64,000 nucleotides of DNA from Actinostola sp. cb2023 (taxonomy: Eukaryota; Cnidaria; Anthozoa; Actiniaria; Actinostolidae), in NCBI GenBank assembly GCA_033675265.1, contig JAUJYZ010001371.1, forward strand, positions 225,001 through 289,000, read 5' to 3'. Position numbers and translations under genes: made by a program. Each line of letters opens with the position of its first letter. The first letter of the stretch is position 1. Positions 1 to 64,000 of the stretch are shown here, piece after piece. The notes under the pieces are model-generated. The model was not told the origin of the DNA. It worked only from the letters and a program-made list of their open reading frames with translations, and did no database searches.

Positions 1-690
1 TCCAGGTATTACCAGATGCAGGGAACATACAATCATTACTAGTACTAGCATTTCCAGGTATTACCAGATGCAGGGAACGTACAATCATTACTAGTACTAG
101 CATTTCCAGGTATTACCAGATGCAGGAAACGTACAATCATTACTAGTACTAGCATTTCCAGGTATTACCAGATGCAGGGAACGTACAATCATTACTAGTA
201 CTAGCATTTCCAGGTATTACCAGATGCAGGGAACGTACAATCATTACTAGTACTAGCATTTCCAGGTATTACCAGATGCAGGGAACGTACAATCATTACT
301 AGTACTAGCATTTCCATTTATTACCAGATGCAGGGAATGTACAATCATTACTAGTACTAGCATTTCCAGGTATTACCAGATGCAGGGAACGTACAATCAT
401 TACTAGTACTAGCATTTCCAGGTATTACCAGATGCAGGGAACGTACAATCATTACTAGTACTAGCATTTCCATTTATTACCAGATGCAGGGAATGTACAA
501 TCATTACTAGTACTAGCATTTCCAGGTATTACCAGATGCAGGGAACGTACAATCATTACTAGTACTAGCATTTCCAGGTATTACCAGATGCAGGGAACGT
601 ACAATCATTACTAGTACTAGCATTTCCAGGTATTACCAGATGCAGGGAACGTACAATCATTACTAGTACTAGCATTTCCAGGTATTTCCA
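1..690. repeat. 52-bp minisatellite, about 13 copies
   Basis: Head-to-tail copies of a 52-bp unit start at the window edge and run to about 690. Copies differ by single bases (for example CAGGTATTACC versus CATTTATTACC, and GGGAACG versus GGGAATG). The unit is not a multiple of three and carries no conserved reading frame. The array lies 3' of the last visible SRP72 exon on the minus strand, so it is probably intronic to SRP72. Confidence 0.9.
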
Positions 691-750
691 GCCTTACGTA
701 TAGGATGGAGATTTCGGCCTCATCTGCGCTATCCAGCTGAACACAAGCAG

Positions 751-1250
751 AATAGAAGCCAAAGAGGGAGGTAACGGTCGGCCCCTGGACCTGTTGGAAA
801 TGACCACCCCTTGCTACTACGCTATCGTGAACGCCAATTGTTTTAGAGGACAATAGAAGCCAAAGAGGGAGGTAACGGTCGGCCCCTGGACCTGTTGGAA
901 ATGACCACCCCTTGCTACTACGCTATCGTGAACGCCAATTGTTTTAGAGGACAATAGAAGCCAAAGAGGGAGGTAACGGTCGGCCCCTGGACCTGTTGGA
1001 AATGACCACCCCTTGCTACTACGCTATCATGAACGCCAATTGTTTTAGAGGACAATAGAAGCCAAAGAGGGAGGTAACGGTCGGCCCCTGGACCTGTTGG
1101 AAATGACCACCCCTTGCTACTACGCTATCGTGAACGCCAATTGTTTTAGAGGACAATAGAAGCCAAAGAGGGAGGTAACGGTCGGCCCCTGGACCTGTTG
1201 GAAATGACCACCCCTTGCTACTACGCTATCGTGAACGCCAATTGTTTTAG
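751..1250. repeat. 101-bp tandem repeat, 5 copies
   Basis: Five almost identical 101-bp units start at 751, 852, 953, 1054 and 1155. Only isolated differences are seen (one CGTGAA/CATGAA change near 1030). The unit length is not a multiple of three, so the open minus frame over the first unit is not maintained. The array is probably in an SRP72 intron. Bases 1251-1495 after it hold no recognisable gene. Confidence 0.9.
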
Positions 1251-1495
1251 ACTGAGGACAAAGTCTATCGTGCCCAGGCCATTGTTATGTAAATTGCTTG
1301 GTTCACGTGGCTCGCGCTGATAGTCCAGTGCGTTTGGAGGCAGTGACCAGGGATTGAAATTCAGCTTCTTTTCTCAATTTTCTTGTTGTTTGTTTCTTCT
1401 TCTTCTTTGAATGAATGAATGATAGAAACTATGGCGATTATAGAGATTTGAAAAGGTTTTTTCCAGGACCATGTTTATCAACAAAAGCTGCTTAC

Positions 1496-1880
1496 CTGTG
1501 CAGTCTTTCAAGCATCTGTACAGCTTCTTTAGCGCGACCATGTGTCAGTTTATAAGCAACATTTTCACGCATAAGACTAATGATCTCAGACTGGGTAAGA
1601 GCACCCTAAACAAGACAATGTGTTTAGCTGTATTCAAAGCAGTGTGGCTGGCCCAAAAGGGATTTTTTTTGGGGAGGGGGGGGGGGGGGGGGGGGGTCTA
1701 TTAGTAGAGGGATTTTCCCCTCAGCTATTACATTTGACACATAAATAAAGTTTATCTATCTATCTTTCTATCTACTCCAATCCTCATGCGTCCGGTATGT
1801 TTCTCTCTCTCGTTCGACTGAGTCTGGAGGGAAAAGGGGGACTGTTCACAGGAAAAGGGAAGGGGCTATTCAAAGCAGTT

Positions 1881-1920
<40 letters not shown>

Positions 1921-4900
1921 TTTATTTAACCACATTAACGTCTAGGAGCAAAAGCTCGTTCAAAATACGAACATGTAAAAAGTTATAGCGATGTTCACGG
2001 TGAGGTAGGCCATTGTTAACTTTTTTGCCAACCAGAGATTGATTGGCTGATGAAATAAAGAAACTTGTGAAGAGCTTTTGTAATCATGGTTGGCAAATGA
2101 ACATTACAAAGCAAATGTGATGTCAATGTTTACAAACAGTGAACATCGCTGTTAGGATAAGCAATAATAAAGTAGATACCTTATTTTCTTGAGCAAATGT
2201 TACACCAGAATCAAGAACTGCAATGGCAGTGTCAATGTTTCCAAGATGAGTATGTAGTGTTACTAGCGCTGATACCTTGTAAAGGAAAAGGTTTATATAA
2301 TTAGCCTCAGAATAATGGTTGGGCTCCCTATTACACTATAAGTACATACAGTCAATCCTCTTTAAATGAACACTGTCTATTACACTATAAGTACATACAG
2401 TCAATCCTCTTTAAATAAACACTGTCTATTACACTATAAGTACATACAGTCAATCCTCTTTAAACACTGTCTATTACACTATAAGTACATACAGTCAATC
2501 CTCTTTAAATAAACACTGTCTATTACACTATAAGTACATACAGTCAATCCTCTTTAAATGAACACTGTCTATTACACTATAAGTACATACAGTCAATCCT
2601 CTTTAAATAAACACTGTCTATTACACTATAAGTACATAAAGTCAATCCTCTTTAAATAAACACTGCCTATTACACTATAAGTACATACAGTCAATCCTCT
2701 TTAAATGAACACTGTCTATTACACTATAAGTACATACAGTCAATCCTCTTTAAATGAACACTGTCTATTACACTATAAGTACATACAGTCAATCCTCTTT
2801 AAATAAACACTGTCTATTACACTATAAGTACATACAGTCAATCCTCTTTAAATAAACACTGTCTATTACACTATAAGTACATACAGTCAATCCTCTTTAA
2901 ATGAACACTGTCTATTACACTATAAGTACATACAGTCAATCCTCTTTAAATGAACACTGTCTATTACACTATAAGTACATAAAGTCAATCCTCTTTAAAT
3001 GAACACTGTCTATTACACTATAAGTACATACAGTCAATCCTCTTTAAATGAACACTGTCTATTACACTATAAGTACATACAGTCAATCCTCTTTAAATGA
3101 ACACTGTCTATTACACTATAAGTACATACAGTCAATCCTCTTTAAATAAACACTGCCTATTACACTATAAGTACATACAGTCAATCCTCTTTAAATGAAC
3201 ACTGTCTATTACACTATAAGTACATACAGTCAATCCTCTTTAAATAAACACTGTCTATTACACTATAAGTACATACAGTCAATCCTCTTTAAATAAACAC
3301 TGTCTATTACACTATAAGTACATACAGTCAATCCTCTTTAAATGAACACTGTCTATTACACTATAAGTACATACAGTCAATCCTCTTTAATAAAACACTG
3401 TCTATTACACTATAAGTACATACAGTCAATCCTCTTTAAATGAACACTGTCTATTACACTATAAAGTACATACAGTCAATCCTCTTTAAATAAACACTGT
3501 CTATTACACTATAAGTACATACAGTCAATCCTCTTTAAATAAAACACTGTCTATTACACTATAAGTACATACAGTCAATCCTCTTTAAATGAACACTGTC
3601 TATTACACTATAAGTACATACAGTCAATCCTCTTTAAATAAACACTGTCTATTACACTATAAGTACATACAGTCAATCCTCTTTAAATGAACACTGTCTA
3701 TTACACTATAAGTACATACAGTCAATCCTCTTTAAATAAACACTGTCTATTACACTATAAGTACATACAGTCAATCCTCTTTAAATGAACACTGTCTATT
3801 ACACTATAAGTACATACAGTCAATCCTCTTTAAATAAACACTGTCTATTACACTATAAGTACATACAGTCAATCCTCTTTAAATGAACACTGTCTATTAC
3901 ACTATAAGTACATACAGTCAATCCTCTTTAAAATAAACACTGTCTATTACACTATAAGTACATACAGTCAATCCTCTTTAAATGAACACTGTCTATTACA
4001 CTATAAGTACATACAGTCAATCCTCTTTAAATGAACACTGTCTATTACACTATAAGTACATACAGTCAATCCTCTTTAAATGAAACACTGTCTATTACAC
4101 TATAAGTACATACAGTCAATCCTCTTTAAATGAACACTGTCTATTACACTATAAGTACATACAGTCAATCCTCTTTAAATGAACACTGTCTATTACACTA
4201 TAAGTACATACAGTCAATCCTCTTTAAATGAACACTGTCTATTACACTATAAGTACATACAGTCAATCCTCTTTAAATGAAACACTGTCTATTACACTAT
4301 AAGTACATACAGTCAATCCTCTTTAAATAAACACTGTCTATTACACTATAAGTACATACAGTCAATCCTCTTTAAATAAACACTGTCTATTACACTATAA
4401 GTACATACAGTCAATCCTCTTTAAATGAACACTGTCTATTACACTATAAGTACATACAGGTCAATCCTCTTTAAATGAACACTGTCTATTACACTATAAG
4501 TACATACAGTCAATCCTCTTTAAATAAACACTGTCTATTACACTATAAGTACATACAGTCAATCCTCTTTAAATGAACACTGTCTATTACACTATAAGTA
4601 CATACAGTCAATCCTCTTTAAATGAACACTGTCTATTACACTATAAGTACATACAGTCAATCCTCTTTAAATGAACACTGTCTATTACACTATAAGTACA
4701 TAAAGTCAATCCTCTTTAAATGAACACTGTCTATTACACTATAAGTACATACAGTCAATCCTCTTTAAATAAACACTGTCTATTACACTATAAGTACATA
4801 CAGTCCATCCTCTTTAAATGAACACTGTCTATTACACTATAAGTACATACAGTCAATCCTCTTTAAATAAACACTGTCTATTACACTATAAGTACATACA

Positions 4901-7900
4901 GTCAATCCTCTTTAAATGAACACTGTCTATTACACTATAAGTACATACAGTCAATCCTCTTTAAATGAACACTGTCTATTACACTATAAGTACATACAGT
5001 CAATCCTCTTTAAATAAACACTGTCTATTACACTATAAGTACATACAGTCAATCCTCTTTAAATGAACACTGTCTATTACACTATAAGTACATACAGTCA
5101 ATCCTCTTTAAATGAACACTGTCTATTACACTATAAGTACATACAGTCAATCCTCTTTAAATGAACACTGTCTATTACACTATAAGTACATACAGTCAAT
5201 CCTCTTTAAATGAACACTGTCTATTACACTATAAGTACATACAGTCAATCCTCTTTAAATGAACACTGTCTATTACACTATAAGTACATACAGTCAATCC
5301 TCTTTAAATGAACACTGTCTATTACACTATAAGTACATACAGTCAATCCTCTTTAAATGAACACTGTCTATTACACTATAAGTACATACAGTCAATCCTC
5401 TTTAAATAAACACTGTCTATTACACTATAAGTACATACAGTCAATCCTCTTTAAATGAACACTGTCTATTACACTATAAGTACATACAGTCAATCCTCTT
5501 TAAATGAACACTGTCTATTACACTATAAGTACATACAGTCAATCCTCTTTAAATGAACACTGTCTATTACACTATAAGTACATACATGTACAGTCAATCC
5601 TCTTTAAATGAACACTGTCTATTACACTATAAGTACATACAGTCAATCCTCTTTAAATGAACACTGTCTATTACACTATAAGTACATACAGTCAATCCTC
5701 TTTAAATGAACACTGTCTATTACACTATAAGTACATACAGTCAATCCTCTTTAAATGAACACTGTCTATTACACTATAAGTACATACAGTCAATCCTCTT
5801 TAAATGAACACTGTCTATTACACTATAAGTACATACAGTCAATCCTCTTTAAATAAACACTGTCTATTACACTATAAGTACATACAGTCAATCCTCTTTA
5901 AATAACACTGTCTATTACACTATAAGTACATACAGTCAATCCTCTTTAAATGAACACTGTCTATTACACTATAAGTACATACAGTCAATCCTCTTTAAAT
6001 AAACACTGTCTATTACACTATAAGTACATACAGTCAATCCTCTTTAAATGAACACTGTCTATTACACTATAAGTACATAAAGTCAAATCCTCTTTAAATG
6101 AACACTGTCTATTACACTATAAGTACATACAGTCAATCCTCTTTAAATGAACACTGTCTATTACACTATAAGTACATAAAGTCAATCCTCTTTAAATGAA
6201 CACTGTCTATTACACTATAAGTACATACAGTCAATCCTCTTTAAATGAACACTGTCTATTACACTATAAGTACATACAGTCAATCCTCTTTAAATAAACA
6301 CTGTCTATTACACTATAAGTACATACAGTCAATCCTCTTTAAATAAACACTGTCTATTACACTATAAGTACATACAGTCAATCCTCTTTAAATGAACACT
6401 GTCTATTACACTATAAGTACATACAGTCAATCCTCTTTAAATGAACACTGTCTATTACACTATAAGTACATACAGTCAATCCTCTTTAAATGAACACTGT
6501 CTATTACACTATAAGTACATACAGTCAATCCTCTTTAAATGAACACTGTCTATTACACTATAAGTACATACAGTCAATCCTCTTTAAATGAACATTGTCT
6601 ATTACACTATAAGTACATACAGTCAATCCTCTTTAAATGAACACTGTCTATTACACTATAAGTACATACAGTCAATCCTCTTTAAATGAACACTGTCTAT
6701 TACACTATAAGTACATACAGTCAATCCTCTTTAAATGAACACTGTCTATTACACTATAAGTACATACAGTCAATCCTCTTTAAATGAACACTGTCTATTA
6801 CACTATAAGTACATACAGTCAATCCTCTTTAAATGAACACTGTCTATTACACTATAAGTACATACAGTCAATCCTCTTTAAATGAACACTGTCTATTACA
6901 CTATAAGTACATACAGTCAATCCTCTTTAAATAAACACTGTCTATTACACTATAAGTACATACAGTCAATCCTCTTTAAATAAACACTGTCTATTACACT
7001 ATAAGTACATACAGTCAATCCTCTTTAAATGAACACTGTCTATTACACTATAAGTACATACAGTCAATCCTCTTTAAATGAACACTGTCTATTACACTAT
7101 AAGTACATACAGTCAATCCTCTTTAAATGAACACTGTCTATTACACTATAAGTACATACAGTCAATCCTCTTTAAATGAACACTGTCTATTACACTATAA
7201 GTACATACAGTCAATCCTCTTTAAATGAACACTGTCTATTACACTATAAGTACATACAGTCAATCCTCTTTAAATGAACACTGTCTATTACACTATAAGT
7301 ACATACAGTCAATCCTCTTTAAATGAACACTGTCTATTACACTATAAGTACATACAGTCAATCCTCTTTAAATGAACACTGTCTATTACACTATAAGTAC
7401 ATACAGTCAATCCTCTTTAAATGAACACCTCTCATTTGTCCACATGTCTCCTGTGCATGACTTTGTACATTCAGTTTTTCCAAGTTTCTTATTCAAACAC
7501 CTGTGATAGCGTCCCATAAGCTACCTTGTCGATGGGCGGACACAGGGTTTTCTCTAAGAGATGTTTGTGAAACTTTGGAAGAGAGAAACGGATGGACAGA
7601 CAAGCTGACAGACATATCAGCAAATACCCACAGAGGGCTGTAACCCACTGAACACACCCCTTTGCCTGTCAGTGAGGGTGGTCACTTGTAAGAGGTATAA
7701 TATACATATATCAGTGAGAAGGACTTACTATTCCTGGTCTGTGGCATAGCTCTTCAATAGAACTTAGAGTGGAGCAGGCTGATTCTAGGTTACCTGTCAA
7801 ATATCAGTAGTTTATTGTAAATTCAAGCTTAATTATGAATAAATCAATCTGAATCTCTCTAAGAAACAGGTGTCTGTCTTAGAAACAGGTGTCTGTCTTA

Positions 7901-10900
7901 GAAACTTAGGTGTCTGTCTTAGAAACAGGTGTCTGTCTTAGAAACTTAGGTGTCTGTCTTAGAAAGTGAGGTGTCTGTCTTAGAAACAGGTGTCTGTCTT
8001 AGAAACTTAGGTGTCTGTCTTAGAAACTGAGGTGTCTGTCTTAGAAAGTGAGGTGTCTGTCTTAGAAAGTGAGGTGTCTGTCTTAGAAACTGAGGTGTCT
8101 GGCTAAGAGGGGTGTCTGTCTTAGAAACTGAGATGCCTGTCTTAGAAACAGGTGTCTGTCTTAGAAACTTAGGTGTCTGTCTTAGAAACTGAGGTGTCTG
8201 TCTTAGAAACAGGTGTCTGTCTTAGAAACTTAGGTGTCTGTCTTAGAAACTGAGGTGTCTGTCTTAGAAACTGAGGTGTCTGTCTTAGAAACTGAGGTGT
8301 CTGTCTTAGAAACTTAGGTGTCTGTCTTAGAAACAGGTGTCTGTCTTAGAAACTTAGGTGTCTGTCTTAGAAACTGAGGTGTCTGTCTTAGAAACAGGTG
8401 TCTGTCTTAGAAACTGAGATGCCTGTCTTAGAAACAGGTGTCTGTCTTAGAAACTTAGGTGTCTGTCTTAGAAACTGAGGTGTCTGTCTTAGAAACTTAG
8501 GTGTCTGTCTTAGAAACTGAGGTGTCTGTCTTAGAAACAGGTGTCTGTCTTAGAAACTTAGGTGTCTGTCTTAGAAACTGAGGTGTCTGTCTTAGAAACT
8601 GAGGTGTCTGTCTTAGAAACAGGTGTCTGTCTTAGAAACTGAGGTGTCTGTCTTAGAAACTGAGGTGTCTGTCTTAGAAACTGAGGTGTCTGTCTTAGAA
8701 ACTGAGGTGTCTGTCTTAGAAACAGGTGTCTGTCTTAGAAACAGGTGTCTGTCTTAGAAACTTAGGTGTCTGTCTTAGAAAGTGAGGTGTCTGTCTTAGA
8801 AACAGGTGTCTGTCTTAGAAACTGAGATGCCTGTCTTAGAAACAGGTGTCTGTCTTAGAAACTTAGGTGTCTGTCTTAGAAACTGAGGTGTCTGTCTTAG
8901 AAACTTAGGTGTCTGTCTTAGAAACTTAGGTGTCTGTCTTAGAAACTGAGGTGTCTGGCTTAGAAACTGAGGTGTCTGTCTTAGAAACAGGTGTCTGTCT
9001 TAGAAAAACTGAGGTGTCTGTCTTAGAAACAGGTGACTGTCTTAGAAACTTAGGTGTCTGTCTTAGAAACTGAGGTGTCTGTCTTAGAAACTGAGGTGTC
9101 TGTCTTAGAAACAGGTGTCTGTCTTAGAAACAGGTGTCTGTCTTAGAAACTTAGGTGTCTGTCTTAGAAAGTGAGGTGTCTGTCTTAGAAACAGGTGTCT
9201 GTCTTAGAAACTTAGGTGTCTGTCTTAGAAACTTAGGTGTCTGTCTTAGAAAGTGAGGTGTCTGTCTTAGAAAGTGAGGTGTCTGTCTTAGAAACAGGTG
9301 TCTGTCTTAGAAACTTAGGTGTCTGTCTTAGAAACTGAGGTGTCTGTCTTAGAAACTTAGGTGTCTGTCTTAGAAACTGAGGTGTCTGTCTTAGAAACTT
9401 AGGTGTCTGTCTTAGAAACTTAGGTTCTGTCTTGAAACAGGTGTCTGTCTTTTGATGGCTGTCTTATCACTTAGGTGTCTGTCTTAGAAAGGTGTCTGTA
9501 GATTTTGTCTGGCTTAGAAACAGGTGTCTCTGTCTTAGAAACTGAGGTGTCTGTCTTAGAAACTGAGGTGTCTGTCTTAGAAACTTAGGTGTCTGTCTTA
9601 GAAATAGTGTCTGTCTTAGAAACTTAGGTGTCTGTCTTAGAAACTTAGGTGTCTGTCTTAGAAAGTGAGGTGTCTGTCTTAGAAACAGGTGTCTGTCTTA
9701 GAAACTTAGGTGTCTGTCTTAGAAACTTAGGTGTCTGTCTTAGAAAGTGAGGTGTCTGTCTTAGAAACTGAGGTGTCTGGCTAAGAGGGGTGTCTGTCTT
9801 AGAAACTGAGATGCCTGTCTTAGAAATAGGTGTCTGTCTTGAGAAACTTAGGTGTCTGTCTTAGAAACTTAGGTGTCTGTCTTAGAAACTGAGGTGTCTG
9901 TCTTAGAAAATAGGTGTCTGTCTTAGAAACATTTTGATGTCTTAGAAACAGGTGTTGTCTTAGAAACTTAGGTGTCTGTCTTAGAAATGAGTGTCTGTCT
10001 TAGAGGTGTCTGTTTAGAAACTTAGGTGTCTGTCTTAGAAACTGAGGTGTCTGTCTTAGAAACTTAGGTGTCTGTCTTAGAGTCTGTTTAGAAACTTAGG
10101 TGTCTGTCTTAGAAACTTAGGTGTCTGTCTTAGAAACTGAGGTGTCTGTCTTAGAAACTGAGGTGTCTGTCTTAGAAATCAGGTGTCTGTCTTAGAAATG
10201 AGGTGTCTGGCTTAGAAACAGGTGTCTGTCTTAGAAAACTGAGGTTGTCTGTCTTAAAAACTGAGGTGTCTGTCTTAGAAACTGAGGTCTGTCTTAGAAA
10301 CTGAGATGCCTGTCTTAGAAACAGGTGTTCTGTCTTAGAATTTTAGGTGTCTGCTTAGAAATGAGGTGTCTGTCTTAGAAACAGGTGTCTGTTGAGAAAC
10401 AGGTGTCTGTCTTAGAAACTTAGGTGTCTGTCTTAGAAAGTGAGGTGTCTGTCTTAGAAACCTTGAGCATTTAGATGTCTGTCTTAGAAACTGAGGTGTC
10501 TGTCAATACTTAGGTGTCTGTCTTAGAAACTGAGGTGTCTGTCTTAGAAACTTAGTCTGTCTTAGAACTTAGGTGTCTGTCTTAGAAACTGAGGTGTCTG
10601 GCTTTTATCAGGTACTGGCTTAGAAACAGGTGTCTGTCTTAGAAACTGAGGTGTCTGTCTTAAAAACTGAGGTGTCTGTCTTAGAAATGAGGTGTCTGTC
10701 TTAGAAAGTGAGGTGTCTGTCTTAGAAAGTGAGGTGTCTGGCTTATCAGGGTGTCTGTCTTAGAAACTGAGATGCCTACCTTGAGCAGGTGTCTGTCTTT
10801 TTGGTGCTTTTAGAGTGTACTGTCTTAGAAATGAGATTACCTTAGAAACAGGTGTCTGTTTGAAATAGGTGTCTGTCTTAGAAACTGAGATGCCTGTCTT

Positions 10901-13900
10901 AGAAACAGGTGTCTGTCTTAGAAACTTAGGTGTCTGTCTTAGAAACAGGTGTCTGTCTTAGAAACTTAGGTGTCTGTCTTAGAAACTTAGGTGTCTGGCT
11001 TAGAAACTGAGGTGTCTGCTTAGAAACTGAGGTGTCTGGCTTAGAAACTTAGGTGTCTGTCTTAGAAACTGAGGTGTCTGTCTTAGAAACTGAGGTGTCT
11101 GTCCTAGAGGGGTGTCTATCTAGAGCTAACTGTACAGAGCTATGCATTGTTGTGTACCTTGAACAAGACACATCTGTACCAGAGTCAGTTTGACATTAGT
11201 AGATGTTTTGGGATGACTTCGGGCATATTCCTGTGTAACATTCAAATCAAGCATAAATATACATGACAGTTACGTACAGTATGGTGTGCAAAGAAGATAT
11301 GTAACAGTCATGTTAAGAAGCATGACACTGTATTCGTTTTACATTTAATACTAGACACTAGACAACGCTTTCGCATCAAGTCTAGGACCAATAATTAAAT
11401 ATTGTATAAGTAAGTACACATGATGGCTTTATCATACTGTTCAATAGTTACCTTGAGCATTTTGATGGCTTTATCGTGCTGTTCAATAGTTACCTTGAGC
11501 ATTTTGATGGCTTTATCATACTGTTCAATAGTTACCTTGAGCATTTTGATGGCTTTATCATACTGTTCAATAGTTACCTTGAGCATTTTGATGGCTTTAT
11601 CATACTGTTCAATAGTTACCTTGAGCATTTTGATGGCTTTATCATACTGTTCAATAGTTACCTTGAGCATTTTGATGGCTTTATCATACTGTTCAATAGT
11701 TACCTTGAGCATTTTGATGGCTTTATCGTGCTGTTCAATAGTTACCTTGAGCATTTTGATGGCTTTATCATACTGTTCAATAGTTACCTTGAGCATTTTG
11801 ATGGCTTTATCATACTGTTCAATAGTTACCTTGAGCATTTTGATGGCTTTATCATACTGTTCAATAGTTACCTTGAGCATTTTGATGGCTTTATCATACT
11901 GTTCAATAGTTACCTTGAGCATTTTGATGGCTTTATCATACTGTTCAATAGTTACCTTGAGCATTTTGATGGCTTTATCATGCTGTTCAATAGTTACCTT
12001 GAGCATTTTGATGGCTTTATCATGCTGTTCAATAGTTACCTTGAGCATTTTGATGGCTTTATCATACTGTTCAATAGTTACCTTGAGCATTTTGATGGCT
12101 TTATCATACTGTTCAATAGTTACCTTGAGCATTTTGATGGCTTTATCATGCTGTTCAATAGTTACCTTGAGCATTTTGATGGCTTTATCATACTGTTCAA
12201 TAGTTACCTTGAGCATTTTGATGGCTTTATCATGCTGTTCAATAGTTACCTTGAGCGTTTTGATGGCTTTATCATACTGTTCAATAGTTACCTTGAGCAT
12301 TTTGATGGCTTTATCATACTGTTCAATAGTTACCTTGAGCATTTTGATGGCTTTATCATACTGTTTCTCTCTGTGTAGCAGTGAAGCTCTCATCAGACAA
12401 GGGAAGTCACAGTCAGGATACTTTCCTTCCAGGGCTGCAATCAGTGATCTACAAGCATCCAACTACAACATGTACAAACACATAACAATGTTACAATCCA
12501 AACTGGCTTGAGCATGGGTCTGTGTGGGTCGACCATAACTCAGGTAAATATTTCCATCAACGAAGGGTTGCACCTTCCAAGGTGGATGGCCCTACTGGAG
12601 TACTGTGACAAAAGGCTTTACATTTTTGTATATAAACATGATATGTACATGTACGTCGGCAGATACATTTAGGACTGACAACAATTTGAAACCAGCTGCT
12701 GGAGTTCAGTGGTAAACAGCTTGTAATCAAATCCTTGTCAACCTTTGTCTCATGTAACTAGTGTCTTGTCCCTCCATACCGCCTTTATTTGGAGTGTACA
12801 ACTTGATTAAGTTAATCTAACCTGATTTGAGTAGAGTAGCAGTAGACACTGGTTAAACTGTAAACACTGGTGTTGTTGTTCAGTCAGTTTGTTTTGTAGA
12901 CCTTCAACCATTGTTGCTTTGATCTTCTTCTTGGAGTCAAATAAGTCTCTTTCCTGCAGATACAAGTTACTGGATTGCATTTGTGCAGCACATCAAAGAC
13001 TGCATGCCGTTGATGCTAGTAGTCTCTGTCATTGACTCAGCTCCAGGTACAAGAGAAGGCACATTTACAGTAACAATACTAACTAACCTTATTCAAAGTA
13101 ATGACATTATTTGATGCAACAGCTGCCAATGCAATGTCAGTTGGTCTGTAAACCAAAACACAATTACAACAATATTACTTCAGATGTTGGTAATACTGAA
13201 AGACTACACTGATACAAGGATGTATCTAAGTCATTACAAACTTCTGTGACTGAGGCAAAGATTGAATGAAGTAAACTTACTTGGATTTAAGGACTTGGTT
13301 GTACACATGTACATGTATATAATATGTTACTTACTTGGATTTAAGGACTTGGTTGTACACATGTACATGTATATAATATGTTACTTACTTGGATTTAAGG
13401 ACTTGGTTGTACAGCTTCATTGCTTCATCATTTGTTCCCTGCATTTGATGTGTGAAGCCAAGTTGTGTTCTGATAAAAAGAGTTATTGTATTATGTTGCA
13501 CAACACATTAACCTAACTAACTTTGATAACACACTATTATTTATTATCCTTTCACATGTTATGCACACTATCTACATATTTTACAGGTTTATTTTTCATT
13601 TTTATGTTATCAAGTGCACTGAGACATTAGTGTTAGTGCGCTATACAAGAATGTATTATTATTATTATTATTATTATATTATTATTATAATACATATATT
13701 CCTAGTATGCCAATCAATATGCCAATCAATCAAGTTGTAGGTACAAACAAGAAAGGTAATGAGGAATACTTACTTATCAGACATTAAGGCTGAATATCAA
13801 TAACCACTCTTACTTTAAATAATTCACATTCATAAACCACTAATATAATACCTTAGAACACCTAGTTCAGCATCAACATCTTCCTCTGTTGTTTCCTATA

Positions 13901-16900
13901 TATCATTACATGTAATAGATTAAAGTGTATCGCACACAAAGGTTTATGTACATAGTGATAGACAAACACCTTTCACACCATTCTACATTCAATACTTACT
14001 GGATCTTCATCAAGAGACTTGCGGCAGAGAACTTAACATAAACAAATAAAGTATAACATTAAAACTGGTTAAACTTTATACTGTCAGTATGATTCAAGAA
14101 TATAAAGTGAATAAAGATAGCGAAACTACATGCAAATATAGTTTAGAGTAGTATTATACACAATGTAACTAGTACCTTCAGCTTGCATGAGCTTGTTCTT
14201 TGCTGTCTTATAATCATTATTTGCAAGAGACAAACATGCAGCATTGTAGCATAACTCATAGGTGTCTTCACGCAGGCCGCTCTCAGTCTATGTATAAAAA
14301 CATGTGCAAATCCAATGGATGATATTCCAGGCACCCTCAAGAAACAACTTGGTCCATGAAATAATGAAATTTGCTGCCTACTTGGTATCCTTCATAACTC
14401 TCTGTCACTTTAATCCCCTCGGCATCCCTCGGCAGTAGACTATTCATGTAACATCCCCCCTGGGCAGTAGACTATTCATGTAATGTCCCCCCTGGGCAAT
14501 AGATTATTCATGTAATGTCCCCCATGGGTAGTAGACTATTCATGTAATGTCCCCCCTGGACAGTAGACTATTCATATAACATCCCCCCTGGGCAATAGAC
14601 TATTCATGTAATGTCTCCCCTGGGCAATAGACTATTCATATAACATCCCCCCTGGGCAGTAGACTATTCATGTAATGTCCCCCCTGGGCAATAGACTATT
14701 CATGTAATGTCCCCCCTGGACAGTAGACTATTCATATAACATCCCCCCTGGGCAGTAGACTATTCATGTAATGTCCCCCCTGGGCAATACTATTCATGTA
14801 ATGTCCCCCCTGGGTAGTAGACTATTCATGTAATGTCCCCCATGGGTAGTAGACTATTCATGTAATGTCCCCCCTGGACAGTAGACTATTCATGTAACAT
14901 CTCCCCTGGACAGTAGATTATTCATGTAACATCTCCCCTGGATAGTAGATTATTCATGTAACATCCCCCCTGGGCAGTAGATTATTCATGTAACATCTCC
15001 CCTGGATAGTAGATTATTCATGCAACACCCCCCATGGACAGTAGACTATTCATGTAACATCTCCCCTGGATAGTAGATTATTCATGCAACATCCCCCCTG
15101 GACAGTAGACTATTCATGTAACATCTCCCCTGGATAGTAGATTATTCATGTAACACCCCCCATGGACAGTAGACTATTCATGTAACATCTCCCCTGGATA
15201 GTAGATTATTCATGCAACATCCCCCCTGGGCAGTAGACTATTCATGTAACATCCCCCCTGGGCAGTAGATTATTCATGCAACATCTCCCCTGGACAGTAG
15301 ATTATTCATGCAACATCTCCCCCTGGGCAGTAGATTATTCATGCAACATCCCCCCTGGGCAGTAGATTATTCATGCAACATCTCCCCCTGGGCAATAGAC
15401 TATTCATATAATGTCCCCCCTGGGTAGTAGACTATTCATGTAACATCCCCCCTGGACAGTAGATCAAACTATTCATGTAACATCCCCCCTGGGTAGTAGA
15501 CTATTCATATAATGTCCCCCCTGGGCAATAGACTATTCATATAATGTCCCCCCTGGGTAGTAGACTATTCATGTAACATCCCCCATGGACAGTAGATCAG
15601 ACTATTCATGTAGCATCCCCCCTGGGCAGTAGACTATTCATGTAATGTCCCCCCTGGGCAATAGATTATTCATGTAATGTCCCCCATGGGTAGTAGACTA
15701 TTCATGTAATGTCCCCCCTGGACAGTAGACTATTCATGTAATGTCCCCCTGGGTAGTAGACTATTCATGTAACATCCCCCATGGACAGTAGATCAGACTA
15801 TTCATGTAATATCCCCCCTGGACAGTAGACTATTCATGTAATGTCCCCCCTGGGCAATAGATTATTCATGTAACATCCCCCATGGACAGTAGATCAGACT
15901 ATTCATGTAATATCCCCCCTGGGCAGTAGATTATTCATGCAACATCCCCCCTGGGCAGTAGATTATTCATGCAACATCTCCCCTGGGCAGTAGATCAGAC
16001 TATTCATGTAATATCCCCCCTGGGCAGTAGATTATTCATGCAACATCCCCCCTGGACAGTAGACTATTCATGTAACATCTCCCCTGGATAGTAGATTATT
16101 CATGTAACATCTCCCCTGGATAGTAGATTATTCATGTAACATCTCCCCCTGGGCAGTAGACTATTCATGTAATGTCCCCCATGGGTAGTAGACTATTCAT
16201 GTAATGTCCCCCCTGGACAGTAGACTATCCATGCAATGTCCCCCCTGGGCAATAGATTATATATGTAATGTCCCCCATGGATAGTAGACTATTCATGTAA
16301 CATCTCCCCTGGATAGTAGATTATTCATGTAACATCTCCCCCTGGGCAGTAGACTATTCATGTAATGTCCCCCATGGGTAGTAGACTATTCATGTAATGT
16401 CCCCCCTGGACAGTAGACTATCCATGCAATGTCCCCCCTGGGCAATAGATTATATATGTAATGTCCCCCATGGGTAGTAGACTATTCATGTAACATCCCT
16501 CCTGGACAGTAGACTATTCATGTAATGTCCCCCCTGGGCAGTAGACTATTCATGTAATGTCCCCCCTGGGCAATAGATTATTCATGTAATGTCCCCCATG
16601 GGTAGTAGACTATTCATGTAATGTCCCCCCTGGACAGTAGACTATTCATGTAACATCCCCCCTGGACAGTAGATCAGACTATTCATGTAACATCCCCCAT
16701 GGACAGTAGATCAGACTATTCATGTAATATCCCCCCTGGACAGTAGACTATTCATGTAACATCCCTCCTGGACAGTAGACTATTCATGTAATGTCCCCCC
16801 TGGGCAGTAGACTATTCATGTAACATCCCCCATGGACAGTAGATCAGACTATTCATGTAATATCCCCCCTGGACAGTAGACTATTCATGTAATGTCCCCC

Positions 16901-19900
16901 CTGGACAGTAGACTATTCATGTAATGTCCCCCCTGGACAGTAGACTATTCATGTAATGTCCCCCCTGGGTAGTAGACTATTCATGTAATGTCCCCCATGG
17001 ACAGTAGACTATTCATGTAATGTCCCCCCTGGGTAGTAGACTATTCATATAATGTCCCCCCTGGGTAGTAGACTATTCATGTAACATCCCCCATGGACAG
17101 TAGATCAGACTATTCATGTAATATCCCCCTGGACAGTAGACTATTCATGTAATGTCCTCCCTGGACAGTAGACTATTCATGTAATGTCCCCCCTGGGCAG
17201 TAGACTATTCATGTAACATCCCCCCTGGACAGTAGATCAGACTATTCATGTAATATCCCCCTGGACAGTAGACTATTCATGTAATGTCCCCCCTGGACAG
17301 TAGACTATTCATGTAATGTCCCCCCCTGGGTAGTAGACTATTCATGTAACATCCCCCCTGGACAGTAGACTATTCATGTAATGTCCCCCCCTGGGTAGTA
17401 GACTATTCATGTAATGTCCCCCCTGGACAGTAGACTATTCATGTAACATCCCCCATGGACAGTAGACTATTCATGTAATGTCCCCCCCTGGGTAGTAGAC
17501 TATTCATGTAACATCCCCCCTGGACAGTAGACTATTCATGTAATGTCCCCCCCTGGGTAGTAGACTATTCATGTAATGTCCCCCCTGGACAGTAGACTAT
17601 TCATGTAACACCCCCCCCTGGGTAGTAGACTATTCATATAACATCCCCCCTGGGCAATACTATTCATGTAATGTCCCCCCTGGGTAGTAGACTATTCATG
17701 TAATGTCCCCCATGGGCAGTAGACTATTCATGTAATGTCCCCCCTGGGCAATACTATTCATGTAATGTCCCCCCTGGGTAGTAGACTATTCATGTAATGT
17801 CCCCCATGGGTAGTAGACTATTCATGTAATGTCCCCCCTGGACAGTAGACTATTCATATAATGTCCCCCCTGGGCAATAGACTATTCATATAATGTCCCC
17901 CCTGGGTAGTAGACTATTCATGTAACATCCCCCATGGACAGTAGATCAGACTATTCATGTAGCATCCCCCCTGGGCAGTAGACTATTCATGTAATGTCCC
18001 CCCTGGGCAATAGATTATTCATGTAATGTCCCCCATGGGTAGTAGACTATTCATGTAATGTCCCCCCTGGACAGTAGACTATTCATGTAATGTCCCCCTG
18101 GGTAGTAGACTATTCATGTAACATCCCCCATGGACAGTAGATCAGACTATTCATGTAATATCCCCCCTGGACAGTAGACTATTCATGTAACATCCCTCCT
18201 GGACAGTAGACTATTCATGTAACATCCCTCCTGGACAGTAGACTATTCATGTAATGTCCCCCCTGGGCAGTAGACTATTCATGTAATGTCCCCCTGGGCA
18301 ATAGATTATTCATGTAATGTCCCCCATGGGTAGTAGACTATTCATGTAATGTCCCCCCTGGACAGTAGACTATTCATGTAACATCCCCCCTGGACAGTAG
18401 ATCAGACTATTCATGTAACATCCCCCATGGACAGTAGATCAGACTATTCATGTAATATCCCCCCTGGACAGTAGACTATTCATGTAACATCCCTCCTGGA
18501 CAGTAGACTATTCATGTAATGTCCCCCCTGGGCAGTAGACTATTCATGTAACATCCCCCATGGACAGTAGATCAGACTATTCATGTAATATCCCCCCTGG
18601 ACAGTAGACTATTCATGTAATGTCCCCCCTGGACAGTAGACTATTCATGTAATGTCCTCCCTGGACAGTAGACTATTCATGTAATGTCCCCCCTGGGCAG
18701 TAGACTATTCATGTAACATCCCCCCTGGACAGTAGATCAGACTATTCATGTAATATCCCCCTGGACAGTAGACTATTCATGTAATGTCCCCCCTGGACAG
18801 TAGACTATTCATGTAATGTCCCCCCCTGGGTAGTAGACTATTCATGTAACATCCCCCCTGGACAGTAGACTATTCATGTAATGTCCCCCCCTGGGGTAGT
18901 AGACTATTCATGTAATGTCCCCCCTGGACAGTAGACTATTCATGTAACATCCCCCATGGACAGTAGACTATTCATGTAATGTCCCCCCCTGGGTAGTAGA
19001 CTATTCATGTAACATCCCCCCTGGACAGTAGACTATTCATGTAATGTCCCCCCCTGGGTAGTAGACTATTCATGTAATGTCCCCCCTGGACAGTAGACTA
19101 TTCATGTAACATCCCCCATGGACAGTAGACTATTCATGTAACACCCCCCCTGGGTAGTAGACTATTCATGTTATGTCCCCCCTGGGTAGTAGACTATCCA
19201 TGTAATGTCCCCCCTGGACAGTAGACTATTCATGTAACACCCCCCTGGGCAATAGACTATTTATGTAATGTCCCCCCCTGGGTAGTAGACTATTCATGTA
19301 ATGTCCCCCCTGGGCAGTAGACTATTCTGGCTGTATAGTGTTCTCCTTCAGTTTTCACAGTAAAAATGGGCAACTGCACACAGTTTCCTCTATTTTCTCC
19401 TTGTAACTTTGATAGTTGGTATCTGTGACAGCATGTTACACATATTCAAGCAAAATCGTGTGTGAGGCGAGCTCAATGCCGCAGTCTATTGTCTTTTGCT
19501 ATCGTTCTTACGTGGAACGTTACATATTAATGAGGTCCTTTTGAGGCATTATAGTATAGTTATAGTAGTTTTTAGCATTTTTATAGTTTACATATTTTGT
19601 ATATTATATATCATATATTTATTTTCTTTTTGAGTTTTTGTTAGGGCCACAAGTTTATCAGTTACTTCTATACTGTCACGTGTTACCCTCTTTAAATAAA
19701 GTCTTACTTACTTACTTACTTACTATCCCATATTTTTATAGTATATAATATTGGATCTTTATTTTATTTATTTATTAGTGTTGCTAGTTTTGTAAGAGCA
19801 TAGAGACAATAGTATTATGCTTCCAATACTTATTATTATTATTATTATTATTATTTAGCCGCCACCATTCAATGTAATGTTGGATCTTCTCACCAGTTTT

Positions 19901-22140
19901 GTTTTCCCCCACTGACTGGATGCAGCAGCCACAGCTGATAAGTTAGTTTCTCGTTCATCTTCATAATCATCCTACAACATAACCACATGTACATGTAAGT
20001 ATTCTATGTTTTTGAAATATTGTAACGAAACATCAGACATTAAAATATTTAAAAAGAAAGCAAGCCAAAGTTAGTAACATATCATCATCATAAATTAGCA
20101 CTATTATTATTAGAATATACAGTCAATGTCATTAACGTTGTCCAGCTAAAAAGAGATTAACACTACAGTAAATGTCACGTGTCTCATTCTATATTCGTTT
20201 TGCATACATGGAATCTTAATTTCAAAAGCATAAATCACCTCTGCCTGTGAAAACGGGCATTGTTAAAATTATTTTCTCACACTGAGGTGATTTATGCTTT
20301 TGAAATTATTAAAATTCCACGCGTGCAAAACGAATATAGAATGAGACACGTGACATTTACTGTAGTGTTAATCTCTTTTTAGCTGGACAACGTTAATGAC
20401 ATTGACTGTATTGTTTTTTTATACATTTTAAATGACTGAAAATAATAATAATAAATAATTTATTTATTAGAAAATATAGATAATAATATTAATAATAATT
20501 TATTCTTTACCTGGGAATTTTTAATCAAATCTTTGTAGATAACCCTGCACTTGTCATACTCTCCAAGACGATAATACTAAAAATTGAAAATATATAAATA
20601 AATAATAATAATAAATAACCTTGCAGCCATTGTTGTGTAGGCATTTATGTTTACAGCAGTCTTGCAGCATCGTAAACAGCATTATTAGATTAATTAGCAT
20701 AATTAGCAGTACTGCTAAGTAGTATTTCAAAGCCTTGAATTCGGACTAGACGGGGGTTTCTAATCCAAGGTGAAGCCGAGGACTGGAAAGCCTGTCTAGT
20801 CAGAATTCAAGGCTTTGGAACGACTTTTCATACTCATTAATTATCACATGCAATGGCCTAAAGGCAATAAATAAAGAGTTCCAAGATTTTAGCCCGGAAA
20901 AGCAAGAATTTGAGTCTTTGCATATGCTCTGCTCATGCGCAGAGTCGAGGACATCGTATCCCACATGTGTTGGACTCTTGAGTAGCATGGAGTAGAGCCT
21001 GCTTTCAGATTAAAGCGAATTCGGACAGAGTGGTATTACCTCTACTCTGTTCAAGGTCCCAATGATTGTTATATGAGGGATAAGAACTCATGTACAGTCA
21101 TCAGAAACGATTACCGGTAGTTCTAATATTGTCCCTATACAGTATCTCATACAACACGGCCGCTCATTATTATTATATTTTTGCTATTCACAGAATCAGT
21201 TAAAATCTGTCTGAGTCCCTGAGGAATCGACCTTGACCTTCGGGATACTACTACTGAACAAACTGAACATTTCGTCTGATAGAGTCGTTTTCGTATGAGT
21301 GGGAAGTAGTTACGGTACGATTCGTGCCGTGACCGTATCGCGCCATCATCATGCCGTATCCAAGCATTCTGATTGGTTGAGCAATGATTTTGCGTGCTGT
21401 GATTGGTTGAATACAATGTCTTCGATTCCGTACCGTAACTCCGTACCGTAGGCTTCCCCACTCATACGAAAACGACTCTAATATAGCAAAAGGTTTGTTA
21501 CTGTACCACTTGAGCAGTAAGTTCCTTTTCTCGTTGTCCTTGGTCAGGGACATCATTGAGGATTTGCAGTGCTTCATCAGTTTTGTTTAGTCGATAAAGA
21601 CAATATGCCTTTTCAAATGGCAATTCTTTAATCCTGAATAAACCAAAGAAAGGTTCATTAAGTAACTGAGCGCGAACGACTTCATAAAATACAGCCATCT
21701 ATAAATGTTCTAATCACAATTCACATGTAATAAATGTAAGTTGAAAATTGTATATTTATACATGTATTTCAAGAGTTTTGTGCTCGAGAAAATGGCTTGT
21801 CTCGCAAATGTAAGTCACTCTTTTACTCCATTCTATGTAATTTCGTTGTGGCTGTCTTACCCTTTCTTGGATCCAGAGTTAATCACTTCAAAAGCCTCCC
21901 GAAAACATGACTGTTGAATCAGACAGACAACTTTACAATGGAAGGCATCAGAGTCCTTAGGATCTTCCTGTAAAACTAACCAAATATGACAAGATATTAA
22001 CGTAAATCTACCACATATATAACATGAATAATGTATTTACTTTTGTTAGCGATTTTCTGTGCCTTAGAGTAGCTCCCTTCTTTGCGAAGTCTCTCTAATT
22101 CGGTGAACAACTGTGGTATCGAAGGTGACGTGGCCGCCAT
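1496..22140 (-). CDS. SRP72: Signal recognition particle subunit SRP72, exons 1-16 (3' end outside window)
   Basis: SRP72 is the TPR-rich cytosolic subunit that, with SRP68, assembles on SRP RNA for co-translational targeting to the ER. Exons (minus, in coding order): 22041-22140, 21861-21975, 21507-21633, 20511-20576, 19894-19971, 14176-14287, 14000-14031, 13852-13895, 13389-13469, 13088-13145, 12822-12953, 12334-12462, 11158-11230, 7729-7793, 2180-2275, 1496-1605. All junctions are GT-AG and all phases agree, giving about 472 codons. Matches to vertebrate SRP72 run in order, including HCKVVCLIQ, FEKAYC.YRL, NLSAV.AA, ELCYN.AC, FDSKKK and SALVT. The start is MAATSPSIPQLF. The C-terminal RNA-binding third is off the left edge. 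Introns total about 19 kb, mostly minisatellite and MITEs. The donor of exon 12 lies inside a 42-bp repeat, so the exon end is ambiguous. Confidence 0.95.
1675..1920. repeat. Poly-G tract and (AATC)n microsatellite
   Basis: A run of about 20 G with one A break lies near 1675-1697. A CTAT-type microsatellite lies near 1755-1775. About nine AATC tetranucleotides lie at roughly 1881-1920. All are inside the SRP72 intron between 1606 and 2179; I see no gene in the rest of that intron. Confidence 0.85.
2326..7428. repeat. 49-bp minisatellite, about 104 copies
   Basis: A 5.1-kb array of a 49-bp unit containing ATTACACTATAAGTACATAC and CAATCCTCTTTAAAT fills the SRP72 intron between exons 2180-2275 and 7729-7793. 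Copies are nearly identical. The main variation is one alternating position (AAATGAAC versus AAATAAAC), plus rarer ACATACAG/ACATAAAG changes and single-base indels. It has no open frame. Bases 7429-7728 after it hold no recognisable feature. Confidence 0.97.
7850..11110. repeat. Mixed 19/21-bp minisatellite
   Basis: The array is built of GGTGTCTGTCTTAGAAA cores joined by four spacers: ACA (19-bp unit) and ACTTA, ACTGA or AGTGA (21-bp units). From about 9420 to 10870 the order degrades: units are truncated and carry pieces such as CCTTGAGCAT, TTTTGATGGCT and TTATCA that belong to the 42-bp SRP72 array starting at 11437. It lies in the SRP72 intron 7794-11157. A dispersed relative of the unit is seen at about 62366. 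Confidence 0.93.
11422..12360 (-). repeat. SRP72: 42-bp in-frame minisatellite across an SRP72 splice donor, 22 copies plus a partial
   Basis: On the minus strand each 42-bp unit reads [YH]DKAIK[MT]LKVTIEQ, and 22 full units stay in frame without a stop. The first nine residues match the end of the SRP72 TPR segment, and every unit contains the junction CTCAAG|GTAACT. The next exon (11158-11230, GAATATGCC...) joins in phase after the AAG. So the unit is 27 bp of exon 12 plus 15 bp of intron, amplified together. Both strands are open in more than one frame because the unit is a multiple of three. Variation is mainly Tyr/His (TAT/CAT or CAC). Confidence 0.93.
13278..13390. repeat. 54-bp tandem duplication containing the donor of SRP72 exon 9
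   Basis: The last bases of exon 9 (13389-13469), its GTAAGT donor and the following intron bases are repeated twice more at about 13278-13388, each copy ending in a run of ACATGTACATGTATATAATA. Each copy keeps a consensus donor. The authentic one is the most upstream on the minus strand, at 13388/13389. Confidence 0.85.
14430..19330. repeat. 32-bp minisatellite with higher-order structure, about 150 copies
   Basis: A 4.9-kb array of a 32-bp unit (GTAGACTATTCATGTAA followed by TGTCCCCCCTGG or close variants) fills the SRP72 intron 14288-19893. Variants include ACATC/ATGTC, CCCCATGG/CCCCCTGG, and a 5-bp insertion giving GTAGATCAGAC. Blocks of the same variant order recur (compare 15600-15800 with 17950-18140, and 16750-16870 with 18480-18600), so segments of many units have been duplicated. 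Confidence 0.95.
20118..20410. mobile_element. 293-bp palindromic fold-back element
   Basis: The ends are TACAGTCAATGTCATTAACG and its reverse complement. The two arms, about 125 bp each, are nearly perfect inverted copies separated by a short spacer near 20240-20280. It sits in an SRP72 intron, codes for nothing, and resembles a MITE or fold-back element with TA at its ends. Confidence 0.85.
20729..20816. mobile_element. Hairpin MITE-like inverted repeat
   Basis: AAAGCCTTGAATTCGGACTA at the left end is matched by its near-perfect reverse complement at 20794-20816, with about 40 bp between them. It lies in the SRP72 intron between exons 20511-20576 and 21507-21633. Confidence 0.7.
21280..21480. 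mobile_element. MITE with 24-bp terminal inverted repeats
   Basis: TAGAGTCGTTTTCGTATGAG at the left end is exactly inverted at the right end (21457-21480), with TA at both borders. The 200-bp interior is non-coding and contains short GGTACGG / CCGTACC inverted motifs. It lies inside an SRP72 intron. Confidence 0.85.
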
Positions 22141-22372
22141 CTTGAACAAACTGAGCCAACGATGCAAACGATCAGCTGAAACACTCGTTAAAAACACAGG
22201 GATCCCAAGAGATCATACGCGATAACATACGCAAACGGGGAATTCCCAGGAGAAAGTGAAAGTGATAGAACACGCCGTTATATCATCGCTTTGTCTCGCG
22301 TAATTCCACGAAAACTCTCGCCGCTGATCTAACGCTTTGTTGTATCAACTGATCGACTGACTGGAACGTAAA
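22141..22372. promoter_or_regulatory. Divergent promoter region, SRP72 / deaminase copy A
   Basis: The 232 bp between the two divergent start codons must hold both 5' UTRs and probably a shared promoter. It contains GAAAGTGAAAGTGA near 22254, similar to an interferon-response-type GAAA repeat, but no clear TATA box. The shared-promoter role is inferred from position only. Confidence 0.5.
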
Positions 22373-24561
22373 ATGGACGCAAATAACGCGAGACCCGAAG
22401 CCGAAGGCCACCATGAGCCACATCGCATTCTAAAACCTGATCTGTTTATGGCCGTGGCCTTGTGGATGGAGCGTTCGCCATTAGCTGAACGTCCAAGTGA
22501 TTATCTTCGTTCTTCATCAGGATCGCCGAGTAAGTATTTATACCATGTGCTCGCAATGAATGAACAACTCTTTTGTCGTGTTCACATTATGGTGTATATT
22601 TCACTTTCTTTCTGCAGTCATTAATAAATCTGGCGCTGTTGTCGTGCTACCGAACGACCGAGCATTGTCCGTAGATTGCAGCCAAGATGGAGTACACGCA
22701 GCAGTCAGTGCGCTTAACAAGTTTGGACAAGAACGAGTGAAAGGATGCCAAGTGTATCTCTCTAGACGACCGTGTTCGTTCTGTGCCAAACTGCTTGTAC
22801 AATGCGAAGTGTCTAAGGTGTTCTATCTGCCAATAGAACCAGAATGTAACGATCCAGATGATGCACTTAGAGTAGATTCCATGTTTTTGGTAATTTTCAT
22901 GGAATTTTTGTTTACTACTGATTAACTAATGTTTAAAATGTGATAGATGGCCATGTACATGCAGGGCCGTACGCAGCACAGGGGGGGGGGGGGGGGGGGG
23001 GGGCAGTTGACTCCCCCCCCCCCCCCATAGCAAGGCGAAAAAGATACCAAAAGGTACTGAGAACTGTAGTATTTTTAGTTATTTTTTTGCTGTTAAATAC
23101 GTACTGCCCCCCCCCCCCCCCCCCCCTTGAATTTTGGGTTATGTACAGCCCTGATATGTACTGGGATAAGTCTTCCCACACGTTTATTACCTGAGGGGGG
23201 GGGGGGGGGGGCAACTCCGATGTGAAAGGAGTGGGGATGATCGTTGTCTATTCTATGGGTGTAAATTATGGTTTTTGGTATCACTTAGGGTGTTCACAGT
23301 GGAACGCCAATATTTTTTAGCCATCAAGGTATCATTTAGGGTTTTAAGCCACACCCAGATTGGTCTCCTTTAAGGGTTTCAATCAAATTTTCCGATGATC
23401 ACCCTCACCCCTTTCACATGGGAGTCCCCCTGCTAGGGAAGGAGTTGGGAAAGGAACGAGACGTTATGATGATGGTGGTGGTGGTGGTGGTGGTGATGAT
23501 TATAGTGAAAATGTTGTTGATGATGATGCCACCTTCATCACCACCGTCAGTGTCACCACGTCATCTGCATACATTACCAAACTCTACACTGGCGGAGGCA
23601 TGGAGTTATTATTGTGTGATTCATCCTACAGACTTCCAACACTGGCTTGTCAATCAAGGTTCCCAAAATCGATGCAAGAATCTTCCAAGATCACAGGCAT
23701 TCTCCATACAGGTCACAGTCTCCACAGCCAGGTGCAGAACAAGAGTTTTTGAGGGGACTATTGCATGAATACTGGAATGATGAGTGGGTAGGAAAAGCAA
23801 AAGATGAGCTCAGATGGCAAGCATTTGATGACTTGAAGGCTCAAATCACTGTGGACATTCACAGTCTCATGAAGTGGATCGCCCACACTACAGTACTTGA
23901 TGTCCCTGATGACATCCGCTTTGTTGAAATTAATCCTTATGGATTAAATCTGAAAGATGAAAATCAGCCAACTGAAGTCATGGATGCCAGTGCCATTGTT
24001 ACAGCCAATGGCGCGCAGTCTCCCATCCAACAAGAAGTTGTAACACGACTGAAAGATTACTCTCCAAATCCAAGTGACGAGGAGTGGCAAAAGCTTGCAC
24101 TCCACATGAGCAGACTAGCTCAAATGCTCTCCCAAAGGAGCGATGATCCCACTAGAGGGGTGGGGTGTGTACTGATGTTGCACAATGAAATAGTAGCCAT
24201 TGGTTGGAATGGGTTCCTTGCCAAGGCATTGTATGGGGAATTCCCAAGAGCTTCCGACACAGATGAAGCAAGAGAGAAAAAGGAGCCATACGTAATCCAT
24301 GCCGAGCAGAACGCCCTACTGACAAGAAACAAGCGCAACCTGAAAGACAAATCCCCAGTGCTTTTCATTAATGAAGTCCCATGCGTACAATGCATACTTA
24401 TGCTTCTACAAGCTGGCGTCAAAGATTTTGTCATTCCCAAGATTAATGCAAGTCGTGAAAATCTCAAGTACGCACATGACAAGAAGATTACATGCTATGG
24501 ATCAAAGAGTGCTCCAACAGTTAATGCATCAAGTGTCGCTAGACGACAACTACCCTTCTAG
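22373..24561 (+). CDS. CDADC1-like two-domain cytidine/dCMP deaminase, copy A
   Basis: Exons 22373-22529, 22618-22889 and 23632-24561 give 452 residues with consistent GT-AG phases. The N-terminal segment KPDLFMAVALWMER matches vertebrate CDADC1. The first deaminase-fold domain keeps the zinc Cys pair (RRPCSFC) but has HAA where active enzymes have HAE, so it is probably non-catalytic, as in CDADC1. The second domain keeps HAEQNALL and PCVQC, the full zinc and proton-relay set, so this copy should be an active deaminase. Family knowledge points to a free deoxycytidine nucleotide substrate; that is inference here. The gene is divergent from SRP72, with 232 bp between the start codons. It shows patchwise near-identity with copy B at 56024-57744. 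Confidence 0.9.
22962..23153. mobile_element. MITE with poly-G/poly-C blocks in intron 2 of deaminase A
   Basis: The left end CAGGGCCGTACGCAGC and right end TGTACAGCCCTG are imperfect inverted repeats. Long G and C homopolymers lie inside (22981-23003, 23017-23028 and 23107-23126). It is non-coding. Confidence 0.65.
23194..23430. mobile_element. Second G-rich MITE in intron 2 of deaminase A
   Basis: The left end is a G run followed by CAACTCCGATGTGAAAGGAG. The right end (23395-23430) is its imperfect inverse, containing CCCTTTCACATGGGAGTCCC. A GGT/GAT microsatellite follows at about 23466-23525. No coding sequence is seen. Confidence 0.7.
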
Positions 24562-25004
24562 ACAAGGCCTTCAAAACCACTTCCTTGGAGACCCAGGGGT
24601 GTGTTGGTGTGTCAGAAGAGAAGACTTGCGAGGAGGAGGGTAGGGAGAAGGAAACGGTAACCACGCCTCCCCCATCATTATCCTCCTACCCACTGCATAC
24701 TCCTGAATTTCCAAGGATACCAAAAAAAAATTGACCAAGAAATGATATTAAAAAAATAGTACTCTATTTTAGCATATTGTTTTCTGTACTTGTTACGATC
24801 AATTTAATAGTGTGTGTTGTTGTTTTGCAATGCGATAACCTTTCAACTCTCTTGCAAATGACATCATTGAATGATGTCACGGAATAAGGTTGTGTACTGT
24901 GTAATATTGCAGTATGAAAAGGTAAATTATTGTAAATCAAACGAACTGGAAAAACGTAATATTCATTTTCTCATTTGATTTATTCTTAATGTAACATGAG
25001 TACT

Positions 25005-25010
25005 AATAAA
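25005..25010 (+). other. Poly(A) signal for deaminase copy A
   Basis: AATAAA lies 444 bp after the stop codon of copy A, in an AT-rich 3' UTR. It is the first canonical signal after the gene. Confidence 0.5.
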
Positions 25011-25914
25011 TCACGGTAAACAAATTTGTTGAAATATTTTTGTTTTTATATCACTAAGGGACCGGTCATTATTAATGTAGGGGGGGTGGGAGGGAGAATT
25101 GTTTTCTCGGAAGATAAAGTTTGCCAAGCCCCCCCCCCTTAAGGCACGAAAATGGCAAGCAGCCCCCCCTCTCATAATTCACATTTTAGTGATGACCCCC
25201 CCTCTCTCCCCGTACCCCCTCCCATGATTCTCTGGGGAAGCACCTTTGTGATTAAAGTATGAGATATGACACAATTTTTTTTATTTCATTTTATAACTTA
25301 GATTAGTGATGGAAATAATAATATCACAAATAATGTTTGATTAAATTATTGCTTTTAGAGATATTTGTGAAAAACATGTTGCGAAGTGTGACGTCACGTT
25401 GTTTGATAGCACCCTGGTTTCATTGAAATCATGGCAAATATCGATCGCTTTTTGTGCTAGAAAACGAAAAGAACAACAAACAATTTGAAGTAGATTAAAA
25501 GTACAGATATAATACTTTAAACAGCAAAAAAGTTAGCAGCTTTACCTGTTTATGTTTTTGTCTTATGGTCGGACAAAAGTAGGACTATTTTGGTTATTTT
25601 TGAGGCTCTTCAAACAAAGTGACGTCATAACGGCTGATGTATTTTTCGAAAATATCTTTCAAAGCAATCATTTCACAGAAAATTGATTATGTTTTCTTTG
25701 ATACTACCAATAATCTGCATAATTGAGGCCAATAAAATGTTTCATGTCATATGCACTTTAATTGAATTAGGTGTATATCTGAATTGTAAAAACAAACAAA
25801 CAAAGACACGTTTATAGAGAAAAACGAATCGAGAGAAAAACGAGTCTTACATTAGATGCCTGCGGAGGAGGCTACGAGTATCCAAAGCATCCTAAATGTT
25901 TCATAATAATATAG
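25011..25914. other. Intergenic, with an isolated G/C-rich transposon end
   Basis: GGGACCGGTCATTATTAATG at 25060-25079, followed by G- and C-rich blocks up to about 25220, recurs in inverse orientation at 55381-55407. This suggests a shared MITE family end. The rest is AT-rich and non-coding. Confidence 0.55.
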
Positions 25915-25990
25915 ACAGGAGCCCATTACTAGGAGCCTCCCTCTAGTAATAGGTTCATACGACATCATTTGCACAAATTGGGCTATTTTT
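25915..25990. repeat. Left member of a 7.9-kb-spaced inverted repeat
   Basis: About 75 bp beginning ACAGGAGCCCATTACTAGGA are present in inverse orientation, with several mismatches, at 33723-33801. The pair brackets the Rep-like gene, the palindromic transposon and the Tc1 copy. They may be the ends of one large element or two copies of a MITE. Bases 25991-26938 hold no recognisable gene. Confidence 0.7.
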
Positions 25991-26939
25991 AGATATGCAA
26001 ATTTCCGAAGAATTTCAAATTGAAAAATAAAATGGTGGCCAAACGGAAGATGCGAGGACTTGATCCAAAATATTGATATTCTTAATCCATGGAAGTCCTA
26101 GTCTAATTTTCCCTAGCATAAGAACGAGACGAACTGTGTACAATGAATGTATCACATGTATCAATAAACTAACATACTGCCAAAGCGCTTAGTGGCGACT
26201 TTTAGTTTGGCGACTTTTAGTTTGGCGACTCACGATGTCGCGAAATTCTTCTACGTTCTTATACCTATCGCTTCATATGTTTATTCTTGTTTTATCAACT
26301 TTCTACTGTTGGTTTTTGATTCACGATTTAGTCTTCGTAAGAATGAAGCGTTCTCACAGGCGACGCCAACATAAACAACCACACAAATGTGCACTTTGAT
26401 AAAGACCTTCGCCGAAAGATTGTCGAAAAACAACTGAAACTTTCAACCGACAAACCGTGCCTTAAAGAGCGGCAAAGAACCGGCTAAAACAAGAGGGTTA
26501 TCACTGTGTGTATGGCGAAGTTCGTTCGCCAAAGGCGACTTCAGTTGGCAAAGAAGACAAGATAACCGGCACTCCAAGATCAGCCGCTGAATAAAAATGC
26601 GATAAAATCTTCATCCAGGCCACAGAAAAAGAAGCTCCCCTGTACCTCACTTCGCTGTTTTAGAAGGAACTGTTTGTGTCAATGTCGAGAATTTTCGACA
26701 AAATCCTACTTCAGTTCGTGATTCATTTTGCTGCGTTTCAGACAACAAATCAGTGCTAATTTTGCAAAACACACCGGCGGTTTGGAATATTCATAGCTTG
26801 GTTCTCACTGCTAGTCCTGGCCTGCACAAGTTTAATTAGGTTCTTCGTAACAGATTATCCATGATACCAGATCGTTGAATTCCTTCTCAGCAGAACTGAA
26901 GAGCAGCAGATGTTTTGAACTGGCCTTTGAACTAGCTAC

Positions 26940-27003
26940 AGCGGTCGACAAAAGTATCGCGAACACCCCCTACCCCCGTCTCCAATGTTGAAGACTTAGC
27001 AAA
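26940..27003. repeat. 64-bp copy of a transposon end next to the Rep-like gene
   Basis: AGCGGTCGACAAAAGTATCG and the bases that follow are repeated base for base at 33269-33332, where they form the left half of a short MITE. Here only the left half is present and the Rep-like reading frame begins within about 15 bp. Confidence 0.8.
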
Positions 27004-27015
27004 AACGTACAGTCA

Positions 27016-28233
27016 AGCGAACGAAAATCTTGTTAGCAGCCGAGAGGAGTTTGCCCAATGTATCGTACAATCCTTTGTACATATAAGTGGAAAATCTGAC
27101 CTCATTGAGCATTGGGTTTGCAGTAAAGAACCTCACAAGAAGACCAGTGGGTTTCATTATCACATCACATTAAACTTAAGCATGCACGGAGGTGGTTGCT
27201 GGTCCGAAAGAAGCTTGTAGACAAACATGGGATAAATGTCAACTTCTCGAACGTACATGCCAACTATTACAGTGCGTGGTTATACGTTACAAAGGAAGAT
27301 CAAGCCCATGTCCAGTCAATAGGGCATCCAGACTTAAGTAACCACAAGGCCGCAAAACAAAGCAAGAGGAAGAAGTCGAACAAACGAAACAAGAAAAACC
27401 GTCTGAGTGTTTTTGACGTGTCACAGCTCGTGGTTAAGAAAGGTATCAAGACACGGCTAGAGTTGTTAGCTTTTGCCAGCCAACAAAAAAAGGCGGGAAA
27501 AGACGACTTAGCGCAGTTCATAGCTAACAGAGGTCCCAAATTCGTAGCAGAGGCATTACAAGTGGGCTGGGATATGGAGGAGGCTGAAGTGAAACTAGAA
27601 AGACAACGACTTACTCGTCTACAGGTGTTAGAAAAATCACTAGCGGGTCAATGTGCCGATCAATGCGAAGGAAAATGGCTTACAATGGCTAAATCAGTGC
27701 TTTCCAACAACGGAATAACCCATAACAGCTTTGCCAGTGCCGTAAAGGACCTGCTAGTTAAGGGGAGAGGAAAATACAGGAATGTAATGGTAAATGGCCC
27801 GGCGAATTGCGGAAAGACATTTCTGTTAAATCCACTAAATACTATTTACAGAACATTTACAAATCCTGCCACAAGTAGCTTCGCCTGGGTTGGAGCGGAA
27901 ACCGCAGAAGTTCTATTTCTGAATGACTTTCGATGGTCTCCACAGGTACTGGCCTGGCATGACATGCTTTTGCTTCTGGAAGGGCAAACTGTCCATTTAC
28001 CAGCTCCCAAGTGCCACTATGCGAAGGATATCACCTTTAATTCAGATACCCCTATATTTTGCACCGGCAAGCAAGAGATCATATTCGTTCGGGGTGGAAA
28101 TGTTGACGAGAGAGAAAGTGAAATGATGCGCTGCAGATGGAAAGTATTTAGGTTTAATTACCAGATACCCGAGGACGAACAAATCAATGTACCGGCGTGT
28201 CCACGTTGTTTTGCCCAGCTGATTCTGAAGTAA
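27016..28233 (+). pseudogene. HUH endonuclease / SF3 helicase Rep-like gene (integrated parvovirus- or CRESS-like), frameshifted
   Basis: A Rep-type gene in two frames. The 5' part (about 27016-27190) contains a His-Tyr-His motif at 27155-27163, as in HUH rolling-circle/hairpin endonucleases. The long 3' frame (to 28233) has the superfamily-3 Walker A GPANCGKT near 27800, a Walker B-like LNDFRW near 27920 and a C-terminal CPRC pair. The two parts are in different frames, so the gene is broken at about 27165-27195 unless an undetected splice joins them. It has no intron and no capsid-like neighbour. Rep proteins of this layout occur in parvoviruses and CRESS-DNA viruses and as integrated copies in animal genomes; a transposon-borne Rep is the alternative. 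Confidence 0.7.
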
Positions 28234-28799
28234 GAGATAACTAATTATAGCAATGGTTAACTGGTCGATGGTAGACCACCCAAGTTAACCACTGTAGAAC
28301 ACTCTACAGAAAGTGCGGCTTTAAGAACGCAAATTAATTGCATTTAGATAATAGAATGTTTCCCCAACAATATTCTACTTTCATACCAAATGTATACTAC
28401 TACAATAGTACGTTTGCTGTCCATCGGACAGCAAAATTTCGATGGTTAACTGCAGTGACTGTTGAGATAAAGAATTTGATACTTAATGTATACTTTAAAT
28501 AAGTGCGGCTTAACCATTCACTTAACCATGGCCTTATTTTTCTTAGATTATTGTCTTATACATCTATTTTTACTATTACATACATTAGTAACCTCCAAAG
28601 ATTTGCACTGTTAATGTTTTGAGGAGTCGTATGTGAAGGGAGAAGAATTAGAGAGCGTAGTTTATTGAACGGTTGACGGTAAATCAACATGTCAGTCAAC
28701 CAAGCCAACCATACGGCTAAGTGATCTAAAAATAACATCGCTTGTAGCAGTATGTTACGGAGCCCTCGAAGGGCCATGACACAATTTTTATTTCAGGTT

Positions 28800-29212
28800 A
28801 TAAGTCGAGTTATAAGTCGACATACAAGTCGACATACAAGTCGAGTTACCGAAGTCGAGTTATAAATCGACATACAAGTCGACATACAAGTCGACATACA
28901 AGTCGACATACAAGTCGACATACAAGTCGACATACAAGTCGACATACAAGTCGACATACAAGTCGACATACAAGTCGACATACAAGTCGACATACAAGTC
29001 GACATACAAGTCGAGTTACCGAAGTCGAGTTATAAGTCGACATACAAGTCGACATACAAGTCGACATACAAGTCGACATACAAGTCGACATACAAGTCGA
29101 CATACAAGTCGACATACAAGTCGAGTTATAAGTCGACATACAAGTCGACATACAAGTCGAGTTACAAGTCGAGTTACAAGTCGACATACAAGTCGAGTTA
29201 CAAGTCGAGTTT
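28800..29212. repeat. 12-bp satellite, left arm of palindromic transposon
   Basis: About 34 copies of CATACAAGTCGA, with AGTTATAAGTCG and AGTTACAAGTCG variants. The unit is a multiple of three, which creates long artificial open frames on the minus strand. Confidence 0.92.
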
Positions 29213-29300
29213 GCCTGGAAACGAACTGCGCGAATATTGCTGCGCATACTTATTATAGTATAAACTGCAGGCTCATATTAAAGGCGAAGGTAAATTCAAG

Positions 29301-29705
29301 ATGGAAGATCGTAATGACCTAATAGAGCAATATTTCAATCTTGGGTATAATCAAAAGGAAATCCTTGCCTGTCTTCTCAGTTCTGATACACAGCCTGACA
29401 CTTAGTCCCAGGCAGTTAAAGCGAGTTCTTTCCAGGAGGGTTCTTAGAAGAAGGATAAATCCATCAGACCTATCAACAATATTAAGTCATATAGAGCAAG
29501 AGCTACAATGCAGTGGAAGTGCTAATGGATATCGATCTATTTGGCAAAGATTAACGATAGAACAAGGATTAGTTGTCAGCAAAGAAACAGTACGACATGC
29601 TCTTAGAATCTTAGATCCCGAGGGTGTGGACCAGAGGTTGAGGCATCGACTGCAGCGACGTCAGTACAAAGGCAGAGGACCCAATTTCTTATGGCATATA
29701 GATGG
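29301..29705 (+). pseudogene. Integrase-type transposase 5' fragment, left arm
   Basis: The reading frame starts at ATG 29301 with MEDRNDLIEQYFNLGYNQKE, shifts frame near 29390, and continues through LSPRQLKRVLSRR, GYRSIWQRL and RGPNFLWHIDG. The last Asp is the first catalytic residue of an rve-type core. The coding similarity stops there, at the centre of the palindrome. Confidence 0.8.
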
Positions 29706-29707
29706 TT

Positions 29708-30399
29708 TGATACTGACCGACCATACATAAAACTCGTGTCTTTTACAAAGGAATCGCATGAACTGTTTCGCAAAAAACGCTGAATACCAGCAACGTTGTT
29801 GTTTTCGGTACCATAATCTGCCCGTACAATGCGTGGAGTACCTCCTACTTCCTTAATGCATTCAACAAAATATTTTGCAATAACAGTACTAGTTGGGTTA
29901 TTGTTGACATTCTTACTTCAAGCCACATAATCCTCCTGCTGTACCCATCTATGCAACCATGTATACAAAACCCAAAGGGTTTTAGTTTATCATAGCCATC
30001 TATATGCCATAAGAAATTGGGTCCTCTGCCTTTGTACTGACGTCGCTGCAGTCGATGCCTCAACCTCTGGTCCACACCCTCGGGATCTAAGATTCTAAGA
30101 GCATGTCGTACTGTTTCTTTGCTGACAACTAATCCTTGTTCTATCGTTAATCTTTGCCAAATAGATCGATATCCAATAGCACTCCACTGCGTTGTAGCTC
30201 TTGCTCTATATGACTTAATATTGTTGATAGGTCTGATGGATTTATCCTTCTTCTAAGAACCCTCCTGGAAAGAACTCGCTTTAACTGCCTGGGACTAAGT
30301 GTCAGGCTGTGTATCAGAACTGAGAAGACAGGCAAGGATTTCCTTTTGATTATACCCAAGATTGAAATATTGCTCTATTAGGTCATTACGATCTTCCAT
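29708..30399 (-). pseudogene. Integrase-type transposase fragment, right arm
   Basis: An inverted copy of the left-arm transposase starts at ATG 30399 with the same early frameshift and extends further. It has LWHIDGYDKLKPFGF (first Asp), IHGCIDGYSRRI, and in a further frame GTPRIVRADYGTEN (second Asp). It ends before a recognisable catalytic Glu region, so neither arm encodes a complete enzyme. Confidence 0.82.
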
Positions 30400-30489
30400 C
30401 TTGAATTTACCTTCGCCTTTAATATGAGCCTGCAGTTTATACTATAATAAGTATGCGCAGCAATATTCGCGCAGTTCGTTTCCAGGCAA

Positions 30490-31150
30490 ACTCGACTTGT
30501 AACTCGACTTGTATGTCGACTTGTAACTCGACTTGTAACTCGACTTGTATGTCGACTTGTATGTCGACTTATAACTCGACTTGTATGTCGACTTGTATGT
30601 CGACTTGTATGTCGACTTGTATGTCGACTTGTAACTCGACTTGTATGTCGACTTGTAACTCGACTTGTATGTCGACTTGTATGTCGACTTATAACTCGAC
30701 TTGTATGTCGACTTGTATGTCGACTTGTATGTCGACTTGTAACTCGACTTGTATGTCGACTTGTAACTCGACTTGTATGTCGACTTGTATGTCGACTTAT
30801 AACTCGACTTGACTCGACTTGTAACTCGACTTGTATGTCGACTTGTATGTCGACTTGTATGTCGACTTGTATGTCGACTTGTATGTCGACTTGTATGTCG
30901 ACTTGTATGTCGACTTGTATGTCGACTTGTATGTCGACTTGTATGTCGACTTATAACTCGACTTCGGTAACTCGACTTGTATGTCGACTTGTATGTCGAC
31001 TTGTATGTCGACTTGTATGTCGACTTGTATGTCGACTTGTATGTCGACTTGTATGTCGACTTGTATGTCGACTTGTATGTCGATTTATAACTCGACTTCG
31101 GTAACTCGACTTGTATGTCGACTTGTATGTCGACTTATAACTCGACTTAT
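30490..31150. repeat. 12-bp satellite, right arm of palindromic transposon
   Basis: About 54 copies of GTATGTCGACTT with TAACTCGACTTG variants, the inverse of the left-arm array but longer. The internal order of variants differs between the arms, so the arrays have changed since the arms were copied. Confidence 0.92.
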
Positions 31151-31456
31151 AACCTGAAATAAAAATTGTGTCATGGCCCTTCGAGGGCTCCGTAGTATGT
31201 GTATCAAAGCAACGATAAAATATAACTTCATATCTACTCTAGTCTTTATAAGATATACTGATTCTCTATTTAGATCTACTATAATCACTATTGTGTGTAC
31301 ATAGAACAAATTTGATCATTTTTATCAACAACACCAAATTTATTAAGTAAACTCACTGACGTTCATTGCTTACAAGTTGATAGCTATATCGGTAGGCCGT
31401 CAATTATGTATTGTCCCTGTGTTACCATCAGCACTGTTCATTGTAAAATAAAGTCT

Positions 31457-32937
31457 TTAATACTTAAGTCGTTTGCCTTTGCTTTTAATAACTGCGTCGA
31501 TTCTCCTGTTCATAGAGTTAATGAGTGTGTTTATTGCCCGGGGGGGGGGGGGGGGCACTAAGGGTATTTTTGGGTAGGGGTGTGCCGCGGACACCTCAAA
31601 ACCCTGACCCTATCCCAGACCTAAAATTTTGATTTTCTATACCCTATCCCAGACTAAAGCTTTAAAATGTACACCCTATCCCAGACTAAAGCTTAAAAAT
31701 GTATACCCTATCCAGATTGAAAGCGTGCTAAAGGGATATGTAAATTGATAGCGACTGATAGTGGCGTTATTGCGGAAACCATACCCTATACCAGACCAAA
31801 ACGTACCCGATCCCAGCCTAAAAAGGCAAAAAAACGATACCCTACCCCAGACCTGGGAGCTCAAAAACCATACCCTATCCCGTGGCACATACCCGTATAG
31901 CGTATATAGGGGAGTACCCCCCCCCCCCCCCCCCGGGAATTTATTGCGTCTAGAGGTATCCCCATGATCGTTCGCTTTAATCTTTCCGTAAATTGATCAT
32001 AGTTTTCTCGTTCTATACGCATCTCTATTACATCATCGTGTAAGGTATCCATGACCCTTTTGAAGAAGTTTTCAATTGGATTTAGATCAGGACTTCTTGG
32101 TGGAATATGTAGCAGTTCTGCATTGACGCGAGTCATAGCCTGTCTTGCCTTTGCACTGTTTTGTGATGGGTCCCCGTCTTGAATCCACATGCGTGTCTGT
32201 CCTTTGTTTGCTCTTCTAAATGCCTCTTCAAAATGTTTGTCAATGAAACTAGCAAAGAACTCACCATTCATCTTATCATATTTTTCACACAATACTACTC
32301 CTTCATTATGTGAAATACCTACAATAAGCTTTACGAGACTTCCTCCGGTTCCGCTCTTTTGGCCTTTGGCAGTGCAGCCGGGACTCAATCCCTCTGCCTT
32401 CCGACGCCAAATCTTTCCTTTTGGTGCTGTTGCTTGATCTAACGGACGCGTTTTGTGTACAAAAGACACACCATCCAAGTAAAACGCTATATAATCAGTC
32501 CAAAGGTTTTCTGGAAAAACTTTTTTCATCCGTCTTGCAAAAGCAAGTCGCTTCTTTCTATCAAGATCTGTAACGAGCCCTTTTTTGCGGGCAACTAAAT
32601 AGAAAAACCCTTTCTTATTTAACAAACGGCTGACTGTACGTACTGATACTTCCATTGGAGATATACCAGCTTCCTTCATTTTTCTTTTCACAGTGAAGTT
32701 CCCTTCACGTTTTCTCAGCAGATACAGTGCACGTATTATTGTCCTCTTTTGACGATCAGTAAGCTTTTTGTGGACGACCTAAATGACATTTCTTTTCATT
32801 TGATGATTTTGTGGGCCTCAAAGAACTTCTTATCACTTTCAGTACAGTTGATGGTGAGCGCTTGCAGACCCTTGCATATTTTGGCAATTTTTCGGCCTGA
32901 TAGTTTTTCTTGTCTATCGAGAAGTTTCATATAAGCT
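31457..32937 (-). pseudogene. Tc1-type transposase (DD34E), interrupted
   Basis: The main frame 32760-31940 holds FYLDGVSFVHK (first Asp), MWIQDGDPSQNS (second Asp) and PPRSPDLNPIENFF (Glu). Thirty-four residues separate the second Asp from the Glu, the Tc1 spacing. The helix-turn-helix N-terminus is split over other frames up to about 32937 (the GRPQK segment is at about 32775). The C-terminus is cut by a 402-bp MITE. Beyond it the last 20 or so codons resume in frame and end at TAA 31457-31459. The element's own terminal repeats were not found. Confidence 0.85.
31538..31939. mobile_element. hAT-like MITE inserted in the Tc1 transposase
   Basis: The element begins CCGGGGGG and ends CCCCGGGAA. 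It is flanked by the 8-bp duplication TTTATTGC (31530-31537 and 31940-31947). Removing it and one duplication leaves the transposase C-terminus in frame. The interior is a degenerate run of ACCCTATCCCAGAC units. An 8-bp duplication fits hAT or P-type elements. Confidence 0.85.
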
Positions 32938-33267
32938 TTTTCTTCGTCATTTACTTTAGTAGCCACCGTGATATGGGATATGTCTCACGCTGCCGGACAA
33001 AATCGTTTGTTTTTACTGTGCAGACGTTCTGCGTTTATATGCATCATACTAGCGGATGTCGACATAAATCGGTTGATTATATATTTCACAAAAAGACGTC
33101 ATTAGTTTAGAGTTATTCGCTTCAAGAAACAACGTCATTTTGATGCTTCTACGTGACAACACATTATACCTGTAGTGACGTGTAACGCTTCTCCAGCTCC
33201 TATCGGAGTCACGATAACACGTCGAATTACTGTCTGATATTGACCAGATATGGTTTCTGTCCTCAGA

Positions 33268-33427
33268 TAGCGGTCGACAAAAGTATCGCGAACACCCCCT
33301 ACCCCCGTCTCCAATGTTGAAGACTTAGCAAATGATCATAGCGCAGCAGATTGAAACCCAACTTTGAATTGGGGGAAAGGGGGCCACTGTAGAGCTAAGT
33401 GTTCGTGGACTTTTGTCGAACGCTGTA
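33268..33427. mobile_element. 160-bp MITE with TA borders
   Basis: The left end TAGCGGTCGACAAAAGT is inverted at the right end as ACTTTTGTCGAACGCTGTA with small differences (33408-33427). TA borders suggest mobilisation by a Tc1/mariner-type enzyme. The left 64 bp recur at 26940-27003. Confidence 0.75.
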
Positions 33428-33722
33428 GCTTTGTTTTGTAGAAATTCTCGCACTTGAAGTTTTGATATAAATAATATTACCTGGAGTTAGTTTTTTGTTG
33501 TTTTGTTTTTAATGTTTTCAATCGTTGTTCTTCCTCGCTTCATGAAGTACTGAAGTCAGACGACGAAATTATTCTGCAATTTCACTATAGCTAGATTCAG
33601 ATTCTACACTAGAACTACACGGTACGCTTTCGGCTGCCATCAGTGTTGAATCTGACGTCAAATTCCTATTGTGTAAGACGCGACATGATTGGTTCATCGC
33701 GTGGAATTTATAATGAGTGTTC

Positions 33723-33801
33723 TATTTTTAGCTCAATTTGTGCAAATGATGTCGTACAGACCTATTATAGGAGAGGAAGGCTCCTAGTAATGGGCTCCTG
33801 T
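33723..33801. repeat. Right member of a 7.9-kb-spaced inverted repeat
   Basis: This is the inverse of 25915-25990, ending CTCCTAGTAATGGGCTCCTG. It differs from the left member by several substitutions and a short indel in the middle. C-rich low-complexity sequence follows at 33955-34090. Confidence 0.7.
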
Positions 33802-34140
33802 ATAGAGTATGTCTTTGCTTATTAAATAGGCCTAATTTCTATAGCTTCATTTAGACCTAATTTGTGTTATTCTCTTTTATAATCAATTAATCATTCTAAT
33901 AAACTTGTTTGTTCCTGGCTTTGTTCACATTAAGGCTCTTCAAGGAAAACCCAATAACCCCCCCCCCCCCCCCTCCCCCCTCTAAACCCCCCCCCCTTTC
34001 TGATAGTTATTTTAATCATGATTCATGACCCACCCCCTGTCCTATTTAAAAAATCACCTGAACCCTTCCCCAACCCCCCCCCTTCTGATAGTTATTTTAA
34101 TCATGACCCACCTCCTGTCCTATTTAAAGTTTATAAATGA

Positions 34141-35167
34141 GCGGCCACGAACAACACTCCACTGGTATACGTCGGATCAAACAATGATCTAACTGGTTCG
34201 CAAATTTAGAAATAGGTTAAATGAAGAATAACCAATACGACGTAGAATATTTCGGATTTAATTTTGCACAATATTTCGACTAGCCATACTAGTCTTCATC
34301 AGGTGCATATGAGATTTTACAAGTGACTTGACTATATATAATGGTAAAAAGGAAATGACGTTTTAGTATATGATATGATAGCGAGAGATAAGTAACGGTG
34401 TAACTGATTAGTAGGTTTCATCGCGTTTATTAAGGCCATTAGGTTCAAGAGTGTTAGCACGTGTTATGAGATAAGCTTCTTTGGCTTTGCGAATAGCATC
34501 ACGAGAAGAGAGAAAATTTGTTCTAAAGGAATTAAAAGGATATTAGATGCAGAGTGGTCAGGGTTAGATAGAAAATGTTCAGATGCAGTAGTGGGTTTGG
34601 ATTTACTAGAAGGTTTGTCAACTGTCCTACGATGTTCGTTGAAGCGGTCTTTGAGTCTACGTTTGGTTTCACCAATGTACTGTTTGTGACATTTAGTACA
34701 TTGAATCATGTAAATTACGTTTTTTGTGTTACAGTCCATGTGTGTAGTAATGGTTCTGGTTTCACCCGTAGAAGTAAAAGTATATTGGGTGCAGTTATCG
34801 GAAATGTAAGGGCAAGTTAAACAGTTTTGTCCACAACGAAAAGAACCTGGATTGTGATTGGAAGCAGTGTTGGAGTTATCTGACGGTAGTTTGGATTTGA
34901 CTAGCAAATCACGTAGATTGGATGAACGTCGGAAGGCTACTAAAGGGCGTTGGGGGAAAATGGTTTTGCAACGCACGGAGGAATGTAGAAGGTCAAAATG
35001 TTTCTTAAAGATAGGAAACATAGATGGAAGTGATGGATTATAGGTGACTATAAAGGGAATTCGGTGAGAGGAATTAGATTTCTGTCTAGGTTGTAGAGCA
35101 AGATTGCGAGGGATGTCAGCAGCGCGTTTAGTTTGTTTAGTGATCCCTAAATCGCTATTTACAAGCA
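34141..35167 (-). pseudogene. Penelope-like retroelement 3' half with GIY-YIG nuclease (minus copy)
   Basis: The frame 35168-34464 holds the post-RT linker, the zinc-finger-like CGQNCLTCPY and the GIY-YIG core KNVIYMIQCTKCHKQYIG. These are typical of endonuclease-bearing Penelope elements. A CT insertion near 34514, relative to the copy at 54528, shifts the last 30 or so codons out of frame. The 3' tail (34141-34400) contains a hammerhead-like core. The 5' end joins a plus-strand fragment of the same family at about 35168, head to head. Confidence 0.87.
34274..34302 (-). ncRNA. Candidate hammerhead ribozyme core in Penelope tail (minus copy)
   Basis: On the minus strand CTGATGA is followed by a 6-bp stem (GACTAG/CTAGTC, 5-base loop) and GAAA, the conserved hammerhead core. 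Penelope elements are known to carry hammerheads in their terminal repeats. I could not identify a convincing stem I, so activity is uncertain. Confidence 0.45.
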
Positions 35168-35875
35168 TATCACCTATAAAGACTCAAAATGAAACTTTTC
35201 ATCGTAACTGGAGATTCATTTCGCATTTTGCCGCCCGCCGTTATCTCAGACTGCTCATCAAAGAATGTAAGAACACTATTTGTTATTTAACCTCTGAACT
35301 GAATATTTATATATATCGATGATATTTTTATGGTCTGGACAGAAGGTCCTGATAACCTAAAAACTTTCATCGATTATCTTAATAATATTCATCCCACCAT
35401 AAAATTTACTAGTTTTCACTCTTCTAGTAATGTCCCGTTTCTTGATGTCAATGTATCCCTTAATAATGGAGTCATTGAAACTGACCTTTATAGTAAACCT
35501 ACTGATAAACATCAGCATCTGCTTTTTTCATCTTGTCATCCTAGTCATACTAAAAAAGCCATTCCTTTCAGCTTAGCTCTCCGTCTCAGACGAATTTGTT
35601 CCACTGAGGAAGCTTTTAAAAACCGTACCTCTGAACTTATCTCCTATCTCCTTAAACGAGGTTACAGCCGTGACTTTCTCACTAAACAAACTAAACGCGC
35701 TGCTGACATCCCTCGCAATCTTGCTCTACAACCTAGACAGAAATCTAATTCCTCTCACCGAATTCCCTTTATAGTCACCTATAATCCATCACTTCCATCT
35801 ATGTTTCCTATCTTTAAGAAACATTTTGACCTTCTACATTCCTCCGTGCGTTGCAAAACCATTTTCCCCCAACGG
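35168..35875 (+). pseudogene. Penelope-like reverse transcriptase fragment (plus copy)
   Basis: YIDDIFMVW at about 35312-35338 is the catalytic YxDD motif of Penelope RT. It is followed by FIDYLNNIHPTIKFT, FLDVNVSL and the thumb/linker shared with the minus copy. The frame is cut at about 35874 within the linker (IFPQR) and is truncated just upstream of the YxDD motif. It has no GIY-YIG domain. Confidence 0.85.
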
Positions 35876-36365
35876 AAGTTGTCCAGTTTAGTGTGAAAAT
35901 CTTCAAGCGATATGTCAACAGACGTGACTGATCTCAATTAACAGCTCATTTTAAGTAAACAACTCTTATCAGTGGTACCACTTCGCGACTATCTTGGATT
36001 CCAGAGCACAGTAGGATAATATTTTGTCCTTCTGCATGCAGCTAAATACATACATGTATACTACGAGTCGTTCCTGTCCTGGACGTCGCAATTTTCCTCA
36101 GCCTTTGTATCTTCTCGTCAGAAACGAAATAGTCAAAAAATGTAATATAGTTTTATTGCAGAAATGTGTTATTGTTTAGTTATAATGTGAAGTATGTAAT
36201 GCTAAATAAGCTGATCGACCAGGTGATTGAAGTGTACTTTAATTTCATGGGTTTATGAAAACCATTCTAACACCGAGATCTAGCTACTGAACATGCATGG
36301 TTTCCACTTGATCGCCAGGATCACCAGGATCGCTGAACACGCCGGTTTCTCCGGGCGATCCGGTA

Positions 36366-36442
36366 TACCCTGGTTCCAGAAGCTTTGTTAAGCTCTATAA
36401 TACGATGTTTGCAGCTCGTGGGATACCTCTGGAACCAGGGTA
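36366..36442. mobile_element. 77-bp hairpin MITE
   Basis: TACCCTGGTTCCAGA and its exact inverse TCTGGAACCAGGGTA bound a 47-bp loop, with TA at the ends. Bases 35876-36365 before it hold nothing recognisable. Confidence 0.75.
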
Positions 36443-36762
36443 CTGAATCGATAGAAACCAGGCTTGACATTATCTCTATTGTCATCATTAAAGCAATAGA
36501 TAACTGACTGACCATAGCTACTCAACTCGATTAGCTGTTTTTAGCTATTTTGAGTAGCTGTGCTCAATTCCAACATTAAATTTTATACATATCTATATAT
36601 GTGTGTCTGTATACACAGATACGCATATATCTCAATGTAATCACAATGAGCACAATAAAGTTGTTACTTGTTATAGTCATTATAGTAAGATTGAATATAG
36701 ATTGTGGTTCTCATAAACTCGTGAAATACATACACTTTTATATGCACTCTCAATTGTAAAAG

Positions 36763-36981
36763 GTTACACGAGACGATTCGCAACAACGATTTTCCGCTCA
36801 ACACTTGGTCAATTTCACAAGTTCGTTACAAAAAATTAAAATTAAAATCAAACAAAATTTTAAAATTGAAATGAAAGAAAAATGTCGCTAAAAATTGTTC
36901 CGTTTTGTATGTTCAACGGCATAAACTTTACGTGTGACATTGTTGCACGGAAAAGCGTTGTTGCAAGTCGTCTCGTGTAAC
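36763..36981. mobile_element. 219-bp MITE with 35-bp inverted repeats
   Basis: The left end GTTACACGAGACGATTCGCA and right end (36947-36981) are near-perfect inverted repeats. The interior is AT-rich and non-coding. It ends 14 bp before the stop codon of the Sae2/CtIP-like gene, within that gene's 3' UTR. Confidence 0.82.
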
Positions 36982-36995
36982 ACCGATTCAATCGA

Positions 36996-37898
36996 TCACT
37001 CCTTATTTTCTTTTTTTTTTTGATGCGCTTCCGGTATCATTTTTTTTTCTTTTTCTTCTTTTTTTTCTTCTTTTTCTTCTTTTTCTTCTTTTTCTTCTAT
37101 TTCTTCTTTTTCTGTTTCTGTGACTCCTGGTCCTGTCTTCTCTTTCTCTTCAGCTTGAAAATGGAGCCTTCTCCACTTCCTTAGCCGCCTCTTAGATCGC
37201 TCTCGGCGGGGTGGAACCGGCACTGCATCTTTACATACTACAGTACGAAGAGTAGGAATGAGCATTTGTTCACGCTTTAAACACAATTCACTGAGTTTTG
37301 AAACCTGGCCATGGTTCTCTTAAGGTCTTGGCGTTATTTACATTACTGAAGTCATGCTAGATCTCATGATCACGTGACCGTGACCCTAAACTCCCGCATG
37401 CACTCAATCAAATTGAATTTCAGAGAACATTTTGATTTTTGGTTCCTATTTTAAGTGTGCTGCTGTTTACTGATTATGGGCCTGCTTCGAAATATACATT
37501 GAATACTGAATTAAAAATAATAATTATATATTTCGACACTTCATAACGTAACTGGCATAGCATATGACTTACCATCTCCGTCCAGTCAATGCACCAGCGG
37601 CCATGTACTCGGGTGTGCTGGGGAAATCTATGTCCCAGAAACCTGGTGGAGTTCTTGGTGGTGGCCTTGTTTCCGATCGATGCCTGCACGATCTCTGTAC
37701 GCGTTGTGCCATCTCTTCAGCACTGAACGACTGGTAGTACTAGCAAACAATAAAAGACGTGTGTTTGAATAATGCCCCAGCTCACTTGCCCTTTATAAAA
37801 CCTGATTTGAATACAGCCGCAATAGAAGTACTTACTTCCTCGCAGTCCCGGCACGGGTAGGCGGGATCTTGCCAGCGTTTTCTTCCTCTTTTCGGCAT
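36996..37898 (-). CDS. Sae2/CtIP C-terminal-domain protein (174 aa)
   Basis: Exons 37836-37898, 37573-37739 and 36996-37290 splice with GT-AG borders to 175 codons including the stop. The N-terminal half reads like the conserved Sae2/CtIP (RBBP8) C-terminus: CRDCEEYY, then SCRHRSE, then TPPGFWDIDFPSTPEY. This is the Cys pair, RHR and FW..FP.T pattern of the domain that activates MRE11-RAD50 nuclease at DNA ends. The long N-terminal coiled coil of full CtIP is absent. The C-terminus is a basic patch followed by a Glu/Lys low-complexity tail. The start MPKRGRKRW is chosen as the first Met before the domain; the open frame continues upstream to 38213, so an upstream exon is possible. It is divergent from the RAG1-like gene. 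Confidence 0.78.
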
Positions 37899-38256
37899 TG
37901 TCAGTAATTCAGATCTCTCAGTACCAGCTCGCAAACACAGTGAAATAATTTCTACTGGCTTGGCACACATCAGATATTTCACAGCTCCCCCCCTGGCTTG
38001 TCGCTTACGTAAGCATTCGATTGCCAGTTTATTTACCTTCAGTAATACAACATTAAACAGACATGGTCTTATAGAAGAAAGTCTTATGGTCTTATTGAAG
38101 AAAACTTCATTTTTGTCGGAGCTGCATAGTCCCGATTGGAGGACCTCCTGATGATGGTGTTTTTCTTTAACCCTAAAAACAGGCGGTAGTATTAAACCTG
38201 TCAAAAACTCCACTCAAGCAAACAATATATAATTCCACTATGGTGCACTATATGAG

Positions 38257-38335
38257 CGCGTTCACATTAGGACTTTCTAGCTAGCTAAAGACAGTTTAGC
38301 TAGTTAAGTCGATAACTGACCCCAGTGTGAACGCG
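38257..38335. mobile_element. Hairpin MITE
   Basis: CGCGTTCACA and TGTGAACGCG bound a 59-bp interior with CTAGCTAG motifs. It lies between the divergent Sae2/CtIP-like and RAG1-like genes. Bases 38336-39464 hold no further recognisable feature. Confidence 0.7.
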
Positions 38336-39464
38336 TTTTTTTCATTTGGTAATATTGACCGGAAACAGGGAAATTTCAAACAATGTCGGGACATGGTTTC
38401 ACTCTGGAAACTCATAATGGTCATTGGTTTTGACAGATGTTTACTAAATGTCACTGAATTATCGCGCGTACTGAGCCGCAGGTTCTCATTTAGGTTTTAT
38501 TCGTGTTTGAAGACAGCCCAAACTTTGTTTCTTCTCTCTTCGTTGTTTTAGATTCGTTACTTGAGGTCAAGGGGCAAAACTATATATCTATTCTCGTCTA
38601 TATTTAGATTGAAACAAGTAGCGTGAAGTCGGGCTATTAACGTTTTTACTGATATACCGTAAAGTTCCGAAAGTTAGCCTCCTCCGCAGGCTAGTCTATA
38701 TAGCTAGGGATACTGAATATCGGTCCACAGCCCGGCCATACCGAACTTCATTTCAGAACGCAATTGCACCAGGGTACGAGTGAACGCTCAATGTCTTGTA
38801 TTCAAGATTTATGAGCAGAGCTCAGTTCTGACAGCACTTCTAGTATAGTCGGTAGTCGTGGAACGATGAGTTTTAACGATGACCCAAGAGCGAACCACTT
38901 GACCAGTTTGAGCATATAATTACTTCAATAGGACCCATTAGGAGTTCAGATATGATCGCCCCAGTTTTCAGCCAATCGAAACCCTGAAACAGACATTCCT
39001 GACCGACGATCACATTATTCACATTTAGTGGCCAACGAAGAAGAATAAAAAAATAAATATAAAAGAAAACGCAATTTCTAACTCGTACACTTCCTCCGGT
39101 AATGTCCGAGTCAAAATAAAATTAAAATAAAATTATCATTGTAAGTTTATAAGGCATAAGAAAAAGCTCTCATTGCGTTTTTAAACTGATCCAAATCGCG
39201 ACTTTTCAGTGAGCATGGGCTACCTGTGGTTCACCCAGGCTCTCGCACGAATTAGCTTGGAACGCCTAGTAGTAGTGCTTAGATGTTTTATACTCAGTGT
39301 GTACCGACTTGTAGTTGTACCAGGACTTGTACAAATACACATCTATATAAACGTGCGACAATTCAATAACTAACCAAACTTAATTCCTTACTTGAGCGGG
39401 AAATTCAAACTAAAATGCATTGCATGCTGAATATTATTTGGCGCCAGAACATGATGAAGGAACG

Positions 39465-42400
39465 ATGGAGAGATCTCAATGGTCGCTTCATAGAGTGCTT
39501 GGCCCGAACCTGGATCCAGCCAAATCTTGGTATGCTCTTTCTAAAGAACTTTGTGGGGTTAACCCAAGGGACTTTGCTAAAAATTCGTTCTTCAAATATT
39601 TCCCTGATGAAATAGCCTTTGAAAACAAGAAGGATCTCATCGTCATAAATGGCGGGAAGCGACTTCCCTTCGCAGCGGTTCTCTCTGAGAAAGGGGAGCC
39701 ATTGCAAAGGCAACCAACCAAGATTCATTTAGCTACTACACTCGGTTTATTTTATGGGCTGTTGAGACAGAGAGCCTTTCCAATGGACGATTTCCATCAG
39801 TCATCCATTTTTAAATGCGTCTCTGACTTTGTGAATGGCCTTCGCTTCGATGACATGGTAGATGGCCAAAGTTCAACTATGTGCTCCAATAAGCAGGAAA
39901 ACATCGCCAAAACTGACTGTAAACTTACATCGATTTCGACGTCAGGGAAGCCAAAGGTTGAAAGTCATGAAATGAATATCAGTGAGCTTAAAGCGAGTCC
40001 AATGGGGCCAACAACGACAAAGAAATCAATTTCTGCTCGTTGCAGTAACTTGTATTCTTATTTATCAGACGTCTGTAGTAATCATAGAGAATCATTAGCC
40101 TCAGTTCTAGGAAATACCTTCATTTATGGCAACGAGACTGAACAAGATGCCATAAGAGACATATTATCAGAAATTGGTGAAAAGGTCATTGAAAGTAAAG
40201 GAGCGCAGAATGTTATTCAAGAATGCTTTTCTGATGAGATTCATCAAAAAGTATTACGAAGTATGAGAGTACCTGACTGGGCTCTGTTGTATTTGAAGCT
40301 GGAGTCAAGAATGCCTGACGCAGCATGGCAGACATTGCTGAACATTACCCATCTAGGAAAAAGTGGGGTTAGTATTCCTTCAATGTTGTTTGAAAAATAA
40401 TTGTCAGTTTTAACCTACATTATTTTGTACCATGTCATGTACTACCCCCCAAAACATGTACATGAAAATTGCATGAAAATTGCATGGTATTGAAATGGAA
40501 CTTCATCACTTTTATTTACTACAGACATCACTTATAGAACGATTTGATATGTTGAATAATAAAATTTTACTGAGTTTTTATCCATTGATTCATCAATGAA
40601 GGCTGCTGTGATGTCATATGCATGCAACCCAGGAATATATTCCTTTATTCAGTTTGTTCATTCATTCAGTTTGTCTTCTTCAAGCTAAGAGCAGTGACAT
40701 ATAATCAGTCTGCAGTTAGTTTTCTAAATAGGAGTTTCACAATTTCATCTGTGTATGGGCGCTCTGGTTTGAATATTTGTTAACTAACAATCTAATTCAT
40801 CAATAGTGTTCAGATTTCTACTAGTATACTACCATTAAAAGTAATACTACAGTATAAAAATTAATGTGTTCTATATATCGTAACACAGTTTGTTTAACTA
40901 TCCAGAGAAATACAGATACACCACTGCTTCTCACCAAGAACCAAGTGAAGGCCATAAAGTCTATGGTGTTTGAAGTAACCAAAGAAATGTTTCACATAAA
41001 AAAAATTGAAGTTGCAGATTTTGATGCTTGGTCTGTTGACTTATCAATGGTGTTGGTATGGGCAATACGAGAGCAACGAGTATTATCAGCAGATCGCCAA
41101 CAAATAGAATTTAATATAAAGCTAGATGGAAGACCACTGGGAGGTGAGTTATTGTTATTTGTAATAATTAATTATTGTTTGAACTAGACATGCATGCATT
41201 AGTACATGTGTGTGTGTGCTATGTGTGTGCAAGTAAGGGGTATGTACAATGCCTAACCTTTTATTCCTAAGTTATTATTATATTATTAATCTTTTGGCAG
41301 GGTAGCAAAGGGGTTACAAGTGATGCGTGATTTAATTGGCCCAAAAATGGTGCATGAATCATGAAAAACAACTTCATAAACAATATATAAAACTGTGATT
41401 CATGAATTTGCAAGAAAGATGTGTGTGAAATGGCTTAAATGATTCTTTTGAGTCGTGAACTTATGAAAAAATGGCACGTGAAGCTTGATCACAACCCCCT
41501 TTGCTACCCTGTTGTGGCTAACAGATCAGAGTAAAAACATTATAATTTGTAAACAATACTACAGTCAATCAAATCTGCTGCATGAAATCTGTCTTCAAAA
41601 ATTAAATAAACTTGTGTCAGACAGGATTCATTCATTTTTACAGGCAAGAATCAGGTAGCAGTTGGCATTGTGCCCATTAATTTTAAAGGCAAGAGTTCAG
41701 AGAGTGCACTGAGTGTGTATCCTGTAGCAATAGGGAACTGCAAAGAGAAAAGGTGAGTCACAGATAAAGGCTAACAAATATACATGTGAAATACTGTACT
41801 TTTATCAAACATTCTTGATCCTTTTTTTGTAAAATTTCCAGATCAAACCTGAAATCATTGATAGCTAATCTAAACAGTCAAAAACAGAAGATAAAAGAGG
41901 AAGGTATCTTAGTTGATGGGAAGAAGTATCGATGCAATTTTACAGGTACGTGTATGATGAAAAAACATTATTACCTTGACAGTAATTAGGCCTGTTCTAT
42001 ACGCCATGCTTTAGTTGTGCCAAACTCCATGTACTGATTAACAATCTTTTAAACTTTTGAAATACTTGCAATTGATACAAAAGAACTGCTCGATAATCCC
42101 CTATTAGACATTCACCTCAACAAATAAACATGCTAATTAATGTTGGAGGTGTTCCCAAAATTTCTAACTTAGTTAGAAAATTACTGCAGATGGCTATATA
42201 CATAATGATTGGTATTTGCATCATCAGCTCAGATCAGGAAAAATCAGAAAACTTTGTAAAGCTATTTTCTTTCTTTGTAGTGACAATGGATTACAAGGCT
42301 TTATTGTTGTTATTACCCAAAAAGGATGATGAAAACTTTATGCTTGGTGGCAAGGGATACTCTGTGGAGTTTTGTGTTTTCTGTGATGCAATAAGGGTCA

Positions 42401-45400
42401 GTTGATGCAAGAAATATCAAATGAATGCAAAATTAAATGGTTGAATAGAGCTTAATATCACCAGAACTTTATAGCATTCAACTACATTGTTACTTAATTA
42501 CTTGACCGATAACATGACCCTCTTATATCTCACATTCTAGAATTGATGGGTAGTCTTTGTTATTAATTCCAGGGTTTCACTGACAGCTGAATTCCTGCAG
42601 TGAAGTCTTTCATATACTACATGTAGCTATTACAGACACATCACTAAATATTTATATAGTTACTTGACACTATAGGTTTTTAGTTTACCCATGTTTAATC
42701 CTATGATGGACAGCTATTGATCTTAATGATCTTTAACATATAGTTATTTCTATTCAAAACACATTCAATCACTTTTAAAGGCATGCCAAGACCATGGAGC
42801 TGATCCAGACGAGGCTTGTGCTGACTGTTTAAGAGCTAAATGTAACATAGAAAGGTACCGGGTTTACAGTAGTAGAGTACTCACTTGTTCCAATAAATGT
42901 TTTGGATCATTGTTTACATTTCTTGGGTACATTGTACATGACTCTCTTGTTACTTTTATATGTTAGTTCAACCCTTGGTTCAATTTTTGTTCAATCCTTT
43001 GGGTTGTATGATACTGATGTATAAAACAAAGGAAACTAATAATAGTAAAATGAAACCACAACATACACATGTGGCTGTAACAATTAAGTTGTCAGGCAAG
43101 CTTTGCCCATCTAACTTTATGTATTTACATGTGTATATGTACCGGTAACTGAAAACATTTAACATTGTGCAATTTAATACAAATTAATTTAACACTGGAA
43201 ATTAATTCTATAACCATAATTGTTTTTGTAAATACCAACAGAGGATGTGTTGCTTGATCACACAATGGACCTCTATATTATTTTATAAATTAAGCTACAT
43301 GTAGTACTTAATACAACTGCACCTTATCACAATTTATCCATTATCTGTTTTTAGGTCAACAACCTTTAGGGATGACTTGACATTTCTCCTTGAAGAAGAT
43401 CTAAGTCACATTAACCTGTGTTCTTTACATTGTGAGCTTCGAAACACTGAGCAGCTGTTGGGATCCCTTGGATTGTTTTCTTACAGAGTTGGGTCCCTGG
43501 ATCTGCTAAATACTACCCTTGCATCATATGGCCCTGAGTCATCACAAGATTTCAAACGTGTCACTATTCGAGAAAGGAGAGGGAAGCAGACTGAAGTTGG
43601 AAAAGGAGACATCAAAGTAGCATCATTTTCTGGTGAGTAGAGCAAACATTTTCACTTTGAATATAACTTAACGAGTCTGTGCAGAGTACATTAACAAAAT
43701 ATATATTTTGGTCAGTCCTCATAAAATTCTGGGTTACAGGTACATGTACCTAGCCCAAACACAGCAAACACACAATTTATGGTGATGTTCATGTACCCAA
43801 TTTTAAAGCACATCTCTGACTGCAAGTCAAATGTTGTTTAATAGTATACACTTCAAACAAATTAAATATTTTGAATTCCTGAGAAGAAAGCATTGCATTA
43901 TGTTGTGCAATTTTAAATTTTGCATTTTTTTTTATTGAACAGCACTTGTAAGCATTTTACATTGAATGTATACAGGTGGTACCGAGAGAAAGATTCTGGG
44001 CAACTTTGGCTCCATTGTTAGAGCTGCACTTCCAATTGACAGTGTTAAGAAGTACTTTTTGGAATGTAAAGGCTCAGCAGAACAACAAATCTTGGAGTAT
44101 TTATCTTTTTTTGAAGAATGCAAGAAGGTATTAAAAAAATGTATTGTATGATTCTGTCAAGTAAGAAAAATCAATGGATTCAAAATTTAAGCTGAAAAGT
44201 AATGGAGTTTGTGTCTGTCCATTTCAAGCTGTTTTCTTCCTTTCAGAATACTGAGTTCAGAATATTCTTTTACCCCCTGCTATGAACATATTTAGAATTT
44301 TTCACTAATACAATGTACATATCATATGTATATATTGGATGTTTTAAGCAACAACAACAAACTACATGTACCCTTAGATAAGTGGCTGCAGCCACTTTAA
44401 AGATTGTGTATTTCCAGAAAATATCCATACCCCACTGAGGAGGGAATTGGAAATTCTGGAGGGGAGGGAAAGGACAGAGAAATAACAAAATTACATATTT
44501 CCCTGAGGTAGTGGAGTCCATTTACAAATTCCCTCCTCGGTGGGGGTATGGTATGTATATTTTCTGAAACTACACATTTCACATGAAGTTGGTTTTTGAT
44601 CTACTTTTATGATCTACTTTTATTACTGCTCATAAAATTCAATTAATCACCATTTAAATGCAGTTTATACAGGGCCATCTTGAAAGTGGTGTGTTTGTAC
44701 GTAACCATGGAACAAAACAAGAAGAGGTTATACTGGATGATTGTCCAGGTAAATATGTCATACAAGTACTGTAGCACTACTTGTACATATCATAATGTCT
44801 GAAAATATTTGTACGTTATGTATTTTTGCCACTAGAGACTATTTAGTACTAAATTAGAATAATTATTATTTTAAAGAGCTTAAAGATCACCTAGAAACTT
44901 CATTTAATGGTTGGAATGAAAAACAACACAATGTTGCATCACAATTTGCCACCATCAACTCAAGTGATGTAAAAGAGCCAAAACGAAAGAGACAAAAGAA
45001 AGACAGGACTGATTCTAAGAGTACAAAGCATGATCTTTTTGCTGCCTTAGCAGCTGAACTCCATGTTGAATTTTTTGTCAAGGTACTTCTGATTTCTATG
45101 TTACACTGTGATTGAACTTATTTGATGAAGAAGCAATTTGCTGCTAGAATCAGCTAATATCATACATGTAGTTTGTGTTTCACATCTTTGATTTCTTATC
45201 AAAGGAATTAGCAACCATACTGGTCAGTCATCACACTCTTAATGGATGCCAAAGAACAATTACAAATATATAATTTATGAAAAATGTTTATTGTTAGGTG
45301 CATTACGTATTGTTTCTATCATTGAAGGTGTGTAATGGATGGCGTGATATAGCAATAACCATGCGAGATGAGGTTTTTGGCGAGGATGAAGAGCATTTGA

Positions 45401-48226
45401 TTGATATTTATGATGTTAAGGTACCAACTGTCATTTAATCAATGTGTGTGTGTTTACTAATACATGTAATAATGTACATGTGTAGCTTAAAATTGCAACC
45501 AAATTGAATTCTTCAAATACAGTTGTATATTTATACTGACCAGCTTCACAATTACACAATTTCCTGTTTTATTCTTCTTTGTAGTGCAAAGAATGGGGCT
45601 TGCTTCTCAAGAAACTCTTTGGAATTCATCTGGGTAGTGGCGATTATGGCCATCTCACAATAAGTCACAGCTCCACTTTGTTTAGGGAATTTCGATCATT
45701 CTATCACTACTCGGGACAAGGCTTTGAGTCCAGTCACAAACTTCATAGACAGCTGTATTCTAGAGCAACCAATCACGATGCTTCTGGTCCTGGGCAATCA
45801 AGTAAGCTAGAACTACACGTAAAATATGTCACAATTGCCAATGACTATTTATATACCATAACAAGTGGTATAATATGTTATCAACAAATACATTTTTCCA
45901 AATTCCCTAGTTCAACATCCTACATGTACCTTGATGAATATATTTGGCAAAGTTGTTTTTTGTGCAATTGCCTATTCTTACAGAATGTTTCTGTTTCTAT
46001 ACAGAAACATTTTATCCTTGTTGTAAAATTCATGACTAATAAAAGCTGTTTGTAATATTGGTTTTTCAGTTGGGAATATCCTTTGGCATTGGTATTCAAC
46101 TCATCTACTGGGCTTAAGATACTTATTTTATAATGCTGAAGAATGCATCAGATCTGGTAACAATAATACATGTATTGATAATAGCACCCATGCGGCTTTG
46201 AGGGATATATGTTCTGGCACAGATTGGGGACTTCATCTAATGCCCCAGCCCTCTTGTTCTTTGGTGCTGATAACTAATATCTCAAATTCACCAATGCATT
46301 TATTACTGACAGTATTATTATATTTATTGAAGCTATTTAATATATATTATTGAACAATATTTTAAATATTAGAATTGCTATTGTTTCTTAGCCAGTACCT
46401 TTTTTTCACAATTAGACACAAGGTATTTCCACTTTCGAGGTTGTGGCTGGAAATCGAAAGACAAAGTGATGTTCCGTGATGAGGACAAGCAATGGACTAT
46501 TCTCATTTCAAATCTGTTCTCTAAAATCTTTGGTGATGATTTCTTGAAATATTTTTACAACCCCAAAAAGGGAACCAAGGTGGATGATGAATGCAAGTCA
46601 AGATTGATTGTTTACTGCCATGAGACTTGGGAACTTGGATACAAAGAGCATTTCAAAGCAGCACGTGCTAGTCACCCTGGATGCAGCATTCCAACAACTC
46701 CTGCACCAACATCCGCATCATCTAGCTTGCCGCAAAACAGCTCTTCAACGCCGCCTTCAAGAACCCCACCTGTGTTCCCTGCAACTCCACCACCATCTGC
46801 ATCATCTAGCTTGCCGCAAAACAGCTCTTCAACGCCGCCTTCAAGAACCCCACCTGTGTTCCCTGCAACTCCACCACCATCTGCATCATCTAGCTTGCCG
46901 CAAAACAGCTCTTCAACGCCGCCTTCAAGAACCCCACCTGTGTTCCCTGCAACTCCACCACCATCTCCACATCATCTAGCTTGCCGCAAAACAGCTCTTC
47001 AACGCCGCCTTCAAGAACCCCACCTGTGTTCCCTGCAACTCCACCACCATCTGCATCATCTAGCTTGCCGCAAAACAGCTCTTCAACGCCGCCTAATTCA
47101 AGTACCTCATCTCTGTTTCCTAAAGCAAAAACACAACCCAAGCCTCTGGTAGACATGATATCTGCAAGAATGACGAGGTGGGAAATGGCATCCACAGTAA
47201 ATTGGCTCCCAAAAATTGGCATTGGGATTCCTTCCATCACAGTTTTGTACAATACATTTTTTGCAATGAATCCATGTTTGTTGTCCAAAAGGCCGTGCGA
47301 AACTGTTATCGATACTGCCGAATCACGTCTTTCCAGAGAGAGAATGAATCACAAAAATCCTACAGGTGTGAGAATAACTGGATTTGGAAATTTTGACACT
47401 GATGGTTTGTCCTTGTTAAAGAAATTCTGTGTTATGGTTAAGATAAAACAGAAAGTCTTGGTTGAGGATAAATGGTTATCAAAAAGAAAGGAATGCAGCT
47501 ATCAGGAAAAGGTTGCAATCAAAGAGGCAATGTGGCACACAGTCACCAATACACCAATACTGCAGTTAAATGGCAAGTCTATTGATCCTCTTAATTATTG
47601 CGAACTTGTAGAAGAGAGGTATCTTGACAACTTTATTATCGATATCTGTATTGAAAAATTCTTAGAAGATGCATATGCGCAGGGCATACAAAACACAATG
47701 TATTTACCAACAGAGTTCTTCTTTTGGATGTCCTCGAATGACTCAACTTACATCAAAACACAATTGCAGAGACTGGTAAAGAGTGGTCAAGCTACTGTGT
47801 TGACACAAATCTTGATCCCTGTTCATTTTGATTCTGCACGACACTGGGGAATTGCTGTCGTTGATCTAAACAAACAGCAAATGCTGTTTGACGATGGAAT
47901 GAAACTTCAAATGCCACCAACCAACTTACAGAAGTTAAAAGAAAGGGTTGGATTTCCTGTGTCAGTTGTATCCATCATTACCAGGATTCCAGAAAAAGTT
48001 CTGGTCATGCACAGCCCACCCCCAACACTTTGGCATGCCTATGCAAAACTCAACACCCAATAGCACAATAGGAACTGGAAGCTGTGGAATGGGGGTCATT
48101 CTAGCTGCAAGGGACTTTATCTGGAAGGGATCGAGTGCTGTAAACAACTTTGATTGGTCTTATTCCAACATGGATAGTCACAGGACAAGGCTTCTTCTAC
48201 AAATTCTTCATTGGGCAACACAGTAA
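39465..48226 (+). CDS. RAG1/Transib-like DDE transposase core fused to an Ulp1-type (C48) cysteine protease
   Basis: Fourteen exons: 39465-40367, 40906-41143, 41644-41752, 41842-41945, 42281-42396, 42781-42854, 43355-43632, 43976-44127, 44664-44748, 44877-45082, 45328-45420, 45585-45801, 46070-46156, 46416-48226. All have GT-AG borders and matching phases. Exon 1 is unrecognised. Exons 2-13 look like the RAG1 core: LDGRPLGG (first Asp), TMDYKAL (second Asp), CVFCDA (RAG1 has CTLCDA), SLHCELRN (RAG1 ALHCDIGN), GHLTISH and QGFESSHKL (Glu). H-x4-H-x19-E has the RAG1 spacing, and the WHWYSTHLL region resembles the RAG1 end. Exon 14 adds an 84-bp proline-rich repeat and an Ulp1 domain: HFDSARHWGIAVVD (His), LFDDG (Asp), GTGSCGMGV (Cys). 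Two small frameshifts (about 46970 and 47990) break exon 14. Confidence 0.75.
46711..47095 (+). repeat. 84-bp coding minisatellite (proline/serine-rich linker)
   Basis: Four copies plus a partial copy of a 28-codon unit (SASSSLPQNSSSTPP, SRTPPVFPATPPP) link the transposase-like and protease parts. The copies are almost identical at the DNA level. The third-to-fourth junction carries two extra bases (CCATCTCCACATCATC instead of CCATCTGCATCATC), which shifts the frame. Confidence 0.92.
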
Positions 48227-50745
48227 TTTTGTACATTGTAAATAGAACTGAGAATCATAGGTATTTTAAATGACTAGACCTGTAGACAACAGATATACTT
48301 AGGTGCTTAGGTCACCTGTATGTCTGTGTGACATTGTTCACCTGGTGTCTACCTAGGTCAGCTAGCCAACTGTATTTTATATTTTGTATTACAAATTTCA
48401 ACACAGTAATTTCGTACATTGTAAATAGAACTGAAAATCATAGGTATTTTAAATGACTAGACCTGTAGACAACAGATATACTTAGGTGCTTAGGTCACCT
48501 GTATGTCTGTGTGACATTCACCTGGTGTCTACCTAGGTCAGCTAGCCAACTGTATTTTATATTTTGTATTACAAATTTCAACACAGTAATTTTGTACATT
48601 GTAAATAGAACTGAGAATCATAGGTATTTAAATGACTAGACCTGTAGACAACAGATATACTTAGGTGCTTAGGTCACCTGTATGTCTGTGTGACATTGTT
48701 CACCTGGTGTCTACCTAGGTCAGCTAGCCAACTGTATTTTATATTTTGTATTACAAATTTCAACACAGTAATTTTGTACATTGTAAATAGAACTGAGAAT
48801 CATAGGTATTTTAAATGACTAGACCTGTAGACAACAGATATACTTAGGTGCTTAGGTCACCTGTATGTCTGTGTGACATTCACCTGGTGTCTACCTAGGT
48901 CAGCTAGCCAACTGTATTTTGTATTACAAATTTCAACACAGTAATTTTGTACATTGTAAATAGAACTGAGAATCATAGGTATTTTAAATGACTAGACTGT
49001 AGACAACAGATATACTTAGGTGCTTAGGTCACCTGTATGTCTGTGTGACATTGTTCACCTAGTGTCTACCTAGCTCAGCTAGCCAACTGTATTTTATATT
49101 TTGTATTACAAATTTCAACACAGTAATTTCGTACATTGTAAATAGAACTGAGAATCATAGGTATTTTAAATGACTAGACCTGTAGACAACAGATATACTT
49201 AGGTGCTTAGGTCACCTGTATGTCTGTGTGACATTGTTCACCTGGTGTCTACCTAGGTCAGCTAGCCAACTGTATTTTATATTTTGTATTACAAATTTCA
49301 ACACAGTAATTTCGTACATTGTAAATAGAACTGAGAATCATAGGTATTTTAAATGACTAGACCTGTAGACAACAGATATACTTAGGTGCTTAGGTCACCT
49401 GTATGTCTGTGTGACATTGTTCACCTGGTGTCTACCTAGGTCAGCTAGCCAACTGTATTTTATATTTTGTATTACAAATTTCAACACAGTAATTTCGTAC
49501 ATTGTAAATAGAACTGAGAATCATAGGTATTTTAAATGACTAGACCTGTAGACAACAGATATACTTAGGTGCTTAGGTCACCTGTATGTCTGTGTGACAT
49601 TGTTCACCTGGTGTCTACCTAGGTCAGCTAGCCAACTGTATTTTATATTTTGTATTACAAATTTCAACACAGTAATTTCGTACATTGTAAATAGAACTGA
49701 GAATCATAGGTATTTTAAATGACTAGACCTGTAGACAACAGATATACTTAGGTGCTTAGGTCACCTGTATGTCTGTGTGACATTGTTCACCTGGTGTCTA
49801 CCTAGGTCAGCTAGCCAACTGTATTTTATATTTTGTATTACAAATTTCAACACAGTAATTTCGTACATTGTAAATAGAACTGAGAATCATAGGTATTTTA
49901 AATGACTAGACCTGTAGACAACAGATATACTTAGGTGCTTAGGTCACCTGTATGTCTGTGTGACATTGTTCACCTGGTGTCTACCTAGGTCAGCTAGCCA
50001 ACTGTATTTTATATTTTGTATTACAAATTTCAACACAGTAATTTCGTACATTGTAAATAGAACTGAGAATCATAGGTATTTTAAATGACTAGACCTGTAG
50101 ACAACAGATATACTTAGGTGCTTAGGTCACCTGTATGTATGTCTGTGTGACATTGTTATACTGGTGACATTGGTGTCTACCTAGGTCAGCTAGCCAACTG
50201 TATTTTATATTTTGTATTACAAATTTCAACACAGTAATTTCGTACATTGTAAATAGAACTGAGAATCATAGGTATTTTAAATGACTAGACCTGTAGACAA
50301 CAGATATACTTAGGTGCTTAGGTCACCTGTATGTCTGTGTGACATTGTTCACCTGGTGTCTACCTAGGTCAGCTAGCCAACTGTATTTTATATTTTGTAT
50401 TACAAATTTCAACACAGTAATTTCGTACATTGTAAATAGAACTGAGAATCATAGGTATTTTAAATGACTAGACCTGTAGACAACAGATATACTTAGGTGC
50501 TTAGGTCACCTGTATGTCTGTGTGACATTGTTCACCTGGTGTCTACCTAGGTCAGCTAGCCAACTGTATTTTATATTTTGTATTACAAATTTCAACACAG
50601 TAATTTCGTACATTGTAAATAGAACTGAGAATCATAGGTATTTTAAATGACTAGACCTGTAGACAACAGATATACTTAGGTGCTTAGGTCACCTGTATGT
50701 CTGTGTGACATTGTTCACCTGGTGTCTACCTAGGTCAGCTAGCCA
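48217..50745. repeat. 184-bp tandem repeat, about 14 copies, in the 3' UTR
   Basis: The array starts at AACACAGTAATTTTG, which includes the last codons and TAA stop of the Ulp1 frame, and continues as near-identical 180-184-bp units to 50745. Variation is small (TGACATTCACC versus TGACATTGTTCACC; TTTTGT versus TTTCGT). A larger change is seen near 50135-50170. If transcription ends at the AATAAA at 50753, the whole array is 3' UTR. Confidence 0.95.
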
Positions 50746-50752
50746 ACTGTTC

Positions 50753-50758
50753 AATAAA
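50753..50758 (+). other. Candidate poly(A) signal of the RAG1-like/Ulp1 gene
   Basis: AATAAA is the first canonical signal seen immediately after the 184-bp array, 23 bp before the convergent zinc-finger stop codon. Confidence 0.5.
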
Positions 50759-50780
50759 TACAATTCTATAAAAACTAATT

Positions 50781-52157
50781 TTAAGTCGAAAACTGAACTT
50801 TACCTACATAAAAACGAACACTCATTTTACCATAATTGGGCTTTGTATACAAATTCGGCCACCAGATTATTTCAAGTTCACGTGATGGTAGGCCTTTGGC
50901 TTTGTCACGCACAACGATTTGTGACGAGCAAGTTGGTTGAGATTTCGAAACAGAACGCCGGATCGCCTCCTGGATTGCATCTTCTGCTGTTCTGATCGTG
51001 GATGCGGATTGTGGGCTATCGTTGACCTCCTTGTCTCCTCTCCATTGACGACTAGTCGTGAACGGTATGTCACCTTTGGCTAGAACATCCCTTAACTTTC
51101 CGAGGTCATAGATCTTGTATGACACTCGTCTGGCCGCTGCAGTCAAGATTGGAGGCCGCCAATGACTAGTGTCCTTTACAGAATATGGAATATTCTGTCC
51201 AAGGTCATAGAGGAAGTTTTGGAACAGCGAAGTCGGTACATAATTGAGTTCAATTTTGTGCCATTTAGCTAAAATATAAACAACAAATTAGAAAACTCAT
51301 AATTAAGAAACAAGAGCTTGGCTTAAATATGTTTTGAAAATTTCAGGGAGGATATTAAGCCCTGACTGAATGAGGAAACATGCTACCAGAAACAAGCATG
51401 ATTAACGGATCACGGCACTGACACAGTCATGGTAGTTTCACACGTACGAAATCTGCTCTAAGAACATTCACATACAATTCAATAATAAAGACGCGTTGTA
51501 ACATTTCGGTTCGGGGTTGATGTGTTGTCTCGTGAAGCATTTGAACAAAAAATACGAGATATATTATAGCATAGTTATTTAACTATGTTTATAGAGAACA
51601 AATGTCTGTTTTTGTATATGCATGAGTGATTCTGCGTGATGCCAAAACAAATAATTTTTTATAAAAGAAATAAAGACTATAACTCTATTATTATTATTAT
51701 TATTGCCATGTGTTTAAAAAAATATCGCACATCGCAAGAAACATTGTGAAACAAGGCTTTATTGTGTCTTGACGTTTCCTAAGTACTAGATAAAACATCC
51801 AAGTCTGAAGTCTGACGTTTTAAGCTTGTCAGCCGGTATTTTATCTAAATTACTTGACGAGCATTAAGCACTCGCACTTAAATCCAAAATTATTATTGAC
51901 TTACCTCTAGCCTTTGGTTTTAGAGAATCATTTAGTCTTTCGGTTAGGCTGTCCAACCAATCTCTGTATGACGTATTTTTGTGGGACAGTCTTTTTGGGG
52001 CTGGTAAGGCGACCTCGTGGTCCTCACACGCGAAACTAAGTTGCCGTGGAGGGTTTCTTTTTGGGTGTTTCGCTCCCCAGTGTTGAAACAGGGCAGCACT
52101 TGTATTGAATGTCTTGTTGCAAAGGTTACAACTTGTAAAGAAAATCTTCAAAGGCAT
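50781..52157 (-). CDS. C2H2 zinc-finger protein of unknown function (246 aa)
   Basis: Two exons, 51905-52157 and 50781-51268, join in phase with GT-AG borders to 247 codons including the stop. Residues 10-31 (CNLCNKTFNTSAALFQHWGAK then H) form one classical C-x2-C-x12-H-x4-H finger. The rest is unrecognised: a segment with RDWLDSLTERLNDSLK, and a C-terminus with IIWWPNLYTKPNYGKM. There is no signal peptide or membrane segment. It is convergent with the RAG1-like gene (the stop is 23 bp beyond that gene's AATAAA) and divergent from the kinase gene, with 216 bp between the starts. It could be a DNA-binding accessory protein of the neighbouring element; that is inference from position. Confidence 0.75.
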
Positions 52158-52373
52158 ATCGTGTCAATTGAAATCAAACTGCTTGTGAATCCTGATGTGT
52201 ATACTTGTTTGAAACTTTATAAATTAATGCATAACAGGGACGCTAAAAGTTTGTCACCTTGAAAATAAGTATGGATAGTGATTGGTTAATGGCCGCAGCG
52301 TCCGGAAATCGAAGTTCGTCTTACAGTTTACTGAATATCAAAGGGTTACATTTTGCTGTTGAGATAGACAAGC
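52158..52373. promoter_or_regulatory. Divergent promoter region, zinc-finger / kinase genes
   Basis: Only 216 bp separate the two divergent start codons, so both 5' UTRs and probably a bidirectional promoter lie here. No TATA box or other specific motif is clear. Confidence 0.5.
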
Positions 52374-53568
52374 ATGGATGAAGAATCGGACCAATCTGCT
52401 GGCCAGGCTTTCAGAAAAAAGTTGAAAGCTATAAAAAAACTTAAAACGAAGAAGTGGAGAGCCAGAAAAAAGGCCAACCGAAAAGCTGCAAACGAAGAGA
52501 GTAGAAGGCAAAAGCTCATCGCCTTACAACAAGAAATCAAAGTCAGATCGGAATCGGAAATAATTCATTCAGCAAAGCGTATGAAAGTAGTGGATGCTTC
52601 AACTCAGGCAAATGATAAAGCAGTATCTCCCATTAAGTCGGTGCCAAATGTTGCTCGATCACGTGGACGCCACATGGTAGAGGCAGCGTTGGCAACTCAA
52701 CTCAACTCAAGTCGGAAAGAATTCGGTATGTGTCCCAAAACAGATCGTGCTTCCAAAGAAACTAGTCGCTGATAAGGGAACAAGACAGAAAGGCAGTTCA
52801 ATTAAAGAACTAAACCCCAACTTGATTTCAAGGATTAAAGGGATCAAGGCACTTGGAACTGGAACATTCGGGACATGCTATCTAGCACATTACCGCAATA
52901 TGACTGTTGCGGTGAAAGAATATCTAGACAACAATGGAAGAAAGTCTTTACGTGAGTTGTCGAATGCTGCAAAGAGGGAAGCGAGGGTCATACAACAACT
53001 CGCTGACCACAAAGGACTGCCCTTCTTTGGAATTTGCACAGAAAATAAACCTGTTAGCATAGTTCTTTTGTTTCACGGCGAAGACGAAAGTAATCTCACC
53101 ATTTATCAGGCATCGAAAAACAAACACGAGTTGAGCCAAGCTTGTTGGAACGAAATATTTTTCTTGACCTGCCATGCCTTGCAGCACATTCATGAATGTG
53201 GATTCGTACACAACGATCTTAAGGCTAATAACGTTGTCCTTGAGAATATCTTAGCAAAAGAAGGGGAACGCCACTACAATCCGGTCATTATCGATTTTGG
53301 AAGAAGCACCCAAGCAGATTTGGCTACCCCGAGACCTCCAAAACCCGTCAGTATGCAACTTGCCAACAAAGATTCGTACATCGCCCCTGAAATTGATGAT
53401 GGTACAGCACCTCCAAGTTTTAAGAGTGACATTTTCTCCTTTGCAAAAATGGTTTTGTTTGTGTCGAAGCGCTGCTCATATAAAGCTTCAGAATTAATTG
53501 GTCAATGTTTGACAAGGCAACCAAACTTGAGACCACCTTTGTCCGTCATTGAAACATACTTTATCTAG
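52374..53568 (+). CDS. Protein kinase with basic coiled-coil N-terminus, frameshifted once
   Basis: The first frame (52374 to about 52705) encodes a Lys/Arg-rich helix starting MDEESDQSAGQAFRKK. The second (about 52705-53568) encodes an intact kinase domain: GTGTFGTCYLA (glycine loop), VAVKEY (Lys), KREARVI (helix C Glu), HNDLKANNV (catalytic loop, HND for HRD), IDFGRS (DFG), YIAPEI (APE) and a final LRPP. The Asp and Asn needed for catalysis are present, so it should be active. The frames differ by one and meet at a CAACTCAACTCAACT run; one CAACT copy more or one base fewer would make them continuous. No splice pair explains the switch. The kinase subfamily is not recognised. Confidence 0.8.
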
Positions 53569-54527
53569 AACAGAAACTAATTGATTCAGTACTAACTTTA
53601 TATAGTACTACATAGAGGTATTTCTAGTATTGTTTTCTATTGTTTCATTATTGCTATTTAGTACTAATTTATAGTTATTTAGTTTTCAAGCTTCTCTAAA
53701 TTGCACTCTACTGTTTCTCTTAAATATTGTCTTACGAAACGAATGTGATTTAATTTTTTTCTCACTGAAACTAATTATGCGCTCGGCTGTACCGCGTGGA
53801 AACCTAAGACAACTTAATATTTTGCAAAACAAAATATTGTATCAGAACACGTCGGCACTCCTGTAGGGCATTTCATAGATAGATGTTTAGTACCATGGGG
53901 TTGTCTATGGAAAGGTATATATAAAGGTTTATATTTCGATGAAATAGTTGCACATAATTGCATGACTCTGAGTGATAATAGATGCTGTAATTTGTCTCTG
54001 CAACAAAACCTAAAATTGCAATGATAGCGCAAGAAAAAAAGGATGTCCGTTTGTAGTGAGATAAACTGATCGATATATATATTCAGGATGTAGACGCAAA
54101 CCAAGGGAGAGAGCATAACTTTCAATCCACTTTGATCTGCTTGAAAATAACTGAGTTGATAGACACAAAGGGTGAATATCTGATATCCTTATCAACTTTC
54201 CACTGATCTGGGCATAATCTCCATAAAGTTTATGTATGTATGTACTATACAATTATTACTGTAAATATACGTTTTGTTATAGCTTGAGAGAAATTATAAT
54301 TGTTTTTGCAAAACTAAAAGCAGAACATATTTTGACCTACGCATTAACACAATTGTGGCATTGTAAGTATGTATTTTTTGATTACACATGATCGCCGTGC
54401 ACTTATAGCACTTTATCGACACCTTTTTGCGATCTTCAGTTGATGGTTCTGCCTTTGATATATTAGCTTAGGAGAGATTAAATCTCTCACAAGGCTTTTT
54501 CTACTTGGGCTAAAGCTCGTCATATCT
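53569..54527. other. Intergenic region after the kinase gene
   Basis: AT-rich. A plus-strand open stretch of about 67 codons without a start Met lies at 53819-54021 (contains GTPVGHFIDRCLVPWGC). It looks protein-like but matches nothing I know. No terminal inverted repeat matching 35876-39400 was found by eye. Confidence 0.4.
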
Positions 54528-55277
54528 ACGTGATTTGCTAGTCAAATCCAAACTACCGTCAGATAACTCCAACACTGCTTCCAATCACAATCCAGGTTCT
54601 TTTCGTTGTGGACAAAACTGTTTAACTTGCCCTTACATTTCCGATAACTGCACCCAATATACTTTTACTTCTACGGGTGAAACCAGAACCATTACTACAC
54701 ACATGGACTGTAACACAAAAAACGTAATTTACATGATTCAATGTACTAAATGTCACAAACAGTACATTGGTGAAACCAAACGTAGACTCAAAGACCGCTT
54801 CAACGAACATCGTAGGACAGTTGACAAACCTTCTAGTAAATCCAAACCCACTACTGCATCTGAACATTTTCTATCTAACCCTGACCACTCTGCATCTAAT
54901 ATCCTTTTAATTCCTTTAGAACAAATTTTCTCTTCTCGTGATGCTATTCGCAAAGCCAAAGAAGCTTATCTCATAACACGTGCTAACACTCTTGAACCTA
55001 ATGGCCTTAATAAACGCGATGAAACCTACTAATCAGTTTACACCGTTACTTATCTCTCGCTATCATATCATATACTAAAACGTCATTTCCTTTTTACCAT
55101 TATATATAGTCAAGTCACTTGTAAAATCTCATATGCACCTGATGAAGACTAGTATGGCTAGTCGAAATATTGTGCAAAATTAAATCCGAAATATTCTACG
55201 TCGTATTGGTTATTCTTCATTTAACCTATTTCTAAATTTGCGAACCAGTTAGATCATTGTTTGATCCGACGTATACC
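54528..55277 (+). pseudogene. Penelope-like retroelement 3' end with intact GIY-YIG domain
   Basis: 5'-truncated in the RT-nuclease linker at about LRDLLVKSKL, then CGQNCLTCPY, KNVIYMIQCTKCHKQYIG, the Arg of LKDRFNEHRR, and stop TAA at 55030-55032. The coding part keeps the frame that the minus copy at 34141-35167 has lost. The tail to about 55277 carries the hammerhead-like core. It lacks the RT, so it cannot move alone. Confidence 0.85.
55139..55167 (+). ncRNA. Candidate hammerhead ribozyme core in Penelope tail (plus copy)
   Basis: CTGATGA, then stem II GACTAG/CTAGTC with a TATGG loop, then GAAA. Downstream ATATT (55166-55170) can pair with AATAT about 20 bases later as a short stem III. 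Stem I is not evident, so this is a candidate only. Confidence 0.45.
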
Positions 55278-55410
55278 AGTTAATCATGACCCACCTCCTG
55301 TCCTATTTAAAAAATCATCTGAACCCTTCCCCCCCCCCCCCCCCCCCCCCCCCCCATTATTTCTCCCCCCCCCCCCCCCACCCCCTACATTATAATGACC
55401 GGTCCCTAAC
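55278..55410. mobile_element. C-rich MITE fragment beside the Penelope tail
   Basis: TTAATCATGACCCACCTCCT directly after the Penelope tail also flanks the other Penelope copy at 34099-34118. The segment ends TAATGACCGGTCCC, the inverse of 25060-25074. Poly-C runs fill the middle (55330-55380). Penelope copies therefore appear to have inserted in the same MITE family twice. Confidence 0.6.
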
Positions 55411-56023
55411 TGCAAATTAGGGGGCCGCCACGCAGGCTAGTAAATATGTGATGTCACTCAGTCTTCCCTCTTTTCTTGGTAATCAGATATTGCAAAAAAT
55501 CCCGATCCGCCCCCGCATTTGTCAACTCCAGTTTGGGGATAATATTCATGCAAATTTCACTCTCGCATATATGACGTCGGAACATCTGCGTCAACAATAA
55601 TCCATCATCAATGCCATTATCCTGCGAGCAGAGTCAGACTCTCTTTTGAAGAAAGGAACGATCGACGACCTCTACGGCCTAAAGTCAAAGAGAGGGAAGC
55701 AAAACGAATGTCTTCTTGCAGGGTAATTTTCCATTCTTTTAATCAACGAATGGGTCATAACACGTCTGTGTCACACGATTTGTCTGGGGATTTCCGGTTT
55801 TCTTCATATTTCGATTCTGGGAATCCCCGTTACTGAGATGTCACGACACAAGTGGCCAATCGCGTGTCGAAGGCGAGACGGGTCAAGACAAGAAGATGAA
55901 ATCAAAAGTGAAAGTTTTATAGTCAGTGGTATTTAAATTTCGCACCAAGAAGTGTTATCGTCAGTTCACTTGTAGTCTTTGACCAATTTATCGAACGAAG
56001 ACTAGCAAGAAGAAGGCGATTCA

Positions 56024-57744
56024 ATGGCTTCGAATTCGCCTCCAGATCAAGACGAGAACAGCCAACAACAAGGATATGAACAGCGACATCCTCGCATCAA
56101 CAAGCCAGATATGTTCATGAACATAGCGCTTTGGATGGAAATGTCAACTCTCGCTGAATGTCCAGACAACTTTGGAGCAGTAAGTCGGAGTTCTGTACAA
56201 CATGGAGATGTACAAGATGAAAGTCAGTCAAAATTCCAAGGCAAACCTGTACAACAAGAAACGTGTCGATCATCGCTCGACAAAGTCCACAAAGCAGGCG
56301 CTGTTGTCGTGCTACCGAACGACCGAGCATTGTCCGTAGATTGCAGCCAAGATGGAGTACACGCAGCAGTCAGTGCGCTTAACAAGTTTGGACAAGAACG
56401 AGTGAAAGGATGCCAAGTGTATCTCTCTAGACGACCGTGTTCGTTCTGTACCAAACTGCTTGTACAATGCGAAGTGTCTAAGGTGTTCTACCTGCCAACA
56501 GAACCAGAGTGCAAAGATCCAGAGGATGTCCGCATAGTTGACAATATATTTAAAGTAAGTGTGGAAACGTTTAAATGCGATCGTGCAAAAATATTTCTTC
56601 ACATAGGAAAGGATTTTAAAATACTGATGGAAATTTCTCGATATTTTTTGTCCAATTAAATGTCAGACCACTTTTCACATCCGATTTCAAAAGCAAAATC
56701 CACTCCACCGATTTTCACTTTCGTTTTCATTTTTTTTCTCACGTTTTTTATCGAGCGGGTTTACAATCCGATTCTTTTCTTTCTATTAATCGTAGCTAAA
56801 ATGTGTTGTGTTTTTTTTTCGATTTAAAGGCTTCGTCAACAGGACTTTCAATCTTTATCCCAAGAGTACGAGAGAACGTCATCGAAGAACTCAAGAACCC
56901 GCACGACTCTCCTTTTGCAAGAGGACGTATAAACGAAGAAGCGGTCACAGCATTCAGGCGTAAACTAGATGAGTGCTACTGGAGTGACGAATGGATTAAC
57001 GATGCCAATATAGTACTGGAATGGCCAGCGTTTAGCGACAAGATGAAAGAACAGACGATAACTGACATGAAGAATTTGATGGAATGGATTGCAAGAGCGA
57101 CATTGGCTGATGTACCAGAAGATGTCGTTTTTGCCGAAATTGATCCCGGTACGTTGCGAGAAAAACCTGTCAACATACCCACTGGGGAGGAAGAGGAAGA
57201 GAGGATAGGAGGGGGAATGAAAGAAAATATCCCAAGTATCCCTACAACTACTGATCCCAACTGGCAGAAACATGCTCTACATATGTGCAGACTGGCACAA
57301 ATGCTGTCACAACGCAGCGATGACCCCACTAAGCGCGTTGGGTGTGTCCTCATGATACACAATGAAGTAGTAGCCATTGGTTGGAATGGGTTCCCTGCCA
57401 AGGCATTGTATGGGGAATTCCCAAGAGCTTCCAACACAGATGAAGCAAGAGAGAAAAAGGAGCCGTACGTTATCCATGCCGAGCACAATGCCCTACTGAC
57501 ACGTAACAAGCGCAACCTGAAAGACGATTCGTCTATTCTCTTCAGCAATAAGATTCCAGCCCCACAATGTGTTCCTATGCTCGTTGCTGCTGGCGTTAAG
57601 AATGTAGTAGTGCCACATGAGCCTACGGATGACCCCGAGAATCAAGCCTTTTTCAATGCACTCAAGTCTGGAAAACTTGTTGGTTACTGGCCAAAAGAAC
57701 CACCGAATCTTCCAAGACGAAATCTTAATGCAGATTTTGACTAG
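56024..57744 (+). CDS. CDADC1-like two-domain deaminase, copy B, zinc ligand lost
   Basis: Exons 56024-56554 and 56830-57744 give 481 residues. Domain order matches copy A, with a longer N-terminal linker and no counterpart of copy A's first intron. The first domain again has HAA with RRPCSFC. The second domain has HAEHNALL but PAPQC where copy A has PCVQC: one of the three zinc ligands is Ala (codon GCC near 57558). By family knowledge this should abolish zinc-dependent deamination, so copy B is probably a pseudo-enzyme, a regulator or a subunit. The full-length frame argues against a simple pseudogene. Upstream (55400-56023) is non-coding. Confidence 0.9.
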
Positions 57745-58060
57745 AGATTGTTAGACTTGGACTATGGCTACAAACCTACCAAACACAGCTACAGATTACA
57801 TAGTTTACATCTAAGGAATGGTTGGTACTTGTTGCTTATGGCCTGCTCCCAGGTAAACAAGTGTAGCTATCCTGGAAATAGGAAACACAGGAAGGAGTTC
57901 TGAGGATCAGTTTGTGAGAGACTCACTTTAGACCTATAGATTACCTAGCTTCCAATATATCACTATAGTAAAACTATCTGCAAAATGAATGTTACTGCTT
58001 TTAGAGCATAATAAGTACTGGGATATGTAAAACAGTACAAAAGTGCAATATCAATAATCA

Positions 58061-58350
58061 GGGACATAGCCAGCTGATAGATTTGTAAGTCAGAGCATGA
58101 CATTTTTCTGGCCCCTCCCACAGCACCCTCCCAGCAGGGGCCACGGAGACGGGGGGCTTCGGTCCCCCCACTTTTACCCAAAAAGGTTGTCACAATACGT
58201 TGTTGTCTGATATATACTAAATACTAGTCTACAAGTATAGCCGGCCTCCACTTTCAAGGGTGCTCCGTGGTCCCTGCCCAGTAATTCTAAGTCCCTGTTC
58301 CCAAGCCCCTTGCCAGCCATGCCTACAAATTTGAAATCCTGGCTATGTCC
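58061..58350. mobile_element. 290-bp MITE
   Basis: GGGACATAGCCAG and the inverse CTGGCTATGTCC bound a G/C-rich non-coding segment. It follows the 3' UTR of deaminase copy B. Confidence 0.7.
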
Positions 58351-58426
58351 ATGACAATAACAAAAGAAAATGATAATCAATGCCTCAAATATATTTGTAC
58401 TCCTATACAGGATACCTAGGTGCTGC

Positions 58427-58557
58427 TATGAAGGTAGATAACTGCTGCTATGAGGGTAGATAACTGCTGCTACGAGGGTAGATAACTGCTGCTATGAGGG
58501 TAGATAACTGCTGCTATGAGGGTAGATAACTGCTGCTATGAAGGTAGATAACTGCTG
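58427..58557. repeat. 22-bp tandem repeat, 6 copies
   Basis: Six units of GGTAGATAACTGCTGCTATG with TATGA/TACGA variants. The remaining 58558-59897 is AT-rich and holds no recognisable gene; it includes the 3' UTR of DRG2. Confidence 0.85.
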
Positions 58558-59897
58558 GTGTAACATTTGTGTTTTGATTGCTGGTTCAATTGCTGCACGT
58601 CCCACCATTTACACGTATATCACCATGCAACTACAAGTTGTAGTTTGTGATAACTCTAGACATCAAAGCTGTATTCAGCATACAGTATCTGATGAATGAT
58701 TGACTAACATTTACATAGCACTATGCACATTGGTCACTGAGAATCCATATGAAATCAATTATTCAAATTCTCAATCTTTTTAAGATATTAGTGAGTCTCA
58801 AAGGCTATATTAATTCTAGAAAGTGTGTGTAGCTCAATATTCTTAATTTTATTTATATAATTGCAAAATTTTAATTCAAATCACAGAATTCACAATTCAA
58901 GCTCTTGGCTTTCTGGAAAATTATTTAAGGTCCAGTTATGGGAAGGAAGAATCAGATCAGAGTGCATTACTCAGTCTCTAAGAAAATAATTTTAACAATG
59001 AGACAGTGAATCTGCAGAACTCTACTCTAGTATGTCAGGAACTTAGACATGCAACATGAACAGTTGTTGCAATATTATTATAAGTAATAACTGAATTTTA
59101 ATCCTACAAAATTAAAGACAAATTCTAATATAGACTGCCACCAAACTAGTTTTGCAAGGTAGTTTATATATCTCTAATTGTATAATAGTTGTGTTAAAAA
59201 TACAGTTGAAATGGCAAGTGGCTGCTTAATGGAGGTTGGCTGCTTAGGACTTTGATAACTGGCCACTCAAGGGTGTGGCCGCTTAAAGGGGGTCCAACTG
59301 TACACTCAAAATTGGAACATTGTTATTTTAATTATCATCTTAAGTCAATACTAACAGCAAGGCATCCAGCTTCCACAATGTCGCCTGGATGTTTCTTGAT
59401 GTTTGGCTCATGAAGGGAGAGTTGCACATGAAAATATTTATGATAAATTGACACTATGCTTCAGCATCCAATAAAGAATGAAAATGTTGAATTTTCTTTT
59501 CTGCTGTCTATTTTCAGTGTTTTTGGGAAACCGATACAAGACTGCGATATTATGGAAAGAAACAAAAGTGTTGTGTTTAATCTTTTTGGCTAAAACTAAC
59601 AATGTCGATTTTGAAATACAAATCCAATAGTCTCTATCATCACAACACTACAATAAATCTAGAATAATAACCATATAATTTTCTTTAACAATAACCTGTT
59701 GGTACTAATAATGTAACACAATGCATGATGTGTCTATTCCAATCAGTCATTCAGTGACACATCGATTACAGTTTAAATTTGCTGAATGAAAATCAATCTG
59801 ATTGATGAATCAAAAGATTGTATTTTCACAGGAGTTCCATTCAGTTCTAATGATTGTTTTACAGTACGTCTGTACCAATATCAGTTTTAAAGCTGAT

Positions 59898-60992
59898 TTA
59901 CTTCTTCATAACCTGCATAACATCATCATCATTCATAGTATGATTAATCCCTACCCTCTGGGGACTGTACTTGGTACTTGTACCCCATACAAGACCATAC
60001 TTAAATGTTTCGACCAAAGTTCTATGGATTCTATGGCAAACATGTTCTACAGTGCAACCACGTCGTAAAATCAACCCATCGTTAAAGTCCGGTGGCTCAC
60101 CTCTCTTCTTGGTGTACACACGTATCAAGGCAAGATATTCCCAGATCTCTTCAACAAGATAGTCCAGATTTAATTCATATTCACAACTTACTACGACAGA
60201 GTCTGGGAATCTTGCCAGGCGGTCGACTTCCTCTAGAGAGATGCAGTCAATCTTGTTATACACATACAAGCATGGTAGATACACCCTGTTACCACTGATG
60301 ACATCAATCAACTCATCTGGTGTATAATCATCTCGGAATAATACTTCGGCATGAAATATTTTATACTCGTGCAAAATCAGCTGGACCATTTTCTCATCAA
60401 CATGAGTGACCCTGCATGTAGAATTGAACTTAACTCCTCCAGCTTTTTTGATTTTGAAATATATCTCTGGTTTCTTGGTGTTTAGACGTATTCCACAAGT
60501 TTCCAATTCCCTTTCCAGGAGACCTCTTTGGACTTCACCCTTTGCAGCATCAAGCATAATAATAACAAGATCAGATGTACGAGCTACAGCAATGACCTGT
60601 CTACCACGACCTTTGCCTTGAGAAGCTCCCTCTATAATCCCAGGCAGATCCAGTAGCTGTATATTAGCACCATTATGGTTAATAACCCCAGGAATGCAAG
60701 TAAGGGTGGTGAACTCGTATGAAGCACTGGCACTTTCTGTCTTTGTCATCTTGTTCAATAGAGTAGATTTGCCTACTGAGGGAAAACCTATCAAGGCAAC
60801 CCTAGCATCACCAGATTTCATCACGTCAAAGCCTTCTCCTTTAGCACCAGAACCTTTCGGTGGTTCGAGAAGCTGAGTTCGATATTTCGCTAACTTCGCT
60901 TTCAACAAACCCAAATGGTATTCTGTGGCTTTGTTCTTCTGAGTTCGAGAGATCTCCTTCTCAATGTCACTAATTCTCTCTAGGATACCCAT
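59898..60992 (-). CDS. DRG2: Developmentally regulated GTP-binding protein 2
   Basis: An uninterrupted 364-codon frame, the same length as vertebrate DRG2 and collinear with it from MGILERISDIEKEI onward. An OBG/DRG-family GTPase: G1 GFPSVGKST, G2 region YEFTTLTC, G3 DLPG, G4 NKID, then a C-terminal TGS domain ending near the C-terminus. DRG2 binds RWDD1 (DFRP2) and associates with translating ribosomes; the sequence here shows nothing unusual in the active site. The N-terminal RTQKNKATEYHLGLLKAKLA is characteristic of the DRGs, and the DVMKSGDARVALIGFPS stretch fits DRG2 better than DRG1. There is no intron, whereas vertebrate DRG2 has many, so an intron-loss or retrocopy origin is possible. 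Confidence 0.95.
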   Translation of the reverse strand: MGILERISDIEKEISRTQKNKATEYHLGLLKAKLAKYRTQLLEPPKGSGAKGEGFDVMKSGDARVALIGFPSVGKSTLLNKMTKTESASASYEFTTLTCIPGVINHNGANIQLLDLPGIIEGASQGKGRGRQVIAVARTSDLVIIMLDAAKGEVQRGLLERELETCGIRLNTKKPEIYFKIKKAGGVKFNSTCRVTHVDEKMVQLILHEYKIFHAEVLFRDDYTPDELIDVISGNRVYLPCLYVYNKIDCISLEEVDRLARFPDSVVVSCEYELNLDYLVEEIWEYLALIRVYTKKRGEPPDFNDGLILRRGCTVEHVCHRIHRTLVETFKYGLVWGTSTKYSPQRVGINHTMNDDDVMQVMKK

Positions 60993-61181
60993 TGCTTAGG
61001 CTTGTGAGTAACGTAATAAAGAAGTAAATCAAACAGATTACTTGCGGAAAACAAAATGTCGGAACGTCCACGTTGTATGAAAAGTAGTTACCAGGCCATT
61101 TCGATTTTTTTTACATTCAAATTCCACAGGGATACCGCAAATACAGCTCGCAATCTGGTTCCGCGTAAAATCCATGAATGA

Positions 61182-61339
61182 AAACTTGGGCTCTTTCTCA
61201 GTATATCACTATCCTGAAAAACCTTTGTTATTCAAATCAAGAACTCTTTGTAGAACGAGGCATACAACAATATGAACTATTGTTATTCAAATTTTCAGGA
61301 ATTCAGGACGGTGATATACTGAGAAAGCCCCAAAACTTG
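61182..61339. mobile_element. 158-bp MITE
   Basis: AAACTTGGGCTCTTTCTCAG at the left end is imperfectly inverted at the right end (GATATACTGAGAAAGCCCCA then AAACTT). It lies between DRG2 and MLH1. A purine-rich A/G stretch follows to about 61490; the rest up to 61859 holds no gene. Confidence 0.72.
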
Positions 61340-61859
61340 AATAACATGCATACTCGAACTAATCCCCTTTCACTAAAACAAGGGAGAAAAGAAAAACAGA
61401 AAGAAAGAAATAGAAAAGAAAAAAACGAAAAAAGAAGGGAAGGAAATGGAAGAAAGAAAGAGAAAGATGTGAAGAAAAGAAACTAATAAAACTGAAAGAA
61501 TGAATGAACAGTATCCATTCAGATGAACAAACCCTTTGCTTTTATTAAATCAGCATATTTTGATTTTATTATTTTCTACACTTTTTTTGCCAGATGTTAG
61601 TCTTTCATCCTTTACATGAATGACTGTCTGAAATATCAGTAAATAGTGCTTCTTTACATGGTTTTATTCTACAAGCTTTGTTTCATTGTTGTATGCACTG
61701 ATGCAGTCTCTACTAGTTTACCACTAACTGCTGGGAGTTAGGAAAGTAAGATGCAACTCTCCCCTTCTCACTTCACTCACATTATTCCCCTCATATGTCC
61801 TAACCTTCAACTCATCTTAGCAGAGTTTGTGAATAACCAGGCGATAAGTTAAAATTATT

Positions 61860-63541
61860 TTAACATCTTTCAAAAACTTTATACAGATCAGGTAAATTTG
61901 CTATCTGTAGTAGTGTTCCATCTTCAGCAAATCTAGCAGGGGGGACAAGCCCTGTCCTTAGCGCAGGTAAAACAACGTGTTCAGCAGTCCACTGCCATGA
62001 TATATCACTATCATCAGCTTTGTCACTTGACGGGTCCTTGGTTGTTGAACTATCTGGTTTAAAGGCATAGAACAGACCAACTTCTTTTGCAAGGGTGTTA
62101 AAGCATTCTTGTTCAGCATCCCATTCAACCTATCATTACATAAATACAACATGAAATAAGCATTTACTGTATGATACAGCATCCCATTCAACCTATCATT
62201 ACATAAATAACATGAAATAAGCATTTATTGTATGATACACTAAAATAATGATCAAGCAAGTAATCTTCTGTGTAGAAGGGGTGCTCGTATGTGGAAAAAG
62301 AAGAAAGATTCCTTTGATGTAGTCAACTCTCTCTGCGCAACACCTGTCTAAGCTGGGTATCTTTCTAAGACAGACACCTTGCTCAGACTCGTACCCAGTT
62401 GCTTCTCTTACTCGTGATGTGGGTGCACGGTGTGTGGTGGGGAGGAAGAAAAACGTGAAGCGACTGGCAGATTTTCTATTCTCCCTCCTTCCCAAGTGCC
62501 TTTGCATTGCACGCTTTCTGGTCCGGTTACTTCCCTTTCCACGGTAAGTAACGACTGGGTACGAGTCTGCACCTTGCTAAGGCGACACCCGTCTAAGCCG
62601 GACATCTCTCTATTGCTTGTACTTTATTGAAATAAGTGTTCATTACACACCTCTGTAGCCAATCTCAATATAAACATCGGCAGACCAAAAAAGTTAGGCA
62701 CATAGTTGTCAATCAACAACGGTAATGAGCACAGATTGCCATCACTGTCTATCTCAATGGAGAAGTAATCCAATAACATTTCAGATTTCTTCTTCAAGAA
62801 ATCAGTGATGTAGCTTGCTAAATCATCTTTCGACCCATCCTCCTCTGTCCAACCACTCTCACTGCTATCCAGCGCCATCATTGCTAACTCATATATAGGT
62901 GCTGCCTCAGACAGCTTCAACAATCCAAAATCTCCAAACTTGAACAGGATTATCTGGTAGAAGAGTTCTCTACTCAGCGTATTGATATTGGCCAAGTATA
63001 GTTTAGTAGTATGTTGCAAAAGTACAAGAGAATGGTTGACGCAGCCAACAAACTTGTGATCTTCCAATATATCCTTCAACCCTTGATGTTCAGCCTTGTC
63101 GATTATTTTACACAAATTCTGCACACTTATCAGCTGAATATCCCTGCTGGCTTTTTTGAGTGTCAGGTTGTTTTTAGCTTTGTCGTCTAACTTTGCCTTT
63201 TTATTTTCTACAAGGAAGACATAAATATAACAGTGTTATCACAATTTCATGCACAGATACATTCACAGCTCATCTGGAAAAAGAAAGAGATCCTCCAGTA
63301 ACACCTTTTACAGAAGTTGAAAGCTTGGAAGGTCCAATGTTAGAGGAATCACACGACGAGTTCTATGAAGAATATGTATGATGTACAATTTCTATTACCT
63401 GGTGGTGTTATAGATGAATCTTGGCCATCTTTAGCTGTGTTTGTTGAACCATCATCTGTTTTACTATCAACCATTTCAATATCTTGTTCCACTGGGCTCC
63501 CTGTGTTAGGCTTGCTAATAGTACCAGTATCTTTACATGCA
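61860..63541 (-). CDS. MLH1: DNA mismatch repair protein MLH1, last three exons (5' part outside window)
   Basis: Exons in coding order: 63399-63541, 62651-63207, 61860-62129, with GT-AG borders and matching phases. The first visible exon is the poorly conserved Ser/Thr-rich linker. The next encodes the PMS2-binding C-terminal domain: [58 protein letters not shown]. The last ends [12 protein letters not shown]. The terminal FERC is the conserved MLH1 tail whose Cys reaches the PMS2 endonuclease site. The N-terminal ATPase exons must lie beyond the right edge. The intron 62130-62650 contains a MITE and a duplicated splice acceptor. Confidence 0.96.
62114..62237. repeat. 62-bp tandem duplication across the acceptor of the MLH1 last exon
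   Basis: CAGCATCCCATTCAACCTAT and the following bases occur twice, about 62 bp apart. The copy nearer the exon is the real acceptor plus the first codons of the last exon; the other is a decoy acceptor that would run into a stop. Confidence 0.8.
62384..62569. mobile_element. MITE with 9-bp target duplication (Mutator-like)
   Basis: Perfect terminal repeats CAGACTCGTACCCAGT / ACTGGGTACGAGTCTG are flanked by the direct repeat CACCTTGCT at 62375-62383 and 62570-62578. A 9-bp duplication is typical of Mutator-like elements. It inserted into an older repeat that contains TTTCTAAGACAGACACC, the inverse of the 7850-11110 array unit. Confidence 0.85.
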
Positions 63542-63886
63542 CTAAATCATATTAAAAAGTACGTCTTTAGTATGGCTTCCTAAATAGACCGGAGGATTGC
63601 ACGGTTGTCATAACTTAAAGGACAAGGAAGGGTAGTAGCCTTCTTGTAGATTATATGTGTGATCACTTTATTTTCACGCATACAAAGTTTTGATATGCTT
63701 TTTCTTGCTTCATCAAATGTTCACTATTTTGTTGAAAATCGTGAAATTAAAGTGTCATAATAAAATCTAAATCTTTAATCTGAAAATATTTTCCATCAAG
63801 TTACAGATATAAAACAAAATCAAAAACAAAATCAATTAATTAAAAAATAATAATATTTTATTTGAAAATAAATAAAACTTAAGGTA

Positions 63887-63915
63887 GCGACTTAGAGAGA
63901 GAGAGAACTTATTAG
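63887..63915. repeat. GA microsatellite at the right edge
   Basis: A short run of GAGAGAGAGAG with flanking AGAG motifs. Bases 63542-64000 otherwise hold no recognised MLH1 exon or other gene. Confidence 0.6.
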
Positions 63916-64000
63916 AGAGCTTAATTAAGCAGCAGATGTTTTTGTCAATGCGGACGGCACGTGCACTGACAAATAATGTTCAAAACGACTGTTGACATCC

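Follow-up and report, generated by a model that had tools for sequence, protein, structure and literature searches.

A spliced gene in the genome of the sea anemone Actinostola sp. cb2023 raises the question of whether a transposase resembling RAG1 has been joined to a protease and, if so, whether the product belongs to a mobile element or to the host. The gene lies on the forward strand of the window, by which we mean the whole stretch of 64,000 nucleotides analyzed, and consists of 14 exons separated by 13 introns. A first-pass annotation had counted the same number of introns, and all 13 have GT-AG boundaries in the 14-exon model. It had placed the start of the gene at 40906, which is too late: exon 1 lies upstream of that position. 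The bounds of exon 1 are those of a stop-to-stop open reading frame (ORF) in which the start codon is not fixed, and no Pfam family matched this exon at an E value of ≤0.01. The features of the locus are listed below.

39414 to 40367, + strand: exon 1, N-terminal region, fold not recognized, similar to P0002, P0006, P0008, and P0013
40906 to 41143, + strand: exon 2, first catalytic Asp (KLDGRPLGG)
41644 to 41752, + strand: exon 3, present in annotated model P0001
41842 to 41945, + strand: exon 4
42281 to 42396, + strand: exon 5, second Asp (TMDYK) and CxxC zinc ligands (EFCVFC)
42781 to 42854, + strand: exon 6, matched by the C1007 and C120 copies
43355 to 43632, + strand: exon 7, SLHCELRN, the equivalent of RAG1 ALH795CDIGN
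43976 to 44127, + strand: exon 8
44664 to 44748, + strand: exon 9
44877 to 45082, + strand: exon 10
45328 to 45420, + strand: exon 11
45585 to 45801, + strand: exon 12, H-x4-H zinc ligands (GHLTISH) and catalytic Glu (QGFESSHKL)
46070 to 46156, + strand: exon 13
46416 to 48226, + strand: exon 14, end of the core, Pro/Ser/Thr-rich linker, and Ulp1 domain, with two frame breaks in the window copy
46704 to 47094, + strand: linker of 84-bp (28-amino-acid) tandem repeats, site of the first frame break
47359 to 48226, + strand: Ulp1/C48 domain, with HWG and DDG in one frame and FGMP...GSCGMG in another (47939 to 48223)
48216 to 50750, + strand: tandem array of about 14 183-bp units, adjoining the 3' end of the gene

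We propose that the locus probably holds a degenerate copy of a transposase gene belonging to a family of anthozoan DNA transposons, and that this gene encodes a DDE transposase of the CACTA/Mirage/Chapaev/Transib/RAG1 (CMCT) clade that is nearer to RAG1 than to CACTA and carries a C-terminal Ulp1 domain. The DDE triad, the C2/H2 zinc ligands, the third His, and the motifs of the protease triad can be read directly in the sequence, as can the presence of the fusion in several copies and the existence of one multiplied sub-family with a common 3' end.

The eight residues that form the catalytic site and bind zinc in a RAG1-type transposase core are all present in the window gene (8/8), in the order in which RAG1 has them. 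The motifs LDGRPLGG, TMDYKAL, CVFCDA, SLHCELRN, GHLTISH, and QGFESSHKL, on which the first-pass annotation had based its assignment, were all found, in exons 2, 5, 5, 7, 12, and 12, respectively. The H-x4-H-x19-E spacing is identical to that of RAG1, as had been claimed, whereas the remaining spacings differ between the window and mouse RAG1 (80 versus 108 from the first to the second Asp, 28 versus 19 from there to the Cys, 54 versus 65 from the Cys to H795, and 269 versus 142 from H795 to H937). H-x4-H-x19-E arose by chance in 125 of 2,000 residue shuffles of the window protein; it is therefore little proof alone, and conservation and collinearity carry the weight. In a 25-row core alignment, counting the rows with a letter at the column in question, conservation was 18/19 and 22/23 for the first and second Asp, 23/24 and 22/22 for the two Cys residues, 17/17 for the third His, 17/17 and 18/18 for the H-x4-H pair, and 16/17 for the Glu. 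The family core also has ALHC[DE]xxN and E-x3-K-L-x-R. The H-x4-H-x19-E pattern is found in 120/120 RAG1 rows and in 0/21 CACTA frames of the Actinostola genome (19 distinct), 16 of which have H-x3-H-x19-E. The distance of 19 residues to the Glu is consequently not exclusive to RAG1, and the C(2)C and H(3-4)H motif set is described as common to the entire CMCT clade (PMC12730594). The proposed placement in the RAG/Transib superfamily thus holds as far as a RAG1-like DDE core is concerned, but the motifs mark all of CMCT and not RAG1/Transib alone.

We compared a profile of the family (25 rows) with a RAG1 profile (121 rows) using hhalign. The RAG1 rows were the best 120 of 235 listed, and those named were from vertebrates. 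Two blocks aligned, collinear and in register, with scores of 34.0 (E value, 0.003) and 27.4 (E value, 0.023), covering D708-C727/C730-ALH795C and H937-H942-E962. The best of 100 column shuffles scored 28.0, the best collinear sum among them was 42.9 versus 61.4 for the real alignment, and the reversed control scored 13.9. Mouse RAG1 alone aligned to the family in the same two blocks. Similarity to CACTA was weaker than that to RAG1 and fell within the range of the shuffles; a block around the first Asp aligned to CACTA with E values of 0.081 for the whole family and 0.042 without the window sub-family. When this sub-family was left out, the scores were 27.3 and 22.5 against RAG1 (121 rows) and 27.1 against CACTA; a RAG1 profile of 40 rows gave 33.6 and 26.8. 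The profile signal of the core, in a comparison that covered vertebrate RAG1 and CACTA and had Transib, Chapaev, and Mirage outside it, would therefore modestly favor RAG1 over CACTA, by a margin that shrinks without the window sub-family.

The searches of Pfam and the PDB did not bear out what hhalign had found on the RAG1 side. With the window core and seven relatives as eight single queries, neither the Pfam RAG1 models nor PF02992 (Transposase_21) matched at an E value of ≤10. For 22 members, 37 Pfam families were matched, and the 25 of them that were listed did not include PF02992; the unlisted ones concerned one member with an E value above 0.23 at best. No RAG1 or Transib structure turned up when the PDB was searched with the core, and Pfam did not find the RAG1 N-terminal domain in the family. 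A search of the Actinostola genome with the RAG1 family PF12940 gave no match, a null result that does not prove absence; a mouse RAG1 query gave nine weak matches (best E value, 0.088), and the three that were inspected (L018, L024, and L025) contained no RAG1-like or Transib frame.

As a tentative refinement, compatible with the transposon reading, the family may truly belong to the Transib/RAG1 lineage, having split from Transib more recently than CACTA did. The H-x4-H in place of the CACTA H-x3-H, the two additional motifs around the third His and the Glu, and a RAG1 profile score above all shuffles, which the CACTA score is not, point in this direction, and RAG1 retains its second collinear block even without the window sub-family. 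Both signals are weak, however: the profile scores are modest, and without the window sub-family the best single blocks for RAG1 and CACTA tie. The comparison set also consisted of vertebrate RAG1 and CACTA sequences, and H(3-4)H is reported across the whole clade (PMC12730594). Further, the CTT motif of invertebrate RAG1L, Cx2Cx3GHx4C, was found in 0/32 family sequences, looser spacing included, although it is also missing from vertebrate RAG1 (0/120), and no Kelch or PHD domain of a RAG2-like partner was seen among the 18 window frames scanned, which short exons could escape.

Whether the gene is mobile or tamed was left open by the first-pass annotation. Core matches to P0003 are spread over 26 contigs, and six near-identical copies exist (C14, C154, C318, C585, C1580, and C648), with similar exon spacing in four near-identical copies. 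When the 3' end of C14 was used as a DNA query, similarity to C14 ended among the last units of a single 3' tandem array in four of the five others and at an earlier point in C154; this evidence for a common end concerns the 3' side of the copies, with their 5' ends outside the comparison. The 3' flanks differ from that of C14. The six near-identical copies, with four of five sharing the 3' boundary of C14, therefore favor a DNA transposon over a tamed host gene. The 183-bp array beside the window gene is possibly the 3' subterminal region of the element, because its unit resembles the 3' array of C14-type copies (85% over 89 bp). Against the transposon reading, no terminal inverted repeat (TIR), target site duplication (TSD), or flanking inverted repeat was found at the window copy, which sits in a segmental duplication.

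The alternative that these genes are a domesticated anthozoan host family, descended from such a transposase and using the protease for a host function, is unlikely, although several observations fit it. The neighbors of the window copy are genes for Mlh1, a DRG-type GTPase, and a dCMP deaminase. The 14-exon structure is shared: matches of the paralog C120 (42 to 68% protein identity in 10 pieces, exon 8 unmatched) break at the window exon cuts. Purifying selection between old copies also fits host genes, as pN is 0.261 versus a pS of 0.758 for C120 against the window (876 codons), and the ratio is 0.18 for C763 (197 codons) and 0.40 for C205 (170 codons). In the family tree, sub-families mix anemones and corals. 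Against domestication, there are the dispersed core matches and the near-identical copies with differing 3' flanks, the window copy is broken, and its ratio to C1007, a copy on another contig that is 98 to 99% identical, is 0.96 (848 codons), at which no constraint is seen.

Two candidates for the extent of the element were rejected. Window positions 35875 to 54367 were considered as an 18.5-kb mobile unit, since C1007 has exactly that piece, interrupting a GIY-YIG retroelement; there is no TIR or TSD, the retroelement lacks 29 bp, and C763 shares only 47404 to 53254. A neighboring kinase was dismissed as a part of the element, as it has no match in the C120 stretch reaching 1.5 kb past the gene.

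The Ulp1 profile matched yeast ULP1 (E value, 3e-13) and SENP1 (E value, 2e-10) over the catalytic domain, including the His, Asp, and Cys motifs, which confirms the Ulp1 assignment; the domain is a predicted protease that may act on SUMO. For Pfam C48, the best E value among the family was 0.0012, below the cut-off, and neither the window Ulp1 piece nor the C14 frame matched. The claim that the peptidase lies downstream in the same gene was correct as to the domain, but exon 14 of the window copy is not open: the frame changes in the tandem repeat and a second time just ahead of the Cys motif. Against a model built without the window, the two window Ulp1 pieces cover parts that complement each other (4 to 195 and 191 to 281). 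The C120 linker is out of frame as well. Exon 14 of C1007 is a single open frame of 572 amino acids running from the core end to Ulp1 with no frame break. It is very improbable that a transposase gene and an unrelated gene for Ulp1 were merged in error: annotated model P0001 does not reach Ulp1, and in the window copy the frame is interrupted on the way there, but the core end and Ulp1 form one exon and one frame in C1007 and occur in one protein in P0004, P0006, P0012 (which holds the C-terminal half of the core only), and P0014, from three anthozoan genera. With the domain also present in the genomic copies C1007, C14, and C120, four database proteins and at least three further genomic copies have the fusion.

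Ulp1 associations are known from other elements. CACTA elements with Ulp1 have been described in plants (PMC2528002), which bears on another rather doubtful alternative, that the family is a CACTA/EnSpm (or Chapaev/Mirage) lineage that has diverged and gained Ulp1 in the same way. The first-Asp motif, the CxxC, the third His, and H-x3/4-H-x19-E are held in common, and the first-Asp block aligns to CACTA. The family differs, though, in having H-x4-H and ALHC where CACTA has DPMH or DYMH; PF02992 had no match in the eight proteins searched singly, the CACTA profile score lies inside the shuffle range, and Ulp1 was found in 0/21 Actinostola CACTA frames (19 distinct; scanned as single frames). 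Compared with RAG1, RAG1-like, and Transib proteins, the family shares the DDE core, the zinc ligands, the ALHC third His, H-x4-H-x19-E, and E-x3-K-L, together with the blocks collinear with RAG1, and differs in its other spacings, its Ulp1 C terminus, and its missing CTT motif. The fungal ESTA elements were recognized via HHpred similarity to RAG1, and they and some Plavaka elements, also fungal, carry TET/JBP; ESTA, Plavaka, and Lanisha have C(2)C and H(3-4)H in common with the family, a likeness drawn from description, not sequence, and neither "protease" nor "Ulp1" appears as a word in the main text of that report (PMC12730594). In Ginger1, the transposase ends in an Ulp1 domain or, depending on the family, an OTU domain, and a link to repair has been proposed, but its core is Gypsy-integrase-like and it has 0 to 4 introns (PMC2836005). 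Mutator elements with ULP, among them Arabidopsis KI-MULEs in which ULP is in reverse orientation to the transposase (PMC2528002), and some Cryptons with a C48 peptidase as an additional protein (PMC3212892) likewise pair a mobile element with an Ulp1-type protease; both belong to other enzyme classes. Ulp1 on plant CACTA, Mutator, Ginger1, and Crypton is thus already published, and the anthozoan fusion adds a variant. No RAG1/Transib-Ulp1 fusion was found in the literature searched, in agreement with the first-pass annotation.

RAG recombination relies on repair by the host and is under the control of ubiquitin and SUMO. In the proposed transposon, the core would cut and join the element ends with metal ions, as RAG1 and Transib do, and Ulp1 might strip SUMO or a ubiquitin-like tag off the transposase or off host repair or chromatin proteins at the cut site, which would favor insertion or evade silencing. 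A RAG1-like transposase with an inbuilt Ulp1 would show that elements close to this lineage gained control of their own over these tags, and the fusion would offer a testable system for asking why such proteases recur on Mutator, CACTA, Ginger1, and Crypton, mobile elements that are unrelated. The family also adds a branch for resolving the relationship of RAG1/Transib to CACTA.

A more speculative reading, which we consider possible, is that of a superfamily-level anthozoan transposon lineage, sister to RAG1/Transib, with an intron-rich gene and an exchangeable cysteine-protease tail (Ulp1 in several lineages and another Cys/His domain in others). On this reading, no earlier RAG-side transposase would be known to bring along a SUMO protease of its own. 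In a sister lineage (P0003, P0007, and P0023), a different C-terminal domain with a Cys...His pattern stands in place of Ulp1, and the protease may have been swapped there as between Ulp1 and OTU in Ginger1. This tail had no supporting PDB match and, in the two of the three proteins scanned, no Pfam match; by eye, it resembles a ubiquitin-hydrolase-type Cys/His domain.

The RAG1-like gene comprises 14 exons and extends from 39414, where the start is not fixed, to 48226. The span proposed in the first-pass annotation (40906-48226) matches exons 2 to 14; the full gene has 13 introns, with GT-AG boundaries throughout. The window corresponds to positions 225001-289000 of contig C1047 in the 424-Mb Actinostola assembly (G000). 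The annotated model of this locus, P0001 ("hypothetical protein QZH41_005391 [Actinostola sp. cb2023]"), matches the window exons at 78 to 100% per aligned piece. This model is wrong; it fuses a dCMP deaminase (22.4-24.5 kb) with part of the RAG1-like gene and lacks exons 1, 2, 6, 9, 10, 13, and 14 and part of exon 7. In the window, exon 14 loses its frame twice, first within a tandem repeat of 84 bp (46704-47094) and then just upstream of the Cys motif. The surrounding features are as follows.

1-19327: much of the first 19 kb, filled by large tandem arrays with repeat units of 52, 101, 49, 21/42, 42, and 32 bp
22373-24471 and 56006-57744: two dCMP/cytidine deaminase-like genes, one on each side of the gene
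27127-28233: possible remnant of an old parvovirus-like integration, a 368-aa frame whose Parvo_NS1-type match is weak (E 0.0046, below cut-off)
31861-32778: Tc1/IS630-type transposase frame (DDE_3, HTH_Tnp_Tc3_2)
52681-53568: protein kinase frame, duplicated on contigs C1007 and C763 together with the Ulp1 exon and array
59898-60995 and 62624-63235: host genes, a DRG-type GTPase and an Mlh1 C-terminal region

A copy on contig C1007 is 96 to 99% identical, with gaps, to window positions 35875-54367; beyond that segment, no window stretch matched the 100 kb of C1007 compared at ≥400 bp and ≥93%. The C1007 copy lacks exons 1 to 4 and carries, in the intron preceding exon 7, a 6.3-kb insert (C1007:189172-195440) that contains long frames and is bounded by terminal inverted repeats of ~0.8 kb. 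In exon 14 of the C1007 copy, the core end, the linker, and the whole Ulp1 domain share a single 572-aa open frame. This open frame indicates that the in-frame fusion is genuine, the window copy itself being broken, and supports the initial assignment of core and protease to one gene. In the paralog on C120, the linker repeat likewise breaks the frame. The dN/dS ratio between the window and C1007 was 0.96, as would be expected of a dead copy. Pieces of a single retroelement with a GIY-YIG domain flank the duplicated segment (35200-35875 and 54524-55140) and are 99 to 100% identical to an adjoining inverted copy (34300-35400). Within the GIY-YIG retroelement, the same two pieces lie 29 bp apart, a spacing that suggests that the 18.5-kb segment interrupts it.

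Among five aligned Ulp1 domains (database proteins P0014, P0006, P0004, and P0012 and a window piece), HWG and DDG were invariant, and the four protein rows contained the Cys motif SCG[IMV]G. The Ulp1 profile matched yeast ULP1 (3e-13) and SENP1 (2e-10, with an alignment spanning the Cys region in SENP1), bearing out the peptidase domain first proposed from its motifs; Pfam C48 matches fell only below that model's cut-off. When built without the window, the profile matched both window pieces and further genomic copies on C1007, C120, and C14, and it matched none of 21 CACTA frames.

A core protein search (13 matches) and an alignment-based search (24 matches) yielded a family of 29 distinct proteins. 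All but P0008, P0017, P0026, and P0028 are named, from Actinostola, Oculina, Exaiptasia, Paramuricea, Pocillopora, Actinia, Nematostella, Desmophyllum, Montipora, and Porites. Paramuricea is an octocoral and Actinostola sp. cb2023 a sea anemone (Actiniaria), both in Anthozoa, as are the other genera. The window and 26 proteins went into the core alignment, with P0001, P0011, and P0013 omitted as chimeric or partial; 25 of these 27 sequences passed a 150-column filter that removed P0012 and P0023. Many models are partial or exon-skipping, and rows without a letter at a position were set aside in counting residues. The key residues were nearly invariant: the catalytic Asp residues D1 (18/19) and D2 (22/23), the two Cys (23/24 and 22/22), the third His (17/17), the His pair (17/17 and 18/18), and the Glu (16/17). 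The pattern H-x4-H-x19-E was present in 20 of 32 family sequences (the 29 proteins, the window, and two exon-14 pieces); many of the other 12 are partial models or pieces short of this position. By chance, it appeared in 125 of 2,000 shuffles of the window protein.

According to PMC12730594, C(2)C and H(3-4)H are common to EnSpm/CACTA, Mirage, Chapaev, Transib, RAG1, Plavaka, ESTA, and Lanisha. In the Actinostola assembly, PF02992 matched 130 times at E≤10, with 3.4e-32 as the best value. Of 21 CACTA frames read (19 distinct), 16 contained H-x3-H-x19-E and none contained H-x4-H-x19-E; these frames also have the first-Asp motif, CxxC, and a D[PAYL]MH third His. The x19 spacing to Glu is therefore clade-wide and not exclusive to RAG1. 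The features that favour RAG1 are H-x4-H, ALHC[DE]xxN, and E-x3-K-L-x-R, whereas CACTA has H-x3-H and D[PAYL]MH in place of the first two.

Against a RAG1 profile (seed confirmed against PDB RAG1; rows vertebrate where named), the family scored 34.0 (E 0.003) and 27.4 (E 0.023) in two blocks that were in register and collinear. The score against a CACTA profile (19 rows) was 24.9 (E 0.081), and that of CACTA against RAG1 was 26.2 (E 0.044). In 100 column shuffles, the top RAG1 score was 28.0 and the top collinear sum 42.9, versus a real sum of 61.4; for CACTA, the best shuffle (32.6) exceeded the real score. Two collinear RAG1 blocks thus rise above all shuffles, in support of the RAG1-like core proposed at first, but the margin shrinks without the window sub-family: the 121-row RAG1 profile then gave 27.3 and 22.5, the 40-row RAG1 profile gave 33.6 and 26.8 (at most 28.7 in 100 shuffles of the 40 rows), and the CACTA score was 27.1. 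CACTA against the 40-row RAG1 profile scored 27.4 (best shuffle, 27.3). Since a RAG1 search matched HzTransib at no better than E = 0.0048, low scores are to be expected at such distance. Searches with the family hit neither a Pfam model nor a PDB chain of RAG1, and 0 of 32 family sequences had the CTT motif known from invertebrate RAG1L. These comparisons place the family firmly in the CACTA/Mirage/Chapaev/Transib/RAG1 clade and probably closer to RAG1 than to CACTA; it may also be a member of Transib/RAG1.

The family probably represents a transposon, although no TIR or TSD was found at the window copy. The core of P0003, an Oculina protein, matched at least 26 contigs (44 of 539 candidates scored), and P0005 was matched by copies on C14, C154, C318, C585, C1580, and C648. 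From the first exon start to the Glu exon, the first four measure 6390, 6365, 6400, and 6403 bases, respectively; the C1580 copy is shorter, and the C648 copy, situated 2.3 kb from the start of its contig, is seen only from the Glu exon onward. The C14 copy has an open Ulp1 frame. L057, a DNA query from its 3' end, was 99 to 100% identical to C585, C1580, C318, and C648, with matches ending at query positions 435, 543, 543, and 548, respectively, all within the final units of a ~110-bp tandem array. Additional units follow on C585, which gives a second match, to 987-1320; the C154 match ends earlier, at 2374. Past the array, L057 1-434 had no other match at E≤1e-10 in a search skipping very common words. 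Array matches occurred on nine contigs, each also with family matches, and the 183-bp array directly 3' of the window gene is 85% identical over 89 bp to the C14 array. From these sequences, we infer that the 3' array would be the element's 3' subterminal part. Less probably, the family is a host gene, as suggested by the 13 introns, by C120 matches that break at the window's exon cuts, and by purifying selection on old copies (C120, pS 0.758 and pN 0.261 over 876 codons; C763, ratio 0.18 over 197 codons; C205, ratio 0.40 over 170 codons).

In the open-licence PMC literature searched, which included PMC9435367, PMC7204232, PMC12730594, PMC2836005, PMC2528002, PMC3212892, and PMC10175614, we recognised no description of a RAG1/Transib-Ulp1 fusion, with corals, Chapaev, Academ, and EnSpm also covered. 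An earlier account is possible in a database such as Repbase or in a subscription source.

The catalytic triad, zinc ligands, protease triad, fusion, and recurrence are directly visible at the sequence level. RAG1 and Transib use metal ions to cut and join DNA at the ends of their elements, and by analogy the core might do the same. More speculatively, the Ulp1 tail could strip the transposase complex, or nearby repair or chromatin proteins, of SUMO or of a tag like it. In PMC2836005, Bao and co-authors suggested a repair-related role for Ulp1/OTU in Ginger1, whose families have Ulp1 or OTU, an alternation like that of Ulp1 with another C-terminal domain in the window family.

This other domain follows the same core type in P0003, P0007 (Paramuricea), and P0023 (Desmophyllum). 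It contains NTCPIDN and, in the two proteins long enough, WNGQHY and YDGL, and it had no Pfam or PDB match. The same combination of core and domain is found on C1542 and C909 of the Actinostola assembly. In a tree of 25 rows, with 6 of 22 inner branches drawn open, the Ulp1 bearers P0004, P0014, and P0006 lie on separate branches, whereas the two bearers of the other domain that the tree includes group together (93/89). The P0003-type domain also occurs in further long frames (C906, C1068, C257, C509, C1407, and more). NTCPIDN frames without a nearby core match were observed on C906, C1068, C257, C271, C291, C509, C1407, C10, and C636, suggesting that the domain may be a module common to several mobile elements.
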